From Nocardia miyunensis NBRC 108239 (lineage in GTDB: Bacteria > Actinomycetota > Actinomycetes > Mycobacteriales > Mycobacteriaceae): DNA of 64,000 nucleotides. The position numbers and the translations under genes were made by a program. Within the stretch, counting starts at the first letter, position 1. Every line of letters begins with the position of its first letter. This document shows positions 1 to 64,000 of the stretch, piece by piece. The stretch is from assembly GCF_001613065.1 (NCBI RefSeq), contig NZ_BDBQ01000013.1, positions 62,001-126,000 of the forward strand, in the 5' to 3' direction. The notes below the pieces were generated by a model. The model made no database searches. It was given only the letters and a program-made list of their open reading frames with translations, and had not been told where the DNA came from.

Positions 1-1029
1 GAAGTCGCCCAGATCGGTCGCAGTATCGGCGAGGAACTCGGCTGCGATCCGGACGTGGTGGACCTCGCCGGGCTGGCGCACGATATCGGCCACCCGCCCT
101 ACGGCCACAACGGCGAGCTCGCCCTGGACGAATTCGCCTCGGCCTTCGGCGGTTTCGAGGGCAATGCGCAGAATCTGCGCATCCTGACCCGGCTCGAACC
201 CAAGGTGTTCGGCCCGGACGGGGAGAGTTTCGGGCTCAACCTGACCCGCGCCGCGCTGGACGCGACGATCAAATACCCTTGGGGCAGAACGGATTCGGTC
301 CGCAAGTTCGGCGCCTACGCCGCGGATACGGACCGCCTGAAATGGGTCCGGCTCGATGCGCCGCCGCGACGGCAGTGCCTGGAATCGCAGGTGATGGACT
401 GGTCCGACGACGTCGCCTACTCGGTGCACGACGTCGAGGACGGGGTGATCGCGGGCCGCATCGATCTGCGCGCCCTGGCCGACCCGGCCGAGCAGCGCGC
501 GCTGGCCGAACTCGGGCATGCCCAGCATCGTGATCTGTCCATCGATGATCTGGTCGCCGCCCTGCAACGTCTGTCCGAATTGCCGGTGATCGCCGAGGCC
601 GCCGGATACGACGGCACCCTGCGCGCCTCGGTGGCATTGAAGCGGCTCACCAGCGATCTGGTCGGGCGCTTCGCCACCGCCGCCGTGGCGGCCACCCGGG
701 ACGCCTGGGGCGGCCGTCGTCTCTCGCGCTACGCCGCGGATCTGGAGGTGCCGCCCATCGTCGCCGCCGAGGTCGCCATGCTCAAAACGGTTGCACTGCG
801 CTATGTGATGTCCGATCCGGAACACAACAAGCGTCAGGTCGCCCAACGTGAGCGCATCCATCTGGTCGCCGACTACCTGCTGACCGATGCCCCGCGCACC
901 TTGGACCCGGTCCTGCTGCCCTGGTGGAACGAGGTCGACGACGACGCGTCGCGTACCCGCGTCATCGTCGATCAGATCGCCTCCTACACCGAGAGCCGAC
1001 TCGAACGAGTCGCCGCCGCGATCGGATAG
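1..1029 (+). CDS. dgt: deoxyguanosinetriphosphate triphosphohydrolase-like protein, 5' truncated by window edge
   Basis: HD-superfamily dNTP triphosphohydrolase, which hydrolyses dGTP (or other dNTPs) to the nucleoside and triphosphate and controls dNTP pools in the cytoplasm. The reading frame is open from base 1, so the start lies outside the window. The metal-binding HD motif is visible as [15 protein letters not shown] near the visible N-terminus, followed by [14 protein letters not shown], the second conserved Asp cluster of the family. It sits one terminator, two small genes and about 1 kb before dnaG, the same neighbourhood as in mycobacteria. Family assignment is firm; nucleotide specificity is not visible. 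Confidence 0.95.
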
Positions 1030-1087
1030 CGGGACATCCTCGAATTCGGTTGTCGAAACAGATCTAACGATATTTTGCCGACAACAT

Positions 1088-1121
1088 GATGAGCGCCCCG
1101 GAAGCATCCGGGGCGCTCATC
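1088..1121. terminator. bidirectional hairpin terminator between convergent genes
   Basis: Perfect 15-bp inverted repeat GATGAGCGCCCCGGA / TCCGGGGCGCTCATC with a 4-base loop, located between the end of dgt and the end of the convergent small membrane-protein gene. A short T/A-rich stretch follows, so it may serve both genes. Confidence 0.85.
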
Positions 1122-1154
1122 AGCTGATTATTCTCGATATCCGATCCGGGTGGC

Positions 1155-1571
1155 TCAGAAGAATCCCGGGCCGCCCATATCCGGGCCGCCGAATCCGCCG
1201 AATCCGCCGCCGAATCCCATACCGCCCATGTGATGGTGGCCGAATCCGTCCATGAGGGTGTCGGCGAGCAGTACGCCACCGACGCCGGCCGCACCGGCGA
1301 CGAGGGCGGTCTTCCACCACGGCGTGCTGTACCAGCCAGGTGAGACGGCACGGCCGCCGACCATGCCGCCGCTGTAGTAGTACGGCGTCGCGGTGCCCTG
1401 CTGGTTCGAGGCGATGTACTCGTTACCGTCGATGACCACGCGGTTCTGTGGCGGAACGGCATCTACGACATAGGGTGCGGGCTGCGGCCTCATCGCTCGT
1501 GACCGCCGCGTCATCGAGGCGATCAGAAATCCGGCCCCCACAGCGAGAGCGAGCAGAATCAAAAGCCCCAT
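1155..1571 (-). CDS. small membrane protein with glycine-rich tail
   Basis: About 138 residues. The N-terminus MGLLILLALAVGAGFLIAS is a clear transmembrane or signal-anchor segment, followed by a basic stretch, a region with Asn/Tyr/Pro, a second hydrophobic segment around ALVAGAAGVGGVLLAD, and a His/Gly/Phe-rich tail ending in GGPGFF. The start was chosen because GGAGAAAGG lies 8 bases upstream; longer in-frame starts lack this. Similar two-pass Gly-rich proteins are common in actinobacteria and have no known function. It is convergent with dgt across a strong terminator. Confidence 0.75.
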   Translation of the reverse strand: MGLLILLALAVGAGFLIASMTRRSRAMRPQPAPYVVDAVPPQNRVVIDGNEYIASNQQGTATPYYYSGGMVGGRAVSPGWYSTPWWKTALVAGAAGVGGVLLADTLMDGFGHHHMGGMGFGGGFGGFGGPDMGGPGFF

Positions 1572-1818
1572 CGTGAAACCTTTCTCCATGTTCAGGTCGA
1601 TACGTGCAATATTGGCGACCGAATATGGGCGCAATGCATGACCTGCCTGTGAAAGAGCTGTACTTCTCGCCGCACTTCTCGAACACCGAGAGCTGGGTCA
1701 CTCAGATAACTCACAGTTCGGCCCAATAGTCCACCAATCCGAGAAGCCGAAGCTGGATTTCGGCAGCACGGATCACGCAAAGTGATGATCCGCAATCCCG
1801 ACAGAGAAGGTAAATAAA

Positions 1819-1908
1819 ATGTTCCACGTCTGGCAGAACTTCAACGACTTCTTCCACCCCTTCGTCAACAACTTCCACCAGGGCTGGTTCGGGGGCTGGC
1901 GCCGCTGA
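1819..1908 (+). CDS. 29-residue aromatic and histidine-rich peptide
   Basis: A short frame too small for usual gene calling. It has AGAAGG 8 bases before ATG. The peptide starts MFHVWQNFNDFF and ends WFGGWRR; it contains 7 Phe, 3 Trp and 3 His in 29 residues and no Lys, Ser, Thr, Ala, Leu or Ile. This strongly biased composition with a good ribosome binding site looks selected rather than random, and could be an amphipathic membrane peptide or a leader. It sits about 120 bases before dnaG in the same direction. Function unknown. Confidence 0.5.
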   Translation: MFHVWQNFNDFFHPFVNNFHQGWFGGWRR

Positions 1909-2027
1909 CCCACCCCGATGATGCCGACCGAGCCGGTCGTCAGGCGAGCAGCGCCCCCTCCCGAGCGCCGCACCCCGCCGACGACCGGCTCCGGTGTTTC
2001 CGTCGCGCACCGCTAGACTCGGAACCC

Positions 2028-3959
2028 GTGGCCGGTAGACTTCCTGATCGCGATATCGCGGCAATTCGTGAGCGAGTGCGGATCGAGGATGTCGTGGGGG
2101 AGTACGTCGCGCTGAAGCGGGCGGGGGCCGATTCGCTGAAGGGACTGTGCCCGTTCCACGACGAGAAGTCGCCGTCGTTCCACGTGCGGCCCAATCACGG
2201 TCTGTTCCACTGCTTCGGCTGTGGTGAGGGCGGCGATGTGTTCGCCTTCCTGCAGAAGATGGAGCACGTCGGATTCGTCGAGGCCGTCGAGCAGATGGCC
2301 GACCGGATCGGCTACAAGATCAACTACGAGGGCGGCGGGACCTCGGTGCAGCGCGATCGCGGCACCCGCTCGCGGCTGGTCGCGGCCAATGCCGCGGCGC
2401 ACGAGTTCTACATCGCGCAGTTGCGTGAGCCCGAGGCCGAGACCGCACGCAAATACCTCACCGATCGGCAGTTCGACACCGCGGCCTGGCAGCAGTTCGG
2501 CTGCGGCTACGCCCCCGGCGGCTGGGATACCCTGACGAAACACCTGCTGCGCAAGGGTTTCAACGTCAAGGAGCTCGAGGCGGCGGGTCTGTCCAAGCCG
2601 GGGCGGCGCGGGCCGATCGATCGGTTCCACCGGCGGCTGCTGTGGCCGATCCGCAATCTCGGCGGGGAGGTCATCGGCTTCGGCGCGCGGCGGCTGTTCG
2701 ATGACGACCAGATGACCGCCAAGTACATCAACACCTCGGAAACGTTGCTGTACAAGAAGTCTCAGGTGCTGTTCGGCCTCGACCACGCCAAGCGGGAGAT
2801 CGCCAAGGGGCGTCAGGTGGTGGTCGTGGAGGGCTACACCGACGTGATGGCGATGCATATGGCCGGGGTGAAAACGGCTGTTGCGTCCTGCGGTACGGCC
2901 TTCGGCGGCGAACATCTGTCGTTGCTGCGCCGCCTGCTGATGGACGACACCTGGATGAGCGGTGAGTTCATCTACACCTTCGACGGTGACGAGGCCGGTC
3001 TGGCGGCCGCGCAGAAGGCGTTCGCGGGCGATCAGAAGATCGCCATGCAGACCTACATCGCCATCGCGCCCGACGGCCAGGATCCGTGCGAATTGCGCCA
3101 GCGCTCGGGCGATGCGGCGCTGAAGGATCTGGTCGCGCGCCGGATCCCGCTGTTCGAGTTCATCGTGAAGGGCTATCTCGCGCAATACGATCTGGACTCC
3201 GCGGAGGGACAGGTCGAGGCGCTGCGGCGCACGGTGCCCGTGGTCGCGCAGATCACCGACAACGCGTCTCGCAAGGCCTATGCCACCCGCCTGGCGGGCT
3301 GGATCGGCTGGGACGACATCCAGATGGTGGTGCGCCGGGTCGGCGACGAGGCACGGCGCAATCGCACGCAGGGCAACGGATCATCGCCCGGCGCGCGCCG
3401 GGCCGGCGGGGTGGCTCCGGCGGCGCAGCCCGCGGCCGAACGTTCCGCGGCTCCGCTGAATCCGAACGATCCAACGCTGCTGCCGCAACGTCAGGCACTG
3501 GCCGCCGCCCTGCAGTATCCGGCGCTGGCCGGCCCGGCGTTCGATGCGATCGAGCCGGAGGCGTTCACGCACCCCACCTACCTCGCCGTGCGGTCCGCGA
3601 TCACCGAGGCCGGGGGGACCTCCGCCGGAATCGGCGGCGCCGAATGGGTCGCGCGGGTCGCCGATCACACCGACGACCTCACCCTGCGGGCGCTGGTCTC
3701 CGAACTGGCCGCGCTGCCGTTGCCGATCAAATCGATCGATGACGTCCAGCGCTTCATCACCGGCGTGCTCGCGCGCACCCAGGAGGCGTGGGTAGGGCGT
3801 CAGGTCGCGGAGCTGAAGTCGAAACTGCAGCGCATCTCCTCGACCGAGCAGCCCGAGGCGTACATGGCCCTGTTCGGCGATCTGGTCGCGCTCGAGCAGT
3901 ACCGCAGGAGCCTGCAGGCTCAGGCGATGGGGAATTCGGGCGACTTCGCCGTCAACTGA
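2028..3959 (+). CDS. dnaG: DNA primase
   Basis: Replicative primase that makes RNA primers for DNA polymerase III. The 643 residues show the N-terminal CHC2 zinc-binding domain (Cys41, His44, Cys62, Cys65), the TOPRIM catalytic core with VVVVEGYTDV near residue 265 and TFDGDEAG near residue 318 providing the metal-binding acidic residues, and a C-terminal helicase-interaction region from about residue 480. GTG start followed by AGRLPDRDIAAIRERV, the standard N-terminus. Length and order are normal for actinobacteria. The convergent gene downstream and tRNA-Asn further right match the mycobacterial dnaG locus. Confidence 0.98.
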   Translation: MAGRLPDRDIAAIRERVRIEDVVGEYVALKRAGADSLKGLCPFHDEKSPSFHVRPNHGLFHCFGCGEGGDVFAFLQKMEHVGFVEAVEQMADRIGYKINYEGGGTSVQRDRGTRSRLVAANAAAHEFYIAQLREPEAETARKYLTDRQFDTAAWQQFGCGYAPGGWDTLTKHLLRKGFNVKELEAAGLSKPGRRGPIDRFHRRLLWPIRNLGGEVIGFGARRLFDDDQMTAKYINTSETLLYKKSQVLFGLDHAKREIAKGRQVVVVEGYTDVMAMHMAGVKTAVASCGTAFGGEHLSLLRRLLMDDTWMSGEFIYTFDGDEAGLAAAQKAFAGDQKIAMQTYIAIAPDGQDPCELRQRSGDAALKDLVARRIPLFEFIVKGYLAQYDLDSAEGQVEALRRTVPVVAQITDNASRKAYATRLAGWIGWDDIQMVVRRVGDEARRNRTQGNGSSPGARRAGGVAPAAQPAAERSAAPLNPNDPTLLPQRQALAAALQYPALAGPAFDAIEPEAFTHPTYLAVRSAITEAGGTSAGIGGAEWVARVADHTDDLTLRALVSELAALPLPIKSIDDVQRFITGVLARTQEAWVGRQVAELKSKLQRISSTEQPEAYMALFGDLVALEQYRRSLQAQAMGNSGDFAVN

Positions 3960-4067
3960 TCCTGCGGCACCCGGTCGGACAGGGCCCGCGCGCAGGGGAA
4001 TTGGTTGCGGTTCGCGTGAGCCCTGGACAACTCGCCGATACGCGTTGCGCGGTGCCGGCGGACCGCC

Positions 4068-4313
4068 TCAGCCGCGCAGCTGGTCGTGCGGTACCAGGAT
4101 CGTGGTGTGCTCGTCGATCGGTTCCATGGGCTCGAGCTTGGGCTGCGTGCTGAGCTTGTCGGACAGTTTCTGACGGCCGACCTGGACGAGCTTGCGGGTG
4201 ACCGGGCTCTCGGTGATTGCGCGCGTGGTCTTGCTGATCTGCTCGTAGCGGACCCGTCCGGCCTTCGCGCCGAGTACGTACCCGGCCGCTATACCGATGA
4301 TCAACCGCAACAT
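4068..4313 (-). CDS. small conserved protein of the dnaG locus (Rv2342-like)
   Basis: 81 residues beginning MLRLIIGIAAGYVLGAKAGRVRYEQI, a hydrophobic glycine-rich helix with GxxxG spacing followed by a basic amphipathic region and an acidic tail. A purine-rich GGAGGGAG precedes the ATG by about 12 bases. Its position, convergent with dnaG, corresponds to mycobacterial Rv2342, a conserved protein of unknown function. The N-terminal helix suggests membrane association. The locus match is from memory of the mycobacterial gene order; function is unknown. Confidence 0.85.
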   Translation of the reverse strand: MLRLIIGIAAGYVLGAKAGRVRYEQISKTTRAITESPVTRKLVQVGRQKLSDKLSTQPKLEPMEPIDEHTTILVPHDQLRG

Positions 4314-4585
4314 GTGCTCGAGCTCCCTCCAATTGCCTGTCCCGCGCCGTACATCCTGCCCGACGTCCGGCTGCGCTGTCGATCCGGCACCGGGCCGGGG
4401 GTGTGCGTGCCGACCACACGATGCCACAGGGGTACGACAGGAATCGTGGCATCCCGCTGGCATCCGGATTTCGGCCGGTCGTCCGGTCCGCGTAACGCCC
4501 GCAGCCTCCGTGACGACGTTCCGTATGGCACATGGTCCTCGGGGAGACCGGTTCCTGCACTAGTCACTCCGGAATGGGATCGGGC

Positions 4586-6364
4586 ATGGCATCTCGTGAA
4601 TTCTGGGCGCGTAAACGTAGATTCGTTGTGCGCCACCGTATTACGGCAGCGGTCGCCGCGCCTGTGATTTTGGGCACCACCGTCGCCGTCGCGGTCGCGG
4701 TACTGCCGGACGCCGGTCCGCGCACGGCCGCGCCGCGGCTGCTCTCGTCGGTCACCGACTGCCACGACATGGTGACCATCTCGGTCGCCGGGCGCAACGA
4801 CAGTCCGTCGGCGAGCACGACCAAACTGCTGGTCGGAGCGGATGGCAAGGAGTTGCCCGCCGCGCAGTCGGACGACTATCACAGCCAGTGGGTCGATCCG
4901 GTGGTCAACGCGCCGAACGGCAAGGTCGACAAGGGCTCGTACGCCGCGGTCTACATCTCCTACCCCGCGAACATGAACAGTTACGAGGACGCGGTGAACG
5001 CGGGCGTGGCGAATACCGAGAAGGTGATGGAGCAGATCAAACAGGCTTGTCCCGCAACCAAATTCGCGATTGTCGGCTACAGCGAGGGCGCGGACGTGGT
5101 GCGCCGGGTGGCCATGCAGGTCGGCCATCAGGAGCCCGCGAAGGACGGCACCTACGCCATCGTCGATCCGGCAAAGGTGACCGGTGTGGTCATTCTCGCC
5201 GATGCGGGTCGGTCCGCCGGTGACGGGCCGTTCCCGGGCGCGCAGAATCCCTACGGCAACCCCGACGGCTTCGATCAGAAGTATCAGAACGGCACCACGC
5301 CGATCTCCGGTCAGGGCGCGCTGCCGGACAACAGCGGCGATTTCGGTTCGCTCGGCGGCAAGGTCGCCTCGTTCTGCTCGGAGGGCGATCTGACCTGCGC
5401 GGCGCCGCAGAACATCTCGCTGCTGCAGTTGGCGGCCAACGTCGGGCGGCAGCTGAACGTGGACGCGTTGCAGGCCAACGGGCTCACCCCCGCGACCGGA
5501 CAGGACGTCGCGACCGTGCTGGGGCGCATCGGCTACAACGCCTTCGAATACATCCGGTCCCAGCCGAATTGGATGGCCGGCAAGGAAACTCTGCTCCAGG
5601 TGCTGCTGAAGGTGTCCGCCCCGGAGTACAAGCCCGGACAGCAGCAGGCGGATCCCGCTCCGGCGCAGTCGATCTCGACCGATCAGCTGGCCCCGCTGGC
5701 CTATCTGCCGCAGAAGGTGTTCAACGAGGTGGTCGGCCTGATCGTTACCAACCAGAACACGATTCCCGTGATCCTGAGCGATCCGTACCAGCTCACCCTC
5801 GGCCCGAACGGCACCGGCCACCACTTCGACTACTGGCGGGATTCGAACACCGCCGACGGAAAGCCCCTGACCTCCGCCGAATACGCCGCCGCCTGGCTCA
5901 CCCACCTGGCCCAGCAGGCCCAGGCCGGAGAACAGGTCGACACCACCGCCAAGCCCACCTCCACCGACGTCGCCGCCGCCTACAAGGCCGCCGCCGAAAC
6001 CCAGGCCGCCGAATCCCAGGCCGCCGCGACGACCACGACGCCTCCCACCACAACCAGCCCCGCGACAACGACTACCGCGGTCACACCCGCCGCGACGACG
6101 ACCTCGGCCACCCCCACGACAACAGCGACCCCGACAACCACAACGACTTCAACCCATCCCGTCCCGGCGACCACCACCCCGGCAATCACGGAGTCCAAGG
6201 CCCCCGAGCCCAAGCTCACCGAAGTCGCCCGCCCCACGCAAACCCCGGCGTCAACCACCCCATCACCAACCGAAACCCCCACCGCGACAACCACACCGAA
6301 GGAAACCCCGGCAACCGTCTCCGCAACCCGACCGAAGGAACCAGCAACAGCGAGCGCCCACTGA
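4586..6364 (+). CDS. secreted cutinase-family alpha/beta hydrolase with threonine/proline-rich tail
   Basis: Exported serine esterase of the cutinase/PE-PPE-hydrolase superfamily found in mycolic-acid bacteria, probably acting on lipid or ester substrates at the cell envelope. The N-terminus has twin Arg/Lys residues then a hydrophobic signal segment (VAAPVILGTTVAVAVAVL). The nucleophile elbow is GYSEG near residue 190, within FAIVGYSEGADVV, and a Cys pair (SFCSEGDLTCA) resembles the cutinase disulfide before the catalytic Asp. A conserved C-terminal segment ends near AAWLTHL, then about 120 residues of Thr, Pro and Ala repeats form a probable wall-spanning tail. The start is the ATG before ASREFW; a start 12 bases upstream is possible. 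Confidence 0.88.
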   Translation: MASREFWARKRRFVVRHRITAAVAAPVILGTTVAVAVAVLPDAGPRTAAPRLLSSVTDCHDMVTISVAGRNDSPSASTTKLLVGADGKELPAAQSDDYHSQWVDPVVNAPNGKVDKGSYAAVYISYPANMNSYEDAVNAGVANTEKVMEQIKQACPATKFAIVGYSEGADVVRRVAMQVGHQEPAKDGTYAIVDPAKVTGVVILADAGRSAGDGPFPGAQNPYGNPDGFDQKYQNGTTPISGQGALPDNSGDFGSLGGKVASFCSEGDLTCAAPQNISLLQLAANVGRQLNVDALQANGLTPATGQDVATVLGRIGYNAFEYIRSQPNWMAGKETLLQVLLKVSAPEYKPGQQQADPAPAQSISTDQLAPLAYLPQKVFNEVVGLIVTNQNTIPVILSDPYQLTLGPNGTGHHFDYWRDSNTADGKPLTSAEYAAAWLTHLAQQAQAGEQVDTTAKPTSTDVAAAYKAAAETQAAESQAAATTTTPPTTTSPATTTTAVTPAATTTSATPTTTATPTTTTTSTHPVPATTTPAITESKAPEPKLTEVARPTQTPASTTPSPTETPTATTTPKETPATVSATRPKEPATASAH

Positions 6365-6448
6365 TCGCAACGCGAGCCACGTCCGAAGGGGTCACGTGAA
6401 TACAGACAGGTATCCGTCGCCGGTGCCAGAACTCGGTACGCTCATGGC

Positions 6449-7030
6449 ATGACGATCCAGTCGGTGGATTCGCTGCCGCACGAGATGACCGAAGAGCAGT
6501 ACAGAAGTCTGCCCGAGGCGGTCGCGCGCGGCATCGAGGTGGTCCACGGACATGTGATCGTCTGCGAATCCCCTTCACCCGAGCACAACCGAATCGCCCG
6601 CCGTATGGCGAACACCCTCGAATCCCTGCCCTCCACCGAGCCGTGCGTCAGGGTCGACACCGATATCGATGTGGTGTTGTGGCGGGTACCGAGGTTCACG
6701 TTCCGCCGACCCGATGTCGTCGTGTATCGCGGCTTGGACGAGCCCGGCGCGAAGCCGGAGGCGCACGATGCGCTCATCGTGGTCGAGGTCGCCTCGCCGT
6801 CGACCGCGGCCGAGGATCTGCTCGACAAGAAGGTGCAGTACGCCCGCGTGGGAATACCGCTGTACCTGGTGGTCGTACTCGATGTGAAATATCGGATCGC
6901 CGAGGTGCTGGAATTCCGGCTGGACGCTCATGCCCGTGAATATCGCCTACATCGAATGCATCGTGAGGGATCAGTGCAGCTGGAGCACGTGGTCATCGGC
7001 CAGATCCTGTTCGAGGAGCTCATTCGGTAA
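6449..7030 (+). CDS. Uma2 family protein (DUF820, PD-(D/E)XK fold)
   Basis: 193 residues of the Uma2 family, a restriction-endonuclease-fold group abundant in actinobacteria and cyanobacteria. Visible are MTEEQYRSLPE at the N-terminus, the core RRPDVVVYRG carrying the catalytic Asp, and LIVVEVASPSTAAEDLLDKKVQYARVG, which supplies the Glu-x-x and Lys of the active site. ATG start. Nuclease activity is expected from the fold but the biological role of the family is not settled. Confidence 0.9.
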   Translation: MTIQSVDSLPHEMTEEQYRSLPEAVARGIEVVHGHVIVCESPSPEHNRIARRMANTLESLPSTEPCVRVDTDIDVVLWRVPRFTFRRPDVVVYRGLDEPGAKPEAHDALIVVEVASPSTAAEDLLDKKVQYARVGIPLYLVVVLDVKYRIAEVLEFRLDAHAREYRLHRMHREGSVQLEHVVIGQILFEELIR

Positions 7031-7081
7031 TCGCCCGCAGGACGGGGGCGTGAAGGAACGCGCGGCGGAGGAAGGTGAGGT

Positions 7082-7243
7082 ATGAGCAGCTTCAGCAAGT
7101 GGGACAGGGATGCGTACCGTAAGCGGGTCGGCGCGGACGAGGCCGCGCGCAGGCGCGGTGCGATCATGGCCGAGCAGTGGGGGTACCAGCTGGCCGAAGA
7201 GGCAAGCTCGAATTACTGGCCGACATCGGTGGACACCTGCTGA
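7082..7243 (+). CDS. short hypothetical protein, probably frameshifted
   Basis: 53 residues starting MSSFSKWDRDAYRKRVGADE with GGAGGAAGGTGAGGT just upstream. The charged N-terminus looks genuine, but after LAEE the frame gives a poor tail and stops, whereas the +1/-1 frame continues KLELLADIGGHLLRMPANPAA to a stop 26 bases further on. That reads like the natural C-terminus, so a small indel near position 7200 is likely. Neither part is recognised. Confidence 0.45.
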   Translation: MSSFSKWDRDAYRKRVGADEAARRRGAIMAEQWGYQLAEEASSNYWPTSVDTC

Positions 7244-7375
7244 GGATGCCCGCGAATCCGGCCGCATAGCCGCCCGTTTCATACAGCTCGGTGGTTCTTC
7301 TACCGGCCTGGCGGGGCGGGAGGCCATGGGCGCGGGGAATCCGCAGGCGGCGGTCGGGGCTAAGCTCGGGGACTT

Positions 7376-7927
7376 GTGGCACTCGGAGCAACTCTGCATA
7401 CGTTCGCGGTCCAGCTGGCAGATGTGGATCGGGGGATCTACGAGGACTTCGAGTTGCGGGTGGCGCGGCATCCGTCGGAGACGGCCGAATTCATGGTGAC
7501 CCGGGTGCTGGCGTACTGCCTCGAGTACGAGGAGGGGATCTCGTTCAGTGACGGCGGGGTGTCGTCCACCGATGAACCCGCGGTGCTGGTGCGTGATCTC
7601 AGCGGGCGGATGACCGCCTGGATCGAGGTCGGCGCACCCGATGCCGATCGCCTGCATCGCGGCAGCAAATCGGCCGATCGGGTGGCGGTGTACACCCATC
7701 GCGATCCGGTGAAGGTGCTGGCGGCGTTGTCCGGCAAGCGAATTCACCGCGCGGCGGAGATTCCGGTATACGGCGTCGAGCGCGCGGTCGTGGATTCCGC
7801 GGTCGCCGCGCTCGACCGCCGCAATACCGTCGGGGTGTCGGTCACCGAACGGGTGCTCTACCTGGATCTCAACGGCGTCACGCTGAGCACGCCGATCGCC
7901 GAGCATCGGATCGAAGGGCCGGCCTGA
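7376..7927 (+). CDS. yaeQ: YaeQ family protein
   Basis: 183 residues of the YaeQ family, which has a PD-(D/E)XK nuclease-like fold and in enterobacteria was reported to affect haemolysin transcription. The family signature is clear: MALGATLHTFAVQLADVDRG at the N-terminus, HPSETAEFMVTRVLAYCLEYEEGI, and WIEVGAPDADRLHRGSKSADRVAVYTH. GTG start. It runs up to 4 bases from the end of the convergent F420-type gene. Biochemical function is unproven. Confidence 0.9.
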   Translation: MALGATLHTFAVQLADVDRGIYEDFELRVARHPSETAEFMVTRVLAYCLEYEEGISFSDGGVSSTDEPAVLVRDLSGRMTAWIEVGAPDADRLHRGSKSADRVAVYTHRDPVKVLAALSGKRIHRAAEIPVYGVERAVVDSAVAALDRRNTVGVSVTERVLYLDLNGVTLSTPIAEHRIEGPA

Positions 7928-7931
7928 CCGG

Positions 7932-8393
7932 TCAGGAATCCTTCGGCGGCGGGAACCCGCCAGTGGCGACCGGCCCCCAGCGTTCGATGCGGATGCGGAT
8001 GAGGGATTTGTTCTGCCGGGCCATGGCCTCGCGGTACTCGTCCCAGTCGGGATGTTCGCCGGAGATGCAGCGGAAATATTCGACCAGACCGTCCAGCGCG
8101 TCGGGCATGTCCAACACTTCGGCACGTCCGTCGACCTGGACGTACGCATCGTTCCACTCGTCGGACAGCACGCAGATCGACACCTGCGGATCCCGCCGCG
8201 CGTTGGCGGTCTTGGCCCGTCCCGGATAGGTCGACACCACGATCCGTCCCTCGGCATCGACGCCGCAGGTCACCGGCGACATCTGCGGACTCCCGTCGGT
8301 GCGGGAGGTGACCAGCACACCGCGGTGCCGCGGCCGCAGGAACTCCAGCAGCGCGGCCAACTCGACACGATCGGCAGTAGCGATACGGGGCAT
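7932..8393 (-). CDS. PPOX-class F420-dependent oxidoreductase
   Basis: 153-residue split-beta-barrel flavin/deazaflavin protein of the PPOX class that in actinobacteria typically binds F420. Diagnostic stretches are RGVLVTSRTDGSPQMSPV, the strand pair of the barrel, GRIVVSTYPGRAKTANARRDP, and the C-terminal RIRIERWGPVATGGFPP. TAGGAG lies 9 bases before ATG. Substrate cannot be told from sequence. It shares a divergent intergenic region of about 115 bases with the next gene. Confidence 0.88.
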   Translation of the reverse strand: MPRIATADRVELAALLEFLRPRHRGVLVTSRTDGSPQMSPVTCGVDAEGRIVVSTYPGRAKTANARRDPQVSICVLSDEWNDAYVQVDGRAEVLDMPDALDGLVEYFRCISGEHPDWDEYREAMARQNKSLIRIRIERWGPVATGGFPPPKDS

Positions 8394-8507
8394 ACGGTGA
8401 TTCTCCTAGATGGTTCGAATCGGAACCTTCATCATGCCCCGCTACGCAACAGCGTTTCGTCCGGGCGGATCTTCCGGCCCTCGGCGAGCGCATGCCATGC
8501 TGGCACC

Positions 8508-8810
8508 GTGCGGTCGGAATCAGCGGAGATACTGGAGATCATCGACCACGTGCTGCGGATCATCCGGACCGTCCCGCAGGATCTGTTGTGGCAGAACAGA
8601 TATGCGGACGAAGCCGAGCTCGCCGCCGAACTGAGCGAACTCGCCGCACGGATCCGCCGGGGTGACCCGAGCGCCCTGGCTGACCTGCGCTACCTGTTCC
8701 TGCCGACCGGCCCGCTGTGCGAGATCGCGGCGAGCAGCGGCTGGCTGGAGACGTACACAACCCTGGGCAACCGGTTCGACGAACTACACGGCCGACTGCG
8801 CTGGATCTGA
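8508..8810 (+). CDS. hypothetical 100-residue helical protein
   Basis: Starts at GTG (RSESAEILEIIDHVLRIIR) and is rich in Leu, Ala and Glu, consistent with an all-helical fold. It ends RFDELHGRLRWI at the point where an IS1380 transposase stub begins, so its natural C-terminus may have been replaced. No family recognised. Confidence 0.55.
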   Translation: MRSESAEILEIIDHVLRIIRTVPQDLLWQNRYADEAELAAELSELAARIRRGDPSALADLRYLFLPTGPLCEIAASSGWLETYTTLGNRFDELHGRLRWI

Positions 8811-9004
8811 CCGCCTGGATGCGAACGCTTGCCCCGGCCGATCACGACGCACGCCGGTGGGAACCGAAAACCCTTCGGCTGCTGCTGTTCTCGATCCCTG
8901 CCCGCCTCGCACGCCATGCCCGGCGAACCCACCTGCGCCTGCCGGACCACCACCTCTGGACCGGCCTCGCGCTCACCGCGCCGACCCGTCTGCAACCGGG
9001 CTGA
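8804..9004 (+). pseudogene. IS1380-family transposase, C-terminal remnant
   Basis: The frame reads LDLTAWMRTLAPADHDARRWEPKTL and later LFSIPARLARHARRTHLRL and WTGLALTAPTRLQ, which is the C-terminal end of IS1380-type DDE transposases. The rest of the transposase and any terminal inverted repeat are missing. Overlaps the last codons of the preceding gene in another frame. Confidence 0.75.
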
Positions 9005-9120
9005 CCAGCACATCACCCCTGTGAAAGATCGAGGCTAATTCCAAGCTGGGACTTACGGTTAACCTAGCTTTCGCCGGTTGGGTGATCATCGGAACATTCC
9101 CTACTTGGAAAGGTGTTTCC

Positions 9121-9495
9121 ATGACACAAAACCGCGGTGTCCGCCTTGCGGCGCGAATCGCTGTCGCGGGTGCGCTGGTCGTTACCCCGATCGCGGCGTT
9201 GGCCGCTCCGGCGTTGGCCGCTCCGGCGTTGGCCGCTCCGGCTCAGCAGCAAGGCCCGCAGCCCGGTGGATGCCAGGGCGCTCCGAACTGCCAGCCCACT
9301 CAGCCGGGGCAAGGGCATCCCGGCCAGCCTGGCCAGGGGCATCCCGGTCAGCCCGGCGGGCCTGGCCAATCTCATCCCGGCCAGCCCGGTCAGGGTCAGC
9401 ATGGTGACCCCGGCCATGGTAAGCCCGGTGGCCCCGGTCAGGGCCGTCCCGGCCAGCCCGGTCCCACCAACCCGCTGCTTCCTCCGGGTAGGTGA
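9121..9495 (+). CDS. secreted proline/glycine/glutamine-rich repeat protein
   Basis: 124 residues. A standard signal peptide (MTQNRGVRLAARIAVAGALVV) runs into three tandem copies of ALAAP encoded by a 15-base direct repeat, then a low-complexity tail of PGQ and GHPGQPGQ units with several His. It has one Cys pair (GGCQGAPNCQP) near the start of the mature part. GGAAAGG precedes ATG by 7 bases. The repeats give a collagen-like composition but no strict G-X-Y register. Likely an extracellular or wall-associated structural peptide; function unknown. Confidence 0.75.
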   Translation: MTQNRGVRLAARIAVAGALVVTPIAALAAPALAAPALAAPAQQQGPQPGGCQGAPNCQPTQPGQGHPGQPGQGHPGQPGGPGQSHPGQPGQGQHGDPGHGKPGGPGQGRPGQPGPTNPLLPPGR

Positions 9496-9544
9496 TCCCG
9501 TAAGTGTGGTCCGCACGTAGATGACGACGCGACCGCACACGGGT

Positions 9545-9570
9545 GGACCGGTCTTCGGGGAGACCGGTCC
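9545..9570 (+). terminator. hairpin terminator after the repeat-protein gene
   Basis: Perfect 10-bp stem GGACCGGTCT / AGACCGGTCC with a 6-base loop, followed by a weak T/A run, 50 bases after the stop codon. Confidence 0.8.
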
Positions 9571-10048
9571 TCAACATTTCTTCCGCGAATCTCTCTGCCA
9601 TGCAGGGTAATTAATCTGCTGTGGACCCAGTCCCGCTCGGCTCCACATCGGCTGCTGCTGATGACCTGTCCCGGTCTCGACCGGCTCCTGGGGGAATCTC
9701 CGGCGCGCCCCGGAACCCCCTTCGGCGAACCCGGCAACCGCCAGCTGCCTCGCCAAACCCATCAGCGCATCCTCGAGACCTTCGCCCATGGGACTCCGAG
9801 AGTCGCTACCGAGCCGGACCGAGGTGACATATGAGGAGCTCATGCGGACGTGTACACGCGCAGAGGTGGTGGCCGATCACCTCTGGGTGGCACATCGTGA
9901 CCCGGGTGACCGTGACCTTCGAGGGCGCGCACATCGTGTCACCCGACGCCGATGCTGTCCAACAGCGGCAGCGGTCCGGCGGAACCCAACGGCGCTCGGC
10001 GTGATCGACCCGGACAGCAGCGCACTTCCGTGTCATTTACGGGTGCAG
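9571..10048. other. intergenic region without a supported gene
   Basis: About 480 bases before the tRNA fragment. Open frames exist on both strands but show no recognisable protein and no convincing ribosome binding site. I see nothing else in it. Confidence 0.5.
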
Positions 10049-10087
10049 AAAAGAAAAAACCAGGGTTCTGCCGTAGCATTGCCCTGG
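10049..10087 (-). terminator. Rho-independent terminator of the tRNA-Asn locus
   Basis: On the minus strand CCAGGG and CCCTGG form a stem that is followed by TTTTTTCTTTT, a classic intrinsic terminator. It lies 9 bases beyond the 3' end of the tRNA-Asn sequence and would end its transcript. Its presence shows that the chromosomal 3' flank of the tRNA gene is on this side. Confidence 0.85.
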
Positions 10088-10095
10088 CTGTATTG

Positions 10096-10140
10096 CTCCC
10101 CCATCTGGACTCGAACCAGAAACCTGCCGATTAACAGTCG
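10096..10140 (-). other. 3' part of tRNA-Asn(GTT): probable att site of an integrated island
   Basis: Read on the minus strand: CGACTGTTAATCG with anticodon GTT, the T-arm CTGG-TTCGAGT-CCAG, and the 3' acceptor strand TGGGGGA plus discriminator G. The 5' acceptor strand and normal D-arm are absent. Only the inner three base pairs of the anticodon stem remain complementary; the outer two are mismatched, so tRNA identity ends right there. This is the expected residue of tyrosine-recombinase integration at the 3' end of a tRNA gene. An intact tRNA-Asn should lie at the far end of the island, outside the window. Confidence 0.85.
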
Positions 10141-10276
10141 CTTTACCTAAAATACCCTGGTCACGTAACTTAGAGTACGTTACGCGATAACCTGTGCACT
10201 TGGAAATGCGCCTGGAAATTCGTCATATTTCCTGCTCGTTCCCGTCTCTTTCCCGCAACTAGCCGACTGTTTCCCG

Positions 10277-11077
10277 ATGCCAAGGGATCATGGTGGATCT
10301 GACCGGTATTGGCAGTACCCGCTGGCCGAGTCTGTTCTGCAGCCGATCCTACTGCGCGTGCGTTCTATGCGATCGAGCAACGGCGGCGCTATCGGGATCA
10401 TCGAAACCTGTGCCCTCTTACCGCGATTGGAAACTTCCCTGGTGTGCACTATCGACATCGAGTCGATCACGGGCGAGCTCGGCACCTACGAGGTCACCTG
10501 GTGGATCGACGAATACGTGAACAACCCGTTCGATGAATGCGACCACCTCACCTCTGTCGTGCTCGGTCCCCGTGATCGACGCTCCCTCACCTACAGCTAC
10601 GGCCCGATGGCCGAGAGAGTTTCCCGGATCCTCGCGGCTGGAATCCATTCAGAGGCATCGGTAGTGCGGTGGCTCGCCCTGCGTGGATGCCGCGGCATAC
10701 ACACGCTGCACCACTCCGGCAACGATGGACGGATCGCCGTCGATCCACCGTTCAAACCTGACACCATCATGCACAATGGCGCGCTCCGCGGCGTCGCATT
10801 TATCGCCCCGGAATTCGTGTCCGAGGTAACGGATCCGGACCACGTCGTCCGTGACGACATCCAAGAACTATCGTACTGGGCCGAAGGTGATGCGTTCGGA
10901 TACTCGGTCGCACGCCGTTCCGGCGAGATAGTAGGTTCCGGCAGCGGATATTTCGGTTGGCTTGATACCAAGGAATCGATTCTGTGTGACGTCATCCTCG
11001 ATGACGTCCAGGGGTACGAGAGCCATCTCATTCGACAAGCGCAGCTGCTCGGTGCCGGTTTCATCGGCATCATCTGA
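10277..11077 (+). CDS. hypothetical protein, first gene of the island
   Basis: Up to 266 residues. The body is convincing protein, with segments such as GTYEVTWWIDEYVNNPFDEC, VVLGPRDRRSLTYSYGP and GDAFGYSVARRSGEIVGS, but the first 50 residues are less so and the true start may be the ATG before RSSNGG or a later GTG. No family recognised. The preceding 136 bases hold an inverted repeat CGTAAC / GTTACG next to the att site. Confidence 0.55.
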   Translation: MPRDHGGSDRYWQYPLAESVLQPILLRVRSMRSSNGGAIGIIETCALLPRLETSLVCTIDIESITGELGTYEVTWWIDEYVNNPFDECDHLTSVVLGPRDRRSLTYSYGPMAERVSRILAAGIHSEASVVRWLALRGCRGIHTLHHSGNDGRIAVDPPFKPDTIMHNGALRGVAFIAPEFVSEVTDPDHVVRDDIQELSYWAEGDAFGYSVARRSGEIVGSGSGYFGWLDTKESILCDVILDDVQGYESHLIRQAQLLGAGFIGII

Positions 11078-11088
11078 CCGATGGTCGA

Positions 11089-11334
11089 GTGACTCGTCTT
11101 ATATCACCGATCACTGTCGCCGGATCTGTCACGTTCGTCCGGCCGGACAAAAGGGGCGGAGAATTGCCTGTTCTATCTCTACCGAAATCCATGGATGCTC
11201 ATTGCGCGTATTCGGTAGCTCATGGCTGGATGGCCGTACCGGCTGTCGCGATCATCGATCGCGGACCGCTGGGGCCGATCGCCGCTTGCCAGGCGTGCGC
11301 GGAGTTTCATGAACGCGTGGTAAGCACCTCGTGA
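11089..11334 (+). CDS. small hypothetical protein with CxxC pair
   Basis: Up to 81 residues ending AVAIIDRGPLGPIAACQACAEFHERVVSTS. The ACQAC pair with nearby His suggests a metal site. Start uncertain: GTG gives 81 residues, while an internal ATG (DAHCAYSVAHGW) is near a purine-rich stretch. Its stop overlaps the GTG start of the next gene (GTGA), so the two are probably translationally coupled. Confidence 0.55.
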   Translation: MTRLISPITVAGSVTFVRPDKRGGELPVLSLPKSMDAHCAYSVAHGWMAVPAVAIIDRGPLGPIAACQACAEFHERVVSTS

Positions 11335-11951
11335 GCGTGCAGTCCGCGTCGTCTTCGCCCGTACTCTCGCCGGTCACCGCGGCTCTGCTCGACGGGCGGC
11401 CGGATTTGATCCGGTTTCCGCGCGGACGGGAGACCATCATGACCGGCGGACGCATTGTCTGCGTCCACTGTGGTGGCGTCTCCACCGCTCGGCGACACGA
11501 TCGCCCGTGGTGTCAGCAGTGTGGGTGCTATCTCACGCTCGATCCCGCAGTGGGCGAGTGGGTCAGCTTCGCCGAGAAGCTGTGGCGTGAGAACGAAGCG
11601 CGCAACGTCCAGTGGTTCGACCAGACCCGCACTAACCTCCGCCGCCAGCTCGACGACATCCGAAGCGTCGTTCCGGACGGATGGACCACGCACGTCAACG
11701 ACCCTGGCCGTGGTCTTGCGTGCATCGATATCGCACCGCCCGCCGACCGGATCGACGTCTCCGCTCGCCTGTATCCGCCACACGACGGACAGCCCGGCGG
11801 CTGGTATGTGCGCATCAACAACCGGACCCGGCACGTGGATTTCCCGTTGTACATCGCTGGCGGCGCACACGCCGCCTTCTTCACCACCGCCGCCATCGCC
11901 ACACACGGCGCCATCCAGACGGTTCGTGGCGAACTCCTTGCCTCCTACTGA
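11331..11951 (+). CDS. zinc-ribbon hypothetical protein
   Basis: 206 residues. A zinc-ribbon lies near residue 44: CVHCGG, then about 15 residues, then CQQCGCYL. The remainder has a helical charged section (EKLWRENEARNVQWFDQTR) and a beta-rich C-terminal part with GGWYVRINNRTRHVDFPLYI. Coupled to the preceding gene by a GTGA overlap. No family recognised; nucleic-acid binding through the ribbon is a possibility only. Confidence 0.7.
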   Translation: MSVQSASSSPVLSPVTAALLDGRPDLIRFPRGRETIMTGGRIVCVHCGGVSTARRHDRPWCQQCGCYLTLDPAVGEWVSFAEKLWRENEARNVQWFDQTRTNLRRQLDDIRSVVPDGWTTHVNDPGRGLACIDIAPPADRIDVSARLYPPHDGQPGGWYVRINNRTRHVDFPLYIAGGAHAAFFTTAAIATHGAIQTVRGELLASY

Positions 11952-11958
11952 GCAAGCC

Positions 11959-12282
11959 TCAAGGATCAGGGGTTTCCTCCAGCTCATAAGCCGTGCGGAT
12001 CGAGCCGGTGAGGGAGCCGATCACCTCGGCCAGGGTGTACTCGGGCAACGCCCAGGCCAGCCGTTCCACTTGCTCGCCAGTGAATAGAAAGCCCGCCCAG
12101 TCGCTGAGCCGGTCGTGCAGTGTCCCCGCAACATCAAGTGCAGGTTCATCGTCGATCTTGGCGGAGGACCCCGCCGTCCCGGTGGCCCTGGCAGGAGCCG
12201 CCGTGCCCACCGATACGGGACATGTGTCGGCGCCGCGCCGACAGCCCCCGCGGTCGATCTGCCCGAACCGCCGACCTCGCAC
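11959..12282 (-). CDS. small hypothetical acidic protein
   Basis: The last 65 residues (TLHDRLSDWAGFLFTGEQVERLAWALPEYTLAEVIGSLTGSIRTAYELEETPDP) in outline read like a real helical acidic protein; the first 40 residues are poor, so the true start is probably further in. It is convergent with the zinc-ribbon gene, 8 bases apart. No family recognised. Confidence 0.45.
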   Translation of the reverse strand: MRGRRFGQIDRGGCRRGADTCPVSVGTAAPARATGTAGSSAKIDDEPALDVAGTLHDRLSDWAGFLFTGEQVERLAWALPEYTLAEVIGSLTGSIRTAYELEETPDP

Positions 12283-12342
12283 ACGTCATATCCGGGGAGG
12301 CTCGGATGCGTTGTAAGACAACAAGATAGGAGAACACTCACT

Positions 12343-12699
12343 ATGTTTTCGGACGACGAGGATGGTCGGCCGGTCCACGACGAGCAATATCGGGCGTTAC
12401 GCAAACTCTATGCGCGGTTGCGTGCGCTCGGTTTCGCGGCCACGTTCGACCCCAACGAGCTCGAGCACTACTTCGAGCCGGTCATCGACATCACCGTCGC
12501 AGGCTATGCGTTGAGCATCGAGCAACACACCGGCGCGGATTTCGTTCACATCGAACGTCGCGTGCAGTCCACCGATCAGAGGTGGTCGTGCCTGGTCACG
12601 GTCGCCGAACGTCTCGACAACGACATGGTTCCCGCATTGCTGCTGGGTCTGCAGCACCCCTCGTTGGCCCACACACACGACGCCGATCCTCGCCGGTGA
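12343..12699 (+). CDS. hypothetical protein, first gene of a two-gene operon
   Basis: 118 residues beginning MFSDDEDGRPVHDEQYRALR, with ATAGGAGAA before the ATG. Two-layer alpha/beta pattern with YFEPVIDITVAGYALSIEQH and WSCLVTVAERLDND. The stop codon overlaps the start of the next gene (GTGA), so both are made from one transcript. No family recognised. Confidence 0.7.
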   Translation: MFSDDEDGRPVHDEQYRALRKLYARLRALGFAATFDPNELEHYFEPVIDITVAGYALSIEQHTGADFVHIERRVQSTDQRWSCLVTVAERLDNDMVPALLLGLQHPSLAHTHDADPRR

Positions 12700-13250
12700 A
12701 AGCCCTCAACGTTATGACTCCATCACTCGTCCACGAAGATCCCGCGGGAAGCTATTGCGATCTGTGGGGCCGACCGACCCCGCCCGGCGACTGGGCTTAT
12801 GACCTCGATGATTTCAATATTCATTACGGTCCAGGGTGGTGGCCGTTCTACACCCGCTACAAACCCTTCGCGAAGCCGGAGATCACCCGCCCCATCGGTG
12901 TTCGCCTCGCGCCGGACACCGAATACTACTCGTGGCGCAACGAATACGTGCTGCTGACACCCGATCTGCGTAACCCGGCCGTGGTTACCGGCCTGCTGCG
13001 GTTGTTCGTACGCCGCCAAGGAGGCGGGGCGATCTGCGTGGATACCCGGATCGCCGTCGACATGCGCGCCAAAGGCGTGCACATTCCCGCCGATTGTCCG
13101 CATGCGCTGCGTGATCAGGCGCAGACCAAGGGGGAGCGCGTCCTGCGGTTCCTGCTTCACCACCGTGCCCGAGGTCGTGCTGGAGACACCCGCCCGGTCA
13201 CTGCCTACGACAAGTGGATTGCCGCCTCCGATGGTGCCACTGGACATTGA
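12696..13250 (+). CDS. hypothetical protein, second gene of the operon
   Basis: 184 residues from a GTG overlapping the previous stop. Aromatic-rich N-terminal half (DLWGRPTPPGDWAYDLDDFN, GPGWWPFYTRYKPF), then VGVRLAPDTEYYSWRNEYVLL-like strands and a helical basic C-terminus. Not recognised. The pair it forms with the preceding gene is the only context. Confidence 0.65.
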   Translation: MKALNVMTPSLVHEDPAGSYCDLWGRPTPPGDWAYDLDDFNIHYGPGWWPFYTRYKPFAKPEITRPIGVRLAPDTEYYSWRNEYVLLTPDLRNPAVVTGLLRLFVRRQGGGAICVDTRIAVDMRAKGVHIPADCPHALRDQAQTKGERVLRFLLHHRARGRAGDTRPVTAYDKWIAASDGATGH

Positions 13251-13404
13251 CCGGCGGCTCCGTGAGTTGGTCCACGGCCGTCCCTGTGCGCTGGCGCGCT
13301 GCTGTGCGCGGCGCAGCGACGGTTCTGCAAGGTCTTTGCCGATGGCAGGGCAGGTCGTTGTGGTGGTCGGCCAGTGTTCGGGAGTCGTGGCACAGGGATA
13401 CCGG

Positions 13405-14232
13405 TCATTCGAGTTGTGTTTCCGGGGGCTCGGGTGACCGGTGTTGTGTCGGGTCCCCGATGAGACCGATGAGCGTGTCCATGCCGCTCCCAGTTCCCGG
13501 CGCGAGTTGGCCTGGGGCAATCAGGTGGGGCAGTGAGGTGGTCATTTCCAGCACCCGCCGCATCAAGTCGGGCATGGTTTCGTCGATCTGGGCGTTCTGG
13601 ACCTTCTCCTCGATCATCCCGTCGAGCAAGGTGCGCAGTGGCTGGGGATCGGTGTTCGGACTAGCCCACACCAGCGTGGCGCGGCAGGCGTCGTTCCACC
13701 GGGCCGAACTGACGGCGCTGTAGTCGATCGTCCATCGGGCCGCATCGGAGAGTTGATCGAACAGCAGGCGAGTCGACCGGCCGTTGCCCTCCGGAAACGG
13801 GTGTGCCGCATTGAGCGCGGCCAACCCGCCGGCTGCCGCATCGCAAAACCTTTCGCGGTTCAGGTCTGCCCATGGACGGCTCGCGACGGCCTCGACGGCC
13901 TGGCGGGCATAGGTATCCAGGTAGTGGCGCGGGCAGAAAGCCACATCTTGTTTGCCCATGTCGATGGTCCGGAACTGTCCGGCCCACTCGTAGATTCCGC
14001 GAAACAGATGGGCATGGAGGGCTTTCCATTGCCCGACGTCGCCCGTGTGCGGGATCGCTGCGGAGCCGAGCCGAATCTCCAGTGTGCGCTGCATGGTCTG
14101 CCGGTACTCGATGAGCCGCAGGACACGCTCGGTGGTGGCGCCGAGCAGGTTGCGCATCATCGGCTCACCATCGTCGCCCATGGTCATGTACGTCATCGCG
14201 TACGTGTCACGCTGCCAGGAATTACCGACCAT
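13405..14232 (-). CDS. Fic/DOC family protein (probable AMP transferase)
   Basis: 275 residues. The Fic active-site loop is HPFPEGNGRSTRLL, matching HxFx(D/E)GNGRxxR with catalytic His and both Arg residues intact, preceded by HAHLFRGIYEWAGQFRT, the flap region. Such enzymes transfer AMP or other nucleotides to target hydroxyl groups. No inhibitory (S/T)xxxE(G/N) helix is evident inside the protein. It lies 20 bases behind a globin-like gene in the same operon and is a paralog of the second Fic protein of this island, whose neighbour is a VbhA-type antitoxin. Confidence 0.9.
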   Translation of the reverse strand: MVGNSWQRDTYAMTYMTMGDDGEPMMRNLLGATTERVLRLIEYRQTMQRTLEIRLGSAAIPHTGDVGQWKALHAHLFRGIYEWAGQFRTIDMGKQDVAFCPRHYLDTYARQAVEAVASRPWADLNRERFCDAAAGGLAALNAAHPFPEGNGRSTRLLFDQLSDAARWTIDYSAVSSARWNDACRATLVWASPNTDPQPLRTLLDGMIEEKVQNAQIDETMPDLMRRVLEMTTSLPHLIAPGQLAPGTGSGMDTLIGLIGDPTQHRSPEPPETQLE

Positions 14233-14252
14233 CGTTTGTCCCTAGCGGTCTT

Positions 14253-14831
14253 TCATTCGACGCCGGTCTCCGTTTCCGGGGCCGGTGACGCAGATGGTGC
14301 AGTCGAGGTCGAGGGCGCGGCTACTGCCGGAGGAGCGTTCTGCTCGTGGTTCGCGGTCTGTGTGTACGCGCGTTTCTGAATGTCCACACCGGTTCGCATG
14401 AGCGCCTCCCACACCGACATGTCCTGCGGGGACCATGCCCGGCCGTTCTCGGCCGCCGCAGCAGCCATGCACCGCACGAACACCGCCGCTCCCAGGTCGA
14501 GCAGTACCGGCGGTAACCCCGCACGGGCGTGTGCTCGTCCCACTGCTGTGAATTCCGCCTCGAGCCGTCGAGTGTCGAGCGGGTCCGTGCTGGCGAGAGT
14601 GACCAGAATTCCGAGAAACTCCGCCGTCGACCGGATCCGCGCGGGAAGGTCGTACAGAAACGGGTGAGTTCCGGGAACGTCGGCGAATTGGGCGTAGATC
14701 GATTCGGCCACCGCTCGGCAGCGGCCGGTGCCCACGGACACGGCAGTGCGTCGCAGCAACGACACCTGGTGCCGCGTCAGAGCACCGAACGGCCGCTGTG
14801 CCTCGGAGTGTGATTCTCCCGCCGAGGTCAC
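14253..14831 (-). CDS. globin-like helical protein upstream of fic
   Basis: 192 residues, all-helical with a low-complexity Ala/Pro/Ser tail. The order of helices and the segment AVGRAHARAGLPPVLLDLGAAVF resembles the F-G region of single-domain globins, where the His would be the proximal haem ligand, and WSPQDMSVWEALMRTGVDIQKRAY resembles the final helix. It occupies the position that an antitoxin holds in Fic operons. The globin assignment is by eye and uncertain; haem binding is not established. Confidence 0.6.
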   Translation of the reverse strand: MTSAGESHSEAQRPFGALTRHQVSLLRRTAVSVGTGRCRAVAESIYAQFADVPGTHPFLYDLPARIRSTAEFLGILVTLASTDPLDTRRLEAEFTAVGRAHARAGLPPVLLDLGAAVFVRCMAAAAAENGRAWSPQDMSVWEALMRTGVDIQKRAYTQTANHEQNAPPAVAAPSTSTAPSASPAPETETGVE

Positions 14832-14959
14832 AGCGCACGCCGGCTTTGTGCTGCCGCACCGGTGCCGGTCCGGGCAACCGCTTCGAATGTGTGAGAAATT
14901 CGGGTTACAGCCATGGATTCATGAAAACCCGAAGCGCTATTATTGTCCATTAATTTGGA

Positions 14960-15032
14960 CCACACCCTTTGTGGCCCCACTGCCAGTGGTGTTTCGCGGA
15001 AGAAATTCCCATCGTGTCACCACTATCAGTGG
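14960..15032. promoter_or_regulatory. three short inverted repeats upstream of a secreted-protein gene
   Basis: CCAC-N7-GTGG is followed by two near-identical palindromes, CCACT-GCC-AGTGG and CCACT-ATC-AGTGG, whose starts are 43 bases apart, about four helical turns. They lie 100-170 bases before the next gene. The spacing and identity suggest a dimeric regulator binding on one DNA face; this is inference. Confidence 0.5.
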
Positions 15033-15133
15033 CCCCATCAACAGTGGCTGCCGAAATCATGGACATACCGACATTTATTGGCTGTGATTCTTGCAGGGCT
15101 GAATAAGCCACTGGAGAGAAACGGAGACACCCA

Positions 15134-15589
15134 ATGAATTCGATGTCCAAAGTTGCGAGCGTGGTCGCGATTCCCCTGCTCGTGAGCGCTGTCGGCGCCG
15201 GGGCTGCAAGCGCGTCCCCAGCCATTCACGGACCCCAACCGGCGGTCGTCGCGGCCGCATCCGCTCCGATTCCACGCGCCCAGAACATCGCTGATCGGAA
15301 CCCGGTGGACAACGGTGCCGCGATCGGGGCTGGTATCGGTGCGATCCTGGCGATTCCCGGATTCGTCGGTGGCCTCGCCAGCGGTGCCTCGACCGGCGCC
15401 GCCATCGGTGGCGCACTCGGTACTCTGCCGGTCGGCACGCTCACGGTGCCCGGCACGGTCATCGGCGGCATCATCGGCGCACCCATCGGTGGCGTTCTCG
15501 GCGCGGCCGCCCCGATCATCGGTGGCGCGCTGCTGGGAGCCGCCACCGGATATGTTGCGCCGCAAAGTATTCCGCAGGTACTTCCGTAA
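15134..15589 (+). CDS. small secreted Gly/Ala-rich protein
   Basis: 151 residues. Signal peptide VASVVAIPLLVSAVGAGAASA, a short linker, then about 90 residues of glycine-zipper-like sequence (GAAIGAGIGAILAIPG, GGIIGAPIGGVLGAAAPIIGGALLG) that could insert in membranes or oligomerise. Similar small secreted Gly-zipper proteins are common in Nocardia and Rhodococcus and are uncharacterised. ACGGAGACAC precedes the ATG. Hairpin terminator directly after the stop. Confidence 0.75.
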   Translation: MNSMSKVASVVAIPLLVSAVGAGAASASPAIHGPQPAVVAAASAPIPRAQNIADRNPVDNGAAIGAGIGAILAIPGFVGGLASGASTGAAIGGALGTLPVGTLTVPGTVIGGIIGAPIGGVLGAAAPIIGGALLGAATGYVAPQSIPQVLP

Positions 15590-15603
15590 CACGCACAACG
15601 CGC

Positions 15604-15628
15604 GGGCATGGTGTCACCCACCATGCCC
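15604..15628. terminator. terminator between convergent genes
   Basis: GGGCATGGTG / CACCATGCCC, a perfect 10-bp stem with a 5-base loop, 15 bases after one stop codon and overlapping the stop of the convergent gene. Confidence 0.75.
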
Positions 15629-15961
15629 CCGCAGAAGGTGATCGCGGTACATCTCCCGTGTAGCACCCACCCACTCGGCGCGAGGACTCACCCGGTCCTC
15701 GCGCCGAGTCGCGTTGATACCCAGCTCAGCCATCGCCGTCTGTCCGCATCGACATCGTTCGATGCAGCCTTCTCGCCGTGTCCGCCAGAGATCATCGATC
15801 ATCGGCCCCGTGAGTCCCGCGCCCGCGGTACCTGGTGCGCCCTGTCGCCAGTGTTGTTGCAGCAGTGTGCGGATCCGGCGTTGATCAGCCCAGACTTGCG
15901 GATCGTCGGGGTCGAGCCCAGCATCGGTCAAGGCCTGCCGATCAATCCAGTTCTCCTCCAT
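15614..15961 (-). CDS. hypothetical 115-residue protein
   Basis: Starts MEENWIDRQALTDAGLDPDD with a purine-poor upstream region. The N-terminal part (PQVWADQRRIRTLLQQHW) looks like a helical protein, with a C-R-C cluster near the middle. The last 30 residues are encoded over a perfect 14-bp inverted repeat (CTCGGCGCGAGGAC). Not recognised; moderately likely to be real. Confidence 0.5.
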   Translation of the reverse strand: MEENWIDRQALTDAGLDPDDPQVWADQRRIRTLLQQHWRQGAPGTAGAGLTGPMIDDLWRTRREGCIERCRCGQTAMAELGINATRREDRVSPRAEWVGATREMYRDHLLRGHGG

Positions 15962-16711
15962 GCTCTGGTTGGACGGCGCAGAATCCGCAGCGGTCGCATG
16001 AGGCGGTCCCGTTGTCCGGAAGTCGTCCTCCTGCCGACGGCGGTGGTCGTGGCACGCAGTCGGGTTCCGCCGGGCCAGGGCCCGACGTTATGTCCAGGCG
16101 TGATCTGCCGTGCGCGCGGTATGTTCGCACCGCAGCGTCGGCGACCGATCGGTACAGAGCTCCGCAGCGACCAGAAACGTTCTCGATGCCGGTGCGATGC
16201 TGATATCCGGCCTCCGCCCCCCATCCCGGCTCACCGGCGCCAATGTCGCGATGCCAACTACATTGAGCGCCAACAATTCCAGCTGACACTGACACACCGA
16301 CAAGCGGCTCATCACGCCGGCCACCATTCCCGGCACGGTCCGCGGTGTCGCTGCGCTGCCCATCGTTCCCGCCTGCTGTTCTCACGGATTCACCTGTTGC
16401 GCAGCGGGTTACGGTGTGTCTCTCGTAAAGGACGCTCAGGATCTAGGCCGATGCCACAACGGGCAGCTCGGCAACAAGCCGCACGCGATACACCACAGAT
16501 CCGAGCGTGCAACAACACCGGGGTCACTTCACACCGCGGCTTGAGGTGGACTCCGGCGATCGCCAGGCCCGGTCGAGTCCGAACGCTCGACAACGATTCC
16601 GCGCCCGCGAGGCCAATTCACACCACCGGCAACGCCGCCGAGTGCGGCTGATCTACCAGGGCTGGGCGCCGGTCCCGCTACATGCCCGCACTGATCGAGG
16701 AGAGCAAGTAG
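15962..16711. other. 750 bases without a supported gene
   Basis: Several open frames on both strands, none with a protein-like composition or ribosome binding site. The last 20 bases hold GAGGAGAGCAAG, the binding site of the next gene. Otherwise nothing visible. Confidence 0.5.
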
Positions 16712-17356
16712 ATGACCAGCAACGAGGTGCCCGAGCCCGTCGTCGACCTTAGTGAGTCCGTCCAGGTGCCCACGCTCGAATGGCATGCTGAGACCGATCC
16801 GGCCGAACTCGGACGTTTGGAAGCGTTGCAATGGATTTCGGCCGAGTGGGGTGGGTTCTCTATGCATGTCGAACAGTCCGCGCTCGACGAAGACCGAGGC
16901 GAGATAACTCTGTTCATCTCCCATGATCATTACGACGACGCGGCGTGGCGCGACGCGGTGCCGTACGAGTCGGTGGAGACAGCGAAGGAGTCCGGGGTCG
17001 CTACGATCGTCGCTACGATCGAGGGTGAGCTCACTCGTGTAGCCGTCCGCGCGATCGACCCGTACGACAGCAACCGGTTCCGATGGACGATCGTGACGTG
17101 CCCGATCGATGTACTCGGCAACTACGACGCCGAAGCCACCGCCATCTACCCGCGACTGCCCGAATATCCCAACAGCTCAGACTCGGTCGGCTTCCGCGGC
17201 CCGGTGATCGTGGTCGATGGCTGCACCGGATTCGAGGCGGGATGCTCGACCTGGTCGCACTGCGACGACGACGAACTCGACCAGGCTCGCCACGAGCACT
17301 GGGACTGCGAACACGACCTGACCTCCGCCAACTACCCGAAAGACGATCACCGATGA
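16712..17356 (+). CDS. hypothetical acidic protein
   Basis: 214 residues, strongly acidic, with MTSNEVPEPVVDLSESVQVP at the start and a Cys/His-rich C-terminus (GCTGFEAGCSTWSHCDDDEL, HWDCEH). Alternating strands with ITLFISHDHYDDAAW and RFRWTIVTCPIDVLG suggest alpha/beta. Strong ribosome site GAGGAG. No family recognised. Confidence 0.7.
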   Translation: MTSNEVPEPVVDLSESVQVPTLEWHAETDPAELGRLEALQWISAEWGGFSMHVEQSALDEDRGEITLFISHDHYDDAAWRDAVPYESVETAKESGVATIVATIEGELTRVAVRAIDPYDSNRFRWTIVTCPIDVLGNYDAEATAIYPRLPEYPNSSDSVGFRGPVIVVDGCTGFEAGCSTWSHCDDDELDQARHEHWDCEHDLTSANYPKDDHR

Positions 17357-17531
17357 CCATGAGTTCAGCGCAACCCGTCGCTCGAAACTCGTGGCGGCAC
17401 ACGGTTGGCGGCACAATGGTACAGCCGGGCGGCGCGGATCCCCTTCCTGCGCCGTCCCGGCATCCGCTCCCGGGCCCATACCTGTCGGCCCACTGACCAA
17501 CCGGCAGCGCCGTCGAGACGGGAGAAGCACG

Positions 17532-18332
17532 TTAGAACATGTCCGGGTCGGTGTCCCGGTCCAGGGGCACCTCATAGGTTTCGCTCATCGGTGCCGATCC
17601 CGGTACCTCATGTGAGGGCTCGGCGGGCCGAATGTTGGTCAATCCCAGCAATCGTCGCTGCGCGGGCGGCATGACACCGGTCTGCTGGACAGCCGGCACA
17701 TCGGTGATTCCGACGATCCGATCGAACAACTCTTCCAGGGGTGCGGGGTTTATCTCCGGCCATCGTGCTCGTGTCGCATGGCAGGCTGCGTCCCACCGCT
17801 CGGCACCTTCCCGGTCGCTGACCTGGGAATAGTCGATCCTCCAGCGTGCGTGCTCGCTGAGCTGGTCCAGGAACACCCGCAGTGAGCGGCCGTTCCCTTC
17901 CCGGAACGGATGTGCCGCATTGAGTGCCGAGAACGACCAGGCGACGGCTTCGACGAACTCGTCCCGGCCCATCCGCCGCCACGGCATCCCAGCGGCGGTC
18001 GGGATGTTTTCGGACAGATAGGGTTCCAACTCGCCCGGTGCGGCGAATCCGGCGCCGTCCTTGGACATCCTGGTTGTCCGCAGTCGCCCCGCCCATTCGT
18101 AGATGTTGCCGAACTGGTGGGCGTGGATCGCCCGCCACTGGGCCAGATCTCCGGTCCGGGCGATAGGGGCGGCTCCGCTGCGGATTTCCTGAGTCCGCGC
18201 CATCACTTCGCGGAATTCGAGAACCCAGAGGTGATAGTCGTTGACCGCGCCGATCGTATTGCGCAACATCGGCCTGCCGTCGTCGCCGGTGGTCAGGTAG
18301 CTGTCCCACGCGGACGACTCCGGGGAGGTCAT
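17532..18332 (-). CDS. Fic/DOC family protein, toxin of a Fic/VbhA-like pair
   Basis: 266 residues. Active-site loop HPFREGNGRSLRVF fits HxFx(D/E)GNGRxxR, with flap region HAHQFGNIYEWAGRLRTT. The protein aligns along its length with the other Fic protein of this island. Its ATG overlaps the stop of the antitoxin gene (ATGA), the arrangement of class I Fic modules, in which the small partner supplies the inhibitory helix. Target unknown; by family it adenylylates a host protein such as a gyrase or topoisomerase subunit. Confidence 0.9.
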   Translation of the reverse strand: MTSPESSAWDSYLTTGDDGRPMLRNTIGAVNDYHLWVLEFREVMARTQEIRSGAAPIARTGDLAQWRAIHAHQFGNIYEWAGRLRTTRMSKDGAGFAAPGELEPYLSENIPTAAGMPWRRMGRDEFVEAVAWSFSALNAAHPFREGNGRSLRVFLDQLSEHARWRIDYSQVSDREGAERWDAACHATRARWPEINPAPLEELFDRIVGITDVPAVQQTGVMPPAQRRLLGLTNIRPAEPSHEVPGSAPMSETYEVPLDRDTDPDMF

Positions 18333-18568
18333 GCCTCGGCGGAACGATCTCCGCCGCGCGAATTCGCCACACGTTCGGCGGTGCGGCGACGATACTCCGT
18401 CTCGGAGATGTCGCCGCACGCGAGTGCGACAAGGTCCACTGCGTCCTGCCGTGTCGGCTCCGTACCGGCCAGGGCCGTATCGGCCAGAGTGGCGACCACC
18501 GACTGCCTGACCGTCGCATCCAGGCCAGTGAAGACCTCCGGCCAGGCGTTTTCGAATCGAGATTCCAT
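18329..18568 (-). CDS. VbhA-type antitoxin of the Fic pair
   Basis: 79 residues: MESRFENAWPEVFTGLDATV, then SVVATLADTALAGTEPTRQDAV and VALACGDISETEYRRR. The last stretch matches the antitoxin-VbhA pattern of a short helix followed by G-(D/E)-I-S-x-x-(E/Q). A longer in-frame start exists but MESRFENAW is the natural one. Directly upstream of and overlapping fic. The exact inhibitory Glu cannot be assigned by eye. Confidence 0.7.
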   Translation of the reverse strand: MESRFENAWPEVFTGLDATVRQSVVATLADTALAGTEPTRQDAVDLVALACGDISETEYRRRTAERVANSRGGDRSAEA

Positions 18569-18666
18569 GTACACCAAGGATACTGATGGTCTCCACGGAA
18601 CTACTCGCGTGCAGCCTGTCGATCGGCGACCTACCATGGGCCCAACGCCGGGCAATCAGGAGCACG

Positions 18667-19071
18667 ATGAACCTCGACGACATCCGCCAGGTCGAACAGT
18701 ACGTCGCCATCGCAGAGGCCGCTCTGCGTGAACTGTCGTCCGCGCAGAGCATCACCGACGCCGAGACGATCGTGTCCAAGTCACGAGAAGACGCCCTCAT
18801 CGAGCATTTGAAGACCGCGAAGGCCGGTCTGGACCGCGCTCGCGACATGCTCGACGCCGCCGACCGCGACGGCGATCCGGACATGATCAGCCTGGTCCGT
18901 GGACATCTCGACCGCAAAACCCTCGAGTACGACGAACTGTATGCGACCGTGCGCAGAGAACTCGTCGCGCTGACGAAAGCCCGGCTCGATGCTCACGTGG
19001 ACGTCGCTCTCAGGCGGCAGGTTCTCGACGCTGCCTGCGACGCCGCCGCCGAGTCGGCATCCCAACTCTGA
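18667..19071 (+). CDS. hypothetical coiled-coil protein
   Basis: 134 residues, almost entirely helical and charged (MNLDDIRQVEQYVAIAEAAL, IEHLKTAKAGLDRARDMLDA, ATVRRELVALTKARLDAHVD), consistent with an antiparallel coiled coil. CAGGAGCACG precedes ATG. Divergent from the Fic/antitoxin operon. Not recognised. Confidence 0.65.
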   Translation: MNLDDIRQVEQYVAIAEAALRELSSAQSITDAETIVSKSREDALIEHLKTAKAGLDRARDMLDAADRDGDPDMISLVRGHLDRKTLEYDELYATVRRELVALTKARLDAHVDVALRRQVLDAACDAAAESASQL

Positions 19072-19351
19072 CTGTCTGCCGCGCGCCGGCCAGCTTCATG
19101 CCGTCGATGTGCGGCGCGCGACGACGCTCCTGCTCCGACGTCAGTATCACCACGCTCGATCAAATCCATTACCACCCATGTGATTCCGCTGCCCTCGCGT
19201 CACCGAGTACACCATTGTTCCTGGCCTATCTGGATCCGTGTGGATCGATGATCGACAGTCACACCATCGTGGATTCATTTGTACTGCCGCCCCGCTCATA
19301 ATCGAACGTTGCTCCGATCCAGTTGCGCCACGCATTGGTAGTGGGCACGGC

Positions 19352-19516
19352 ATGGACGAACGGTTCGTGGCGTTCGCTCACCCCGCAGGAGATCTGCACG
19401 GGCGGAAGCTGTTGCAGGACATCATGAATCAACACGATGAGCGGTCGACTGGACCCGCAGGTGCCGCTGTAGTCGCGTTCTACAACCTCGGCACCCCGAG
19501 GCCGAACAACTGCTGA
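19352..19516 (+). pseudogene. possible frameshifted small gene
   Basis: The frame MDERFVAFAHPAGDLHGRKL continues to VVAFYNLGTP and then stops soon after. In the next frame the sequence continues as EAEQLLISWRDLLHQPDDER and stays open into the following gene. The combined reading looks like one protein interrupted by a one-base indel near 19497. Evidence is weak. Confidence 0.3.
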
Positions 19517-19710
19517 TCTCCTGGCGGGATCTACTCCATCAGCCTGACGACGAACGTCCGGAAGGTGAACTCTTTCACCTCCGTTCGGCAGCTTGGCGTT
19601 GCCGCCGTCCTTGTCCACGTGCTGACCGACAGCGGCCTTGCGCCACTCTCATCCCTCCAGTCCAGCCCGCTTCTTCCGGGTCTTCACACGACCAGAATCG
19701 AGACGAGTAC

Positions 19711-20400
19711 ATGAGCGAGGACAGTATCAACATCAGCCCGCACCTCCCGCCGATCGCCCTCACCGATACCACCCCGCCGGCAGACAGTACCGCTTTCGAA
19801 ATCTGGACCCCCGACTATGTCACCAAATTCGGCGTTGTCTACCAGACCGGCGATCTGTGGATCGCGTCGGCCAATATCGAGTTCCCGCAACCCTTCCGGG
19901 CCCGCGATGACGCCATCGCACTGCTGGTCTTGTTCCGGGGAAAGTTTCCGACGCCGCCGAACCCGGATGACGAACCCGCAGACCTCGACACCGCCGACAA
20001 GGGCTCCGTCGAGCTGCGATTTCCGTTGCGTCGAGTCCTCGACGTCGCCGAACACACCGCCGCTGCCACCGACCACCGGCCCCTGTATGACCAGCGCTCG
20101 GTCCGGCCCGCGTTGTGGTGGGTCAAGGACGACGGCACCTACCTGATGAGCAACGCCGCGCGCACGAGCGACGACGCCGTCCAGGTCGTGTACGTGGAAG
20201 GATGGGGGCCCGGCACCGATCCCGCGCGGATGCTGGGCGGTGACGATTTCGCCGAACTGTTCGATCTGCACGAGCCGATCGCCGGCAACACCGGCGACAC
20301 GCTGCTCGATTTTCTTCGCAAAGCCGTCGACGACGGATATGTCCACGTGCTGCTCACCGTGACCGCCCGGCAGGTCGCTTTCGCCGTCACACAGCCATAG
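19711..20400 (+). CDS. hypothetical protein with DUF3085-like C-terminus
   Basis: 229 residues. The second half contains LWWVKDDGTYLMSN, then EGWGPGTDP and GGDDFAELFDLHEPI, a pattern shared with two 147-residue paralogs near the right end of the window. I recall this pattern as DUF3085. The first 110 residues (FEIWTPDYVTKFGVVYQTGD) are unique to this copy. GAGACGAG precedes the ATG. Function unknown. Confidence 0.7.
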   Translation: MSEDSINISPHLPPIALTDTTPPADSTAFEIWTPDYVTKFGVVYQTGDLWIASANIEFPQPFRARDDAIALLVLFRGKFPTPPNPDDEPADLDTADKGSVELRFPLRRVLDVAEHTAAATDHRPLYDQRSVRPALWWVKDDGTYLMSNAARTSDDAVQVVYVEGWGPGTDPARMLGGDDFAELFDLHEPIAGNTGDTLLDFLRKAVDDGYVHVLLTVTARQVAFAVTQP

Positions 20401-20681
20401 CTCCACGCCACGCGCTGCCGCTGCTCGTGACCGCGCAGCCGTGACCGTCTGGATGGTCCTGCCGATCCGGCTACCTGCAGCCGGGGCCTGTATCGGACGT
20501 CGGCTGAGTCGTCGCCATCGACCCCGCTGCCACCGACGGCCCGCATACCGCGCCAACCCATTCGCCCGACCAGGTCGACGCCTGCAACCGGAATCGGCTT
20601 CTTCGAGCCTCGCCCGATGCCCCGTGTCCGGCGAGCTCTCTTATTCGTCGACCGCACCTTTCATTGGAAGGACGTAACCAG

Positions 20682-22061
20682 ATGAGCCACATCATGATTC
20701 GCCACAACCGTCAACTCGGCACGCTTGTCTATGGCACCTACCGCGGCATGTCAGGCGTCGGGAAGGCACTCACCGAGTGGCCCTGCAACTTCCGCGGGTC
20801 GGAGAACCTTCCCGAGGATGACGAGTGGGGTGACCCGTACTGGTATCTGCCGCACTCGCGGCGCCGCCGCGCCGACACCTACAAGATCGACACTGCGGTC
20901 GAGCGGCTTCGCGAACTCGGCCACGAGATCGATGTCGAGATCGACGACACCACGCCGGCGGTCGACTTCGCCGGATTCATGCAGGAAAAGTACGACCGGG
21001 CCGACGATCGAGCTGCCTATCAGCAGTACATGGCGCGGCGCGAGTTCTGGACTTCGGACAGCATCCGAGCGGCCAATCAGCGCACCTACGACATGCTCAA
21101 CGGTCAGCCGATTCTCGTCGGCCACCATTCCGAGCACCGGCACCGGCGCTTGCTGGATCGGCTGTGGCAGCGTGAGGGCAAGGCGTGGGCGCTCTACGAC
21201 AAGGCCAAACATCGCATCGACCGGGCGGCGGCGGCAGCGAATTTCCGTGCCTACAAGGAGAATCCGGGCACCACCCAGCGCCGCATCCTCGGCATCGAAA
21301 CCGATCTCCGCCGTATCGGCAAGAAACTGGAAGAGCATGGTGACCGGTGGTCGGATCACTCTTTGGCGATCACGCGTGCCGAGATTGTGGAGAAGCTGGA
21401 GGAAATCGACTACTGGTGGCGGGTTCTCGACGAGGCGGGTGTGCACGTCTGGGGTCCGGACGATTTCGCGGTCGGCGACTTCGTTTCCTGGAGCCGTGAT
21501 CGCTGGCACGAGGTTGCTCGCGTCAACCCGAAGTCGGTCAGTGTGGCTGGTCTGTACGACACCGTCGGCGGTCGAGTCCAAACCATGGCCGGGTTGACCC
21601 GTCGCAACGGCCGCCCGCAGCCGCTGCCGTATCACGAGGTGATCGGTCATCTCACCGCCGCGCAGGCCCGTGAGCAGTTCCCCGAATTGTTCGTGGCCCT
21701 CGATGCCGCGCCGGCCCGTCCGCGTCCGGGCAAGAAACGGGGCAGTGTCAAACTCAGCCATCATCGCGCCGCCGAAGGCGAGCGCTGGGAATGGCGGGTC
21801 GGCGATGTCGAGTACCACGCGTTCTGGCGTCATCCGCAGAACTGGTGGCGCGGCGAGAGCGAGCCGGTGACCGAACCGGGTTTCATCCGCGTCACGGCGT
21901 ATCGAGCCGGGAAAACACCCACTTTCGTCTCCCGCGGCGAACCTGTCGAGGTCGAGGTCTCCGAGGTTGCGATCGAGGGTGACATCGCGTGGGTCGAGGA
22001 GGTCCACAACCAACTGCGCGACCACGTCCAAACCCACTACGCCAGCAGGGCCGCCGCCTGA
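20682..22061 (+). CDS. DUF3560-type protein
   Basis: 459 residues. N-terminal MSHIMIRHNRQLGTLVYGTYRGMS, then GSENLPEDDEWGDPYWYLPH and TAVERLRELGHEIDVEIDD, typical of the DUF3560 family found on actinobacterial plasmids and islands. A long basic coiled region follows (LLDRLWQREGKAWALYDKAK) and a C-terminal domain with VGDFVSWSRDRWHEVARVN that looks like an SH3-type DNA- or protein-binding module. Ribosome site GGAAGG. Family function unknown; DNA binding in the replication or maintenance of mobile elements is a guess. Confidence 0.75.
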   Translation: MSHIMIRHNRQLGTLVYGTYRGMSGVGKALTEWPCNFRGSENLPEDDEWGDPYWYLPHSRRRRADTYKIDTAVERLRELGHEIDVEIDDTTPAVDFAGFMQEKYDRADDRAAYQQYMARREFWTSDSIRAANQRTYDMLNGQPILVGHHSEHRHRRLLDRLWQREGKAWALYDKAKHRIDRAAAAANFRAYKENPGTTQRRILGIETDLRRIGKKLEEHGDRWSDHSLAITRAEIVEKLEEIDYWWRVLDEAGVHVWGPDDFAVGDFVSWSRDRWHEVARVNPKSVSVAGLYDTVGGRVQTMAGLTRRNGRPQPLPYHEVIGHLTAAQAREQFPELFVALDAAPARPRPGKKRGSVKLSHHRAAEGERWEWRVGDVEYHAFWRHPQNWWRGESEPVTEPGFIRVTAYRAGKTPTFVSRGEPVEVEVSEVAIEGDIAWVEEVHNQLRDHVQTHYASRAAA

Positions 22062-22173
22062 GCAGCGCGACCGGGCGATCCACACGCATCGCCCGGCTCC
22101 ACTCACCGATGCGGCCTCTCGTTCGCACGTTCCTCCGACATTCAGCTTCCGGATCAGCCGTCAGGAGTTCGCC

Positions 22174-22374
22174 GTGGCGCACATCGGGGCCGTAGTCATC
22201 CGGCATACATCCGTCGGCATCGACGTCCTGTGTCCCCTCGGACACCTCATCACCTCGTGGCACCGCAGACGGGGAGAGTGGGCCGGGAGTTGGATCGAAG
22301 CCAAGATCGGCAGCCATCAGGCCAACAACGACTGGATCGTCACCTGCCACGGAGCCGATCCCGGCCGAGCGTGA
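22174..22374 (+). CDS. small hypothetical protein
   Basis: 66 residues from GTG with CAGGAG 9 bases upstream: MAHIGAVVIRHTSVGIDVLC, HLITSWHRRRGEWAGSWIEA, ending in WIVTCHGADPGRA. Beta-rich with Trp and Cys. Not recognised. Confidence 0.55.
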   Translation: MAHIGAVVIRHTSVGIDVLCPLGHLITSWHRRRGEWAGSWIEAKIGSHQANNDWIVTCHGADPGRA

Positions 22375-22663
22375 TCACCCCATACTCGATCGCCGCTACC
22401 ACGCCGGTCGGTGAAGTGCCCGGCGGCTGCGATTGGACGATCCCGGTCGTGATGCTCGACAGAGCGTCGGCGTGCTCTGGGAATACCGAATCAGAGATCC
22501 ATCGACGATAACCGAAGCATCGTCCAGAAGATGAACCACTCTTCAGGCGCGCAGAGTTCGCCACCGCACGCAGCGACCTGCGGCCTTATTTCTCCGCCCC
22601 GGCCAACAGCTCCCGCTACGCCAGCGGGCGCACACCCGAAATCCGCGAGAACGGAAGCGACCC
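22375..22663. other. non-coding stretch
   Basis: No protein-like frame on either strand. The end carries the ribosome site GGAAGCGACCC of the next gene. Confidence 0.45.
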
Positions 22664-22930
22664 ATGAAGACACGAATAACCGTGCCGGAAAGTCTCCGCG
22701 ACGACATCGGCAACATCGTCGGTCTCGACGACGAAGGCTGTGTCATCCTCACCATCGGCAACTCCACCGCCGTGCTGACTCGCTGCTGCTATGCCACCGG
22801 CAAAGGCTCCGAATCGTTCACCGGCGTCGTGTGCCGCAACTGTTATGTCGATGTGCACCACAAGCACGGTCGGCCCCATACCTCCATCGCCGTTGCCCGC
22901 AAAGACCTCGACATCGTGATCGAAGGCTGA
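22664..22930 (+). CDS. small cysteine-rich hypothetical protein
   Basis: 88 residues: MKTRITVPESLRDDIGNIVG, GNSTAVLTRCCYATGKG and VVCRNCYVDVHHKHGRP. The CC...CxxC plus HH pattern is a probable zinc site. Not recognised. Confidence 0.6.
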   Translation: MKTRITVPESLRDDIGNIVGLDDEGCVILTIGNSTAVLTRCCYATGKGSESFTGVVCRNCYVDVHHKHGRPHTSIAVARKDLDIVIEG

Positions 22931-23238
22931 CCGCGCGCCGAACCATCGATCCCGCACCCCGCCAGCCCACGTGAACCGACCAGCTCGCCCACGCGCGTTC
23001 CCGCCATTTTCGCGCCGCTCGACGTCCGGCCCCCTGGCCTACTGAGGCCACGAGGTGGGATGAACCCCGCCGGTCCATCGCGGCCCGCAACAAATTCCAC
23101 CGCGACGCAGCGATCGGAACTACCCCCGGCAGGAAAACAACTTACAGGCCCGTCGATTACGAAACATCAGAGCCTGTCAGGTTCGCGGCGTCCGATCGAT
23201 CGGTCACACACCGCAGCAGCAAACGAACGGGACTCGCC
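22931..23238. other. non-coding stretch
   Basis: 308 bases with no supported gene, repeat or hairpin that I can recognise. Confidence 0.45.
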
Positions 23239-23610
23239 ATGCTCATAACATCCAATCATCATGTGAGAGAGCTATGTTCGATCGACCAGGTTCCGATGAG
23301 AGTGGTATTCGATCGGTACGGCCACCTGTTGACCGATCCCGGCGACATCAACACCGCGGTGTCGTACGCGTCACGGTTCTTCGCGTATCGAAGCTATTGG
23401 TACGACATCGAGGATTTCAGTGTCATTGCTGTGAAGGGAAGAGACTGCCCTGGTGTGCATTTCACTGGGATCTGGGTAGCAGCTGGTGAGCCGCTTGCAC
23501 ATTGGCACGCCTACATGACCGACTCCGCGTTCTCCGCGGTGTTGATTCGATTCGCGGACTCCGACGACTATCCGGACCCGGCGCTCGAGGTGGGCTATGC
23601 GACGTGGTGA
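23239..23610 (+). CDS. hypothetical protein
   Basis: 123 residues: MLITSNHHVRELCSIDQVPM, FFAYRSYWYDIEDFSVIAVK, HFTGIWVAAGEPLAHWHAYM. Aromatic, alpha/beta. Start at ATG; no strong ribosome site, so the GTG or ATG (RVVFDRYGH) further in is possible. Not recognised. Confidence 0.55.
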   Translation: MLITSNHHVRELCSIDQVPMRVVFDRYGHLLTDPGDINTAVSYASRFFAYRSYWYDIEDFSVIAVKGRDCPGVHFTGIWVAAGEPLAHWHAYMTDSAFSAVLIRFADSDDYPDPALEVGYATW

Positions 23611-23658
23611 GCGCCCGGAGCGGCACATGATCTGTGAAGTCAAGGGGGAGACGGCGGG

Positions 23659-23811
23659 ATGAGCATCACCTTCAACGCCACTGGCGTCACCGTGCGCGAA
23701 TTGAGGATTATCGCCCGGAAGAACGGCATCAGGGGCTACTCAAAGCTCAATCGTGCTGCCCTCATTGCAGCCATCGTGCACCAACACAATCGCAAGGAGG
23801 AAACACGATGA
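23659..23811 (+). CDS. 50-residue Rho-N / SAP-like protein
   Basis: Short gene with GGGAGACGGCGGG before ATG. Core VRELRIIARKNGIRGYSKLN then RAALIAAI fits the Rho-termination-factor N-terminal fold (helix-extended loop-helix, LR-IA-K-GI-GYSKL-K-ELI), a nucleic-acid-binding module. Ends in a basic tail. The stop overlaps the next ATG (ATGA). Confidence 0.65.
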   Translation: MSITFNATGVTVRELRIIARKNGIRGYSKLNRAALIAAIVHQHNRKEETR

Positions 23812-23960
23812 CACCCAGCATTCGGTGTTCGGCGGAAGCGAATTCGACCCCAGCAACGACGGATGGGGCGATGACCCCGCGTCCCCCGAACGGCGCCCCT
23901 GTGCACCCCGACCTCGACCACGCCGACATCCTCGCCGAGGACGCTGAGGGCGAGGGCTAG
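23808..23960 (+). CDS. short acidic hypothetical peptide coupled to the Rho-N-like gene
   Basis: 50 residues, Pro- and Asp/Glu-rich (MTPSIRCSAEANSTPATTDG ... ILAEDAEGEG). The AAGGAGG just before the overlapping ATGA is an excellent ribosome site, which is the main evidence that it is translated. No family. Confidence 0.5.
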   Translation: MTPSIRCSAEANSTPATTDGAMTPRPPNGAPVHPDLDHADILAEDAEGEG

Positions 23961-24110
23961 CAACGACCCGACGGAGACCGACTGAGCGCACCGCTGGGCC
24001 GTCCCGCCTCGTGCGGGGCGGCCCAGCGCGGACTACACCACCGCGACTACCTCGCTGCACCTGAATCCGGGCCGCAGCCGACGCAACGCAGAACCATGGG
24101 GGGCATCCGG

Positions 24111-24393
24111 ATGACGTACGACAACATCGATCTCGAGGGCCGTCGGCCGTACGCGATTGCATTGCGCGACAAGACTATAGCTCGCCGAGGCGGCCGACGC
24201 GGCCGAGCGGGAGCTGGCCCAGTTGGCGCCGGGCCCTCGCTACGGTGGATCGAACGCCCACCGGGGCAGCAACAAGATCCATATCATGTTCGAGAGCTAC
24301 ACTCGCCGCTGGCTGAAAGCAGACGCGGCAGTCAGGTACTGGGAGTCGATCGTGGCCAGCTGCGATCGCCGGATCGCCGAACGCGCGACCTAA
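24111..24393 (+). pseudogene. frameshifted gene, paralog of the 44657 peptide
   Basis: Starts MTYDNIDLEGRRPYAIALRD then KTIAR; after that the frame must shift by a net +1/-2 to continue LAEAADAAERELAQLAPGPRY, GSNAHRGSNKIHIMFESYTRR and WLKADAAVRYWESIVAS to a stop. I recall this APGPRYGGSNAHRGSN pattern from actinobacterial plasmid and phage proteins, often fused to longer domains. A second truncated copy exists at 44657. Confidence 0.65.
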
Positions 24394-24947
24394 TCGGACG
24401 CGAGCCTGTAGCGCGCATTGACACCCGGCGACGATCGAACTCTGGACAGCCGGAGGTGCGTGGCCTCGCGGCGAAGTGGCCCAAATCGTCGATTACACAG
24501 TCTATTTGGCGAACTGTTTGGAACGAAGCAGTTACATAGTTCGCCTGCCACCATAGAAGGCTTCTATGACAATCCCGGCGGCCGACCGGGTCCACAACCC
24601 ACTGACATAGGGGCTATCAAGTCCAGGAAGCGCATCCGACGGCGTACCCGACTTCGAGAACTGACCTGACCAGCGGGCTGCGTAGATTTCCTGGCCCCAT
24701 GCCGCAATCGCGCACAGGTAGGGCAGAAGCTGAGCAGTAGTTACGCCCGCACCCTCGTCGTCGAACGCTGTGGACCCCACAGTATAGCGACCAGAATTCG
24801 ATCCAAAATGATCGGTCCTGACCTCCGAATCCTCAGTGGCCCTGGATATCTCGGCCGCCGACGCCTTCGCCCACCTCACCACGGCCCACCGACCTGCGGT
24901 GTCCTGACAGGCAGGCCGTCGTCTGCGTTCCCAAGGAAGGTTTCTTG

Positions 24948-25163
24948 ATGCCCGAATCGACATCCGAACAACTGGTGCGTCTGGCCGAAGACCTCGGCCT
25001 CGACGGTATCGAGCTGTTCGACGTTGTTCATGACGCTGCCAGCAACACTGCGTCCCAGATCAACAACAACGGCCTGACCGCTCAGATCGAATATCTCAAC
25101 GAGCAGTTCGGTGGCGCCGAAACCGAGCAGCTGATCCGCGAGGCCGCCCACACCGGCCAGTGA
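24948..25163 (+). CDS. small hypothetical protein coupled to the DpdA-like gene
   Basis: 71 residues, acidic and helical: MPESTSEQLVRLAEDLGLDG, VHDAASNTASQINNNGLTAQ, LNEQFGGAETEQLIREAAHT. AAGGAAGG precedes ATG. Its stop overlaps the GTG of the next gene, so the two are co-translated. Not recognised. Confidence 0.7.
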   Translation: MPESTSEQLVRLAEDLGLDGIELFDVVHDAASNTASQINNNGLTAQIEYLNEQFGGAETEQLIREAAHTGQ

Positions 25164-25957
25164 CTCACCGACAGGTCCACGACCCTGCGCTGCCAGGACT
25201 CCAGCGAGTCGACACAGTGCAGCCGAATATCCAGATCGGCGACGGCCGTGCGGCGGTCTGCTCATCGGGGACCGTCACGGAAGCCACTGCCGGTTCGCCC
25301 ACGGTGAATCCGTGGGCCCAGGTGGATTGGTCGGCACCGTTGTATCTGTCGCCGCCCTCGACCGCCCCGATTCGTGCCGCGATGCGGTGCGGAGAGATGG
25401 CCGCCATCGTGACCCCGGCCGCAGGCAACGCCGTGCCCCGCGATGCCTTGTGGGCCGCGGACAACTCCGCGTATTCCGGCGCCTACCCGGGAGACGCACG
25501 ATATCTGGCCTGGCTCACCGGGCTGGCCGTCCACGCCGACCGATGTTTGTGGGCCGTCGCACCGGACGTCGTCGCTGATCATCTGGCAACCTGGGCGCGC
25601 TCGCGCGAAATCCTTCCCCGTATCCGGGACCTGTCCCTGCCCGCGGCCTATGTCGCCCAGGACGGGATGGAGTACGACCACAGCGCCGATCTCTGGGACG
25701 CCTTCGACGTCCTGTTCATCGGAGGCAGCACATCCTGGAAGCTCGGCACCGCCGCTGCCGAGCTGGCTCGCGTTGCCCTGGACCACGGCCACGCGGTCCA
25801 CCTCGGGCGAGTCAATTCCCTGACCCGTCTGCGCTTCGCCGACCACATCGGTGCCTCCACCGCCGACGGCACCTACCTGACCTACGGCCCGGACAAACTA
25901 CTGCCCACCGTCCGCAACTGGATGCACAACGTACGCGCCCAGCGCCCTTTGTTCTGA
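25160..25957 (+). CDS. phage-type queuine tRNA-ribosyltransferase / DpdA-like protein
   Basis: 265 residues. By family, these TGT-like enzymes exchange guanine for a 7-deazaguanine base, in tRNA (TGT) or in DNA (DpdA). The sequence matches what I recall of the small versions in actinophages: LYLSPPSTAPIRAAMRCGEM, WAADNSAYSGAYPGDARYLAWL in outline with the nucleophile-region Asp-Asn, CLWAVAPDVVADHLATWARS, AYVAQDG, DVLFIGGSTSWKLG and VHLGRVNSLTRLRFA. GTG start coupled to the preceding gene. No preQ0 biosynthesis genes are in the window, so the base would come from the host. DNA rather than tRNA as substrate is inferred from the mobile context. Confidence 0.75.
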   Translation: MTHRQVHDPALPGLQRVDTVQPNIQIGDGRAAVCSSGTVTEATAGSPTVNPWAQVDWSAPLYLSPPSTAPIRAAMRCGEMAAIVTPAAGNAVPRDALWAADNSAYSGAYPGDARYLAWLTGLAVHADRCLWAVAPDVVADHLATWARSREILPRIRDLSLPAAYVAQDGMEYDHSADLWDAFDVLFIGGSTSWKLGTAAAELARVALDHGHAVHLGRVNSLTRLRFADHIGASTADGTYLTYGPDKLLPTVRNWMHNVRAQRPLF

Positions 25958-26344
25958 CACCAGTCCCCACCCGCATCTACACCAACCGCCGGCACTCGCC
26001 GACCGATCCGGGCCGGCCGGCTGAACCACACCAACGGCATCTGGCTTCTCTTCAGCGCAACCGATCCACGGCTCCTGCCGATCGCCACGATTGTTCTGAT
26101 ACCGGCGTCGCATCACCTCGGCAACCAATAACAAACCTCGAATTTCCATTCATCACGACATTTCACGGTTATAGACAACGGTGATCACTGTGTTCGTGTA
26201 ATCGACCGCTGCCACGGTGGTCGGCGTTTCAGCGCAACAGCGACAAGTGCATGGCTGCCGACCTTTCTTTCGGTCAGCCGAGTGGTATCGGTCTCCGTGC
26301 TCATGACATGAATGGAAACCAAGATACTGAGAGGCGAATGACGA
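25958..26344. other. non-coding stretch
   Basis: 387 bases, noticeably less GC-rich near its right end. No supported gene; nothing else recognised. Confidence 0.45.
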
Positions 26345-26788
26345 ATGAACCACATTCTGCCGATCGTTCTGCTGCTGGTTCCGGCCCTGCTGTGCCTGGC
26401 CGCAATCGCCAGGCTGACGGTCACCGTCCGCCGGGCCAAGCGTCTCCATGAACGCGGCAGTTCACATGATTCGACCGTGGTAACCGGCAAGTGTGAGTAT
26501 TTCACATCCAAGTATGCCAAACAGTTCCGGCTTGTTCGGCGCTATGCCGTTGATAGAAAATGCGAATGCGTCGATCTAGGGGCGGGCTATTTTGCGTTTT
26601 GGGCACGCCTGCGCAATGGATATGAGATCGCGGCATCCAACAATGAAATGGATGGAGTGATGGGAGGCTCGGACAGGTTCACTGTGTGCGTGTACCGGGA
26701 TGGAGGCTTCATCGTGAATATCGTCGAAGGCACCCTCGATGAACAGTTGAGACGCGCATCCGATGGCGTATTCGACCCCGAGGATTAA
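26345..26788 (+). CDS. hypothetical membrane protein
   Basis: 147 residues. One N-terminal transmembrane helix (ILPIVLLLVPALLCLAAIA) followed by Arg/Lys (positive-inside) and a soluble domain with CECVDLGAGYFAFWARLRNG and RFTVCVYRDGGFIVNIVEG. Composition is less GC-biased than neighbours. Not recognised. Confidence 0.65.
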   Translation: MNHILPIVLLLVPALLCLAAIARLTVTVRRAKRLHERGSSHDSTVVTGKCEYFTSKYAKQFRLVRRYAVDRKCECVDLGAGYFAFWARLRNGYEIAASNNEMDGVMGGSDRFTVCVYRDGGFIVNIVEGTLDEQLRRASDGVFDPED

Positions 26789-26841
26789 CCTGATCGGCCG
26801 ACGCGCCGTTCCCATTATTTCTCTACCACGGAAAGTCAGCG

Positions 26842-27129
26842 ATGACGATCACCTACACTGCCACTCCGGGTTCTTCGGGAATTCCGGATATTCATCAGCT
26901 CGGACTGGCTCGCATTCAAGTCTTCGAGGCTCGCCCTGGGGACGGCGACCGGACCGACATGTACCTCTTCCAGTTCGCGGGTGTCTGTGTGCACATCCGC
27001 CAGCGCGGTGCAGGCTCCGGTAGCGCAGACGCCGATACCTTCGTCCATGTCGAGGACGACGATATCCCGGCCGACGCGCTGCCGCTGGTCGTGTCGGTCA
27101 ACAACGGACCCGAGACCCCCTACGGCTAA
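26842..27129 (+). CDS. hypothetical beta-rich protein
   Basis: 95 residues: MTITYTATPGSSGIPDIHQL, TDMYLFQFAGVCVHIRQRG, TFVHVEDDDIPADALPLVVS. ACGGAAAG precedes ATG. Not recognised. Confidence 0.65.
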   Translation: MTITYTATPGSSGIPDIHQLGLARIQVFEARPGDGDRTDMYLFQFAGVCVHIRQRGAGSGSADADTFVHVEDDDIPADALPLVVSVNNGPETPYG

Positions 27130-27216
27130 TCGGGTGCTCAACCCGCCATCCCCGCGACTCCCGCCTATCAGCTGCCGAGAGGCGTTGCCTCCCACTCACT
27201 TCTCCGAGGAGGTTTG

Positions 27217-27642
27217 GTGAACCACCCTCGTCTGAACGACCGCGAAATCACGACCATCCTGGCCGCATTGCGTCAATTCCAATGCACACCAATTCATTCC
27301 AGCGAGCACTTCGTGGACACCACACCACTGGCCTCCGAGGAGATCGATACTCTCTGCGAGCGGATCAACTCGATCGACCCGACGCATTGCCGAACCGACC
27401 CCGCCGACGCCGCGCGATCGTTGCGGCCGCAGTTCGCCACCGCTGGTGTCCAACTGGATCGAGTCACTGCCGCCATTTACGGCTGCACCGACTGTTCGTG
27501 TCTGTTCGTCCCCGAGACCGACGCCGACACCATCTATCCCGACCGGGCCGTCATCGTCGGCATGTCCGGCCATCCAGACACCGACCACGACTGCCGCTGT
27601 CACACCCTGCCGTATGAGTGGGTACCAGCGGACGGCAACTAG
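27217..27642 (+). CDS. hypothetical protein with Cys cluster
   Basis: 141 residues from GTG with GAGGAGG upstream: MNHPRLNDREITTILAALRQ at the start, YGCTDCSCLFVPET in the middle and HDCRCHTLPYEW at the end. The two Cys clusters suggest a metal site. Not recognised. Confidence 0.65.
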   Translation: MNHPRLNDREITTILAALRQFQCTPIHSSEHFVDTTPLASEEIDTLCERINSIDPTHCRTDPADAARSLRPQFATAGVQLDRVTAAIYGCTDCSCLFVPETDADTIYPDRAVIVGMSGHPDTDHDCRCHTLPYEWVPADGN

Positions 27643-28235
27643 GTCCCGCCCCGGGGGCACCGCCGCCATCCACACTGCGTTCGACGACCACGAAGCCCAT
27701 CCGTCCGTGCCGTCGGATCAGTCAGCGACATTCTCACCGCGCGTTGCTGACTCGCCGCGACACCTCGTGTCGTTCGCGCTTTCCTGCCTCAGCGCTGGGT
27801 TCCTCTGCGGCAATATCCGATCCCGACACTTGGATCTGAAATTGGTTGTGCTGCATAGGTTCGCAGCCCCTGATGAACCGGCAGGCCGCCCGGTTCACCC
27901 GCATTAGCTGCACATCGCTGAATTCATCACGCACCGGCTCGTCTTCCCCGCGATTACGCGCCGATGCTGCCTGCCCCGCCTTCGGTCGGGGCACCACTGA
28001 CTCGCTCGTCGCGGGCCTGCGGCATGGGGGCGGACATCCGTAGTTGAACACCGCGGCCAGTCTCTTTGCCCGGCTTCGTTTCCCACCTCGCTGCTCGTCG
28101 CCTTCTGCCCGCTGCGTGTGGGTTGTTCGCGTTTCTCCCGGTTCTGCACGTCACAGCGCCCCACAACCGCAGGCGTCCGAATCGGCCCTCACTGCCTTCC
28201 GCCTCCTTGGCGAATCATGAACGGACACAATATTA
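27643..28235. other. 593 bases without a supported gene
   Basis: No frame with protein-like composition and ribosome site. It precedes the cytosine methyltransferase and may hold its promoter, but I cannot point to one. Confidence 0.45.
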
Positions 28236-29947
28236 ATGCTCGAACTCACGGATTGGTTTTGCGGTGCCGGTGGCTCTTCGCAGGGCGCGCACGCGGTGCC
28301 GGGTGTCACCGTCACCCATGCGGCGAATCATTGGCAGCCATCGAGACCCACGCGAAAAATTTCCCGCACACTGATCACTATCTCGGCGACATCCGCGACG
28401 AGCCGGTGGAACGCTGGCCTGCCGCCGACTTGTTCTGGGCGTCTCCGGAATGCCCGCAATGGTCCTCCGCACGCGGTAAACGCCGCGACTACCACAACAC
28501 GATGCAGGGTGACCTGCTCGAGCTCGAGCGTGACGAGGAAGCCGACCGCAGCCGGGCGCTGATGGAGGAAGTGCCCCGTTATTTGCGGGGTGTGATCGAC
28601 CGAGGTCGCCGGGTCCGCGCCGGGGTCGTGGAAAACGTGATCGAAGTGCGGCAATGGGACCAGTGGGAGCGATGGATTGGTGAAATCCGGTCCCTGGGTT
28701 ACAAGACCAAGCTCATCGCGATGAACTCCATGCACGCCCAGCCGGTCCGCACACCGCCCGCACCGCAGAGCCGCGACCGGTTGTATCTGGCGTACTGGGA
28801 TGCCACGGTGGGCCGGGAACCGGACTGGGACAAGTGGTTACGGCCGCTGGCGTACTGCCAGAGCTGTGACGAGTGGGTGCACGCGCTGCAGGTGTTCAAA
28901 CAGCCCCACGCGGATATGGGCCGGTACCGGCAGCAGTATCACTACCGGTGCCCGCACACCCGGTGCCGCAACGCGATCCTCGAACCACCCGCGCTCCCGG
29001 CCGCGGCCGCGATCGACTGGAGCCTGGAGGGAACCCGCATCGGCGATCGGGCGAAACCATTGGCGGACAAGACGATGCAACGGATCCAGGTCGGATTGCG
29101 CCGCTACACCACCCAGATGCCGATGATGGTTCCCGCGGGCGGGACCTGGCGCGATGACGCGATGCCGATCACCACGCCGATGAGTGCCCGCACGACCCGG
29201 GAAAACGACGGGCTCGCGGTGCCCGCCCCATTCCTGGCCTTGTTGCGGTCGGATCGCCCCCGCACTGTCGGCCTGCACGAGCCACTGGCCACTATCGTCG
29301 CCGACGGCTCCAACCACGGGCTGGTCGTGCCGCCGTTGATCGTGCCGGCCGAAGGCCGCGACGGCAAAGAGGCTGTGCCCGCGACGCTGCCGCTGCGCAC
29401 ACAGACCACCCGCGCGGAAACCGCAGTCGCATTCCTACCGTTCATCGCCGAGCTGCGCGGCGGCTCCTGCGACGCGCGGGCGGTCACCGACGCATTGGCC
29501 ACGGTCACCGCCAGCGGCAATCATCACGGCCTGGTCACCCCCGATGCGAACACTGTTGGGGCACTGTGGGATTCGATGCTGCTGCCGTACTACGGCCACA
29601 GCACGCCCAGGCGAGTCGACGACCCGATGGGCGCGGTACCCACCCGCGACAGGTACGCGCTGGTCGAGAGCATCTCCGAACTCGATATCGCCGATGTCCG
29701 CTTCCGGATGCTCGAGCCCCACGAAATCAGCAGTGCCATGGCCTTCGAATCCGGATACGTCGTCCTGGGCAACAAACGTCAACGGGTGCGGCAGCTCGGC
29801 AACGCCGTCACCCCGCCCGTGGCCGAGATCCTCATCTCCGCGCTCGTCGAAGCAGTCACCGGCGAAGAACTCGACCGCTGGACCCTCACCCCAACCTCCC
29901 GCCAGCACCGTCCAGCGCACAACCATCCTCTTCCCCTGGCGGCATGA
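28236..29947 (+). CDS. DNA (cytosine-5-)-methyltransferase, frameshifted near the N-terminus
   Basis: Methylates cytosine C5 in DNA using SAM. Motif I is LTDWFCGAGGSSQGA. About 30 codons in, the frame must change (near 28325) to continue LAAIETHAKNFPHTDHYLGD. Motif IV appears as the actinobacterial variant SPECPQWSSARG, motif VI as VVENVIEV, motif VIII as QSRDRLYLAYW and motif X as QLGNAVTPPVAEIL, so all later motifs are intact. A Cys4-like stretch (CQSCDEWVH, CPHTRC) sits in the middle. As written no single frame encodes both motif I and the catalytic Cys, so the gene is broken or the sequence carries an indel. No cognate endonuclease is adjacent. Confidence 0.8.
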
Positions 29948-30281
29948 AATATTCGGGGAGAGCGCGTCCTACGTGGGATCCACACCAGCTGAGCAGCAAC
30001 GCTCTTCGTTGTGAATGATCGCTCACCGGAACGGCGGCGTCCGGCGTGGTGACGCCGCCACCCCAATCTGGCTGTCCCGCAGTCACTTCCGCGTCGAACG
30101 ACCCACTCTGGATCCTCAGCCGGTGTGCGAAACCCCTCCACGATCACGCTGCCCCTCACGCGTGTAATCCGGAAATCTCGCGTCGCTGGAGGCCCCGTGG
30201 CCCGACTCGCGGGCCGAGCCACTGCCGCCTTGCGCTCATCCATTCGCGACCGACTCGGCCTCAATCCTCGTGGAGGGCACT
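29948..30281. other. non-coding stretch
   Basis: 334 bases with no supported gene. Confidence 0.45.
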
Positions 30282-30659
30282 GTGAAACATTCTTTGCGAC
30301 TGCGACTGCGTTATCGGACTGCACTGTATTGGCTGGGGCGCCTCGACCCACGGACCTGGCCGTCCAGTCTTCGAACCGCGCGGTGGCGTCGGCGCGTCGA
30401 TACCGCGCATACCGCCGCGTTGCTGCATCCCTATCGCGGTGCGAACTCCGACTCCCTGCCCGCCATCGAGGTCGCGGGATCGTTGGTCTTCGTCTACCTC
30501 GATCGCGACCACAAGGCACTGCGCGTGTCGGTCGATCTCGACTCCGTCGCACCGTGGCTGCTCAACGATGCCGAACGGGTGCCGATGCTGATCACCGTCA
30601 ACGGAGACGAAGTATTCTCGGCCGATTATCAAGAGCCCTATGCGATTTCGCGGCCGTAA
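30282..30659 (+). CDS. hypothetical basic protein
   Basis: 125 residues, very Arg-rich N-terminus (VKHSLRLRLRYRTALYWLGR) followed by VAGSLVFVYLDRDHKALRVSV and ERVPMLITVNGDEVFSADY. Start GTG follows GGAGGG at short spacing; a GTG 12 bases upstream is the alternative. Not recognised. Confidence 0.6.
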   Translation: MKHSLRLRLRYRTALYWLGRLDPRTWPSSLRTARWRRRVDTAHTAALLHPYRGANSDSLPAIEVAGSLVFVYLDRDHKALRVSVDLDSVAPWLLNDAERVPMLITVNGDEVFSADYQEPYAISRP

Positions 30660-30733
30660 TCCGTCAGAGCCGCTGTCAGCGATACAGATCCGACACGTGA
30701 TGCCCGTTCGCTCATCGAAGGAGTGCCCTCGCT

Positions 30734-31380
30734 GTGGGCCGTGACCTCTACACCAATGGCGAGATCGTCGTCGCCACTACCGCCGTCGAGGCGATACTCG
30801 CTGCTGTCGGCTGTCTCACCGACACCCAGGACCCGATCACCACGATCGAAGATCTTGCCGACCATCTGTACGAACTGGCCGCCGGATCGCCCTACGACGA
30901 CGATCTGACACTGAACCACGATGGAGTGTCGGTGGATGCGGGTGACACCGACACCGTCATCGGCATCACGGTGAACAACGGTCGGATGCAGATCGATCAA
31001 TGGCAGACGATCATGAGCGTGCTCGCCGAACACGGTGCGACCGGAAGCTTCTTCCACGAAGAGGAAGACGGCACCCACGGCGACCAGTACCGATCACGTC
31101 TGGACGACGGCAACGCCTATAGCGAACCCCGCCTGGACTACATCTTCAAAAACGACACCATCGCGTATCTCGGGCACATGCAGCGCGCCCCGGACAGAGC
31201 CTGGACTTCGTCACCGTCAAAGCCCACGAGCGCGATGTCATCACAGCTCTGCTGGACGAACTGCGCACCCGCGATGCCCCTGCCGAGCCCGCTGCCGGCG
31301 CAGGTGACCAGCAACAACTCGCTGACTGGGCCCGCCACGCGGGAATCGACTGGACGATCCATCCGGTCACCGCATCGTAA
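30734..31380 (+). CDS. hypothetical protein with a frameshift near two-thirds
   Basis: GTG start after GAAGGAG. The first 145 residues (MGRDLYTNGEIVVATTAVEA, HDGVSVDAGDTDTVIGITVN, DYIFKNDTIAYL) are good protein. Near 31170 the frame degenerates to Ser/Pro-rich sequence, while another frame continues AHAARPGQSLDFVTVKAHER and LADWARHAGIDWTIHPVTAS to a stop at the end given here. A one-base indel is the simplest explanation. Not recognised. Confidence 0.6.
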
Positions 31381-31691
31381 TCCGCGATATCACGACCACC
31401 GGCCCCGGTAACTCAACCCGCGCGGATCCGCGACCGGTCGGGCAGGGTGCCCAGTTTCGCGAGCAGTGACGCCAGGAAATCCGCGCGGCGTAGTTCTGCG
31501 CGACGCTTCCACATCTGTGGCGAGGCGGAGCGCACCCGGTTTGTCCGGGGGAGGACATCCTCGCTCGGTATCGCCTCGTCCGATCGTGGGGCCGATGTCT
31601 GCCTCGTCCGCCCAGCGGTCTGCGGAACCGATCTGTTCGAGCCTCACGCCCTGAAGTCAGCCCGAATCTCCGTCCTCGAAGGAGTCTCCTC
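31381..31691. other. non-coding stretch
   Basis: 311 bases; only the terminal GAAGGAG ribosome site of the next gene is recognisable. Confidence 0.45.
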
Positions 31692-32081
31692 ATGACCGGC
31701 CCAGCCATCGACGACGAGCAGTCTCCGGTTCATCGGCGAGCGTTGCAGCTGCGTCGCCATCTGGCCGATCTCGACACGGCCGCCCAGAATCTGGATTTGA
31801 TTTGTCCGGACCGTGACTCTCTCACCGATTCATCACCTGACCTGCACGACCTGGTCGCTGTGGCCGATCGAACGTTCACCCGGTACCTGATCGTCCACCG
31901 AAATGTATTGGGCCGCATGCGATTCTGGGACGTGGATCATCAGCTCATCGACCGAGATCCCCGTGTGGTAGGGACAGTCACGTTCGACGCCGGCCCGACC
32001 CCCGTCGACGGTAGCGGCATGTCGACCCGCGAAAAGCCTGAATGCGAACCACAGGTGCACCCGGATGAACAGTCGCAGTGA
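31692..32081 (+). CDS. hypothetical protein
   Basis: 129 residues: MTGPAIDDEQSPVHRRALQL, RRHLADLDTAAQNLDLICPD, VHRNVLGRMRFWDVDHQLID, with a charged disordered tail. Excellent ribosome site GAAGGAG. Located 120 bases before the interrupted PAPS-reductase gene. Not recognised. Confidence 0.65.
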   Translation: MTGPAIDDEQSPVHRRALQLRRHLADLDTAAQNLDLICPDRDSLTDSSPDLHDLVAVADRTFTRYLIVHRNVLGRMRFWDVDHQLIDRDPRVVGTVTFDAGPTPVDGSGMSTREKPECEPQVHPDEQSQ

Positions 32082-32204
32082 ACAACTCGACCCGATCCGC
32101 CACTCGCAATTCGCCCTCGAACACCGCCGCTGCGGGCACCTACAACCCGACACCGCTCACGCCCGACGGCAGCGCAACCGCAACCAAGCCGAACCGCAGA
32201 ACCC

Positions 32205-32606
32205 ATGATCATGCCCCACCGTGCGAAACCGCCTGCGAACCAATTGTGCTTCGACATACCAGAATTCGATCCGCGACCCTTGGTGGCCTCTGGACCCGAC
32301 CTGGCCAGCTACCACATCATCATCGTGTCGAGTTCGGCAGGAAAAGACAGCCAAGGCGCGTTGGAGATCACCATGCGCGCCGCACGCGCCGCCGGAGTCG
32401 CCGATCGCGTCGTCTGCGTGCACGCAGACATGGGGATCATGGAATGGAGCGGAGTCAAAGAGTTGGCCGCCGAACACGCGGCGCACTACCGGGTTCCGTT
32501 CATCCTGGCCCGCCGAAACGGTCCCAACCTGCTCGAGCACATCGAGAGCCGAGGCCGGTTCCCGAGCAGCTCTGCTCGTTTCTGCACTGTTGACTGCACT
32601 ATCTGA
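32205..32606 (+). pseudogene. PAPS-reductase family protein, N-terminal half (interrupted)
   Basis: N-type ATP pyrophosphatase fold. HIIIVSSSAGKDSQGALEIT carries the PP-loop (S-x-G-K-D-S variant), followed by RVVCVHADMGIMEWSGVKEL and RGRFPSSSARFCT. At that point the frame runs into foreign sequence (VDCTI, stop). The missing continuation SDHKRGPIRVVLTALV begins about 9.3 kb to the right. Phage- and plasmid-borne members of this family occur in DNA phosphorothioation and other sulfur chemistry, but the role of this one is unknown. Confidence 0.85.
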
Positions 32607-32652
32607 CCATCCTCCATCATGGCGATTCCGTTGTGATGGGAGGAGAACTGGA

Positions 32653-33849
32653 TTGGATATCCGTCAGCAGTTGATGCAGGGTCGGGCAGCGCTACCTCGG
32701 GCCGGATCGGTCGTCGCGGTCGACCGCGCGCACCCCCCGTTCGTGGTGCTGGACTCCGGCGGCGTTGAGATCACCGCGGTCACCGAGTATCTGGCCGAGC
32801 TGGCACTCGGTGATTCGAGCCCGCTGACCTGCCGAAGCTACGCCTACGACCTGCTGCGCTGGTTCCGCGTGCTCTGGGTACTGGAGATCGACTGGGACAC
32901 AGCGACTCAGTCCGAGGTGGCCGTGATGGTCGGGTGGCTGCGCACCGCGCCGAACCCGCAGCGGCAGCGACGCAAGGCGACATCGCCCCGACCGGGAACG
33001 GTCAACCTCCGCACCCGCAAGCCCGCCCTGGCGGCCGGGTACGCGCGCACGACCATCAATCACGCATTATCCGCGGTTGGCGGGTTTTACGAGCACCACA
33101 GCTACTTCGGCTGCGGCCCGGTGATCAATCCGGTCCCGGTGTCGCCGCAGCGTCGAGCGGCGCTGGCTCACCGCAGCCCGCTGGAGCCGACACCGCCCAC
33201 TCGGCGGGCCCGGATGCGGCAGCGGGTCCCAGACCGGTCGCCGCGCGCGATTCCAGATCGGTTGTGGGATGCGCTGTTCGAGGCGATGGGGTGCGAACGC
33301 GACCGCGCGCTGCTGGAGTTCTTCGTCTCCAGCGGTGCCCGCGCAGCCGAGCTGCTCGAGGTGACACCCGAGGATATCGACTGGGCTGGTAGGCGAATCT
33401 ACGTGGTGTCCAAGGGAACCCGGAACCGGCAGCCGGTACCCGCGTCCCCGCAGGCTTTCGTCCGCCTGGCGCGTTACTTGACCGAGATCGGAACGCCACC
33501 GGCAGGCCAATCGATCTGGCGAGCCCGCCGCGGCCCGGACCGCCCGATGACCTACTGGACGCTGCGCCGAGTTCTTCAGCGCGCCAACGATATTCTCGGC
33601 ACCAACTGGACTCTGCACGATATGCGGCACACCGCGGCCAGTCGCATGGCCAACAGTGGCCGTCTCCAGCTGCACGAGGTCCAGGAAATTTTGCGGCACG
33701 CGAACATCCAGACCACCAACCGCTACGTCACCGTGGGGATCGAGGAACTGTTCGACAAGCTCGCCGAACACTACAACCGGGAACGACCTCCCACCTCCTA
33801 CGCCGCACGCTACAACCAGGTCGACATCGCGGCGGTGTTCGGTGCCTAG
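32653..33849 (+). CDS. tyrosine recombinase, TnpA-type of a Tn554-like element
   Basis: 398 residues. N-terminal SAM-like core-binding domain (LTCRSYAYDLLRWFRVLWVL), then the catalytic domain with FFVSSGARAAELLEV (first catalytic Arg near residue 228), HDMRHTAASRMA (His and second Arg) and LRHANIQTTNRYVTV (His and nucleophile Tyr near residue 358). TTG start chosen because GGGAGGAGAAC precedes it. Its end overlaps the start of the second recombinase by 8 bases, so the two are co-translated, as in Tn554 transposition modules. Confidence 0.88.
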   Translation: MDIRQQLMQGRAALPRAGSVVAVDRAHPPFVVLDSGGVEITAVTEYLAELALGDSSPLTCRSYAYDLLRWFRVLWVLEIDWDTATQSEVAVMVGWLRTAPNPQRQRRKATSPRPGTVNLRTRKPALAAGYARTTINHALSAVGGFYEHHSYFGCGPVINPVPVSPQRRAALAHRSPLEPTPPTRRARMRQRVPDRSPRAIPDRLWDALFEAMGCERDRALLEFFVSSGARAAELLEVTPEDIDWAGRRIYVVSKGTRNRQPVPASPQAFVRLARYLTEIGTPPAGQSIWRARRGPDRPMTYWTLRRVLQRANDILGTNWTLHDMRHTAASRMANSGRLQLHEVQEILRHANIQTTNRYVTVGIEELFDKLAEHYNRERPPTSYAARYNQVDIAAVFGA

Positions 33850-36262
33850 GTCCCAGGTCAGCCCTACCACCGGTGTCAGCCGCCGCCACGGACCTGTCGT
33901 GCCGGAACTCGGATTCCCCAGCCGCTTCGCGTGGGGATCGTCCATCGAGGCCGAACCCGGGACACCGACCGTCGTGCCACGGCCGTTCGGTGAGCTGGAC
34001 AACGCCCCCGCCGACCATATCGCCGAGCATGCATACAGCTACGACGACGGATCGCTGCCCAAGCGCAAGTTCCGTCGCGACGGGGTCCGCGCCGTCCTGG
34101 ACTACCTCGGCCAGTTCGGCGGCCACGGCTGGCAGCAGAAGTGGGACGCCAGCCCGCTCGGGGCCGGCACGGTCCGGGCCGCCGATATCGGTCCGGCGAT
34201 CGGGGTCGGGATCCGAACCCTGTACTGCCTGCGTGCGGTCCGGCCCACCCTGTTGGCGTTCCGGGCCAACCCGCCGGTCTACTTCGGAACCGAATTTGTT
34301 CTCACGCAAGGCGATCCGTTGTTGGAGAAGTTCGTCCAGCAGGTGGCCGAGCAGGACTTCGTGCACGAGCACCGGCTCAGGGCGGTGTTCGATGTCACCA
34401 CTCTGCTGACTGTGCAGGGCATCGGCCTGGCCGATCTCACCCCGGCGGCCATGCTGCACCACACGCACGAGACGCGGCGGGTGAACGCGATCCTGCAACC
34501 CGCGAGCAAGGTGACGAACCGGTTCATCGGCCAATCGGCGTGGACCGTACTGCACGCGATGGGGCACTTCCCGGCCGGTACCCCAGAGACGATGCGCGCC
34601 GCGCTGCACCGTGGCCAGCTCAGCGTCGAGGAACTGGTCGACCGCTACTCCATCGGCAACCAAGCCGTGCGCCAGCTGCTGATCGAGTACTTCCACCGCC
34701 GCGCGGCCGACACCGACTACTCGAGCCTGTCGAACCTGGTCCTCATGATCGCCTTCCACTTCTGGTCCCGGATCGAACAGATCAACCCGGGCCAGGCCGA
34801 CCTGCGCATCAGCACCGACACCTACACCCGGTGGCGCGAAGCGATCAAAGTCCGCGACGACGGCAAACCACGGGCCGGTCAGGACGTCATCCTCATCGCC
34901 GTCCGCAGCTTCTACTACGACCTGCACACCTGGGCCGCCGACGAACCGGAGAAGTGGGCCGTCTGGGTCGCTCCCTGCCCGATCCCGCCGAGCGAGCTCC
35001 GCGGACTGGGCACCCGACGTCGGCGGATCAACGACCGCTCCGCCGACCGGACCCGGATCCGGCAGCCCCTGCTGCCGACCCTGGTCAAACACGTCGAGGA
35101 TCGATACGACCGCGCCCGCGCGCTGTTCGAGCAGGCTCGCTCCGTCGCGGTCGGGGAGACCCTCGTCTACGACAGCACCACCTACCGGCGCATCGCACAG
35201 ACCCACCATCCGCATCCGGACGATCCGGTTCGGGTCCGCGATGAGGCCACCGGCACGGTGCTGGCCGTCCAGGCCGATGAGGAGGCTGCGTTCTGGGACT
35301 GGGCATGCGTGGAAACCCTGCGGCACTCCGGCGCTCGGATCGAGGAGATGTGCGAACTCACCCATCTGTCGATCCGCCAATACCAGCGCCCGAACGGGGA
35401 GGTGATCGCCTTGCTGGTCATCGCGCCGTCCAAGACCGACCGCGAGCGCGTCATACCGATGAGTGCCGAGTTGTTCCACGTCATCGCCGCGATCGTGCGC
35501 CGCCACACCAGCGGCGGCCGGACTATCCCCCTGTTGAGCCGGTTCGACCCGCACGACAAGATCTGGAGCGCACCGATGCCGTTCTTGTTCCAGCGGCGCA
35601 CCGGCCCGAAACGCAGTGTGATCGCCGGCGGCACCGTGCTGAACCAGCTCAAACGGCTCTGTACCGAACTCGCCGAACACCACCCGGCATTCCGGACCGT
35701 GAAGTTCACCCCACACGACTTCCGGAGAATCTTCGCCACCGAACTGGTCAACAGCGGCCTGCCGATCCACATCGGCTCAGCTCTGTTGGGCCACATGAAT
35801 ATTCAGACCACCCGCGGGTACGTCGCGGTATTCGACGAAGACGTCGTCCACCACTACGTCGCATTCCTCGCCGAACGCCGACAGCTGCGGCCCACCGACG
35901 AATACCGGCCACTCGCGGCCGGGGAATGGGACGAGTTCGACGAACACTTCGACAAACGCAAAGTCGAACTCGGCTCGTGCGGAAGACCTTACGGCACGGG
36001 CTGCGCCCATGAATTCGCCTGTGTCCGTTGCCCGATGCTGCATGTCGATCCCCGGATGATCACCCGACTCGACGAACTGGAGGACGACCTGCTGCAACGC
36101 CGCCAGCGCGCCGAAACCGAAGGGTGGGCCGGGGAAATCGAGGGCATCGACATGACCCTCACCTTCCTGCGCGCCAAACGAGACGACACCAAGCGACGGT
36201 CACAGCGGCCGACGGTCACCCTCGGCCTGCCAACAACACCCCGGAGACAGATCAGGGGCTGA
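33842..36262 (+). CDS. large tyrosine recombinase, TnpB-type of a Tn554-like element
   Basis: 806 residues. A long N-terminal region (about 470 residues) precedes the catalytic domain, which has LRHSGARIEEMCEL (Arg near 497), HDFRRIFATELVNSG and LLGHMNIQTTRGYVAV (Tyr near 660). A C-terminal Cys motif (GYGTGCAHEFACVRCPMLHVD in outline) and a coiled segment with GWAGEIEGIDMTL are typical of TnpB proteins. GTG start overlapping the upstream recombinase. No third small TnpC-type gene is visible directly downstream. Confidence 0.87.
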   Translation: MPRSQVSPTTGVSRRHGPVVPELGFPSRFAWGSSIEAEPGTPTVVPRPFGELDNAPADHIAEHAYSYDDGSLPKRKFRRDGVRAVLDYLGQFGGHGWQQKWDASPLGAGTVRAADIGPAIGVGIRTLYCLRAVRPTLLAFRANPPVYFGTEFVLTQGDPLLEKFVQQVAEQDFVHEHRLRAVFDVTTLLTVQGIGLADLTPAAMLHHTHETRRVNAILQPASKVTNRFIGQSAWTVLHAMGHFPAGTPETMRAALHRGQLSVEELVDRYSIGNQAVRQLLIEYFHRRAADTDYSSLSNLVLMIAFHFWSRIEQINPGQADLRISTDTYTRWREAIKVRDDGKPRAGQDVILIAVRSFYYDLHTWAADEPEKWAVWVAPCPIPPSELRGLGTRRRRINDRSADRTRIRQPLLPTLVKHVEDRYDRARALFEQARSVAVGETLVYDSTTYRRIAQTHHPHPDDPVRVRDEATGTVLAVQADEEAAFWDWACVETLRHSGARIEEMCELTHLSIRQYQRPNGEVIALLVIAPSKTDRERVIPMSAELFHVIAAIVRRHTSGGRTIPLLSRFDPHDKIWSAPMPFLFQRRTGPKRSVIAGGTVLNQLKRLCTELAEHHPAFRTVKFTPHDFRRIFATELVNSGLPIHIGSALLGHMNIQTTRGYVAVFDEDVVHHYVAFLAERRQLRPTDEYRPLAAGEWDEFDEHFDKRKVELGSCGRPYGTGCAHEFACVRCPMLHVDPRMITRLDELEDDLLQRRQRAETEGWAGEIEGIDMTLTFLRAKRDDTKRRSQRPTVTLGLPTTPRRQIRG

Positions 36263-36553
36263 AATCCACTCCGTGAGAGCCTCACTCACCTTGCGGATGA
36301 GAGCTCTTGCGGGGCCGGACTTTCCTCGACGATGGCAGCCAGCACGTCTCAGGACCGTACCCAACACTCGTCGCCCAGCGGCACACAAGATATTCATGCA
36401 CAGTGCTCATACGGTAGTGAATCGCCAGGGTTTTTGTGTACGCCTGGTTATCTATCTCGAGCCGGTCGTTCGGAGCAGGTCGAATGGTCGTCGGCTTCGT
36501 ACTCGACCGCTGGTCGGCGACCGAGCCGGTGCATCAGCCGGGAGTTGTGTGTG
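36263..36553. other. non-coding stretch after the recombinases
   Basis: 291 bases with no convincing frame; a TnpC-like gene would be expected here but is not seen. Confidence 0.45.
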
Positions 36554-37496
36554 TTATCCCCTTGGGTTTTCGAGGAAGGTGCGGAGCTGGCGGGCTGGGA
36601 GCGGGTGGGAGAACAGCCAGCCCTGGTAGAGGTCGATTCCGAGTCGTTCGAGGGCCTGGAACTGGCCGGTGGTTTCCACGCCCTCGGCGACACAGCTGCG
36701 TCCCATTGTCTTGGAACACCATCACCCAGAACCGCGTTCCGTCGTCGGCCACCGACACCGCGCTGTGCACATCACAGGGCACCGGCTGGCCATCCGAGCG
36801 CAGCAGCGTCCGCTGGTGCACGCGGGATTGGTTCAACGTCGCCTCCGCCGCTGCCGCATCCGTGATGAGGCTCGGACCACGATCGTCGGGATGCAGCAGG
36901 CTTGCCGCGGGCATGGCGTCGAGTTCAGGCAGCCGGTAACCCAGCAGGCCACACAGCGCCTCGTTGGCGTCCAGCACTTGCCCGGCTTCGTCGAACAACG
37001 CAATACCGGCCGGGACGAGGTCGAACAGGTCGGTGAACCGCCGACTCGACCGCTGCTGCCGGATACCGGCTTCGGTCTCATCACGGGTGACCTGGATGAA
37101 ACCCTGCACGCTGCCCTCCAGCGACTTCTGCGCAGTGATCACGACATGGGCCCAGAACCGGGTGCCGTCGCGACGCACGCACCAGCCCGCGTCCACATGC
37201 CTGCCGAACTCGGCGGCCTGAGCCAGGTCCCAGTCCGCGTGGTCGGCAGTGCCGGGTTCCGCCGGGGCAAACACCGAGAAATGTCTCCCGATGATGTCCC
37301 CGCCGCGATAGCCCGTGATGAGTTCTGCCCCGTTATCCCAGCTCTGCACACGGCCGGCCGTATCGAGCACGAAGATCCCGTACTCACGCATTCCCGCAGC
37401 CAGCAGACCAAGTCGCGCGTCAGCCTTCGACTGCAGCCGCGCAATGCCGCCGTGCCCTCCTCTGGGCACGAATCCGGTATCACGGTCCTTATCCAT
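36554..37496 (-). pseudogene. PAS-GGDEF-EAL signalling protein with internal deletion
   Basis: Starts MDKDRDTGFVPRGGHGGIAR and carries two PAS domains: one with GIFVLDTAGRVQSWDNGAEL and ITGYRGGDIIGRHFSVF, the second with LFDLVPAGIALFDEAGQVLD and CGLLGYRLPELDAMP. After FWVMVFQDN the sequence jumps, in another frame, straight to MGRSCVAEGVETTGQFQALE and YQGWLFSHPLPARQL, the extreme C-terminus of an EAL domain. The GGDEF domain and most of EAL are gone, so no cyclic-di-GMP activity can remain. Confidence 0.8.
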
Positions 37497-37567
37497 GTGA
37501 CCCCAACATGTTCGATCTCGAACCTCATTTTCGCAGTTTCGATCGGGGCCCATAGAGACCAGAGACC

Positions 37568-37885
37568 CTATATTGGCTGGGCAACGGGGCTTGACGATGC
37601 CTGCCAGCCGTAATCGGCAAGGTTTCCGGCCCGGTTGTAGTTGCTGCCGAGCGCCAGTGGCGCGAAGGTCTGCCCGAAGAGTCGGCGATCTATGTGGCGC
37701 CCTACCAGGCCGTCTCTGCGCCGATACGTTACGACCACATCCTTGATCAAGCACCGTCCAGGTGTGACCATGCTGCAGTTGGCTTCGATCTCCACGAGCT
37801 GGCCCGGCCGCAGTTCGCTGATGCCGATCAGGCGGTCGCAAACCCGCTTCTGGGGCTCGATGAGTGCGAAGTTCTCCTGGTCCAA
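37568..37885 (-). CDS. hypothetical protein
   Basis: 105 residues from a TTG: MDQENFALIEPQKRVCDRLI, LVEIEANCSMVTPGRCLIKD, VVTYRRRDGLVGRHIDRRLF. Reads like a soluble beta-rich protein. The start lies at the edge of an IS1380 remnant, so the N-terminus may be lost. Not recognised. Confidence 0.5.
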   Translation of the reverse strand: MDQENFALIEPQKRVCDRLIGISELRPGQLVEIEANCSMVTPGRCLIKDVVVTYRRRDGLVGRHIDRRLFGQTFAPLALGSNYNRAGNLADYGWQASSSPVAQPI

Positions 37886-37887
37886 CT

Positions 37888-38070
37888 CGCGAGGACGATG
37901 GTCGCATCGAGATCAATGATCAGCGGGTTCGCCGCGATGATCGCACGGTCCGGCGCATGGCCACCGGCGGCGCGCCAAGCTTTCGCGCGGGCTTCGTGGC
38001 GGGCGGATCGTAACGCGGACAATACTTTCGGTGCGTGGGCGGCGAGCGTGGTGATGCCGAACACGCGGGG
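37888..38070 (-). pseudogene. IS1380-family transposase, internal remnant
   Basis: Minus-strand frame with ALRSARHEARAKAWRAAGGH and AIIAANPLIIDLDATIVLA, the segment around the first catalytic Asp of IS1380 transposases. Both sides are lost. A different part of the same family survives near position 8900. Confidence 0.65.
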
Positions 38071-38105
38071 TTTCGGCGCGCAGGACCGGGATATCGGGGG
38101 CCGAG

Positions 38106-38674
38106 GATCGGGGCGCGGAGATCCTGGGATCGGATGCGCCGCTGCGGGAGCGGGTGTTGTGACACATGCTGTACGAGTCCTCGGCGCGCGCCGAGGAGAT
38201 GCTGATGTTGGACGTGGCGGATCTCGATCCGGCGAATCGGTGTGCGGTGGTGACCCGCAAGGGCGGGGCGCGTCATTGCGTGGCAGACCGGCACCGCCCG
38301 GTTGTTGCCGCGGATGCTGGCCGGCCGCAAATCCGGTCCGCTGTTCCTCACCGACCGCAAGGCCCGTGCTTCGGTGGTCCGCAACGACGTCGACCGGGCG
38401 ACGGGGCGGGCACGGTTGCCCTACCGCCGCGCGGCCGAGCTGTTCGAGGCCTACACCGAGTGTTTCGACGACGGCCCGTACACGCTGCACCAATTGCGGC
38501 ATTCCCGGTTAACGCACGCCAGGCAGGAAGGGCGCGTCGACGCCGGTGTTGATGAAGCTGTCGGGGCACGCGTCGGTGCGTAGTCTCGGCAAGTGCGCGA
38601 GGGTGTCCGACGAGGGGCTACGGCGTTATCGCGCCGACAGCGACCTGGCTGCGCGTCGGCGGTGTGGTCACTGA
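38106..38674 (+). pseudogene. degenerate tyrosine integrase
   Basis: Pieces in three frames assemble to a phage-type integrase: APLRERVL-stop-HMLYESSARAEEMLMLDVAD (a TGG-to-TGA-like stop before the first catalytic Arg), then LPRMLAGRKSGPLFLTDRKA, then YTLHQLRHSRLTHA, then LMKLSGHASVRSLGKCARVS (position of the nucleophile region, Tyr now Cys). At least one nonsense and two frameshift lesions; inactive. Confidence 0.75.
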
Positions 38675-39132
38675 TCGGCGCAGGTGCCCATCGCGGCGTG
38701 GTTGGTGATGGTGCGGGGTTCGTGATTTCCGCACATCGTGTTTGGTGATGTAGATCGGGAGGGTTCGCCGGTTGCTCGGGGCGCGGGGTCGGTGCTCGGG
38801 TGGACGACCTGCAGCACGATCACGGTGCCGTTGGTTCCGTACACGTAAATGGTGTTGAACAGCTCGAACGGGTACGGATCGAGTGGGATGGCGCGGTCGT
38901 CCATGAGTAGATGCGAACCGACGGGTGACCAGACGGTCGGGTCATACACCACGCGCGATATCGGCCCGGTCCGTAACTCGAACGCGGTGAGCAGATCGGG
39001 GAGCTCGGCGACGAGGTCGCTCGATCGTGGCCACCAGGTAGCGTCGATGTAGTCCTTCGGATCCGGATGAAGATGAAGTCGCGAGGTCGAGTCGAGAACT
39101 CGCGGCGGCGGGGGTAGCGGTGATGGCGTCAT
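38668..39132 (-). CDS. DUF5994 family protein
   Basis: 154 residues. Signature DATWWPRSSDLVAELPDLLT, GPISRVVYDPTVWSPVGSHL and NTIYVYGTNGTVIVLQVVHP matches DUF5994, common in mycobacteria and Nocardia, often in stress-related clusters. ACAGGAGCG precedes ATG. The C-terminal 40 residues are variable. Two further paralogs lie on the plus strand of the same element. Family function unknown. Confidence 0.8.
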   Translation of the reverse strand: MTPSPLPPPPRVLDSTSRLHLHPDPKDYIDATWWPRSSDLVAELPDLLTAFELRTGPISRVVYDPTVWSPVGSHLLMDDRAIPLDPYPFELFNTIYVYGTNGTVIVLQVVHPSTDPAPRATGEPSRSTSPNTMCGNHEPRTITNHAAMGTCADQ

Positions 39133-39256
39133 CGGACGCTCCTGTCGCGGCCTTGCCGAAAGGCCGGATCGTCGAATCCGGTGACGACGCAACCTCTGCT
39201 GGTCAGCGCGCGTGTTGCCGCCGGATACTGTCGAGCTTACGCCCTGGAGGTGGCCA

Positions 39257-40161
39257 TCAGTGGTGCGGATTACTGCGTGCCTGCTCACGGATGAGCTGGT
39301 CGGCGGTCCACAGCGGTTGCAGCATGTGCCAGTCGGCGGGGTGCGCGGCGATTCCGGCGGCGAACCGGTCGGCCAGTGCCTGAGTCGTGGGCTGCACGCC
39401 GCCGGTGGTGTCGATCGGCGCGTCGACGTGGAATCCCCAGCCGCCGGGGGTGAACCAGCAATGCACCGGTAGCAATGGTGCACCGGTGTCGATCGCCAGC
39501 CGGGCCGGACCGGTCGGCATGCGCGCCGGTTCGCCGAAAAAATGGTCGGCATACCCGCACCGGTCACATCGCGCTCACCGAGCAGCCCCACGATCCGTCC
39601 CTGCCGCAGCCGTGCGCTCAGCTGCTCGAACGGTGGTACCTCGCCACCGGTGAGCGGGACGATCTCGAATCCCAGACGTTCACGGAACCGGACGAAGCGC
39701 TGAAACAATGATTCCGGTTGCAGCCGCTCGGCGACGACGGTCGGCGTGCCGACCCGCTGTACCAGCCACACTCCCGCCAGGTCCCAGTTGCCGCTGTGCG
39801 GAAGCGCCAGCACCGCGCCGCGCCCGCCCTGGACTGCCTCGTGGATGTGTTCGAACCCGGTGGCCGCGGAGTCGATGGTCTCCGCGAGCCGCACCGGATC
39901 CATCGACGGCAGCCGGAACGCCTCACACCAGTAGCGGGCGTAGGAGCGCAGGCTCGCGCGCACCAGTTCGTCGGGAACCCGCTCCGGGGTGGTGGACAGC
40001 ACCCGGGCCAGATTTCGGCGTAGCTGAACCGGTCCGCCTCCCCGGGCCGCGCGATCGGCCGCGACCTCGAACGATCGCATCGCCCAGCGCTGCGGCACGG
40101 CCCGCACCAGCCGCCAGCCGGCCGCGTACCCGAGATCCCACGCGCGGGCGATCAGGGTCAC
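39257..40161 (-). pseudogene. PatA-like phosphatidylinositol mannoside acyltransferase, frameshifted
   Basis: Lysophospholipid-acyltransferase superfamily; the chromosomal PatA acylates phosphatidylinositol mannosides at the inner membrane in mycobacteria. Visible: GGPVQLRRNLARVLSTTPER, the HX4D motif in LALPHSGNWDLAGVWLVQR, and LFQRFVRFRERLGFEIVPL. At 39540-39545 a run of T residues (minus strand) is one short: adding one T continues FFGEPARMPTGPARLAIDTG and the family C-terminus AAHPADWHMLQPLW. GTG start after GAGGGG. An extra copy of a normally chromosomal gene, carried on a transposon. Confidence 0.82.
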
Positions 40162-40527
40162 TGACCAGTACCGGGCCCCTCCTGAACACCGGCAGATCGT
40201 GGCGGTATCCGGCTGTGCACAGGTGTCGGCGGGTTCGGCGAGGTGACCGGACGGGCACGGGCGCCGACGATTGTCGCCTTCCATCTCTCGAGTGTCCTCC
40301 CCATCTACCGTGAACGGCAGCAACCTCCGACCACAACACCGCCGACACCGACAATGACGACTCGGGAAAGAGCGCAGGTCACTGTGCATGCGTGCACGTC
40401 GGGCCGGTGTGTACCCGGTGGGTAGGATGAAGGTGTCGGGGGCTTTTCGTACGAGACCACCCGTGGTCTGGTCGTCGCCCGGCGAATGTACAGGGGCTGC
40501 CACGCGGCCCCGGTCAGGAGCGTCGTG
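40162..40527. other. divergent intergenic region
   Basis: 366 bases between the minus-strand patA-like gene and the plus-strand DUF5994 pair. No supported gene; presumably promoters of both. Confidence 0.45.
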
Positions 40528-41130
40528 ATGACGCGACAACACGAGCCGATCCTGCTGGATCGCTCTTCACGCTTTACCCTCCGCAGCGGCCCGCCGCCGG
40601 CGTCACGGCGGTTACCGACACCGCGAGCACCGCGCCCGGGGGCGGTGGATGGGGCTTGGTGGCCCCGCACGAGCGACTTGGTCGCCGAATTGTCCGATCT
40701 GGAGGCGCTGCTGGCCGGGCGGGCAGGCAATCTCGACCGAATCATGTACAACATGGACGCCTGGCAGCTGGCCCCGAGGCGCACGATGATCGGCGGGCGT
40801 TCGGTTCGCCTGGACGGATACCGGCACCTGTCCGCCCACACTCTCTGTGTCCTGGGCCTGGACCGCACCCGCCTGGTCCTGTTGGTGATCCCCGCCCACA
40901 CCCAGAACGCCCCCGCCCAGACGTTGCTGTGGGCCGCGTCCCGACCGGGCAATGAACTCACCGCCGACGAACTCCTGGCCGCCGACACTCGGCGCAGCCT
41001 CGACCACACCCAGAACGAGGCCGCGTTGCGCCGCTGGGACGACGAAGGCGGCCACCCCGCGCCGATGCACCCGGCAAACCGACGCGCATCGGCCGCCCGA
41101 TCCCCATCCCGTGCGGGAGGCCTGATATGA
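40528..41130 (+). CDS. DUF5994 family protein
   Basis: 200 residues. DGAWWPRTSDLVAELSDLEA, GNLDRIMYNMDAWQLAPRRT and LVLLVIPAHTQNAPAQTLLW give the family. The C-terminal extension includes LLAADTRRSLDHTQNEAAL. CAGGAGCGTC precedes the start. The stop overlaps the next ATG (ATGA), so it forms an operon with the next paralog. Confidence 0.8.
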   Translation: MTRQHEPILLDRSSRFTLRSGPPPASRRLPTPRAPRPGAVDGAWWPRTSDLVAELSDLEALLAGRAGNLDRIMYNMDAWQLAPRRTMIGGRSVRLDGYRHLSAHTLCVLGLDRTRLVLLVIPAHTQNAPAQTLLWAASRPGNELTADELLAADTRRSLDHTQNEAALRRWDDEGGHPAPMHPANRRASAARSPSRAGGLI

Positions 41131-41600
41131 CACAGAACCCGCCGCAGAGCGGCGGCGCCGCCGACCGCGGCCTGGGCCGATTCCAGGCCAGCGCCGAGGG
41201 TGGGCAACCATTCGACACACCGACCCGCACACCGCGGCTGCTGCTGCGCGAGCGTGACGAGGAATCCGGTGGCGTCGACGGCGTCTGGTGGCCCAGAACC
41301 GACAACCTCACCAGCGAACTGCACGACCTGGTCACCGCCCTCACCCCGCGACTGGGCCCGACTGCCCGGATCAGCTTCGACTGGAATGCGCTGAGCCTTT
41401 CTCAACGCCGCATCGACGCTCCCGACGGGATCGAGGTCACCGGACCGCTTCCGGACCAGCCACCCCAGGTGATGGATGTCTTCGGCCCGCACGATCGGCG
41501 CCTTCGATTGCTGGTGGTCAACCCCGCCACTACCGCAGACCTCGCCCACGCGCAGATGCACAAAGCCGTAAGTGCCAGCGCCGACCAGCCGCCATCGTGA
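41127..41600 (+). CDS. DUF5994 family protein
   Basis: 157 residues, third paralog: DGVWWPRTDNLTSELHDLVT, PTARISFDWNALSLSQRRID, RRLRLLVVNPATTADLAHAQ. Coupled by ATGA to the preceding copy. Its end touches a Tn3-transposase remnant on the other strand. Confidence 0.78.
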   Translation: MTQNPPQSGGAADRGLGRFQASAEGGQPFDTPTRTPRLLLRERDEESGGVDGVWWPRTDNLTSELHDLVTALTPRLGPTARISFDWNALSLSQRRIDAPDGIEVTGPLPDQPPQVMDVFGPHDRRLRLLVVNPATTADLAHAQMHKAVSASADQPPS

Positions 41601-41796
41601 ACCAGGCATGTTCGAGCCTGGTCTTCTCCCGATCCACATAGCCCTTCACACACGCCGGATCGGCGATGTCGAGCTGTTCAGCGACGTAGGCGACCACCTC
41701 CGTAGGCACAGCCAACGGATCGGCCAGGAACATCCCCAAGTGACGGACCGTCACCAACTGAAGCGCGAACTTTGCCAGAGCCCATCCTGTCTGCAT
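41599..41796 (-). pseudogene. Tn3-family transposase, N-terminal domain remnant
   Basis: Minus-strand frame LAKFALQLVTVRHLGMFLAD then PLAVPTEVVAYVAEQLDIAD and CVKGYVDREKTRLEHAWF is the N-terminal DUF4158 region of Tn3 TnpA proteins. Nothing else of the transposon remains. Confidence 0.8.
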
Positions 41797-41919
41797 CCGT
41801 GAACATCTCCGAAGAGGCGCGGCGGCGGCACGCCAATAGGGCTCTGAACAACTCAAATCACGACTTCGCGGGCTGAGCCACTCGTCCGCCACGGTGATGC
41901 ACATCTGGTGCAGAGAAGT

Positions 41920-42519
41920 ACCAGTGACCACAAGCGTGGGCCGATCCGGGTCGTCCTGACCGCCCTCGTCGAGCAGGCACGCAAACGATTCGGGCTGAAC
42001 CAGGTACGGGTCCTGTCGGTGATGGGCATGAGAGCCCAGGAATCCCCGGCCCGCGGCCGCCTCGTGCCGTATTCCCACGACAGCAGCCAGACCTGTCCGT
42101 GTCTGCCGTGCCACCACAAACGCGCCGCCGCCGCCGAATACACCGCCCGGAAAGAGAAAGTGCCCGATCACCTCAAGGTCGGCCACGGCGCATCCAACAC
42201 CCGCCGACACGTCGACACCTGGCTGCCGGTCCACGATCTCACGACCGAACAAATCTGGGAACTCGTGGCAGAAGCCGGAACTCGCCCACACCCCGCCTAC
42301 GGCTGGGGAATGCCGCGCCTGAGCTGCTCGGCGTGCGTGCTCTCGTCGAAATCCGCGCTCATCCTCGCCGCCCAGCTACGCCCCGACCATGTCGCCGAGA
42401 TCGCGCGACTCGAGGCCCGAATCGGGCATCGCTTCCAACACAAACTGTCGATGGCCGAGGTGATCGACCTCGCGGCCAGACAACCCCGCATCGACGTCGT
42501 CGAGAACTGGGCCGCATGA
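41920..42519 (+). pseudogene. PAPS-reductase family protein, C-terminal half (interrupted)
   Basis: Begins TSDHKRGPIRVVLTALVEQA, the direct continuation of the N-terminal half left of the 9.3-kb insertion. Further: VRVLSVMGMRAQESPARGRL, the Cys cluster CPCLPCHHKR, PVHDLTTEQIWELVAEAG and RLSCSACVLSSKSALILAA. The four-Cys arrangement (CxCxxC ... CSAC) could hold an Fe-S cluster, as in DndC-like enzymes. A GTG at 41908 could allow translation of this half alone, but without the PP-loop it should be inactive. Rejoined, the protein would have about 328 residues. Confidence 0.85.
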
Positions 42520-42547
42520 AAGCCACTCGTCGAAGGATTTCCAGAAC

Positions 42548-42979
42548 ATGAGCAACAACCTCGGCCCGGCACTCACCTCGACCTATCACCTGGTCACTGA
42601 CCCGTTCCCGGTGTACACCTCGATCGGCACCGCCGAGTCCACGACCTATATCGGCCGCTTCATGGCGCTCGGCACCGTCTACCGAGAACTCACCGCAGCG
42701 TCCAGGGACCAGATCCACAACCTCCCGGGAGGTGTCTTCCTGGTCACCGGCCAGGCGCGCGTCGGCATCCCGATTCGGATCGCCCTGCCCGAGGGGCACA
42801 TCTTCGAACACGGCAACGCCCACCCCGAGCGCTGGCCGCTGCCGAAGCTCTCACCGTTACACGAACCACGCTCTGTCACCCACGCATCCCCAGCCCGAAC
42901 CTCGCTCCTCTCGTATCGACAGCTTCAGCACATGAACGCCGTCAGGATCGGTCGCACCATCGATTGGCTGGCACCGTAG
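42548..42979 (+). CDS. hypothetical protein downstream of the interrupted gene
   Basis: 143 residues: MSNNLGPALTSTYHLVTDPF, TTYIGRFMALGTVYRELTAA, IPIRIALPEGHIFEHGNAHP. Starts 28 bases after the PAPS-reductase-family gene and was probably co-transcribed with it before the insertion. Not recognised. Confidence 0.65.
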   Translation: MSNNLGPALTSTYHLVTDPFPVYTSIGTAESTTYIGRFMALGTVYRELTAASRDQIHNLPGGVFLVTGQARVGIPIRIALPEGHIFEHGNAHPERWPLPKLSPLHEPRSVTHASPARTSLLSYRQLQHMNAVRIGRTIDWLAP

Positions 42980-43248
42980 ACGACGACGCAACACGCGATC
43001 GGCACTATCCGGCATCCTGCGGACGTACGGCTATCGCGATGGCAGTCAAGCCCATTCGCCTCGCCGCCGGCCTGAATTCCGCGCGGCTGATTCCCCACGT
43101 TCGTCGACTCACTCCCCCCAGCGGCGCTGAAGCCGGGGTCTGCACTGCCCCCACCTGGCGTCGGTGTGCGCTCGGTGGAAAGTCCCGGGGCAACCGAATT
43201 GCGTGCAGACCATTCCGTCACTCTTCATAGTTGGAAAGGCGGTCGTCA

Positions 43249-44058
43249 ATGGCCGTAAGAACATCAGTGCCCGTGCCCGAGTTCGTGCGGGAAATTCTTG
43301 CTGAATCGCGTACCGAGGGAAACAAATTGTTTCTCCAGACGCAGCTCACGCAGTCCGAGTACAAGAAAGTCGACCGGGTCCTCCATACCATGGGCGGCAA
43401 GTGGAACCGCCGAGAACGGGCCCACATTTTCTCCAGTGATCCCGCCGAAGTCATCGCGGCAGCCGTGGCCAGCGGTACAACCCCCAACACCGTGGGCAAG
43501 ATCCTGGAGGCGTACTACGCCACACCCGAGCCGTTGGCCACACATATGGTCGCGGGCGAACACTCCGGCATCGCCGATCTCGAAGCCGGGGCCCGCGTCC
43601 TCGAGCCCTCCGCCGGCGAGGGGGCGTTGGTGCGAGCGATCTTGCACGCCAATCCGGACGTGCACGTCACAGCCGTGGAGCCCAATCCCGAACGCGCCGC
43701 CAAGATCGCTTCCGACCCGCGGGTGAGCGTGGTGGTGTCCAGCTTCGAGTCGTTCGCCGCGACCGCACCCGGGCCGTTCGCCGCGGTGGTGATGAATCCG
43801 CCTTTCGCGCTGCCGAATCGGCCGACGGTGTGGATGGAACACCTCTACACCGCCTGGGACCTGCTGGTCCCCGGTGGCCAGCTCCTGGCGATCGCACACG
43901 GCAGCTACACCTGGCGACCCGAGCGCAAATACCAGGCGATGCGCGAATTCATCACCGCGCACGGCGGCTGTGAGGAACTGCCCGCCCGGACATTCGCCAC
44001 ATCCGGCACCGAAGCCAACAGCGTATTCCTCCACGCCCGGCGCCCCGCCCACCTCTAG
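43249..44058 (+). CDS. SAM-dependent DNA methyltransferase (NPPF, probable N6-adenine)
   Basis: 269 residues. SAM-binding motif I is GARVLEPSAGEGALVRAIL and catalytic motif IV is VVMNPPFALP, the (N/D)PP(Y/F) signature of amino-methyltransferases. The N-terminal 80 residues (KLFLQTQLTQSEYKKVDRVL, MGGKWNRRERAHIF) form a small domain that I recall from plasmid-borne methyltransferases. ATG start after GGAAAGG. Orphan: no restriction gene beside it. DNA adenine is the likeliest substrate but RNA or protein cannot be excluded. Confidence 0.8.
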   Translation: MAVRTSVPVPEFVREILAESRTEGNKLFLQTQLTQSEYKKVDRVLHTMGGKWNRRERAHIFSSDPAEVIAAAVASGTTPNTVGKILEAYYATPEPLATHMVAGEHSGIADLEAGARVLEPSAGEGALVRAILHANPDVHVTAVEPNPERAAKIASDPRVSVVVSSFESFAATAPGPFAAVVMNPPFALPNRPTVWMEHLYTAWDLLVPGGQLLAIAHGSYTWRPERKYQAMREFITAHGGCEELPARTFATSGTEANSVFLHARRPAHL

Positions 44059-44070
44059 CCCCCTATTTCC

Positions 44071-44099
44071 GGCGCACACCCCACATGCGGGTGTGCGCC
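44071..44099 (+). terminator. hairpin terminator after the methyltransferase
   Basis: Perfect 11-bp stem GGCGCACACCC / GGGTGTGCGCC with a 7-base loop, 13 bases after the stop. It also lies just before the next gene's ribosome site, so it could attenuate read-through. Confidence 0.75.
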
Positions 44100-44135
44100 A
44101 TGCCGGATGTCGAGCCAACTGGAAAGGGACCCGGG

Positions 44136-44660
44136 GTGGATAAGAAATCATCGGCCGTCGAATTGATGGATTCCGACCACGCATGGGCCGCGGCCCTGGA
44201 GTCGGTTCTCCCGGCCCACCATGCGATTGTTCTCCAGGAAATCGCGGCGGCGATCACGCACTACCCGCAGGACGCCGATATTCTGATCGCCGGCATCGAC
44301 CTGTTGGGCCCTACGCATCCGTTGATGCGCAACACCGATCTCTACCGGTCCCACTGCCGTGAGATCCTCACCCGTGTCGCGGCCGGAACCGACACCCGTC
44401 CCGGAACCGCGGCGGAGGTCTGTGCAGTGTGCTCGGTGACGAGCCTGGCAGCGCCCTTCCGTGCCGCCGCGGTCGGGCTCTACCTGCGGATGTGGCGTAT
44501 GGCGGGACTCCCGCAAATCGACGGCGTCACCGACGATCTCGATTATTACGAGCACAGCGTCGGCTCCCGGATCGATGAACTCGAGACGATGACGCGCCGA
44601 CGGCTGGCGGTCGCGACCCGGCGACTCCCGTCTCCGGATCGCCCGGGGAGATCCGGATGA
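44136..44660 (+). CDS. hypothetical helical protein
   Basis: 174 residues from GTG after GGAAAGG: MDKKSSAVELMDSDHAWAAA, DADILIAGIDLLGPTHPLMR, RAAAVGLYLRMWRMAGLPQI. Helical, with a CAVC pair. Its stop overlaps the next ATG (ATGA). Not recognised. Confidence 0.65.
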   Translation: MDKKSSAVELMDSDHAWAAALESVLPAHHAIVLQEIAAAITHYPQDADILIAGIDLLGPTHPLMRNTDLYRSHCREILTRVAAGTDTRPGTAAEVCAVCSVTSLAAPFRAAAVGLYLRMWRMAGLPQIDGVTDDLDYYEHSVGSRIDELETMTRRRLAVATRRLPSPDRPGRSG

Positions 44661-44812
44661 CATACGACAACATCCATCTCGAGGGCCGCCGCACATATGC
44701 GATTGCGTTGGGCGACAAGGCTATAGCTCGGCGGGATACCGCCGCGACCGCGGAGCGGGCGCTGGCCGACATCGCGCCGGGCCCGCGTTACGGAGCCGTT
44801 GTATTCCCCTGA
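44657..44812 (+). CDS. truncated paralog of the 24111 gene
   Basis: 51 residues: MTYDNIHLEGRRTYAIALGD, KAIARRDTAATAERALADIA, PGPRYGAVVFP. It matches the first 50 residues of the gene at 24111 and then diverges into a stop where that gene continues GGSNAHRGSNKIH. Coupled to the preceding gene by ATGA. Probably a decayed remnant. Confidence 0.6.
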   Translation: MTYDNIHLEGRRTYAIALGDKAIARRDTAATAERALADIAPGPRYGAVVFP

Positions 44813-44867
44813 TGTCCGCATGGCACCGCCGCACTCGACGAACCTCGAGACCAGAACGGATGTAACA

Positions 44868-45182
44868 GTGAACATCGTCCAGATCAATGGGCGCGATCGG
44901 CTCGTCGACGACGACGGGTTCTATCTCGAGCTGAGCGATGTCGATGATGGCCTGCTCCTGCTGCTGGTGGGAAATCCCGAGGATCCCACGGCCGGAATCG
45001 ACCTGACCCCGAGCGCAGCATGCGGCCTTGCTGCCGCGCTGCACACCTGGGGCATCAACCACTCAACCCCTACGGGAGCGATTCACCTGCTGATTCACTC
45101 ACTTGCTCGAACACTGATCCGTGTCTCGACGTCCATCGTGCGGGGTCACCGATTCTGTCGCCGCCTCGCCCGCATTCTCTGA
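44868..45182 (+). CDS. hypothetical protein
   Basis: 104 residues from GTG: MNIVQINGRDRLVDDDGFYL, ELSDVDDGLLLLLVGNPEDP, ACGLAAALHTWGINHSTPTG, then a basic C-terminus. Weak ribosome site. Not recognised. Confidence 0.55.
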   Translation: MNIVQINGRDRLVDDDGFYLELSDVDDGLLLLLVGNPEDPTAGIDLTPSAACGLAAALHTWGINHSTPTGAIHLLIHSLARTLIRVSTSIVRGHRFCRRLARIL

Positions 45183-45198
45183 AAAGGATTGTAGTTCG

Positions 45199-45843
45199 GT
45201 GATTTATCCCGACTTGCTCGATGAGCGGATACCGAGAATTCTCATGGCCCTGTCCACCTATGGTGGTGTCGATATGACCGTTGAAGACCAGTATCGCATC
45301 GATGACGAATTCGACATGGACGTCGTTCTGCATACCCTTCATGATGCCGGGCTGGTGTCGACCGATATCAACTTTCACGATGCCAGTGACGAGGATGGCA
45401 TTTGCGGCTATTTCACCAAAGATATCCCCACCCCTCGGGGCACCGTGACTGTCGCCTTCGACGGTGTGGATTACGATCGGAATTTCAACGGTCCCCGCGA
45501 CGATCGGGGCTACACCACCAGCGAACCCATCCGCACCGTGCTCGACTCGATTCTGGGTTGGCTCCACGACCAGGATCAGCGCGCCGACGCGCGGATCACC
45601 GCCCTGTGCGATGCACCGCGGACGCGGCCGGAATCCGCATCGACGACGGAGCCCGTCGACCGCGTATCGGTGGTGTCGCTGGGAGAACTCGTTTTCGCAG
45701 CCCGCGCTGGTATCGAACTTTTCGGCACCACTGGCGACCAGTTCGACGTCTTGAGTAGTAGCCAGATCGATGCCCTACAGCGAGTTGCCGAGGCGTACGG
45801 CACCGAGGACGATCACAGTCCACTGGTTGCGATACCCCTCTAA
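45199..45843 (+). CDS. hypothetical protein
   Basis: 214 residues from GTG after GAAAAGG: MIYPDLLDERIPRILMALST, YRIDDEFDMDVVLHTLHDAG, VTVAFDGVDYDRNFNGPRDD, AARAGIELFGTTGDQFDVLS. Acidic alpha/beta. Not recognised. Confidence 0.65.
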   Translation: MIYPDLLDERIPRILMALSTYGGVDMTVEDQYRIDDEFDMDVVLHTLHDAGLVSTDINFHDASDEDGICGYFTKDIPTPRGTVTVAFDGVDYDRNFNGPRDDRGYTTSEPIRTVLDSILGWLHDQDQRADARITALCDAPRTRPESASTTEPVDRVSVVSLGELVFAARAGIELFGTTGDQFDVLSSSQIDALQRVAEAYGTEDDHSPLVAIPL

Positions 45844-45949
45844 CGGAATCCCGAACGTCATTCCGACCTACCCCTTGCCAACGTTATCGGCTCGCTGTCG
45901 ACATGCGCGGCCTGCGAATACGCAGTGTACGGCCGGATGGAATCTGGAG

Positions 45950-46696
45950 ATGAAGGGAGGCCGTCTTCTGTCTGTCGACGATTCGATGCTCGTTCACGCC
46001 CTGGGCTACGCTTCAGCCGGGCTGGCTGTGCTGCCGCTGGCTCGGCGCGGCAAGGTGCCGGTCACCGCCCACGGCAAAAATGATGCCACCACCGACCTCG
46101 ACGCCATCCGGGCGTGGTGGGATGCTTATCCGTTGCGCAATATCGGCATCCGGCCACCCGAGGGCGTGCTGGTCCTGGATGTGGACCCTCGTGCCGGTGG
46201 CAACCTCGACACTCTCGGGCTGCTTCCGGAAACATGGACCGCGGTGACCGGCGGGGGAGGCTGGCACCTCTGGTTCCGTTGCCCGGGGCGGATTCGAGGG
46301 CGCTTGGGCAACGCGTCCGGGGTCGACATCAAGTCTCACACCGGCTACGTCGTCGTTCCGCCGAGCATCCACCCCTCCGGCGCCGTGTACACATGGCTCA
46401 ACGACACCCGAATCCAGGCGCTGCCTGAACACCTGAGATCCAGAGCGCAGATTCGGTTCCCGGACACCACCCACCTGTACCGTCACGACCGCGACGGCGA
46501 GGGCCTGGTCCGGTACGTGCGGCGCGCCCAGCCCGGCCATCGCAACCAGGCTCTGTTCTGGGCGGCCTCCCGCGCCTATCGCGAGGCCGCGAACCAGAAA
46601 CTCCTCGATGACCTCGTCGCCGCAGCATCGGACATCGGACTGCCACACAACGAGATTCACCGCACGATGCGCTCAGCGCAGCAACGATCCCACTGA
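45950..46696 (+). CDS. short bifunctional DNA primase/polymerase (prim-pol domain)
   Basis: About 248 residues of the AEP superfamily, which starts or extends DNA on plasmids and phages. Visible: ALGYASAGLAVLPLARRGKV, the catalytic acidic pair in GVLVLDVDPRAGGNLDTLG, the His motif TGGGGWHLWFRCPG, and GVDIKSHTGYVVVPPSIHPS. No helicase domain follows, so it is a stand-alone prim-pol. Start uncertain between the ATG given and one 36 bases downstream; GGAGATGAAGGGAGG surrounds the first. Confidence 0.85.
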   Translation: MKGGRLLSVDDSMLVHALGYASAGLAVLPLARRGKVPVTAHGKNDATTDLDAIRAWWDAYPLRNIGIRPPEGVLVLDVDPRAGGNLDTLGLLPETWTAVTGGGGWHLWFRCPGRIRGRLGNASGVDIKSHTGYVVVPPSIHPSGAVYTWLNDTRIQALPEHLRSRAQIRFPDTTHLYRHDRDGEGLVRYVRRAQPGHRNQALFWAASRAYREAANQKLLDDLVAAASDIGLPHNEIHRTMRSAQQRSH

Positions 46697-46763
46697 ACCC
46701 GACCCTCCGTCTCGGCACCACCGAGCATCTCGACCGGGGAGTCCCGGCGCGTCTGGAGAGACC

Positions 46764-47300
46764 ATATCGCACATCACCACCGATCACGACCCGCACGGCC
46801 GACTGGTCGTCCGGGGCCGATCGCCACACGCAGACGGCCACGTCGTCGTGCTCGAGGACGGCCAGATCGTCCTGGCCGGCGACTTCCGCGAACCCACGAT
46901 CCCTCCGGCGTTGCTGGATCTGCTCATCGAGACCCTGCACGAAACCAGGCGCTACGTCACCACGCCGCAGATCCCCGACAACGCGATACTCCTGGCACGG
47001 TGTGTCACCGACGAGAGTGTCTGGGCCACAAGCGAAGAACTCGCCGATCCGGAGCTCGTCGAGGAACTCGCCGGGGTGCCCTCGCGCCATAGCGCCGACA
47101 TCGCAATCACCGTCCAAGGCGGCGACGGCACACTCGTCGCCGCCTACACCGTGCACACCAATCCGCTCTCTCCGATCGGAGAGGATCCCGTCGATGTACT
47201 CGAACGCCACGGATGGCGCGTCGTGGCCGATCGCGGCCTGGACGAATGGCACTACCGGCACCTGGTGATCGAACGGGCCGTGCCCCCCACCGACAACTGA
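46764..47300 (+). CDS. hypothetical acidic protein, start codon unusual or mutated
   Basis: About 178 residues with coding character from SHITTDHDPHGRLVVRGRSP through VLEDGQIVLAGDFREPTIPP to DEWHYRHLVIERAVPPTDN. The ribosome site TGGAGAG is followed at normal spacing by ATA, not ATG, and the next in-frame GTG is 85 bases downstream. Either ATA is used, the ATG has mutated, or the protein starts late. Not recognised. Confidence 0.55.
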   Translation: MSHITTDHDPHGRLVVRGRSPHADGHVVVLEDGQIVLAGDFREPTIPPALLDLLIETLHETRRYVTTPQIPDNAILLARCVTDESVWATSEELADPELVEELAGVPSRHSADIAITVQGGDGTLVAAYTVHTNPLSPIGEDPVDVLERHGWRVVADRGLDEWHYRHLVIERAVPPTDN

Positions 47301-47468
47301 TGCCGCCCACGAGGATCGCATCCGGCTTGCAGTCAGGCCAACAACCGCCACCGTGAATTTCCGTGCACACCAACGGAATCAGCGAACCTCGGCGAGTCGA
47401 CGAGGCGGCGGCGCCCACCAGCGCGCTCACACGATGCGATTCATTCGTACGCGCGAGGGATCACCGCG

Positions 47469-47561
47469 ATGCCGATCCCTGATGGCAACGGCTATCGCGC
47501 CTACCACGTCGACCGGATCGCATCAGCGCGTGCTGCGGCCGCGCAACGTCGATACCCGTAA
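47469..47561 (+). CDS. 30-residue peptide
   Basis: MPIPDGNGYRAYHVDRIASA then RAAAAQRRYP, with GAGGGATCACC before ATG. Small and unproven. Confidence 0.3.
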   Translation: MPIPDGNGYRAYHVDRIASARAAAAQRRYP

Positions 47562-47617
47562 TCACGCTGTGCGACAAGCCATTTACTCCACGGAACTTCG
47601 AGGACAGGACATCGAGC

Positions 47618-48067
47618 ATGACCATCGAGTTCATCCCGGTACCACCGGATCTGTACCGCGCGGCCGAACCCGAGGCGGGCACCGTGTTGCCGCCGGCGAC
47701 CGGCCGGTACAAACGGCAACGCCCGACCGAGCAGTTCGACCCGAACTGGGAATTTTTGTTGACCGGCCACGCGTCCACGACGGCGGTCGTGGCGTGTGTG
47801 ACCAACAGTTGGGTCGATGTCCCCGAGCGGGTATGGCCCGAAATCCTGCGGCTGTATTGCCCGAAAGCATGGGCGATGCTGGCCGGTGCCGGCGTCTCGT
47901 TCGAATCCTGGCAAGTAGGTCATTGCCCCGCTCCGCTGCGCGGCCAGGTCTCCGCAACCGCCAATATGGAATTGGGCGGCTACGCGGTCTTTGTCGTGAT
48001 GGATCTGCCCGATCTGGAGGGATACCTCGTCAAGGCATTCGGTCAGCTCCCTCACTTCGGCTTCTAA
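47618..48067 (+). CDS. hypothetical protein
   Basis: 149 residues: MTIEFIPVPPDLYRAAEPEA, DPNWEFLLTGHASTTAVVAC, RLYCPKAWAMLAGAGVSFES, NMELGGYAVFVVMDLPDLEG. No family recognised. Stand-alone gene with a weak ribosome site. Confidence 0.65.
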   Translation: MTIEFIPVPPDLYRAAEPEAGTVLPPATGRYKRQRPTEQFDPNWEFLLTGHASTTAVVACVTNSWVDVPERVWPEILRLYCPKAWAMLAGAGVSFESWQVGHCPAPLRGQVSATANMELGGYAVFVVMDLPDLEGYLVKAFGQLPHFGF

Positions 48068-48154
48068 CCACTGACCGAAGCAACTTGTCCCCTCTCACAC
48101 CACCAGTTCCGACACTCGCGACGGATTCGTCGCATGCACGAAGGCGGTGCCCCG

Positions 48155-48349
48155 ATGGCAGAGATACCGATTGTCGGTGACCGGGTCCGGATCACCGGCC
48201 CGATGGACGACCCCGCGCCCTTGGATATCGGTGAGGAGGGCACCGTCACCGCTGTTCTCCCTCATTCCTGGGGAACCCAGATCTTCGTGTCCTGGGACAG
48301 CGGCCGTCACCTCATTCTGGTCGACACCGATCCATTCGAAGTGCTGTGA
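48155..48349 (+). CDS. DUF4314-like SH3-fold protein
   Basis: 64 residues: IVGDRVRITGPMDDPAPLDI, GEEGTVTAVLPHSWGTQIFV, SWDSGRHLILVDTDPFEVL. The pattern G(D/T)RV-L-MDDP-P-GEEGTV ... V-WD-G--L-L---D-FEVL is DUF4314, seen on plasmids and phages. GAAGGCGG precedes this ATG; a start 21 bases upstream is possible. Confidence 0.8.
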   Translation: MAEIPIVGDRVRITGPMDDPAPLDIGEEGTVTAVLPHSWGTQIFVSWDSGRHLILVDTDPFEVL

Positions 48350-48446
48350 TCTGCGTATTTCCAGCCGCACGCACGGTGCTACCGCTATCCCTCGAGTGAC
48401 CGATCCGCTGCAAGATCCGATACGCCGCAAGAAAGGACCTTGTGCG

Positions 48447-49082
48447 ATGGCCGGGGCCAGAACACGCCGTGCACGTCGGGTGGCCGAGGCGATACCGCTG
48501 GCTGCCACGCTGCGTGCGCACGGCGCCGAGTGCGACAGCAGTCCGATGACCCGCCGCGCCAGCTGCCAGCGGTGGTTCGAGCTCACCACACCGCTGACCG
48601 TCGACGATCGGGGCGATACCCCCGCCGTGGAATCGAACTTCGACGTCGCCGAGTCCCGCATCAACGCCGCCTCCGCGTTCGGGGTCGGGTACCGGTACGA
48701 CCTGTGGCCCGGCGGAACCCTCCGCACCCTGGTGGTCCGCGCCGATGATGCCGGCGCGCTGGATGCACTCGATGCCGTGATCACGGCCCTGGAAAACTAT
48801 CCCGTCCTCGATGACGAGGACCTCTGGCAGCGCGAGTGGGACCAGAACCACCCAGACGGCGGCACCCGCGAATGCCACGCCGACCACGATTGCGGCTGCC
48901 ACTACCGGACCCACCAGCACACCGTGGACGTCCGGGAGAAAGGTCGCGCCTATCCCTGGTGCAGCACCTGCTACCAGGACGTCCAGGACTGGAACCACGA
49001 CCGCTTCGACCCTCACGACCCACGACCGGAACCACTGCACCGGCTCTGCCACGAGGCGACACTGTTGCTGCCCTCTACGTAA
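48447..49082 (+). CDS. hypothetical protein with Cys/His cluster
   Basis: 211 residues: MAGARTRRARRVAEAIPLAA, SCQRWFELTTPLTVDDRGDT, TRECHADHDCGCHYRTHQHT and YPWCSTCYQDVQDWNHDRFD. The CHADHDCGCHYRTHQH stretch plus CSTC is a likely multi-zinc site. AAAGGACC precedes ATG. Not recognised. Confidence 0.65.
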   Translation: MAGARTRRARRVAEAIPLAATLRAHGAECDSSPMTRRASCQRWFELTTPLTVDDRGDTPAVESNFDVAESRINAASAFGVGYRYDLWPGGTLRTLVVRADDAGALDALDAVITALENYPVLDDEDLWQREWDQNHPDGGTRECHADHDCGCHYRTHQHTVDVREKGRAYPWCSTCYQDVQDWNHDRFDPHDPRPEPLHRLCHEATLLLPST

Positions 49083-49117
49083 CCCATTGCGCTACAACCC
49101 AATAAGGAGAGTGTCAG

Positions 49118-49372
49118 GTGACTGCCGTCCCGCCTGCCACCGCGTTCGATCAGTGGCTGGATACCCTCGGCACCGCTGCCGATGCCACGACCGGCCACGA
49201 CGTTCAGCAGGCCCTTGCTCACGCCCATCGCATCGCCGAGGTCCACGCCGCGCGCGCGTCCGGGCAGTGGACACAACTGTGCCGCGCCCTTCTCCAACGA
49301 TCCGGGTCCCACCCCGGCGATGGGCTCGCTCCCGGCACCACAGGGCCACACACTCCTGAGCACGGGTCGTGA
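49118..49372 (+). CDS. small hypothetical helical protein
   Basis: 84 residues from GTG with AAGGAGAG upstream: MTAVPPATAFDQWLDTLGTA, QALAHAHRIAEVHAARASGQ, WTQLCRALLQRSGSHPGDG. Its stop overlaps the next GTG (GTGA). Not recognised. Confidence 0.6.
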   Translation: MTAVPPATAFDQWLDTLGTAADATTGHDVQQALAHAHRIAEVHAARASGQWTQLCRALLQRSGSHPGDGLAPGTTGPHTPEHGS

Positions 49373-49710
49373 GCCGCAACGGTTCTCGCTGCGCAGCTGA
49401 ACCCGATTACCTACTGGCTGCCTCGGCGACTGGTGCGGTGTTCGGCTGCCGGATGGTCCTGGGGTGGCTTCCACCGCAACCCTGGCATGCTCATCACGGG
49501 CCGCGTGCGTTGAGTGTGCTGAGCAATCGAGGCCGCGGCTACCGCAGCGCCCATCGCCGCGCGGCGGCAACATGGTTTGGGGTCCGACATCCCGGGGAGG
49601 TCCGCAAATACGTGACCGAATCCACCTGCTCGCTCGACGGCGTCATGCAAGTGCGCACCTTCTGGCGACCGACCGTGCCTGTCGACCGTGACTGGTGGCC
49701 CGAATCCTGA
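49369..49710 (+). CDS. hypothetical protein coupled to the preceding gene
   Basis: 113 residues: MSRNGSRCAAEPDYLLAASA, LGWLPPQPWHAHHGPRALSV, RAAATWFGVRHPGEVRKYVT. Basic, Trp-rich. Translation coupled through GTGA. Not recognised. Confidence 0.5.
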   Translation: MSRNGSRCAAEPDYLLAASATGAVFGCRMVLGWLPPQPWHAHHGPRALSVLSNRGRGYRSAHRRAAATWFGVRHPGEVRKYVTESTCSLDGVMQVRTFWRPTVPVDRDWWPES

Positions 49711-49979
49711 CCCGAGTCACATTCCGGCCACTCCAGCAACCGTCGCTTCACTCTCACCGTGTCATCACCGGACTGCCCCCACCTAGTGCCAGAGGTGTTC
49801 GATTGCGCGCCAGGGTGTACGGCGACGGGCAACGCGGGCGGCGGCTTATCGACAACGCGCACCGCGCCGCCGCCGGCTCTCTCGGGGTGCGCGCCAGGCT
49901 GATCGACCGCGACGTACCACTGCACCGACCCCGCAGGAATCTCACCTGTCTATCAGATCGGACCCGAAAGGTTCACTCC

Positions 49980-50162
49980 GTGAACATAATTCAGCACATT
50001 TCCTGGTGGGCGCGACTGCTGACCGGGATCGTCCTGGTCCTCGCTGCCCTCATCGCCGAACTCGCCAACGATATGCGCGACAACGACTCGACGCCCCTGA
50101 CCGTCTCCAGCGTCGTATGTGGAATCGCGGGAGTCGCGGTGCTGTTACCCCTGCTCGTATAG
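49980..50162 (+). CDS. small two-helix membrane protein
   Basis: 60 residues from GTG after CGAAAGG: helix one LLTGIVLVLAALIAELA, a polar loop DMRDNDSTP, helix two SSVVCGIAGVAVLLPLLV. Membrane location is clear from hydrophobicity; role unknown. Confidence 0.65.
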   Translation: MNIIQHISWWARLLTGIVLVLAALIAELANDMRDNDSTPLTVSSVVCGIAGVAVLLPLLV

Positions 50163-50358
50163 CTGTTGATCGGCATCAAATACGATGTGCCGCAGTAAAT
50201 TTGTTCGATGGCTCCGCGTGAGAGTGCCCGGCGACCTGCCGCGGCTTCGAAAGTGCCTGGGGCCGTTGCTGCCCGCCGGGGGAGTTTCGGCGCCACCGAG
50301 GGCTGTCCTTGTCCTCGAGGTCGCTGCTGGGGGAGGCGATCTCACCGCCACTGGTTGT

Positions 50359-50423
50359 GGGGCCACCTGCCGTGGCGGTCGAATCCCTGGACATGCCAAC
50401 ACTTTCGGGATGTTATGGAAGCT
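50359..50423 (+). promoter_or_regulatory. conserved leader block with hairpin, copy 1
   Basis: GCCAC-CTGCC-GTGGC hairpin followed by CGAA, CCCTGGACA, TTTC, GATGT and ATGGAAGC. The same ordered elements occur before the paralogous gene at 60935, at the same distance (about 65 bases) from the start codon. Likely an RNA or operator element controlling both genes. Confidence 0.55.
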
Positions 50424-50487
50424 GTGCCGCCACGGCCGGTGGGGCGGGCGGCAGCCACCAATCCTCATCTCGTTAGGAGAGACGGCC

Positions 50488-50928
50488 ATGCCCAAACATG
50501 CCGAAGGCGAGTCCACTGTGTCGGCCCCGTCGCAGATTCCGTTCCGGTCGGCGCGCTACGCCGTGGTGACGAACCTCTACCACAACACGTCGCCCTCGGC
50601 AGTGACCGTCGGCTATTCCGCCGAGACGGACGAGGTCGCCGAGGTCTACGCCTACTACCAGCATGATGTCCCCAATAGTGTGTCCGACCTGGATCTCGCC
50701 GGGCAGATCATCGAGTCGTTCGGTGTCGTGCCCGATCCCGCCGACCGGGCAGCGGATCATCGCGTCGCCAACTACGTCGATCGTGGCAACCGCCCGTTGG
50801 CGCGCGGTGACGTGATCGCGATCGATCACCGCTACTATGCCCTGACCGAGACCGGTTTCACTCCGATCGCCCGCCCCCGCACCGCGACGTCCGGGCAACC
50901 GCTGCCCGCGGGAACCACACGACTGTGA
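50488..50928 (+). CDS. hypothetical protein, paralog of the 60935 gene
   Basis: 146 residues: ARYAVVTNLYHNTSPSAVTV, DEVAEVYAYYQHDVPNSVSD, HRVANYVDRGNRPLARGDVI, AIDHRYYALTETGFTPIARP. TTAGGAGAG precedes ATG. It aligns with the last 140 residues of the 60935 protein, including RVANY/RAANY, RGNRPLxRGDVxAID-RYYA and LPxGTTxL. Family not recognised. Confidence 0.7.
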   Translation: MPKHAEGESTVSAPSQIPFRSARYAVVTNLYHNTSPSAVTVGYSAETDEVAEVYAYYQHDVPNSVSDLDLAGQIIESFGVVPDPADRAADHRVANYVDRGNRPLARGDVIAIDHRYYALTETGFTPIARPRTATSGQPLPAGTTRL

Positions 50929-51521
50929 GACCGGATCCGCTCGGCGACTCCAATCCTTCGCCGGCCTTCCACCCGGCTCACTCTGGCCTCCCGCTCTGCG
51001 CTCGACGGCCCTCCTCCACAGGAGCGCCTGCCGGAGGACTCCGGCGCATCCGGGAAACTTGCAGGCACGCAGACACCGTCGTGATGCGGAGCGCCACGTC
51101 CACCGGCCGCGCGGCATAACATCCGACTGTCGCTGACCATCTTGCTCTTCCCTTCATCCTGCGAATTGCGACTTCGCCGAGCAACGTTGTCATCAGCGCA
51201 CGCAGGGAGGGATGATTCCAGGTCCACCGGGTTGAGCGCCGAAATACCGAACGTGGCCGGTCTTCGTCTCGTGCCTATCTCCCGTGCGGCGCGCGCGGCC
51301 GTTCCGGCGCGCTTCGCCGCACCAGCCCGGACATCATCGGCACTCACGGTGCCGATGATGTTGTTCCCGGGCGGATCGCTTTCAACATGCACCATCGGCC
51401 AGCGTGGTGCTGGCCGTCCATGGCCGATCGACAGTTCGCATGGGCCTTGCTGCGTGAGAACGATATGGCCGCACAGGCTTTCGGCTGTCGCCACAACCCC
51501 GAGAACGGAGAAAGTATTTTC
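50929..51521. other. 593 bases without a supported gene
   Basis: Frames exist on both strands, but none has a ribosome site and protein-like composition together. The reading frame of the next gene is open upstream as far as 51387, so its start could be earlier. Confidence 0.45.
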
Positions 51522-51845
51522 ATGGGTGTTCGCATCGCTCCTGCCACATCTGGGGAAGTCGACATCTTCTACCGACCCGACACCGGTGATCTGGAGTTCT
51601 GGCAGCACGACCGGGTTCGAGTCGTGCTGGCTGCCGTCGCACCCGTCGACGACTTGGCCGGGGCCGTGGATCTGATCGCGGATCTGGGGTGGCGTCAGAC
51701 CACCGAGTTCGTGTGGAGCGACCAGGAACGCGACTACGTCGCATCGGTCATTCGTCACTCTGGCGCCGATCCCGACATACCACGGCTTCTGCACGGAGCC
51801 ACGGATGTGGAAATCAACGCCTACCGCGACTTCTACACCGAGTAA
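51522..51845 (+). CDS. hypothetical protein
   Basis: 107 residues: MGVRIAPATSGEVDIFYRPD, LEFWQHDRVRVVLAAVAPVD, LIADLGWRQTTEFVWSDQER, EINAYRDFYTE. AACGGAGAAAG lies upstream. A strong terminator follows. Not recognised. Confidence 0.65.
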   Translation: MGVRIAPATSGEVDIFYRPDTGDLEFWQHDRVRVVLAAVAPVDDLAGAVDLIADLGWRQTTEFVWSDQERDYVASVIRHSGADPDIPRLLHGATDVEINAYRDFYTE

Positions 51846-51889
51846 CCGAGGGCCCTGCCCACCAACGGATTCCGCCGATCACTCCATTC

Positions 51890-51937
51890 CCGGCCCGGTG
51901 CTGTCCTGTTCCATCGATCAGAACAGCACCGGGCCGG
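51890..51937 (+). terminator. strong hairpin terminator
   Basis: Perfect 15-bp stem CCGGCCCGGTGCTGT / ACAGCACCGGGCCGG enclosing 18 bases, 44 bases after the preceding stop. Confidence 0.8.
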
Positions 51938-52643
51938 CCTGCACTCCACGCGGCACGCTCGTACCTGGTGGTCCGGCGGTCCACATAGCCAGCGCGCTCA
52001 CCGGCATCACACGGATCTTCCGATTCGCCGAATTGTATGTCCGCCAGCATGGTTCATGCCGGGAGGTGCCCACACCCTGCCGAGCGATTCTGCCGCGCCG
52101 ACCCTCGAGCGTGGTCGATTCGCAGAGAACCAGCGCGATTCACGCATCGCGAACCCACCGCCACACCGGCCTGCTGCGAGCAGCGGGGAATTCGAGGACG
52201 ACCTCCCTGGATTCGATGACCGGTGAGCAGATCATTCCATCGACCACGCCGCCCGACGGCACGAAGCGCACACGCGCGCGCCGCCGGACTTCCGGCACGA
52301 CGCGTTGATTTACCGGGACGCCGGAGGGGGCAGCCCGCGCGGAGGCACCCAGCCCGGCCCCGCCACCGCCTTGAGGCAACCGCGAATCCCCGCCCGGTCT
52401 CCGGGAGATCTGGCGCCACCGGCTCGGGGTGTCGCTGTATCGGGCTTCTCGTTCGTAGTCGCGGATCGGCGAAATCTCCACGGACAAGCCAGATTTCCGA
52501 CCGCCGATGCCGCGTCGACCGCGTAAAGCAGCCGGTCCGGCCCGGAGGTGGCCGTCGGCGTAGATCGCTGCCGCGCTGCGGTCCGTGAATCAGGGGCGTG
52601 GCCTCAATTCCGAAGCACATGTCGTTGGCGAAGGAGGCATCCA
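51938..52643. other. 706 bases without a well-supported gene
   Basis: A minus-strand frame at 52140-52487 starts MSVEISPIRDYEREARYSDT and ends REVVLEFPAARSRPVWRWV; it is weakly protein-like but Arg/Pro-rich and has no clear ribosome site. Nothing else supported. The right end has AAGGAGG of the next gene. Confidence 0.4.
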
Positions 52644-53147
52644 ATGGGTCGCCGCCCGAAAATCGATGTCGATGAGGTCTACACCACTGTGATGGGTGTG
52701 GTGGCGCGCGATCAGGACCGCCGCGATACCTACCTGGCGGAGGGGCACTCACCCCGATACCAGGTGCGCGGCGCACCGAGCTGCTTGGTGGCCGCGGTTC
52801 TCGCCGAATTGGGTTGTTCGGCAGGGGTTCTGCGCGATCTGGATCGCGAAGCGGGCCACGGAAAGCACCGTGGCCCTGTCGAGTTCGGGTCGTCGCGGCA
52901 CCGATATCTGCAACGATTCACTTCGCCCGCGCAGGCCCTGCTGGATTCGTTGCAACGCCACCAGGACACCGGAGTGACCTGGAAGACCGCCGCCGACCGT
53001 GCATGCGGGCCAACCCCGCACTGGCTCGACGCTCGCCACCACCGCCAAGGCCGTCCGTGGGCACCGCCGGACTCAGGCCAGGTATTCGACCAGCGGCCAC
53101 TGCCCGCCCAGAACCCTACGCCGTCCGCGCCGGAGCGAACCGAATAG
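52644..53147 (+). CDS. hypothetical protein preceding the MoxR-VWA operon
   Basis: 167 residues: MGRRPKIDVDEVYTTVMGVV, PRYQVRGAPSCLVAAVLAEL, GCSAGVLRDLDREAGHGKHR, ALLDSLQRHQDTGVTWKTAA. Near-perfect ribosome site AAGGAGG. It is 144 bases before the ATPase gene and could belong to the same transcript. Not recognised. Confidence 0.7.
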   Translation: MGRRPKIDVDEVYTTVMGVVARDQDRRDTYLAEGHSPRYQVRGAPSCLVAAVLAELGCSAGVLRDLDREAGHGKHRGPVEFGSSRHRYLQRFTSPAQALLDSLQRHQDTGVTWKTAADRACGPTPHWLDARHHRQGRPWAPPDSGQVFDQRPLPAQNPTPSAPERTE

Positions 53148-53291
53148 CCGACGACCCCCTGCGGCCAGGTCGGCGCCACCGCTGCCGAACCGGGATCCCT
53201 GCCGTCGCCTGCGGCTGCCAGGGGCGATCCAGTGGTTCCCCTCTGCATCCCCGTCTGTTGTTGTTTCCGTTCTCATTACTCGGGAGTTGTT

Positions 53292-54515
53292 GTGACCGTT
53301 GCTGTTTCACCTGTTGCCGTTGGCTCTGCGGTACCCGCGTCTACCGACGCGACCATGCGTGCGATCGTGTCCGAGCTGTCGGACCGGTTCTACGAGCGCG
53401 GGGAGGTCGTTCATGCCGTCGTCGTGGCCGTGCTGGCGCGGCAGCACTCGTTTCTGCTCGGCCCGCCCGGCACCGGAAAATCCGAGTTGTGCCGTGCGCT
53501 GACCGAACGGATCATCGGTGCGCGCCGGTGGGAGATGCTGCTGTCGAAATTCACCTCTCCCAGCAAGATGTTCGGGCCCATCGACGTCGGCGCGCTGGCC
53601 CAGGGCCAGTACCGGCAGATCCTGGACGACCACGCCGCCACCGCTCACATCGCCTTCGTCGATGAAATTTTCAAATGTGGTGTCGGCGCATTGAACGAGA
53701 CTTTGTCGTGGCTCAATGAACGCCGCTACTCTCCCGAAGCCGGTGGGGCTCCGATCGAGTGCCCGCTGATTTCCGCGGTGACCGCGTCCAACGAGCTGCC
53801 CGACGGCGAGGAGACCGCCGCGATCTGGGACCGGCTCAGCGTCCGCATCCACGTCGACTACCTGCGCACCGAATCCACGTTCATCGACCTGCTCAAGTCC
53901 GACCCGACCGGATCCGGACCCGTCACCACGGTCGATCTGGACGCGCTGTTGCACGCGGTGCACATCGAGGTGCCCGCGGTGACCGTGCCCGACGCGGTTT
54001 TCGACACCATCGCCGCGTTGCGGACCACGCTGCGGGCCGATGGGATTGTCGTGTCGGATCGGCGCTGGAAACAGAGCGTCGGGTTGTTGCGGGCCTCGGC
54101 ATGGCTGGCCGGCCGCGACCGCGTCCAGGACACCGATCTGACGATCCTGACCCATGTGCTGTGGTCGGCCCTCACCGAACGGCAGACAGTGGCCGAGCGG
54201 GTCCTGGAAGCGGTCAATCCCGACGAGCGTGAGGCGTTGACCGTCGAGGAGTCGATCACCGACCTCGGCCGCGAGTTCGACCGCAAACACGCCGACCTGT
54301 CCCCGGACGACCTGTGCGTATGGGTCATCAAGGAGGCCAACAACAAACTGAACTCGCTGAAAACGACGCTGTCGGAACTGCATTCGCGGGCAAGCGCCGC
54401 GGCACGGTCCACCAGCACCATCGACCGGGTCGAGTCCATTCGCGCGGACCTGCACGCGCGAATGATGTCCCAGCTGCTCAACGCCCCCACCACTACGGAC
54501 GGGACCCAGCCGTGA
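53292..54515 (+). CDS. MoxR/RavA-type AAA+ ATPase
   Basis: 407 residues. Walker A GPPGTGKS at residues 57-64, Walker B FVDE at 122-125, sensor-1 Asn in SAVTASNELPDGEET, and a C-terminal helical lid with SDRRWKQSVGLLRASAWLAG and LTHVLWSALTERQTVAERVL. The FYERGEVVHAVVVAVLARQH start and lid order resemble RavA more than other MoxR branches. Such ATPases work with VWA proteins as chaperone-like remodellers. GTG start after GGGAG. Its stop overlaps the VWA gene's GTG, giving translational coupling. Confidence 0.9.
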   Translation: MTVAVSPVAVGSAVPASTDATMRAIVSELSDRFYERGEVVHAVVVAVLARQHSFLLGPPGTGKSELCRALTERIIGARRWEMLLSKFTSPSKMFGPIDVGALAQGQYRQILDDHAATAHIAFVDEIFKCGVGALNETLSWLNERRYSPEAGGAPIECPLISAVTASNELPDGEETAAIWDRLSVRIHVDYLRTESTFIDLLKSDPTGSGPVTTVDLDALLHAVHIEVPAVTVPDAVFDTIAALRTTLRADGIVVSDRRWKQSVGLLRASAWLAGRDRVQDTDLTILTHVLWSALTERQTVAERVLEAVNPDEREALTVEESITDLGREFDRKHADLSPDDLCVWVIKEANNKLNSLKTTLSELHSRASAAARSTSTIDRVESIRADLHARMMSQLLNAPTTTDGTQP

Positions 54516-56143
54516 GCACGCCGCAGCCGCAGCCGCAGCCGCACTCCACGGTCGGCCAGCTCGCGGGGCGGGCGGCGCGCTGGCTCGGGCTGGGCCACCC
54601 CGCCCCGCAGCATCGCCACGCCGTGGCCGGGGACCGGCTCGACGAGCAGGTCTGGACCCAGACCTTCGACGAAGCCCCCGCTCTGCCGGTGCTGGAGAAC
54701 CAGATCAGCGACGGTCACACCCACCCCGGCGATTTGCTGCACGACCTGTTCCTGGCCGCCTACAAGGCCCAGCCTCGTATTCGTGACGCCGAGGACATGC
54801 TGGTGTCCCGGCTGCCCAATCACGCGGTCGTGTCCTCGATCGCCCGGACCCCGGAATTCCAAGCCCTGCACCGGCACACCGTCGGCGACCGGTACGCCGC
54901 GGCGATGGCTGTGCTGGCCCACGCCGACGCCCTGAAATCCTGGTCGGACGACAGCGACCAGGCGCAATCCGCCGCCGACGACGCGGACCAGCACGCCCGC
55001 CGCGCCCAGGACGCCACCGATGCGGTGACCGCCGCATTCGACGACGCGACCGCGGGACGGGACCTGTCCGACCCGGTCCCGGACCAGCAGGCCGACACGG
55101 TCGATCGGGCTATCGCCGACGCGAGCGCCGCCGCCCAGGACGCCGCCGATGCCGCCGCGGACGCTCAGCATGCCGCGGCCGAGGTCGGGGCCGCACTCCG
55201 GGCGAACCTGCGGGCCGCCGCCGACAAGGCTGTCCAGGACGCCGCCGCCGAGCAAGCCCTCATGACGGCGTGGGGTATCCCCGACGAGCAGTTGGAACGG
55301 ATGTCGTTTCGGGAGCGCACCGCACTGGCGCAGCGGCTGCGGTCCGGGCGTTTGGGCGAGTTCGCCGATCTGATCGGCCGGTTCCGAGTGATGGCCGCGG
55401 GCATCTCCGCGCGCCGCAGCAGCCACGGCCGCGACGAGGTCATCGGTGTCACCCTCGGCGCCGATCTGTCGCGGCTGATCCCCTCCGAGCTAGCCGCCAT
55501 CGGGGTCCCCGCACTGCGGGCGGTGTTCGCCGCCAAATACGCCGAGCAGCAACTGGCGATGTATCAGACCGTCGGACCGAAGCCTGAAAACCGGGGAGCG
55601 ATCATCGCGTGCATCGACTGTTCCCCCTCGATGCGCCAGCGCCATCCCGGCCCCGGCGGTCGAGAGGTGACCCGCGAAGCGTGGGCCAAGGCCTGCGGGC
55701 TGGCGCTGTTGGACCAGGCCCGCCGCCAGCACCGCGATTTCGTCGCAATCATGTTCGCCGCCACCGACGACGTCTCGGTCTACCGATTTCCCGCCACCGA
55801 CGAACCGCTCCTGGACCAGGTACTGGCATTTGCCGACCATCCCACCGGCCACGGCACCGACTTCCGAGCCCCCTTGGAACAGGCCGCGGACATTCTCGCC
55901 GGCCAATACAACCACGACGGCGCGGCCAAGGGCGACATCGTGCTGATCACCGACGGCGAAGACCACCTCGCCGACGCCTGGCTCTCGCGGTGGCGGGATC
56001 GCAAGGCCCGCTTGGGATTCCGCACCTTCGCCATCGCCATCGACACCACCCCGACCGACACCCTGACCACCCTGGCCGACCATCTCACCCTCGTCGACGA
56101 ACTCGTCCCCGCCGCCGCCGACGACCTGTTCACCGCCCTGTAA
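54512..56143 (+). CDS. VWA-domain protein, ViaA-like partner of the MoxR ATPase
   Basis: 543 residues. The C-terminal von Willebrand A domain has a complete MIDAS: ACIDCSPSMRQ (DxSxS near residue 368), the Thr in GHGTDFRAPLEQ and the Asp in VLITDGEDHLADAW. The N-terminal half holds an Ala/Asp/Gln-rich coiled stretch (SAAAQDAADAAADAQHAAAE) and a conserved helical block (WGIPDEQLERMSFRERTALA, LRSGRLGEFADLIGRFRVMA) like ViaA. Metal-dependent binding of a client or partner is expected. Second gene of the triad. Confidence 0.9.
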   Translation: MSTPQPQPQPHSTVGQLAGRAARWLGLGHPAPQHRHAVAGDRLDEQVWTQTFDEAPALPVLENQISDGHTHPGDLLHDLFLAAYKAQPRIRDAEDMLVSRLPNHAVVSSIARTPEFQALHRHTVGDRYAAAMAVLAHADALKSWSDDSDQAQSAADDADQHARRAQDATDAVTAAFDDATAGRDLSDPVPDQQADTVDRAIADASAAAQDAADAAADAQHAAAEVGAALRANLRAAADKAVQDAAAEQALMTAWGIPDEQLERMSFRERTALAQRLRSGRLGEFADLIGRFRVMAAGISARRSSHGRDEVIGVTLGADLSRLIPSELAAIGVPALRAVFAAKYAEQQLAMYQTVGPKPENRGAIIACIDCSPSMRQRHPGPGGREVTREAWAKACGLALLDQARRQHRDFVAIMFAATDDVSVYRFPATDEPLLDQVLAFADHPTGHGTDFRAPLEQAADILAGQYNHDGAAKGDIVLITDGEDHLADAWLSRWRDRKARLGFRTFAIAIDTTPTDTLTTLADHLTLVDELVPAAADDLFTAL

Positions 56144-56187
56144 CCCCCGCAGAGCTCTGACCAGCAGAACCTCGAGAGGACATCACG

Positions 56188-57246
56188 ATGACCGCCCTTG
56201 CATCCTTTTACGTCGCACCCGCCGCCAATCACAACCGGCTGGCCGCCTACACCGACCAGACCAGCCGCAATCCGCTCTTGGGTTACATCGTGGTCTACAG
56301 CGTGTTCCGCGGCCAGATCACGCTGGCCGACGCGACCGCGCAGTTCCGGGATCTGCGCTTGAACACCGACCTGTTGCCCGGACCGCTGCGCGCGGACGAC
56401 GCGTTCCTGCGCGTCACCGGCGCCGACGGCATCCGCGACACCTACCGTCTGGACACGCTGCGCGACGACGGCACCGACGCCCCGGTACCCGGTGCGCCGA
56501 GCCCGGCCGGTCCCGTGCGGTCGGCCAGCCTGATGATCCGTCCCGTGCGCCGCGACAGCCAGCGCATCGTGCGCCACATCGTGCGTGAACTGCGTGATGA
56601 ATCCGCCTCTACCCTCGCCTACGACACTCACCTGGGCGAAGTCGTCTTCGAACGCGACAGCGCGTCGAGCAGGTCCGGCCGGATGGTGATCCGGCTGGAC
56701 CACGATGCGATCGCCGCGGAGCTCTCGCCCGCCGAGCAGCAGCGTGTGCACGCCCTCGTGCGCGCGGTCCAGGAGCAACATCGGTGGCAGTGCGAGTATC
56801 TGGGGGCCGACCGGATCCGCACCCTGCTGCGGGAGTACATGCACCGCCTCGACGCGGTTCCGGTGCGCCCCACCGGCGGGGTGTATTTCATCACCGCCGA
56901 CCATGAGGCCACCCTCGAGGGTCTGCACCAGTTCATCGAGGGCCTCGGGCACCACAGCATGTTCGCCCGCATCCCGCTGCCGGATGAGACCGAGATGCGT
57001 CAGCTGATCATCACCTCGTTCATCGCCTCCGCCAAGGACGCGCTCCAGAAGCTGTCCACCGACATCGCCACCGCACAGCGAACCGGCGTCACCGACAACA
57101 AGCGCAAGGCCCTGTTCGACCGGTTCCGCACCCTCAAACACCAAGCCGCCGACTACTCCCAGCGGCTCGAGACCGGCCTGGGCGACACCACCTCATCGCT
57201 CGATCTGGTCGAAACCCAGCTCACCGCCCTGTTGCAGTCGCAGTAA
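56188..57246 (+). CDS. third gene of the MoxR-VWA triad, unknown function
   Basis: 352 residues: LLGYIVVYSVFRGQITLADA, VRRDSQRIVRHIVRELRDES, HLGEVVFERDSASSRSGRMV, TGGVYFITADHEATLEGLHQ, LPDETEMRQLIITSFIASAK. Alpha/beta N-terminal two-thirds and a long helical C-terminus. I recall similar proteins next to MoxR-VWA pairs in actinobacterial plasmids and phages but cannot name the family with certainty (DUF6744 is a candidate). GAGAGGAC precedes ATG; 44 bases after the VWA gene, same transcript. Possibly the client or targeting subunit. Confidence 0.75.
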   Translation: MTALASFYVAPAANHNRLAAYTDQTSRNPLLGYIVVYSVFRGQITLADATAQFRDLRLNTDLLPGPLRADDAFLRVTGADGIRDTYRLDTLRDDGTDAPVPGAPSPAGPVRSASLMIRPVRRDSQRIVRHIVRELRDESASTLAYDTHLGEVVFERDSASSRSGRMVIRLDHDAIAAELSPAEQQRVHALVRAVQEQHRWQCEYLGADRIRTLLREYMHRLDAVPVRPTGGVYFITADHEATLEGLHQFIEGLGHHSMFARIPLPDETEMRQLIITSFIASAKDALQKLSTDIATAQRTGVTDNKRKALFDRFRTLKHQAADYSQRLETGLGDTTSSLDLVETQLTALLQSQ

Positions 57247-57277
57247 CGCCACGCTCCCGCGCCGCGCCGCCGTTCCT

Positions 57278-57299
57278 GGGCCCGCCACCAGGCGGGCCC
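57278..57299 (+). terminator. hairpin terminator of the MoxR-VWA operon
   Basis: Perfect 9-bp stem GGGCCCGCC / GGCGGGCCC with loop ACCA, 31 bases after the last stop. Confidence 0.75.
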
Positions 57300-57470
57300 A
57301 CCGGCACCACCGTCCCCTCCGCCCGCGGCGCGTGAGTTGCTCACGGACAACCCGGCCGGCCGCCCGCCACACAAATCCACGCCGACGGCGGAGACGGTAA
57401 CGGTAACGGTGCTGACGATGCGAATCACAGCGCCTCGGTCCATGTAATCCCTAGTTACACAAAGGATGTA

Positions 57471-58160
57471 ATGACCATCCAGACCAGCATTCGACATCAC
57501 CGCGCGACCCGGCCGCACGATCGCACCGCGAGCCACCGCGGCGCCGCCGACTCGCGCCGTGCGGTGACCGAGGTGCTGCGGGGCCATGTCGATGAGGACT
57601 CGGCGGTCATCGATCGTGACCACCCGTACGGGTTCACCCGCACCACGATGCTGTCGTGGGTCGACAAGGGCCGCAACGGTTCCGATCGCTACTTCACCCG
57701 CAGCCTCAACCCGTACACTCAGCGGTGGAATACTGCGCGCCGCAACTTCACCGCGCCGCGCATCTTTCTGGTCCGCCGCCAGACCCGGCAGGTGGTCCCG
57801 CAGATCTTCTCGATGCACCGGTGGACAGCGTGGCCGGCGTTCTACACCTCGGGGATCTGGCCTGTGCTGAGCACTGCCGAGCGCAAAGACATCGCGCAGA
57901 TCCTCCACACGTCCACGATCTGGAATCCGATGTGCGAGGCGGACTGGGACCCGATCGTGGCCGCGATCCGCTACGGGCACCTGGCCACAGCGCCGGAATG
58001 GAACCGCAGTCTGCCTCAATGGAGTGTGACTCCCCTCGAATTCGGCAGCCTGCGCGCCTACATCGGCATGAACGGCCCCGACCTACGCCTGCGTGGCTGG
58101 TGGACCCTGCGCCCACCGCGCGCACGATCGGCCTCCCGCGTGTCCTCGCCGCCCCGGTGA
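57471..58160 (+). CDS. hypothetical protein, 3' end frameshifted and duplicated
   Basis: 229 residues: MTIQTSIRHHRATRPHDRTA, YGFTRTTMLSWVDKGRNGSD, NFTAPRIFLVRRQTRQVVPQ, IFSMHRWTAWPAFYTSGIWP, RLRGWWTLRP. Compared with a second copy of its 3' end 780 bases downstream, one base is missing after 58115. Restoring it gives TARTIGLPRVLAAPVTMPHA and a stop at 58207. A hairpin-free A/T-richer leader with GTTACACAAAGGATGT precedes ATG. Not recognised. Confidence 0.65.
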   Translation: MTIQTSIRHHRATRPHDRTASHRGAADSRRAVTEVLRGHVDEDSAVIDRDHPYGFTRTTMLSWVDKGRNGSDRYFTRSLNPYTQRWNTARRNFTAPRIFLVRRQTRQVVPQIFSMHRWTAWPAFYTSGIWPVLSTAERKDIAQILHTSTIWNPMCEADWDPIVAAIRYGHLATAPEWNRSLPQWSVTPLEFGSLRAYIGMNGPDLRLRGWWTLRPPRARSASRVSSPPR

Positions 58161-58161
58161 C
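58061..58161 (+). repeat. direct repeat, copy 1 (3' end of the preceding gene)
   Basis: About 101 bases that recur at 58839-58940 with scattered substitutions and one indel. It encodes IGMNGPDLRLRGWWTLRP and following residues. Confidence 0.8.
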
Positions 58162-58362
58162 TATGCCGCACGCCGCCCCCAGTGCCTCCGCCGCCGACAC
58201 TGGCTGACACCGTCCAGGCGCGACAGCGACTCCCTTCTCCTCGGCACGCGAGATCCGTCTTTGCCGAGGTTCGGATCACTGGGGGCGCAATGTAACTCAC
58301 TTCTTCGCAGTGGCGAAAGCCGGTCTGGCTCGTGTCACCACCGATTCGTAGGGGAAGCCCCG

Positions 58363-58806
58363 ATGGAGTCGATCGATCTCTTTTTCCGTTTGCCGGAGGT
58401 GGTGAAGATCGCCGAGCATGCGGTCGCAGCCCGACAGCATGTCCAGTCGGTCACTCAGTACTACAACGACGAGCCCGCCGAGGCGTCGCTGATGTGGGTC
58501 AAGGACGACGGCACCTACCTGATGAGCAATGGGAGTCCACGCCAGCTCGCCGATCCAGATGAACCCGAAGGCGCATCACTGGTCGCTTACGCGATCGGCT
58601 GGGGCCCACGGACCGGGCCCGACATCGGACGAACTCCGGTCGGCGGCGACGATTTCGCTGAGCATATCGAGCTGGCCAAGCCGGTATCCGGCAGCCACAC
58701 CCTGCTCGATCTGATCCGCCACCACGCCGCGCAGGGAGGCTGGCTGATCATCACCGCCAACCCACGAACGTATGGAATTCGCTTCGCGCCTGCTGGATCC
58801 CTGTGA
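58363..58806 (+). CDS. DUF3085-like protein, paralog of the 62307 gene
   Basis: 147 residues: MESIDLFFRLPEVVKIAEHA, VTQYYNDEPAEASLMWVKDD, GTYLMSNGSPRQLADPDEPE, PVGGDDFAEHIELAKPVSGS, WLIITANPRTYGIRFAPAGSL ends the protein. Same length and closely similar to the gene at 62307; the C-terminal two-thirds also resemble the protein at 19711. Lies between the two copies of the 100-base direct repeat. Function unknown. Confidence 0.75.
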   Translation: MESIDLFFRLPEVVKIAEHAVAARQHVQSVTQYYNDEPAEASLMWVKDDGTYLMSNGSPRQLADPDEPEGASLVAYAIGWGPRTGPDIGRTPVGGDDFAEHIELAKPVSGSHTLLDLIRHHAAQGGWLIITANPRTYGIRFAPAGSL

Positions 58807-59355
58807 GACCCCGGCCGTCGTTCGACCGAATGGACCTGCATCGGCACGAACGGCCCCGACCTACGCCTGCGTGGCTGGTGGACCCTGCGCCCAACCGCAC
58901 ACACGATCAGCCTCCCGCGAGCCCTCGCCGCACCGGTGACACTGCTCTCCGGCAGACCCGCGTCCGCATATGCCCCTTCGTCCGGGTGAGTAATTGTCAT
59001 CCGTGCGTTCGGTCGCTGTGCGCGACATTGTTTCCGCCCCAGAGGTTCTCGAACCGCCCGGCACAGCGCAGGCGGCGCCGCTTGTCGTTCCTGGACACCG
59101 TCGATGTCGACGGCACCCACGAATTTCTCGATTTCGTATTGGATCTGGTCTGACCACCACGAGCGCGGCCAGCACTCGGCACCGGATCACCAGGTGCGCC
59201 TCGAGCGGATCGTACCGGCACGCCATCGCAGCCGTCCACCAGCGGCAGCGGCGCCGATCACGGTGTGCCTCACGCATCCTGCCCGCTGGGTTCCCGCACC
59301 CCGCGTTCGAGCATTCAGCCGATCTGTTCCCGTTCGTCCCGTCAGGAGCAACGTC
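58807..59355. other. non-coding region with the second repeat copy
   Basis: 549 bases. The first part is the duplicated 3' end of the 57471 gene; the frame there reads GPDLRLRGWWTLRPTAHTIS without an upstream start. The rest has no supported gene apart from the CAGGAG of the next. Confidence 0.5.
58839..58940 (+). repeat. direct repeat, copy 2
   Basis: About 102 bases matching 58061-58161. Here the frame stays open (LRPTAHTISLPRALAAPVTL) where copy 1 shifts. It has lost the rest of the gene. Confidence 0.8.
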
Positions 59356-59550
59356 ATGAGCACTAAAGACGATGCATCGCAATCGATCCCGTCCACGGCC
59401 GGTGCGGATGACCGGACCTCGCTCGCGCCCCTGACCACCGACGAGAAAACCGAGCTGATGATGCTGGTGAAGACACCCGATCTCCCTTGCGCCCAGATCG
59501 CTCGCATGATCGAGCTGTCCCAGCGTCACGCCGCGTCGCGACCGCGATGA
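59356..59550 (+). CDS. small hypothetical protein
   Basis: 64 residues: MSTKDDASQSIPSTAGADDR then APLTTDEKTELMMLVKTPDL and CAQIARMIELSQRHAAS. The C-terminal half looks like a small helical module. CAGGAGCAACG precedes ATG. Not recognised. Confidence 0.6.
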   Translation: MSTKDDASQSIPSTAGADDRTSLAPLTTDEKTELMMLVKTPDLPCAQIARMIELSQRHAASRPR

Positions 59551-59616
59551 CCGCGATCCGGAGCCGCTGACGCTCCTTGCTGTACCGCTTGTTCACACCG
59601 ACCTGGAGTAACTCTC

Positions 59617-60441
59617 ATGCCTCACTTGTTCACTGCTTCCTGGATCGATGACTCCGAGGATGTCTGCGCGTTGGCGGACGAGGTCTTCGACGCGTGGGTC
59701 GAGATGAAGTCCGACGCGGCGTACGGGTTTCTCCAGTCCTCCCGGCACACCTCCGAATCGCCTGGCCGGCTGTCGTTCCGGGCATGCCTGACCGAGACCC
59801 TGCGGGACGGTACCCGGGAGACGAGCGAGGTCGCCGCGATGCGCAGCCGCGATCGGTTCGACGACTCGCCGTCGGGGTGGCTGACGGTGGATGTGCACCG
59901 CAGTGGGGAGGATCTGCACGAGTACCTTCCTTCGCCGTGGCTGGTGCAGCAGTTGATCGCGCGCGGTGTGCGGCCACGGTTCGCTGGTGATCCGCTCTCG
60001 GTGTCGCCCACCATGGTACGTGGCCGGGACGGGGGAGAAGCTCTGGCGGCGCGGGTGACCGAGTTCGAGCGCCGGATCCCGCTGGTCGTGCTCAGCAGCG
60101 AGCCCGACCTGTTCGCCCGGTTGCGACGCGAACGCAGCAATCTGGCCGACATCGCGGCCGAGACGGCGCGGTCGTGCGCGGGACTGGCGAGCGTGGTCCT
60201 GGTCGACGAGGCCGCACGGACCCAGTTCAACGATGCGGTCGGGCCCGAGCTCGCCCTGGACGCGGGGGGATTGCGGGTGTTCCGGCCCGAGGCGGACCCT
60301 GCGGTGGACGCCGAGGCGCGCCGCCACCCGCACCGCCGGGCCGAGACATGGTATTCCCACCCGGCTACGGCTCCCGCGTTCGTCGGGCGGCTTCTGGCGT
60401 CCGACGCTCTGATCGCCGCACGCGGCGCGGTGACGGTCTGA
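59617..60441 (+). CDS. hypothetical protein
   Basis: 274 residues: MPHLFTASWIDDSEDVCALA, DSPSGWLTVDVHRSGEDLHE, RIPLVVLSSEPDLFARLRRE, LASVVLVDEAARTQFNDAVG, GGLRVFRPEADPAVDAEARR, HRRAETWYSHPATAPAFVGR. The LxxVVVLxxxAxxxLxxxVGPxLxxxGGxVRVFxP segment is one I recall from the N-terminal part of larger uncharacterised actinobacterial proteins, so this may be a truncated or single-domain version. GGAGTAAC precedes ATG. Confidence 0.65.
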   Translation: MPHLFTASWIDDSEDVCALADEVFDAWVEMKSDAAYGFLQSSRHTSESPGRLSFRACLTETLRDGTRETSEVAAMRSRDRFDDSPSGWLTVDVHRSGEDLHEYLPSPWLVQQLIARGVRPRFAGDPLSVSPTMVRGRDGGEALAARVTEFERRIPLVVLSSEPDLFARLRRERSNLADIAAETARSCAGLASVVLVDEAARTQFNDAVGPELALDAGGLRVFRPEADPAVDAEARRHPHRRAETWYSHPATAPAFVGRLLASDALIAARGAVTV

Positions 60442-60805
60442 ACTGCCGGATCACTCGCCCGCCCCATCGCCGCAGCGGGCACGTTGATGGATGTGAGGAT
60501 CCGACCGAATCACCATGATCCCCGCCGAGATTCCGCTCACAGCCCTTGCGGTCGGTCGGCGCGCTCGTCGTCGCCGCGATTCTCGCCAGATTGCTGCGTG
60601 ATACCACGCGATGCGAAGGCGACCTCGATCCCGGCAGCCGACGCAGCGACACCTCGGCCGACCTGCACGCCGTGGTCATCGTGATCAGGCCGTCACCGGA
60701 GGCGTCCGTGGACGTCGTCATCACGGTTGCGCGACCAGCGAGCTACACGTGAGAACACGAGTGTGCCGATCGCGCGGGCTGCGTCGTGTCACCCGCTCTG
60801 GCAGT
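60442..60805. other. leader region without a gene
   Basis: 364 bases with no supported frame upstream of the conserved leader block. Confidence 0.45.
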
Positions 60806-60871
60806 GGGGCCACTGACCGTGGCGGCGAAAACCCTGGACACACAAGCGGTTTCAGCGATGTCATGGAAGCC
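60806..60871 (+). promoter_or_regulatory. conserved leader block with hairpin, copy 2
   Basis: GCCAC-TGACC-GTGGC hairpin, then CGAA, CCCTGGACA, TTTC, GATGT and ATGGAAGC, as in copy 1 before the 50488 gene, ending about 64 bases before the GTG. The stem is identical while the loop differs. Confidence 0.55.
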
Positions 60872-60934
60872 TGGTTGTCGCCGTCGCGGTGTGCAGCTGG
60901 CATCATCCCTCTTTCCCGACAGGAGCCCTGCGCC

Positions 60935-61570
60935 GTGTCCGAACACCTCGACTTCGACTATCCCTTGACTCCGATCCTCGCTGGCGGTGTGCGTGCCGAG
61001 GCGGCCGCGCACCGCGCCGCGGCGTTGCGTCAGCTGCGTCTGGCCGGCACCGGCGATAATCCGCAGTCCCGGCTGGCCGCTGCCACGGTCCATGTCGTGG
61101 CCGCGCTGACGCTGTTGATCTCCGAGGACGTCGACACGATCGACACGGCCGCCGAGGTGCCTGCGCTGCCCCTGCCACGCAACTTGCGGTACTCGGTCGC
61201 CGTGGAGGTGTTGCACAACACCAACCCCGACGCCGCGACCACCGGTTACACGGACCAGGCCGACGAGCTCATCCGGGTCTATACGTACAGCGATCGCGAC
61301 GTCGCGGACACCGTCTCCGACCACGAGATCGCCGCGCGGGTGATCGGGTTGTTCGGTGCCGAGCCGGATTCGGCCGCGCAGCAGGTCGATCACCGTGCCG
61401 CGAACTACTTCGGCCGCGGCAACCGTCCGCTGACGCGTGGAGACGTGGTCGCGATCGATTACCGCTACTACGCCTTCGCCGATATCCGGACCGGTCTGCT
61501 CGCGCCGATCACTCAACCCCGCCTCGCTGTCCTGGGACGGCCGCTGCCCACCGGCACCACCCAACTGTGA
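60935..61570 (+). CDS. hypothetical protein, paralog of the 50488 gene with extra N-terminal domain
   Basis: 211 residues from GTG after ACAGGAG. The N-terminal 75 residues (LDFDYPLTPILAGGVRAEAA, VHVVAALTLLISEDVDTIDT) are absent from the 50488 protein; the rest matches it: LRYSVAVEVLHNTNPDAATT, ELIRVYTYSDRDVADTVSDH, HRAANYFGRGNRPLTRGDVV, AIDYRYYAFADIRTGL. Not recognised. Confidence 0.7.
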   Translation: MSEHLDFDYPLTPILAGGVRAEAAAHRAAALRQLRLAGTGDNPQSRLAAATVHVVAALTLLISEDVDTIDTAAEVPALPLPRNLRYSVAVEVLHNTNPDAATTGYTDQADELIRVYTYSDRDVADTVSDHEIAARVIGLFGAEPDSAAQQVDHRAANYFGRGNRPLTRGDVVAIDYRYYAFADIRTGLLAPITQPRLAVLGRPLPTGTTQL

Positions 61571-61627
61571 ACTCCGCAGCGCCCATTGTCGGCCGTGCGC
61601 TGCGGCCCTGAACCGGAAAGCATCCCC

Positions 61628-62077
61628 ATGTGCTGGCTGTGCGAGCATCACGACCGCACCTTCACCGACTATCTGACCGAGGTCGAGACCATCCTGGCCG
61701 ACCACGGCTGGCTCATCCAGGGCATCGACGCCGGACCCGAATCACCGGCCTGGGCGTACACGGTCGGACTCACCCGCCGCCACCGGCCCGAACTCGTCAT
61801 CACCGGTTTGCCGTATCCCCGGGCCGCGGACATCCTCACCGAGGCTGTGGGACTGCCCGCCACGGCGACCGACCCCGGGACACGGATCACCATCGCGGGC
61901 CAGCTGGTCGAATCGGTCGCGGTCGCCGCACCGGTACCCCGATTGGTCGTGGCTGAAGCGCTGTTCGGCCACGCCGTCGACGCGGTACAGCTGGTCTACC
62001 CCGATCGCAGCGGATCCTGGCCATGGAACAGCGGATACTCCGGCGACCAACCCCTGCTCGGCCTGCCGATGCACTGA
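61628..62077 (+). CDS. DUF4262 family protein
   Basis: 149 residues: MCWLCEHHDRTFTDYLTEVE, HGWLIQGIDAGPESPAWAYT, VGLTRRHRPELVITGLPYPR, HAVDAVQLVYPDRSGSWPWN. The CxxC start, I-----AWAYTVGL---H-PEL motif and QLVYPDR-G-WPW end are DUF4262. GGAAAG precedes ATG. Family function unknown; frequent on phages and islands. Confidence 0.85.
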   Translation: MCWLCEHHDRTFTDYLTEVETILADHGWLIQGIDAGPESPAWAYTVGLTRRHRPELVITGLPYPRAADILTEAVGLPATATDPGTRITIAGQLVESVAVAAPVPRLVVAEALFGHAVDAVQLVYPDRSGSWPWNSGYSGDQPLLGLPMH

Positions 62078-62107
62078 CCGCTCCCACCGCACGTCACATC
62101 GCTCGCC

Positions 62108-62148
62108 GGATCTTTCTCGGTGACCTCCCCGACCGGGGCGAAAGATCC
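62108..62148 (+). terminator. hairpin terminator after the DUF4262 gene
   Basis: GGATCTTTC / GAAAGATCC, a perfect 9-bp stem enclosing a smaller CCCC-GACC-GGGG hairpin, 31 bases after the stop. Confidence 0.6.
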
Positions 62149-62306
62149 AGTATCACACCATATCCGAGCCTGGATACTGTTCCCCGTCGTTGCTCGGCGC
62201 GCGGTGCGCCGACCGAATTCCGTTCTCTCCCTGAGAATTTATTCGCCCCCCACGGCGCATCGCGCTCGCCGTATCAGCCCCATGATCTGTGAAAGGAGAT
62301 TTTGTG

Positions 62307-62750
62307 ATGGAGTCGATCGCTCTGTGGTTCCGGCTGTCCGAGGTCGGTGTGATCGCCGAGCACGCGGCCGCTGCCACCCAGCATTCACCCTCGATCACCC
62401 AGTATTACAACGAGGAGCCGGGGGTGGCGTCGCTGGTGTGGGTCAAGGACGACGGAACCTACCTGATGAGTAACGGGATCCCGCGTCAGCTCGCCGATCC
62501 CGATCAGCCCGAGAGCCGTTCTCTGGTCGCGTATGCGCAAGGCTGGGGTCCCGGTACCGGACCCGCGATCGGGGACACTCCGGTCGGCGGGGACGATTTC
62601 GCCGAGCACGTGGAGCTGGCCGAGCCGGTATCCGGCGGCGGCACACTGCTCGACCTGATTCGCCATCACGGCCGGGCCGGTGGATGGATGATCATCACCG
62701 CCAACCCGCAGAAGTATGAAATCTCCTTCGCCCCAGCCGGATCCCTCTAA
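62307..62750 (+). CDS. DUF3085-like protein, paralog of the 58363 gene
   Basis: 147 residues: MESIALWFRLSEVGVIAEHA, ITQYYNEEPGVASLVWVKDD, GTYLMSNGIPRQLADPDQPE, PVGGDDFAEHVELAEPVSGG, ending FAPAGSL. AAAGGAGAT before ATG. The 25 bases after the stop (CGGCCATCGTTCGACCGGAT) also match those after the 58363 gene, so the duplication included flanking DNA. Confidence 0.75.
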   Translation: MESIALWFRLSEVGVIAEHAAAATQHSPSITQYYNEEPGVASLVWVKDDGTYLMSNGIPRQLADPDQPESRSLVAYAQGWGPGTGPAIGDTPVGGDDFAEHVELAEPVSGGGTLLDLIRHHGRAGGWMIITANPQKYEISFAPAGSL

Positions 62751-62852
62751 CACCCGGCCATCGTTCGACCGGATGCCGCCTCGACACCGCTGTTGCTCCC
62801 GGCCTCACGTCCCGACCCGGCACCGACTCATGAACTGGACAACCCCGGCACA

Positions 62853-62999
62853 GTGATCCCAGGTGATATCGGGGAATTTTCCAGGCTCAGGTCGTTCGTG
62901 AAGGAATTGGCGATAACGCATCGTCGGAAATTCAACACCGCGAATGACTACTGCGCATTGAACCGCGTGGTGGACGGCGATACCGCCGGGAGTACCTGA
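62853..62999 (+). CDS. possible short protein
   Basis: 48 residues from GTG: MIPGDIGEFSRLRSFVKELA then ITHRRKFNTANDYCALNRVV. Composition less GC-biased and protein-like, but no ribosome site; may be a remnant. Confidence 0.3.
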   Translation: MIPGDIGEFSRLRSFVKELAITHRRKFNTANDYCALNRVVDGDTAGST

Positions 63000-63098
63000 T
63001 CAGGCACTGCGCCACAGCTACTCGATCACCTCGATCATGGCGCGGCGTCTGTGCAGCCGAAACCCCGCAGGGTGTTGTCTATTTCAAGGGAGTTCGGG

Positions 63099-64000
63099 AT
63101 GAAGGTGATCGACTGCTTTCGCGACGAGTTCGATTTCTTGTCGAATTTTTCTCAGTACCCGGCCGCCTATGACGGCGTGGAATACCGGTCGGGTGAGCAT
63201 GCGTTCGCCGCGGCGAAAACCCTGGACCGCGACCAGCGTGCCGCTATCGCTCTGGCGCACACTGCCGGTGCAGCGAAGGCCGCCGGTCGCCGGGTGCAGT
63301 TGCGGCCGGACTGGGACCGCAGGGTGCGGTTCGAAGCGATGCGCGAGATCCTCGCCTCGAAGTTCACCGCCCCGGCATTGGCTACCCGATTGACCGCCAC
63401 CGGTGACCTGCTACTGATCGAGGGCAATACCTGGCGGGATGGCACGTGGGGGCGCTGGCAGCGGCCCGGGTTTCTCACCGCCACCGGCGGCAACGAGCTG
63501 GGCTGGCTGCTGATGCGCACCCGCACCCGTCTACGGGGCCTGGACCCGGCCGTGCACTGGCCCCGCGCCGCCCTGACCGGCCATCGCGAACACCTCCTCG
63601 CCCCGGACACGCATGCCTGGGTGCGAGACGAACTCGCCCGTATCGCACGGAAGTTGTGTGCCGAGCACGCCACGACGGTCGGGTGCAGCGGGATGGCGAC
63701 CGGCGCGGACACCTGGTGGGCCGAGGCGGTCGAACAGGCCGACGGGATGAGCCTGTGGGCGTATCGGCCGTTTTCCGGCCAGTCCGATCGGTGGAGCGCC
63801 AGCCAGCAGGACGATCACCGCCGGTTGCTCGACGCGGCCGCGCGAGTGGTCACGGTCGGGACAACCGCGGAGAAGCGATTCTTGTTCGCGCGCAACGAGA
63901 TCCTGATCGGCGACGCCGACGTGGTCATCGCGGTGCGCGATCGGCGCATCACCAGCGGCGGCACGGTCGCGGCGCTGGCCTACAACGCGCGCCGTCGACC
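63099..64000 (+). CDS. NADAR-domain protein fused to a SLOG-like domain, truncated by window edge
   Basis: Open to the end of the window (300 codons, no stop). AAGGGAGTTC precedes ATG. The N-terminal domain has FDFLSNFSQYPAAYDGVEY, SGEHAFAAAKTLDRDQRAA, NTWRDGTWGRW and GGNELGWLLMRTRTRLRG, the NADAR/YbiA pattern. By family these are N-glycosidases or ADP-ribosyl hydrolases that can reverse guanine ADP-ribosylation. The second part (VGCSGMATGADTWWAEAVEQ, VVTVGTTAEKRFLFARNEIL, SGGTVAALAYNARRR) is a Rossmann-like SLOG nucleotide-binding fold of the DprA/YspA type. No DarT-type ADP-ribosyltransferase is in the window; it could be just outside. Confidence 0.85.
   Translation, partial: MKVIDCFRDEFDFLSNFSQYPAAYDGVEYRSGEHAFAAAKTLDRDQRAAIALAHTAGAAKAAGRRVQLRPDWDRRVRFEAMREILASKFTAPALATRLTATGDLLLIEGNTWRDGTWGRWQRPGFLTATGGNELGWLLMRTRTRLRGLDPAVHWPRAALTGHREHLLAPDTHAWVRDELARIARKLCAEHATTVGCSGMATGADTWWAEAVEQADGMSLWAYRPFSGQSDRWSASQQDDHRRLLDAAARVVTVGTTAEKRFLFARNEILIGDADVVIAVRDRRITSGGTVAALAYNARRR

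Follow-up and report, generated by a model that had tools for sequence, protein, structure and literature searches.

What splits a PAPS-reductase-family gene of Nocardia miyunensis NBRC 108239 into two distant parts, and what kind of DNA lies between them? The gene sits in a 64,000-nucleotide stretch of DNA (the window) from a genome of 10.5 Mb in 208 contigs. In-silico deletion of 32585-41918 (9334 bp) yields a 326-aa frame with zero internal stops, reading RFC/TSDHK across the join. The original prediction had placed the unit at 32588-41920 and given the restored frame about 328 codons; its location and the continuity of the frame stand, whereas the exact coordinates and the length had to be corrected. 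The borders read CGTTTCTG/CACT-GTTGACTGCAC...GTGCAGAGAAG/TACCAGTGACC, and the rejoined gene reads CGTTTCTG/TACCAGTGACC. The left gene part ends in SARFCT followed by VDCTI and a stop, the right part begins at TSDHK, and the insertion separates the third base of the Cys codon from the first two, within a conserved Cys-Thr-Ser-Asp stretch. There is no target duplication, and residues missing at the junction, which would speak against a precise split, were looked for and not found. With a probability of roughly 90%, we read 32585-41918 as a site-specific, actinobacterial Tn554-related transposon, with putative recombinase-binding arms, a proposed circular intermediate, insertion at a fixed Cys codon and exchangeable cargo. 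The sequence itself shows the borders, the uninterrupted homologs, the repeated use of site and ends, the recombinase homology and the difference in cargo. The features are:

32205-32584, + strand: 5' part of the PAPS-reductase-family gene, which breaks off two bases into the Cys codon of R-F-C
32585-32588, + strand: 4-nt junction CACT at the left border, non-target at the same position in sister elements and ambiguous in the window
32589-32599, + strand: left end GTTGACTGCAC, with CTGCAC arm
32653-33849, + strand: tnpA, ordinary-size tyrosine recombinase (398 aa, Phage_integrase PF00589)
33842-36262, + strand: tnpB, outsize tyrosine recombinase (806 aa, GTG start, Phage_integrase PF00589)
36263-41907, unstranded: cargo region, with zero blastn similarity to the N. 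abscessus copy
36534-37916, - strand: PAS-domain ORF (cargo)
38668-39105, - strand: DUF5994 domain (cargo)
39257-40146, - strand: phosphatidylinositol mannoside acyltransferase-like gene, broken, in two frames (cargo)
40486-41130, + strand: DUF5994 protein (cargo)
41127-41600, + strand: DUF5994 protein (cargo)
about 41602-41772, - strand: remnant with DUF4158 (cargo)
41908-41918, + strand: right end GTGCAGAGAAG
41919-42519, + strand: 3' part of the PAPS-reductase-family gene, whose T completes the Cys codon before TSDHK

Of 148 Nocardia genomes, 23 contain a match to the right half of the gene. Nineteen homologous loci were read at the junction: 14 are uninterrupted there (L004, L005, L006, L009, L010, L011, L013-L018, L026, L027), four carry an element right end (L007, L021, L022, L024) and one is cut by a contig end (L008). 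Within the uninterrupted set, the L014 gene is broken elsewhere along its length, and only part of the gene remains in L017 and L018. As the original prediction had proposed as a check, the joined protein was aligned to such homologs, and it runs across the junction against L004 (66.8% over 319 aa), L005 (55.5% over 321 aa) and L006 (56.9% over 304 aa), which bears out a precise split and defines the Cys codon as the target site. Since the joined protein aligns in this way and its two halves correspond to successive parts of phrog_424 (phosphoadenosine phosphosulfate reductase), positions 159-250 and 260-375, the split gene is not a product of chance. Thirteen of the 14 uninterrupted loci were re-read base by base, and all have Cys then Thr, encoded by TGC except for TGT in L005; because the right junction in the window starts with T, TGT is a possible original Cys codon here. 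In Pfam, the right half scores slightly below the cut-off (21.2 of 22.5 bits), and plasmid homologs are annotated as PAPS reductase family. Viral contigs yielded no relative of the right half, with nine pattern matches and zero confirmed.

The two overlapping tyrosine recombinases predicted beside the left boundary were confirmed, with an 8-bp overlap at 33842-33849. The tnpA start, TTG at 32653, was picked by eye, with GGAGGA immediately upstream. Against a Tn554 reference (NZ_CP102072.1, L158, whose annotation lists two recombinases together with DUF6262, ant(9) and erm(A)), TnpA shares 21% identity over 373 aa (E 7e-17) and TnpB 23% over 283 aa (E 4e-15). The TnpB alignment spans the C-terminal HxxACxxC region, here HEFACVRC and uninterrupted at these codons in the window; the N-terminal ~490 aa gave no convincing alignment. 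Judging from its pattern, the HxxACxxC motif might bind a metal. TnpC (DUF6262) is absent from the window element by the PF19776 profile, which matches in 37 of 148 genomes and, in the source genome, once on contig C163 outside the window. Bastos and Murphy, going by a 1988 title, reportedly found three products to be required for Tn554 transposition, TnpC being one of them, and its absence here counts against our preferred explanation. In the 1.6 kb after tnpB, 14 elements share no gene, with blastn giving 0 between different elements and tblastx scattered short pieces. An ORF at 36273-36629 considered as TnpC had no Pfam or NCBIfam match and no counterpart in relatives. The claim that the recombinases are the only intact mobility genes holds for the ORFs scanned, alongside the DUF4158 remnant at about 41602-41772 (-), a domain that forms the N-terminal part of Tn3-type transposases. 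At 38166-38583, a suspected recombinase fragment had no Pfam match.

The ends form an imperfect inverted repeat, with 15 of 25 positions agreeing at zero offset, and a sister element has a perfect 11-bp inverted repeat, CTGAACTAACT/AGTTAGTTCAG. The original prediction saw no terminal inverted repeats, "as in Tn554"; neither part survives, as Tn554 ends are likewise imperfect inverted repeats in the available part of PMC10214605. The motif TT[AG]ACTGCAC lies shortly upstream of tnpA in eight of nine elements with a window-like TnpA; the ninth, G147, has no such left end upstream of tnpA, which counts against our preferred explanation. More distant relatives have left ends TT[AG]ACTGAAC or TTGACCGGAC. 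Right ends recovered by pattern search are GTGCAGA[GT]AAG and GTTCAGAGAAG, the CCGGAC-type right end not being among them; since fixed patterns miss divergent ends, the search of 14 loci gave none in L072 (whose end is in L073), L074, L076, L081 and L082. In a tree of 22 TnpA proteins, a branch (100/99) sets the nine TGCAC-ended rows apart from all others; two changes are needed for the twelve TGAAC rows, and CCGGAC is represented by one row. Taken together, the three end types require two changes on this tree, the smallest number possible, against a shuffled mean of 8.2, with 0 of 200 shuffles as low.

The insertion site also recurs. The right end followed by downstream reductase codons was found in eight of 148 Nocardia genomes (the source G000, G009, G042, G063, G085, G086, G117 and G139), and in 0 with the reversed control. 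Alignment to the window reductase stands behind all of these except G086, identified by pattern; as the pattern itself nearly dictates T-S-D/E, the translated codons add only weakly to it. Several interrupted right halves have decayed through stops or frameshifts, and in G057 a left end meets this codon. In Nocardia abscessus NBRC 100374 (G085), an element occupies the same reductase codon, and residues 1-726 of its TnpB are 83% identical to those of the window. By blastn, no similarity connects the two cargoes. The N. abscessus copy also contains nested insertions: a TGAAC-type element interrupts its tnpB at codon 726, and a further element, which has the ends GTGGAATCTGA/TCAGATTCCAC and another kind of recombinase, interrupts its tnpA near codon 139 (L072, ~6306-9790, G085:C2). 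Judged by this comparison, the DNA carried from tnpB to the right end can be exchanged; in the window, part of it has decayed. No identical copy of the window element was found elsewhere, which counts against our preferred explanation.

In G086, Streptomyces L225 and the metagenome-assembled contig L227, GTGCAGA[GT]AAG precedes TSEYK or TGEYK. The right flanks alone have zero Pfam matches, and those of L227 and G086 match plasmid proteins mostly annotated as hypothetical. Since an intact plasmid protein reading RRQC-TGEYK matches phrog_424 (E 1e-49; Pfam PAPS_reduct only E 0.02), this site probably corresponds to the Cys codon of the window's gene, in a distant branch of the reductase family. 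As the original prediction had suggested, the recombinase pair was sought at other loci and its ends compared, and like ends flank relatives in a DUF5131 gene (G075), in a DUF2637 gene (G090, for which the left end alone was found) and on two Streptomyces plasmids, which carry TGCAC-type left and right ends. Three further arrangements were observed in reductase genes. L129 (G057:C93) has a reductase piece (~residues 90-128) between two left ends in opposite orientation; in L035 (G009:C193:7448-9651) the gene is cut at the CTSD codon and again near right-half residue 48-51, with the pieces ~1.7 kb apart; and L036 (G057:C138:45000-60000) carries a CCGGAC-type element at a second site of a same-family reductase, before an L-S-C motif.

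Present activity is, like the steps of transposition, something that we infer. TnpA and TnpB would most likely bind the CTGCAC arms near both ends and join the ends into a circular intermediate, and the circle would then insert at a fixed point of its target, here the reductase Cys codon, with target bases neither lost nor duplicated. Some four bases of the tnpA-side junction seem to be carried along with the element and would presumably originate from the donor site. We called an insertion informative on this point if it was two-ended, its 4-base junctions differed, and its target was known from conserved codons or empty copies. In all eight informative insertions of the wider family, the right (far) junction fits the target and the left (tnpA-side) junction does not, only two of the eight (G063, G075) coming from the window's own TGCAC group:

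G063, TGCAC type, in the reductase: left CATA, right CACA; Thr expected
G075, TGCAC type, in DUF5131: left CCCA, right CTTG; FFFK-QWGG expected, intact in two phages
G085, TGAAC type, in tnpB: left CACC, right CCTG
G088, TGAAC type, in tnpB, reverse: left CCCT, right CAGG
G138, TGAAC type, in tnpB, reverse: left CACC, right CAGG
G099, TGAAC type, in a Tn554-type tnpB: left CCCT, right CCTG
G120, TGAAC type, in IS21: left TCCT, right GGAC
G057, CCGGAC type, at the second reductase site: left AACT, right CCTT, assuming that the element ends in AAG

Junctions were read partly by eye, and G099 and G057 are the weakest cases. At the G120 site, five empty IS21 copies (L147-L151, 86-90% identity) all have GGAC. 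G087, with only a left end in tnpB, agrees with retention of the target at the far junction. A second element of the source genome (G000:C13 near 270 kb; left TCGT, right CCAG) sits in a HIT-domain gene and would agree too if HxHxH, which we take to be the motif of that gene, holds. The window is uninformative, CACT and TACC each fitting the target, which counts against our preferred explanation; equally uninformative are G085 in the reductase gene, with left CACA and right CACC, and G057 at the CTSD codon; the two-ended insertions G058, G145, G116, G056 and G065 stand outside the count. We first considered the SE arrangement, in which the right junction carries the donor bases, and abandoned it after comparison with the cases. 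In the available parts of the sources, the donor bases of SEs adjoin the right motif (PMC10214605), and in Tn552-II, said to agree with Tn554, the donor att enters on the right (PMC12486829). Since the non-target bases lie on the tnpA side here and on the right in SEs and Tn554-type elements, the polarity of the wider family seems to be their mirror image, and this footprint polarity is new as far as our literature searches go.

A sister group shows a different choice of target. Its exact right end, TAGTTCAGAGAAG, occurs in 30 copies in 22 of 148 genomes (the reversed pattern once); near-copies were kept, so these counts are of copies, not events. By tblastn, 15 of the 30 abut the HxxACxxC codons of a tnpB, 13 forward (tnpB from residue 727-728) and two reverse (residues up to 726), one forward junction being matched by Tn554 TnpB. 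Two further right ends (L185, L203) look tnpB-like by eye only and are counted apart. Five of the 30 abut ATP-dependent DNA ligase genes just before the active-site KxDG motif, two of which (L190, L192) continue almost identically past the right end; two abut IS21-type transposase genes (L194, L205), one abuts the HIT gene (L195), and the remaining five (L187, L189, L197, L198, L200) are without an assigned target. A TnpA clade of five rows (100/99) comprises G085, G087, G088 and G099, each in a tnpB, and G056, which is not. The same tnpB junction occurs in reverse on a Streptomyces plasmid (L159 at 3430, by eye), and in G081 a TGCAC-type end meets this codon. An end motif is present at 12 of 21 tnpB boundaries, L171 and L182 among the 12 with one mismatch; these boundaries were preselected as matches beginning or ending near codon 718-736, a choice of which the 30 copies in 22 genomes and the counts 15/30 and 8/148 are free. 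The use of tnpB as a target is new as far as our literature searches go: among open-licence papers, subscription papers lying outside, the titles and abstract openings retrieved gave no account of tnpB or PAPS reductase as a target.

Two other arrangements were seen at these codons. In L168 (G034:C87:192537) and L169 (G094:C10:16564), tnpB adjoins a different end, TTCTCTGGCAGNTCTGAG, immediately ahead of the HxxAC codons, which suggests another element family at the same hotspot. In L088 (5702-5720, G134) and L089 (2458-2472, G085:C32), two tnpB 3' fragments are fused head to head at the HxxAC codons with no element end seen between them, perhaps through recombination between two inverted target sites.

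Could the insert be something other than a Tn554-related transposon? An integrative element (an ICE/IME or prophage remnant) moving by ordinary cut-out and paste-in, whose excision would reactivate the reductase gene, is compatible with the exact restoration of that gene and with neighbouring Prim-Pol and C5-methylase genes, which are often found on plasmids and phages. We consider it unlikely, given two recombinases, one of them outsize and both matching Tn554, instead of a single integrase, and scanned cargo ORFs that resemble neither phage nor conjugation genes. A second alternative is another multi-recombinase class: SE (intA-tfp-intB-srap), GInt (ginABCD) or RIT (ritABC). Like SEs (PMC10214605, in the part available), the element is site-specific and has inverted end motifs and a short junction footprint. 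Like RITs and GInts, the window element has several adjacent recombinase genes; RITs, however, have three recombinases and GInts four genes (PMC3414803, PMC10214605 and PMC5385486, each in part), and the count of two here contradicts such an assignment. SEs also differ in carrying tfp and srap, in being reported from Gammaproteobacteria and in having donor bases beside the right motif (same part of PMC10214605). Their gene order, with tfp between the recombinases and srap after them, is absent: the 8-bp overlap means that nothing lies between tnpA and tnpB, and no gene is shared within 1.6 kb after tnpB across the 14 elements. These classes are thus very improbable. That the halves are naturally separate genes, or the junction an assembly join, is hardly credible; no support for this was found in an assembly of 208 contigs, the halves form one gene in 14 of 19 loci, and the same end meets the same codon in eight genomes.

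The Tn554-related transposon belongs to a class already defined by Van Houdt et al. 2012 (PMC3414803) and is thus a further member of it. In the available text, actinobacterial Tn554-related transposons pair a long recombinase (611-828 aa) with an ordinary one of ~350 aa, one couple lacks an obvious TnpC, and TnpC is considered maybe dispensable. The window element likewise has adjacent co-directional outsize and ordinary recombinases (806 and 398 aa) without TnpC, and the class similarly occupies actinobacterial plasmids and chromosomes. Section 10 of that paper does not give the ends, target genes or nesting in tnpB, which are worked out here. With Tn554 the element shares TnpA and TnpB homologs and, on the published description, exact site-specific insertion and imperfect inverted ends; it differs in lacking TnpC, in a recombinase identity of 21-23%, and, for the wider family, in non-target bases on the left where Tn554 has its donor core on the right (PMC12486829, in part). 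The predicted label "Tn554-like" therefore suits the two-recombinase module, exact insertion without duplication and the recurrent target, and not the missing TnpC or the apparently opposite junction polarity of the wider family.

More broadly, we lean towards a model of an actinobacterial two-recombinase Tn554 branch without TnpC and with mirror-image polarity (donor bases on the tnpA side, target core at the far end), whose attachment sites would be codons of conserved motifs (PAPS reductase CTSD, DNA ligase KxDG, DUF5131 FFFKQWGG). Since one clade favours the TnpB HxxACxxC codons, its main landing pad would be a recombinase gene of its own superfamily, entered in either orientation and giving self-limiting Russian-doll arrays. 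With the ends and target sites defined here, actinobacterial Tn554-related elements, known since 2012 by their recombinases, become open to annotation and testing. Two testable questions follow: what determines strand polarity when a two-recombinase transposon has no TnpC, and whether the insertion of transposons into each other's tnpB limits the spread of their relatives.

Elsewhere in the window, a MoxR-type ATPase, a VWA-domain protein and a DUF6744 protein are encoded consecutively at 53232-57246, a possible MoxR-vWA system, and a Fic/DOC-family ORF lies at 17532-18917 (-).
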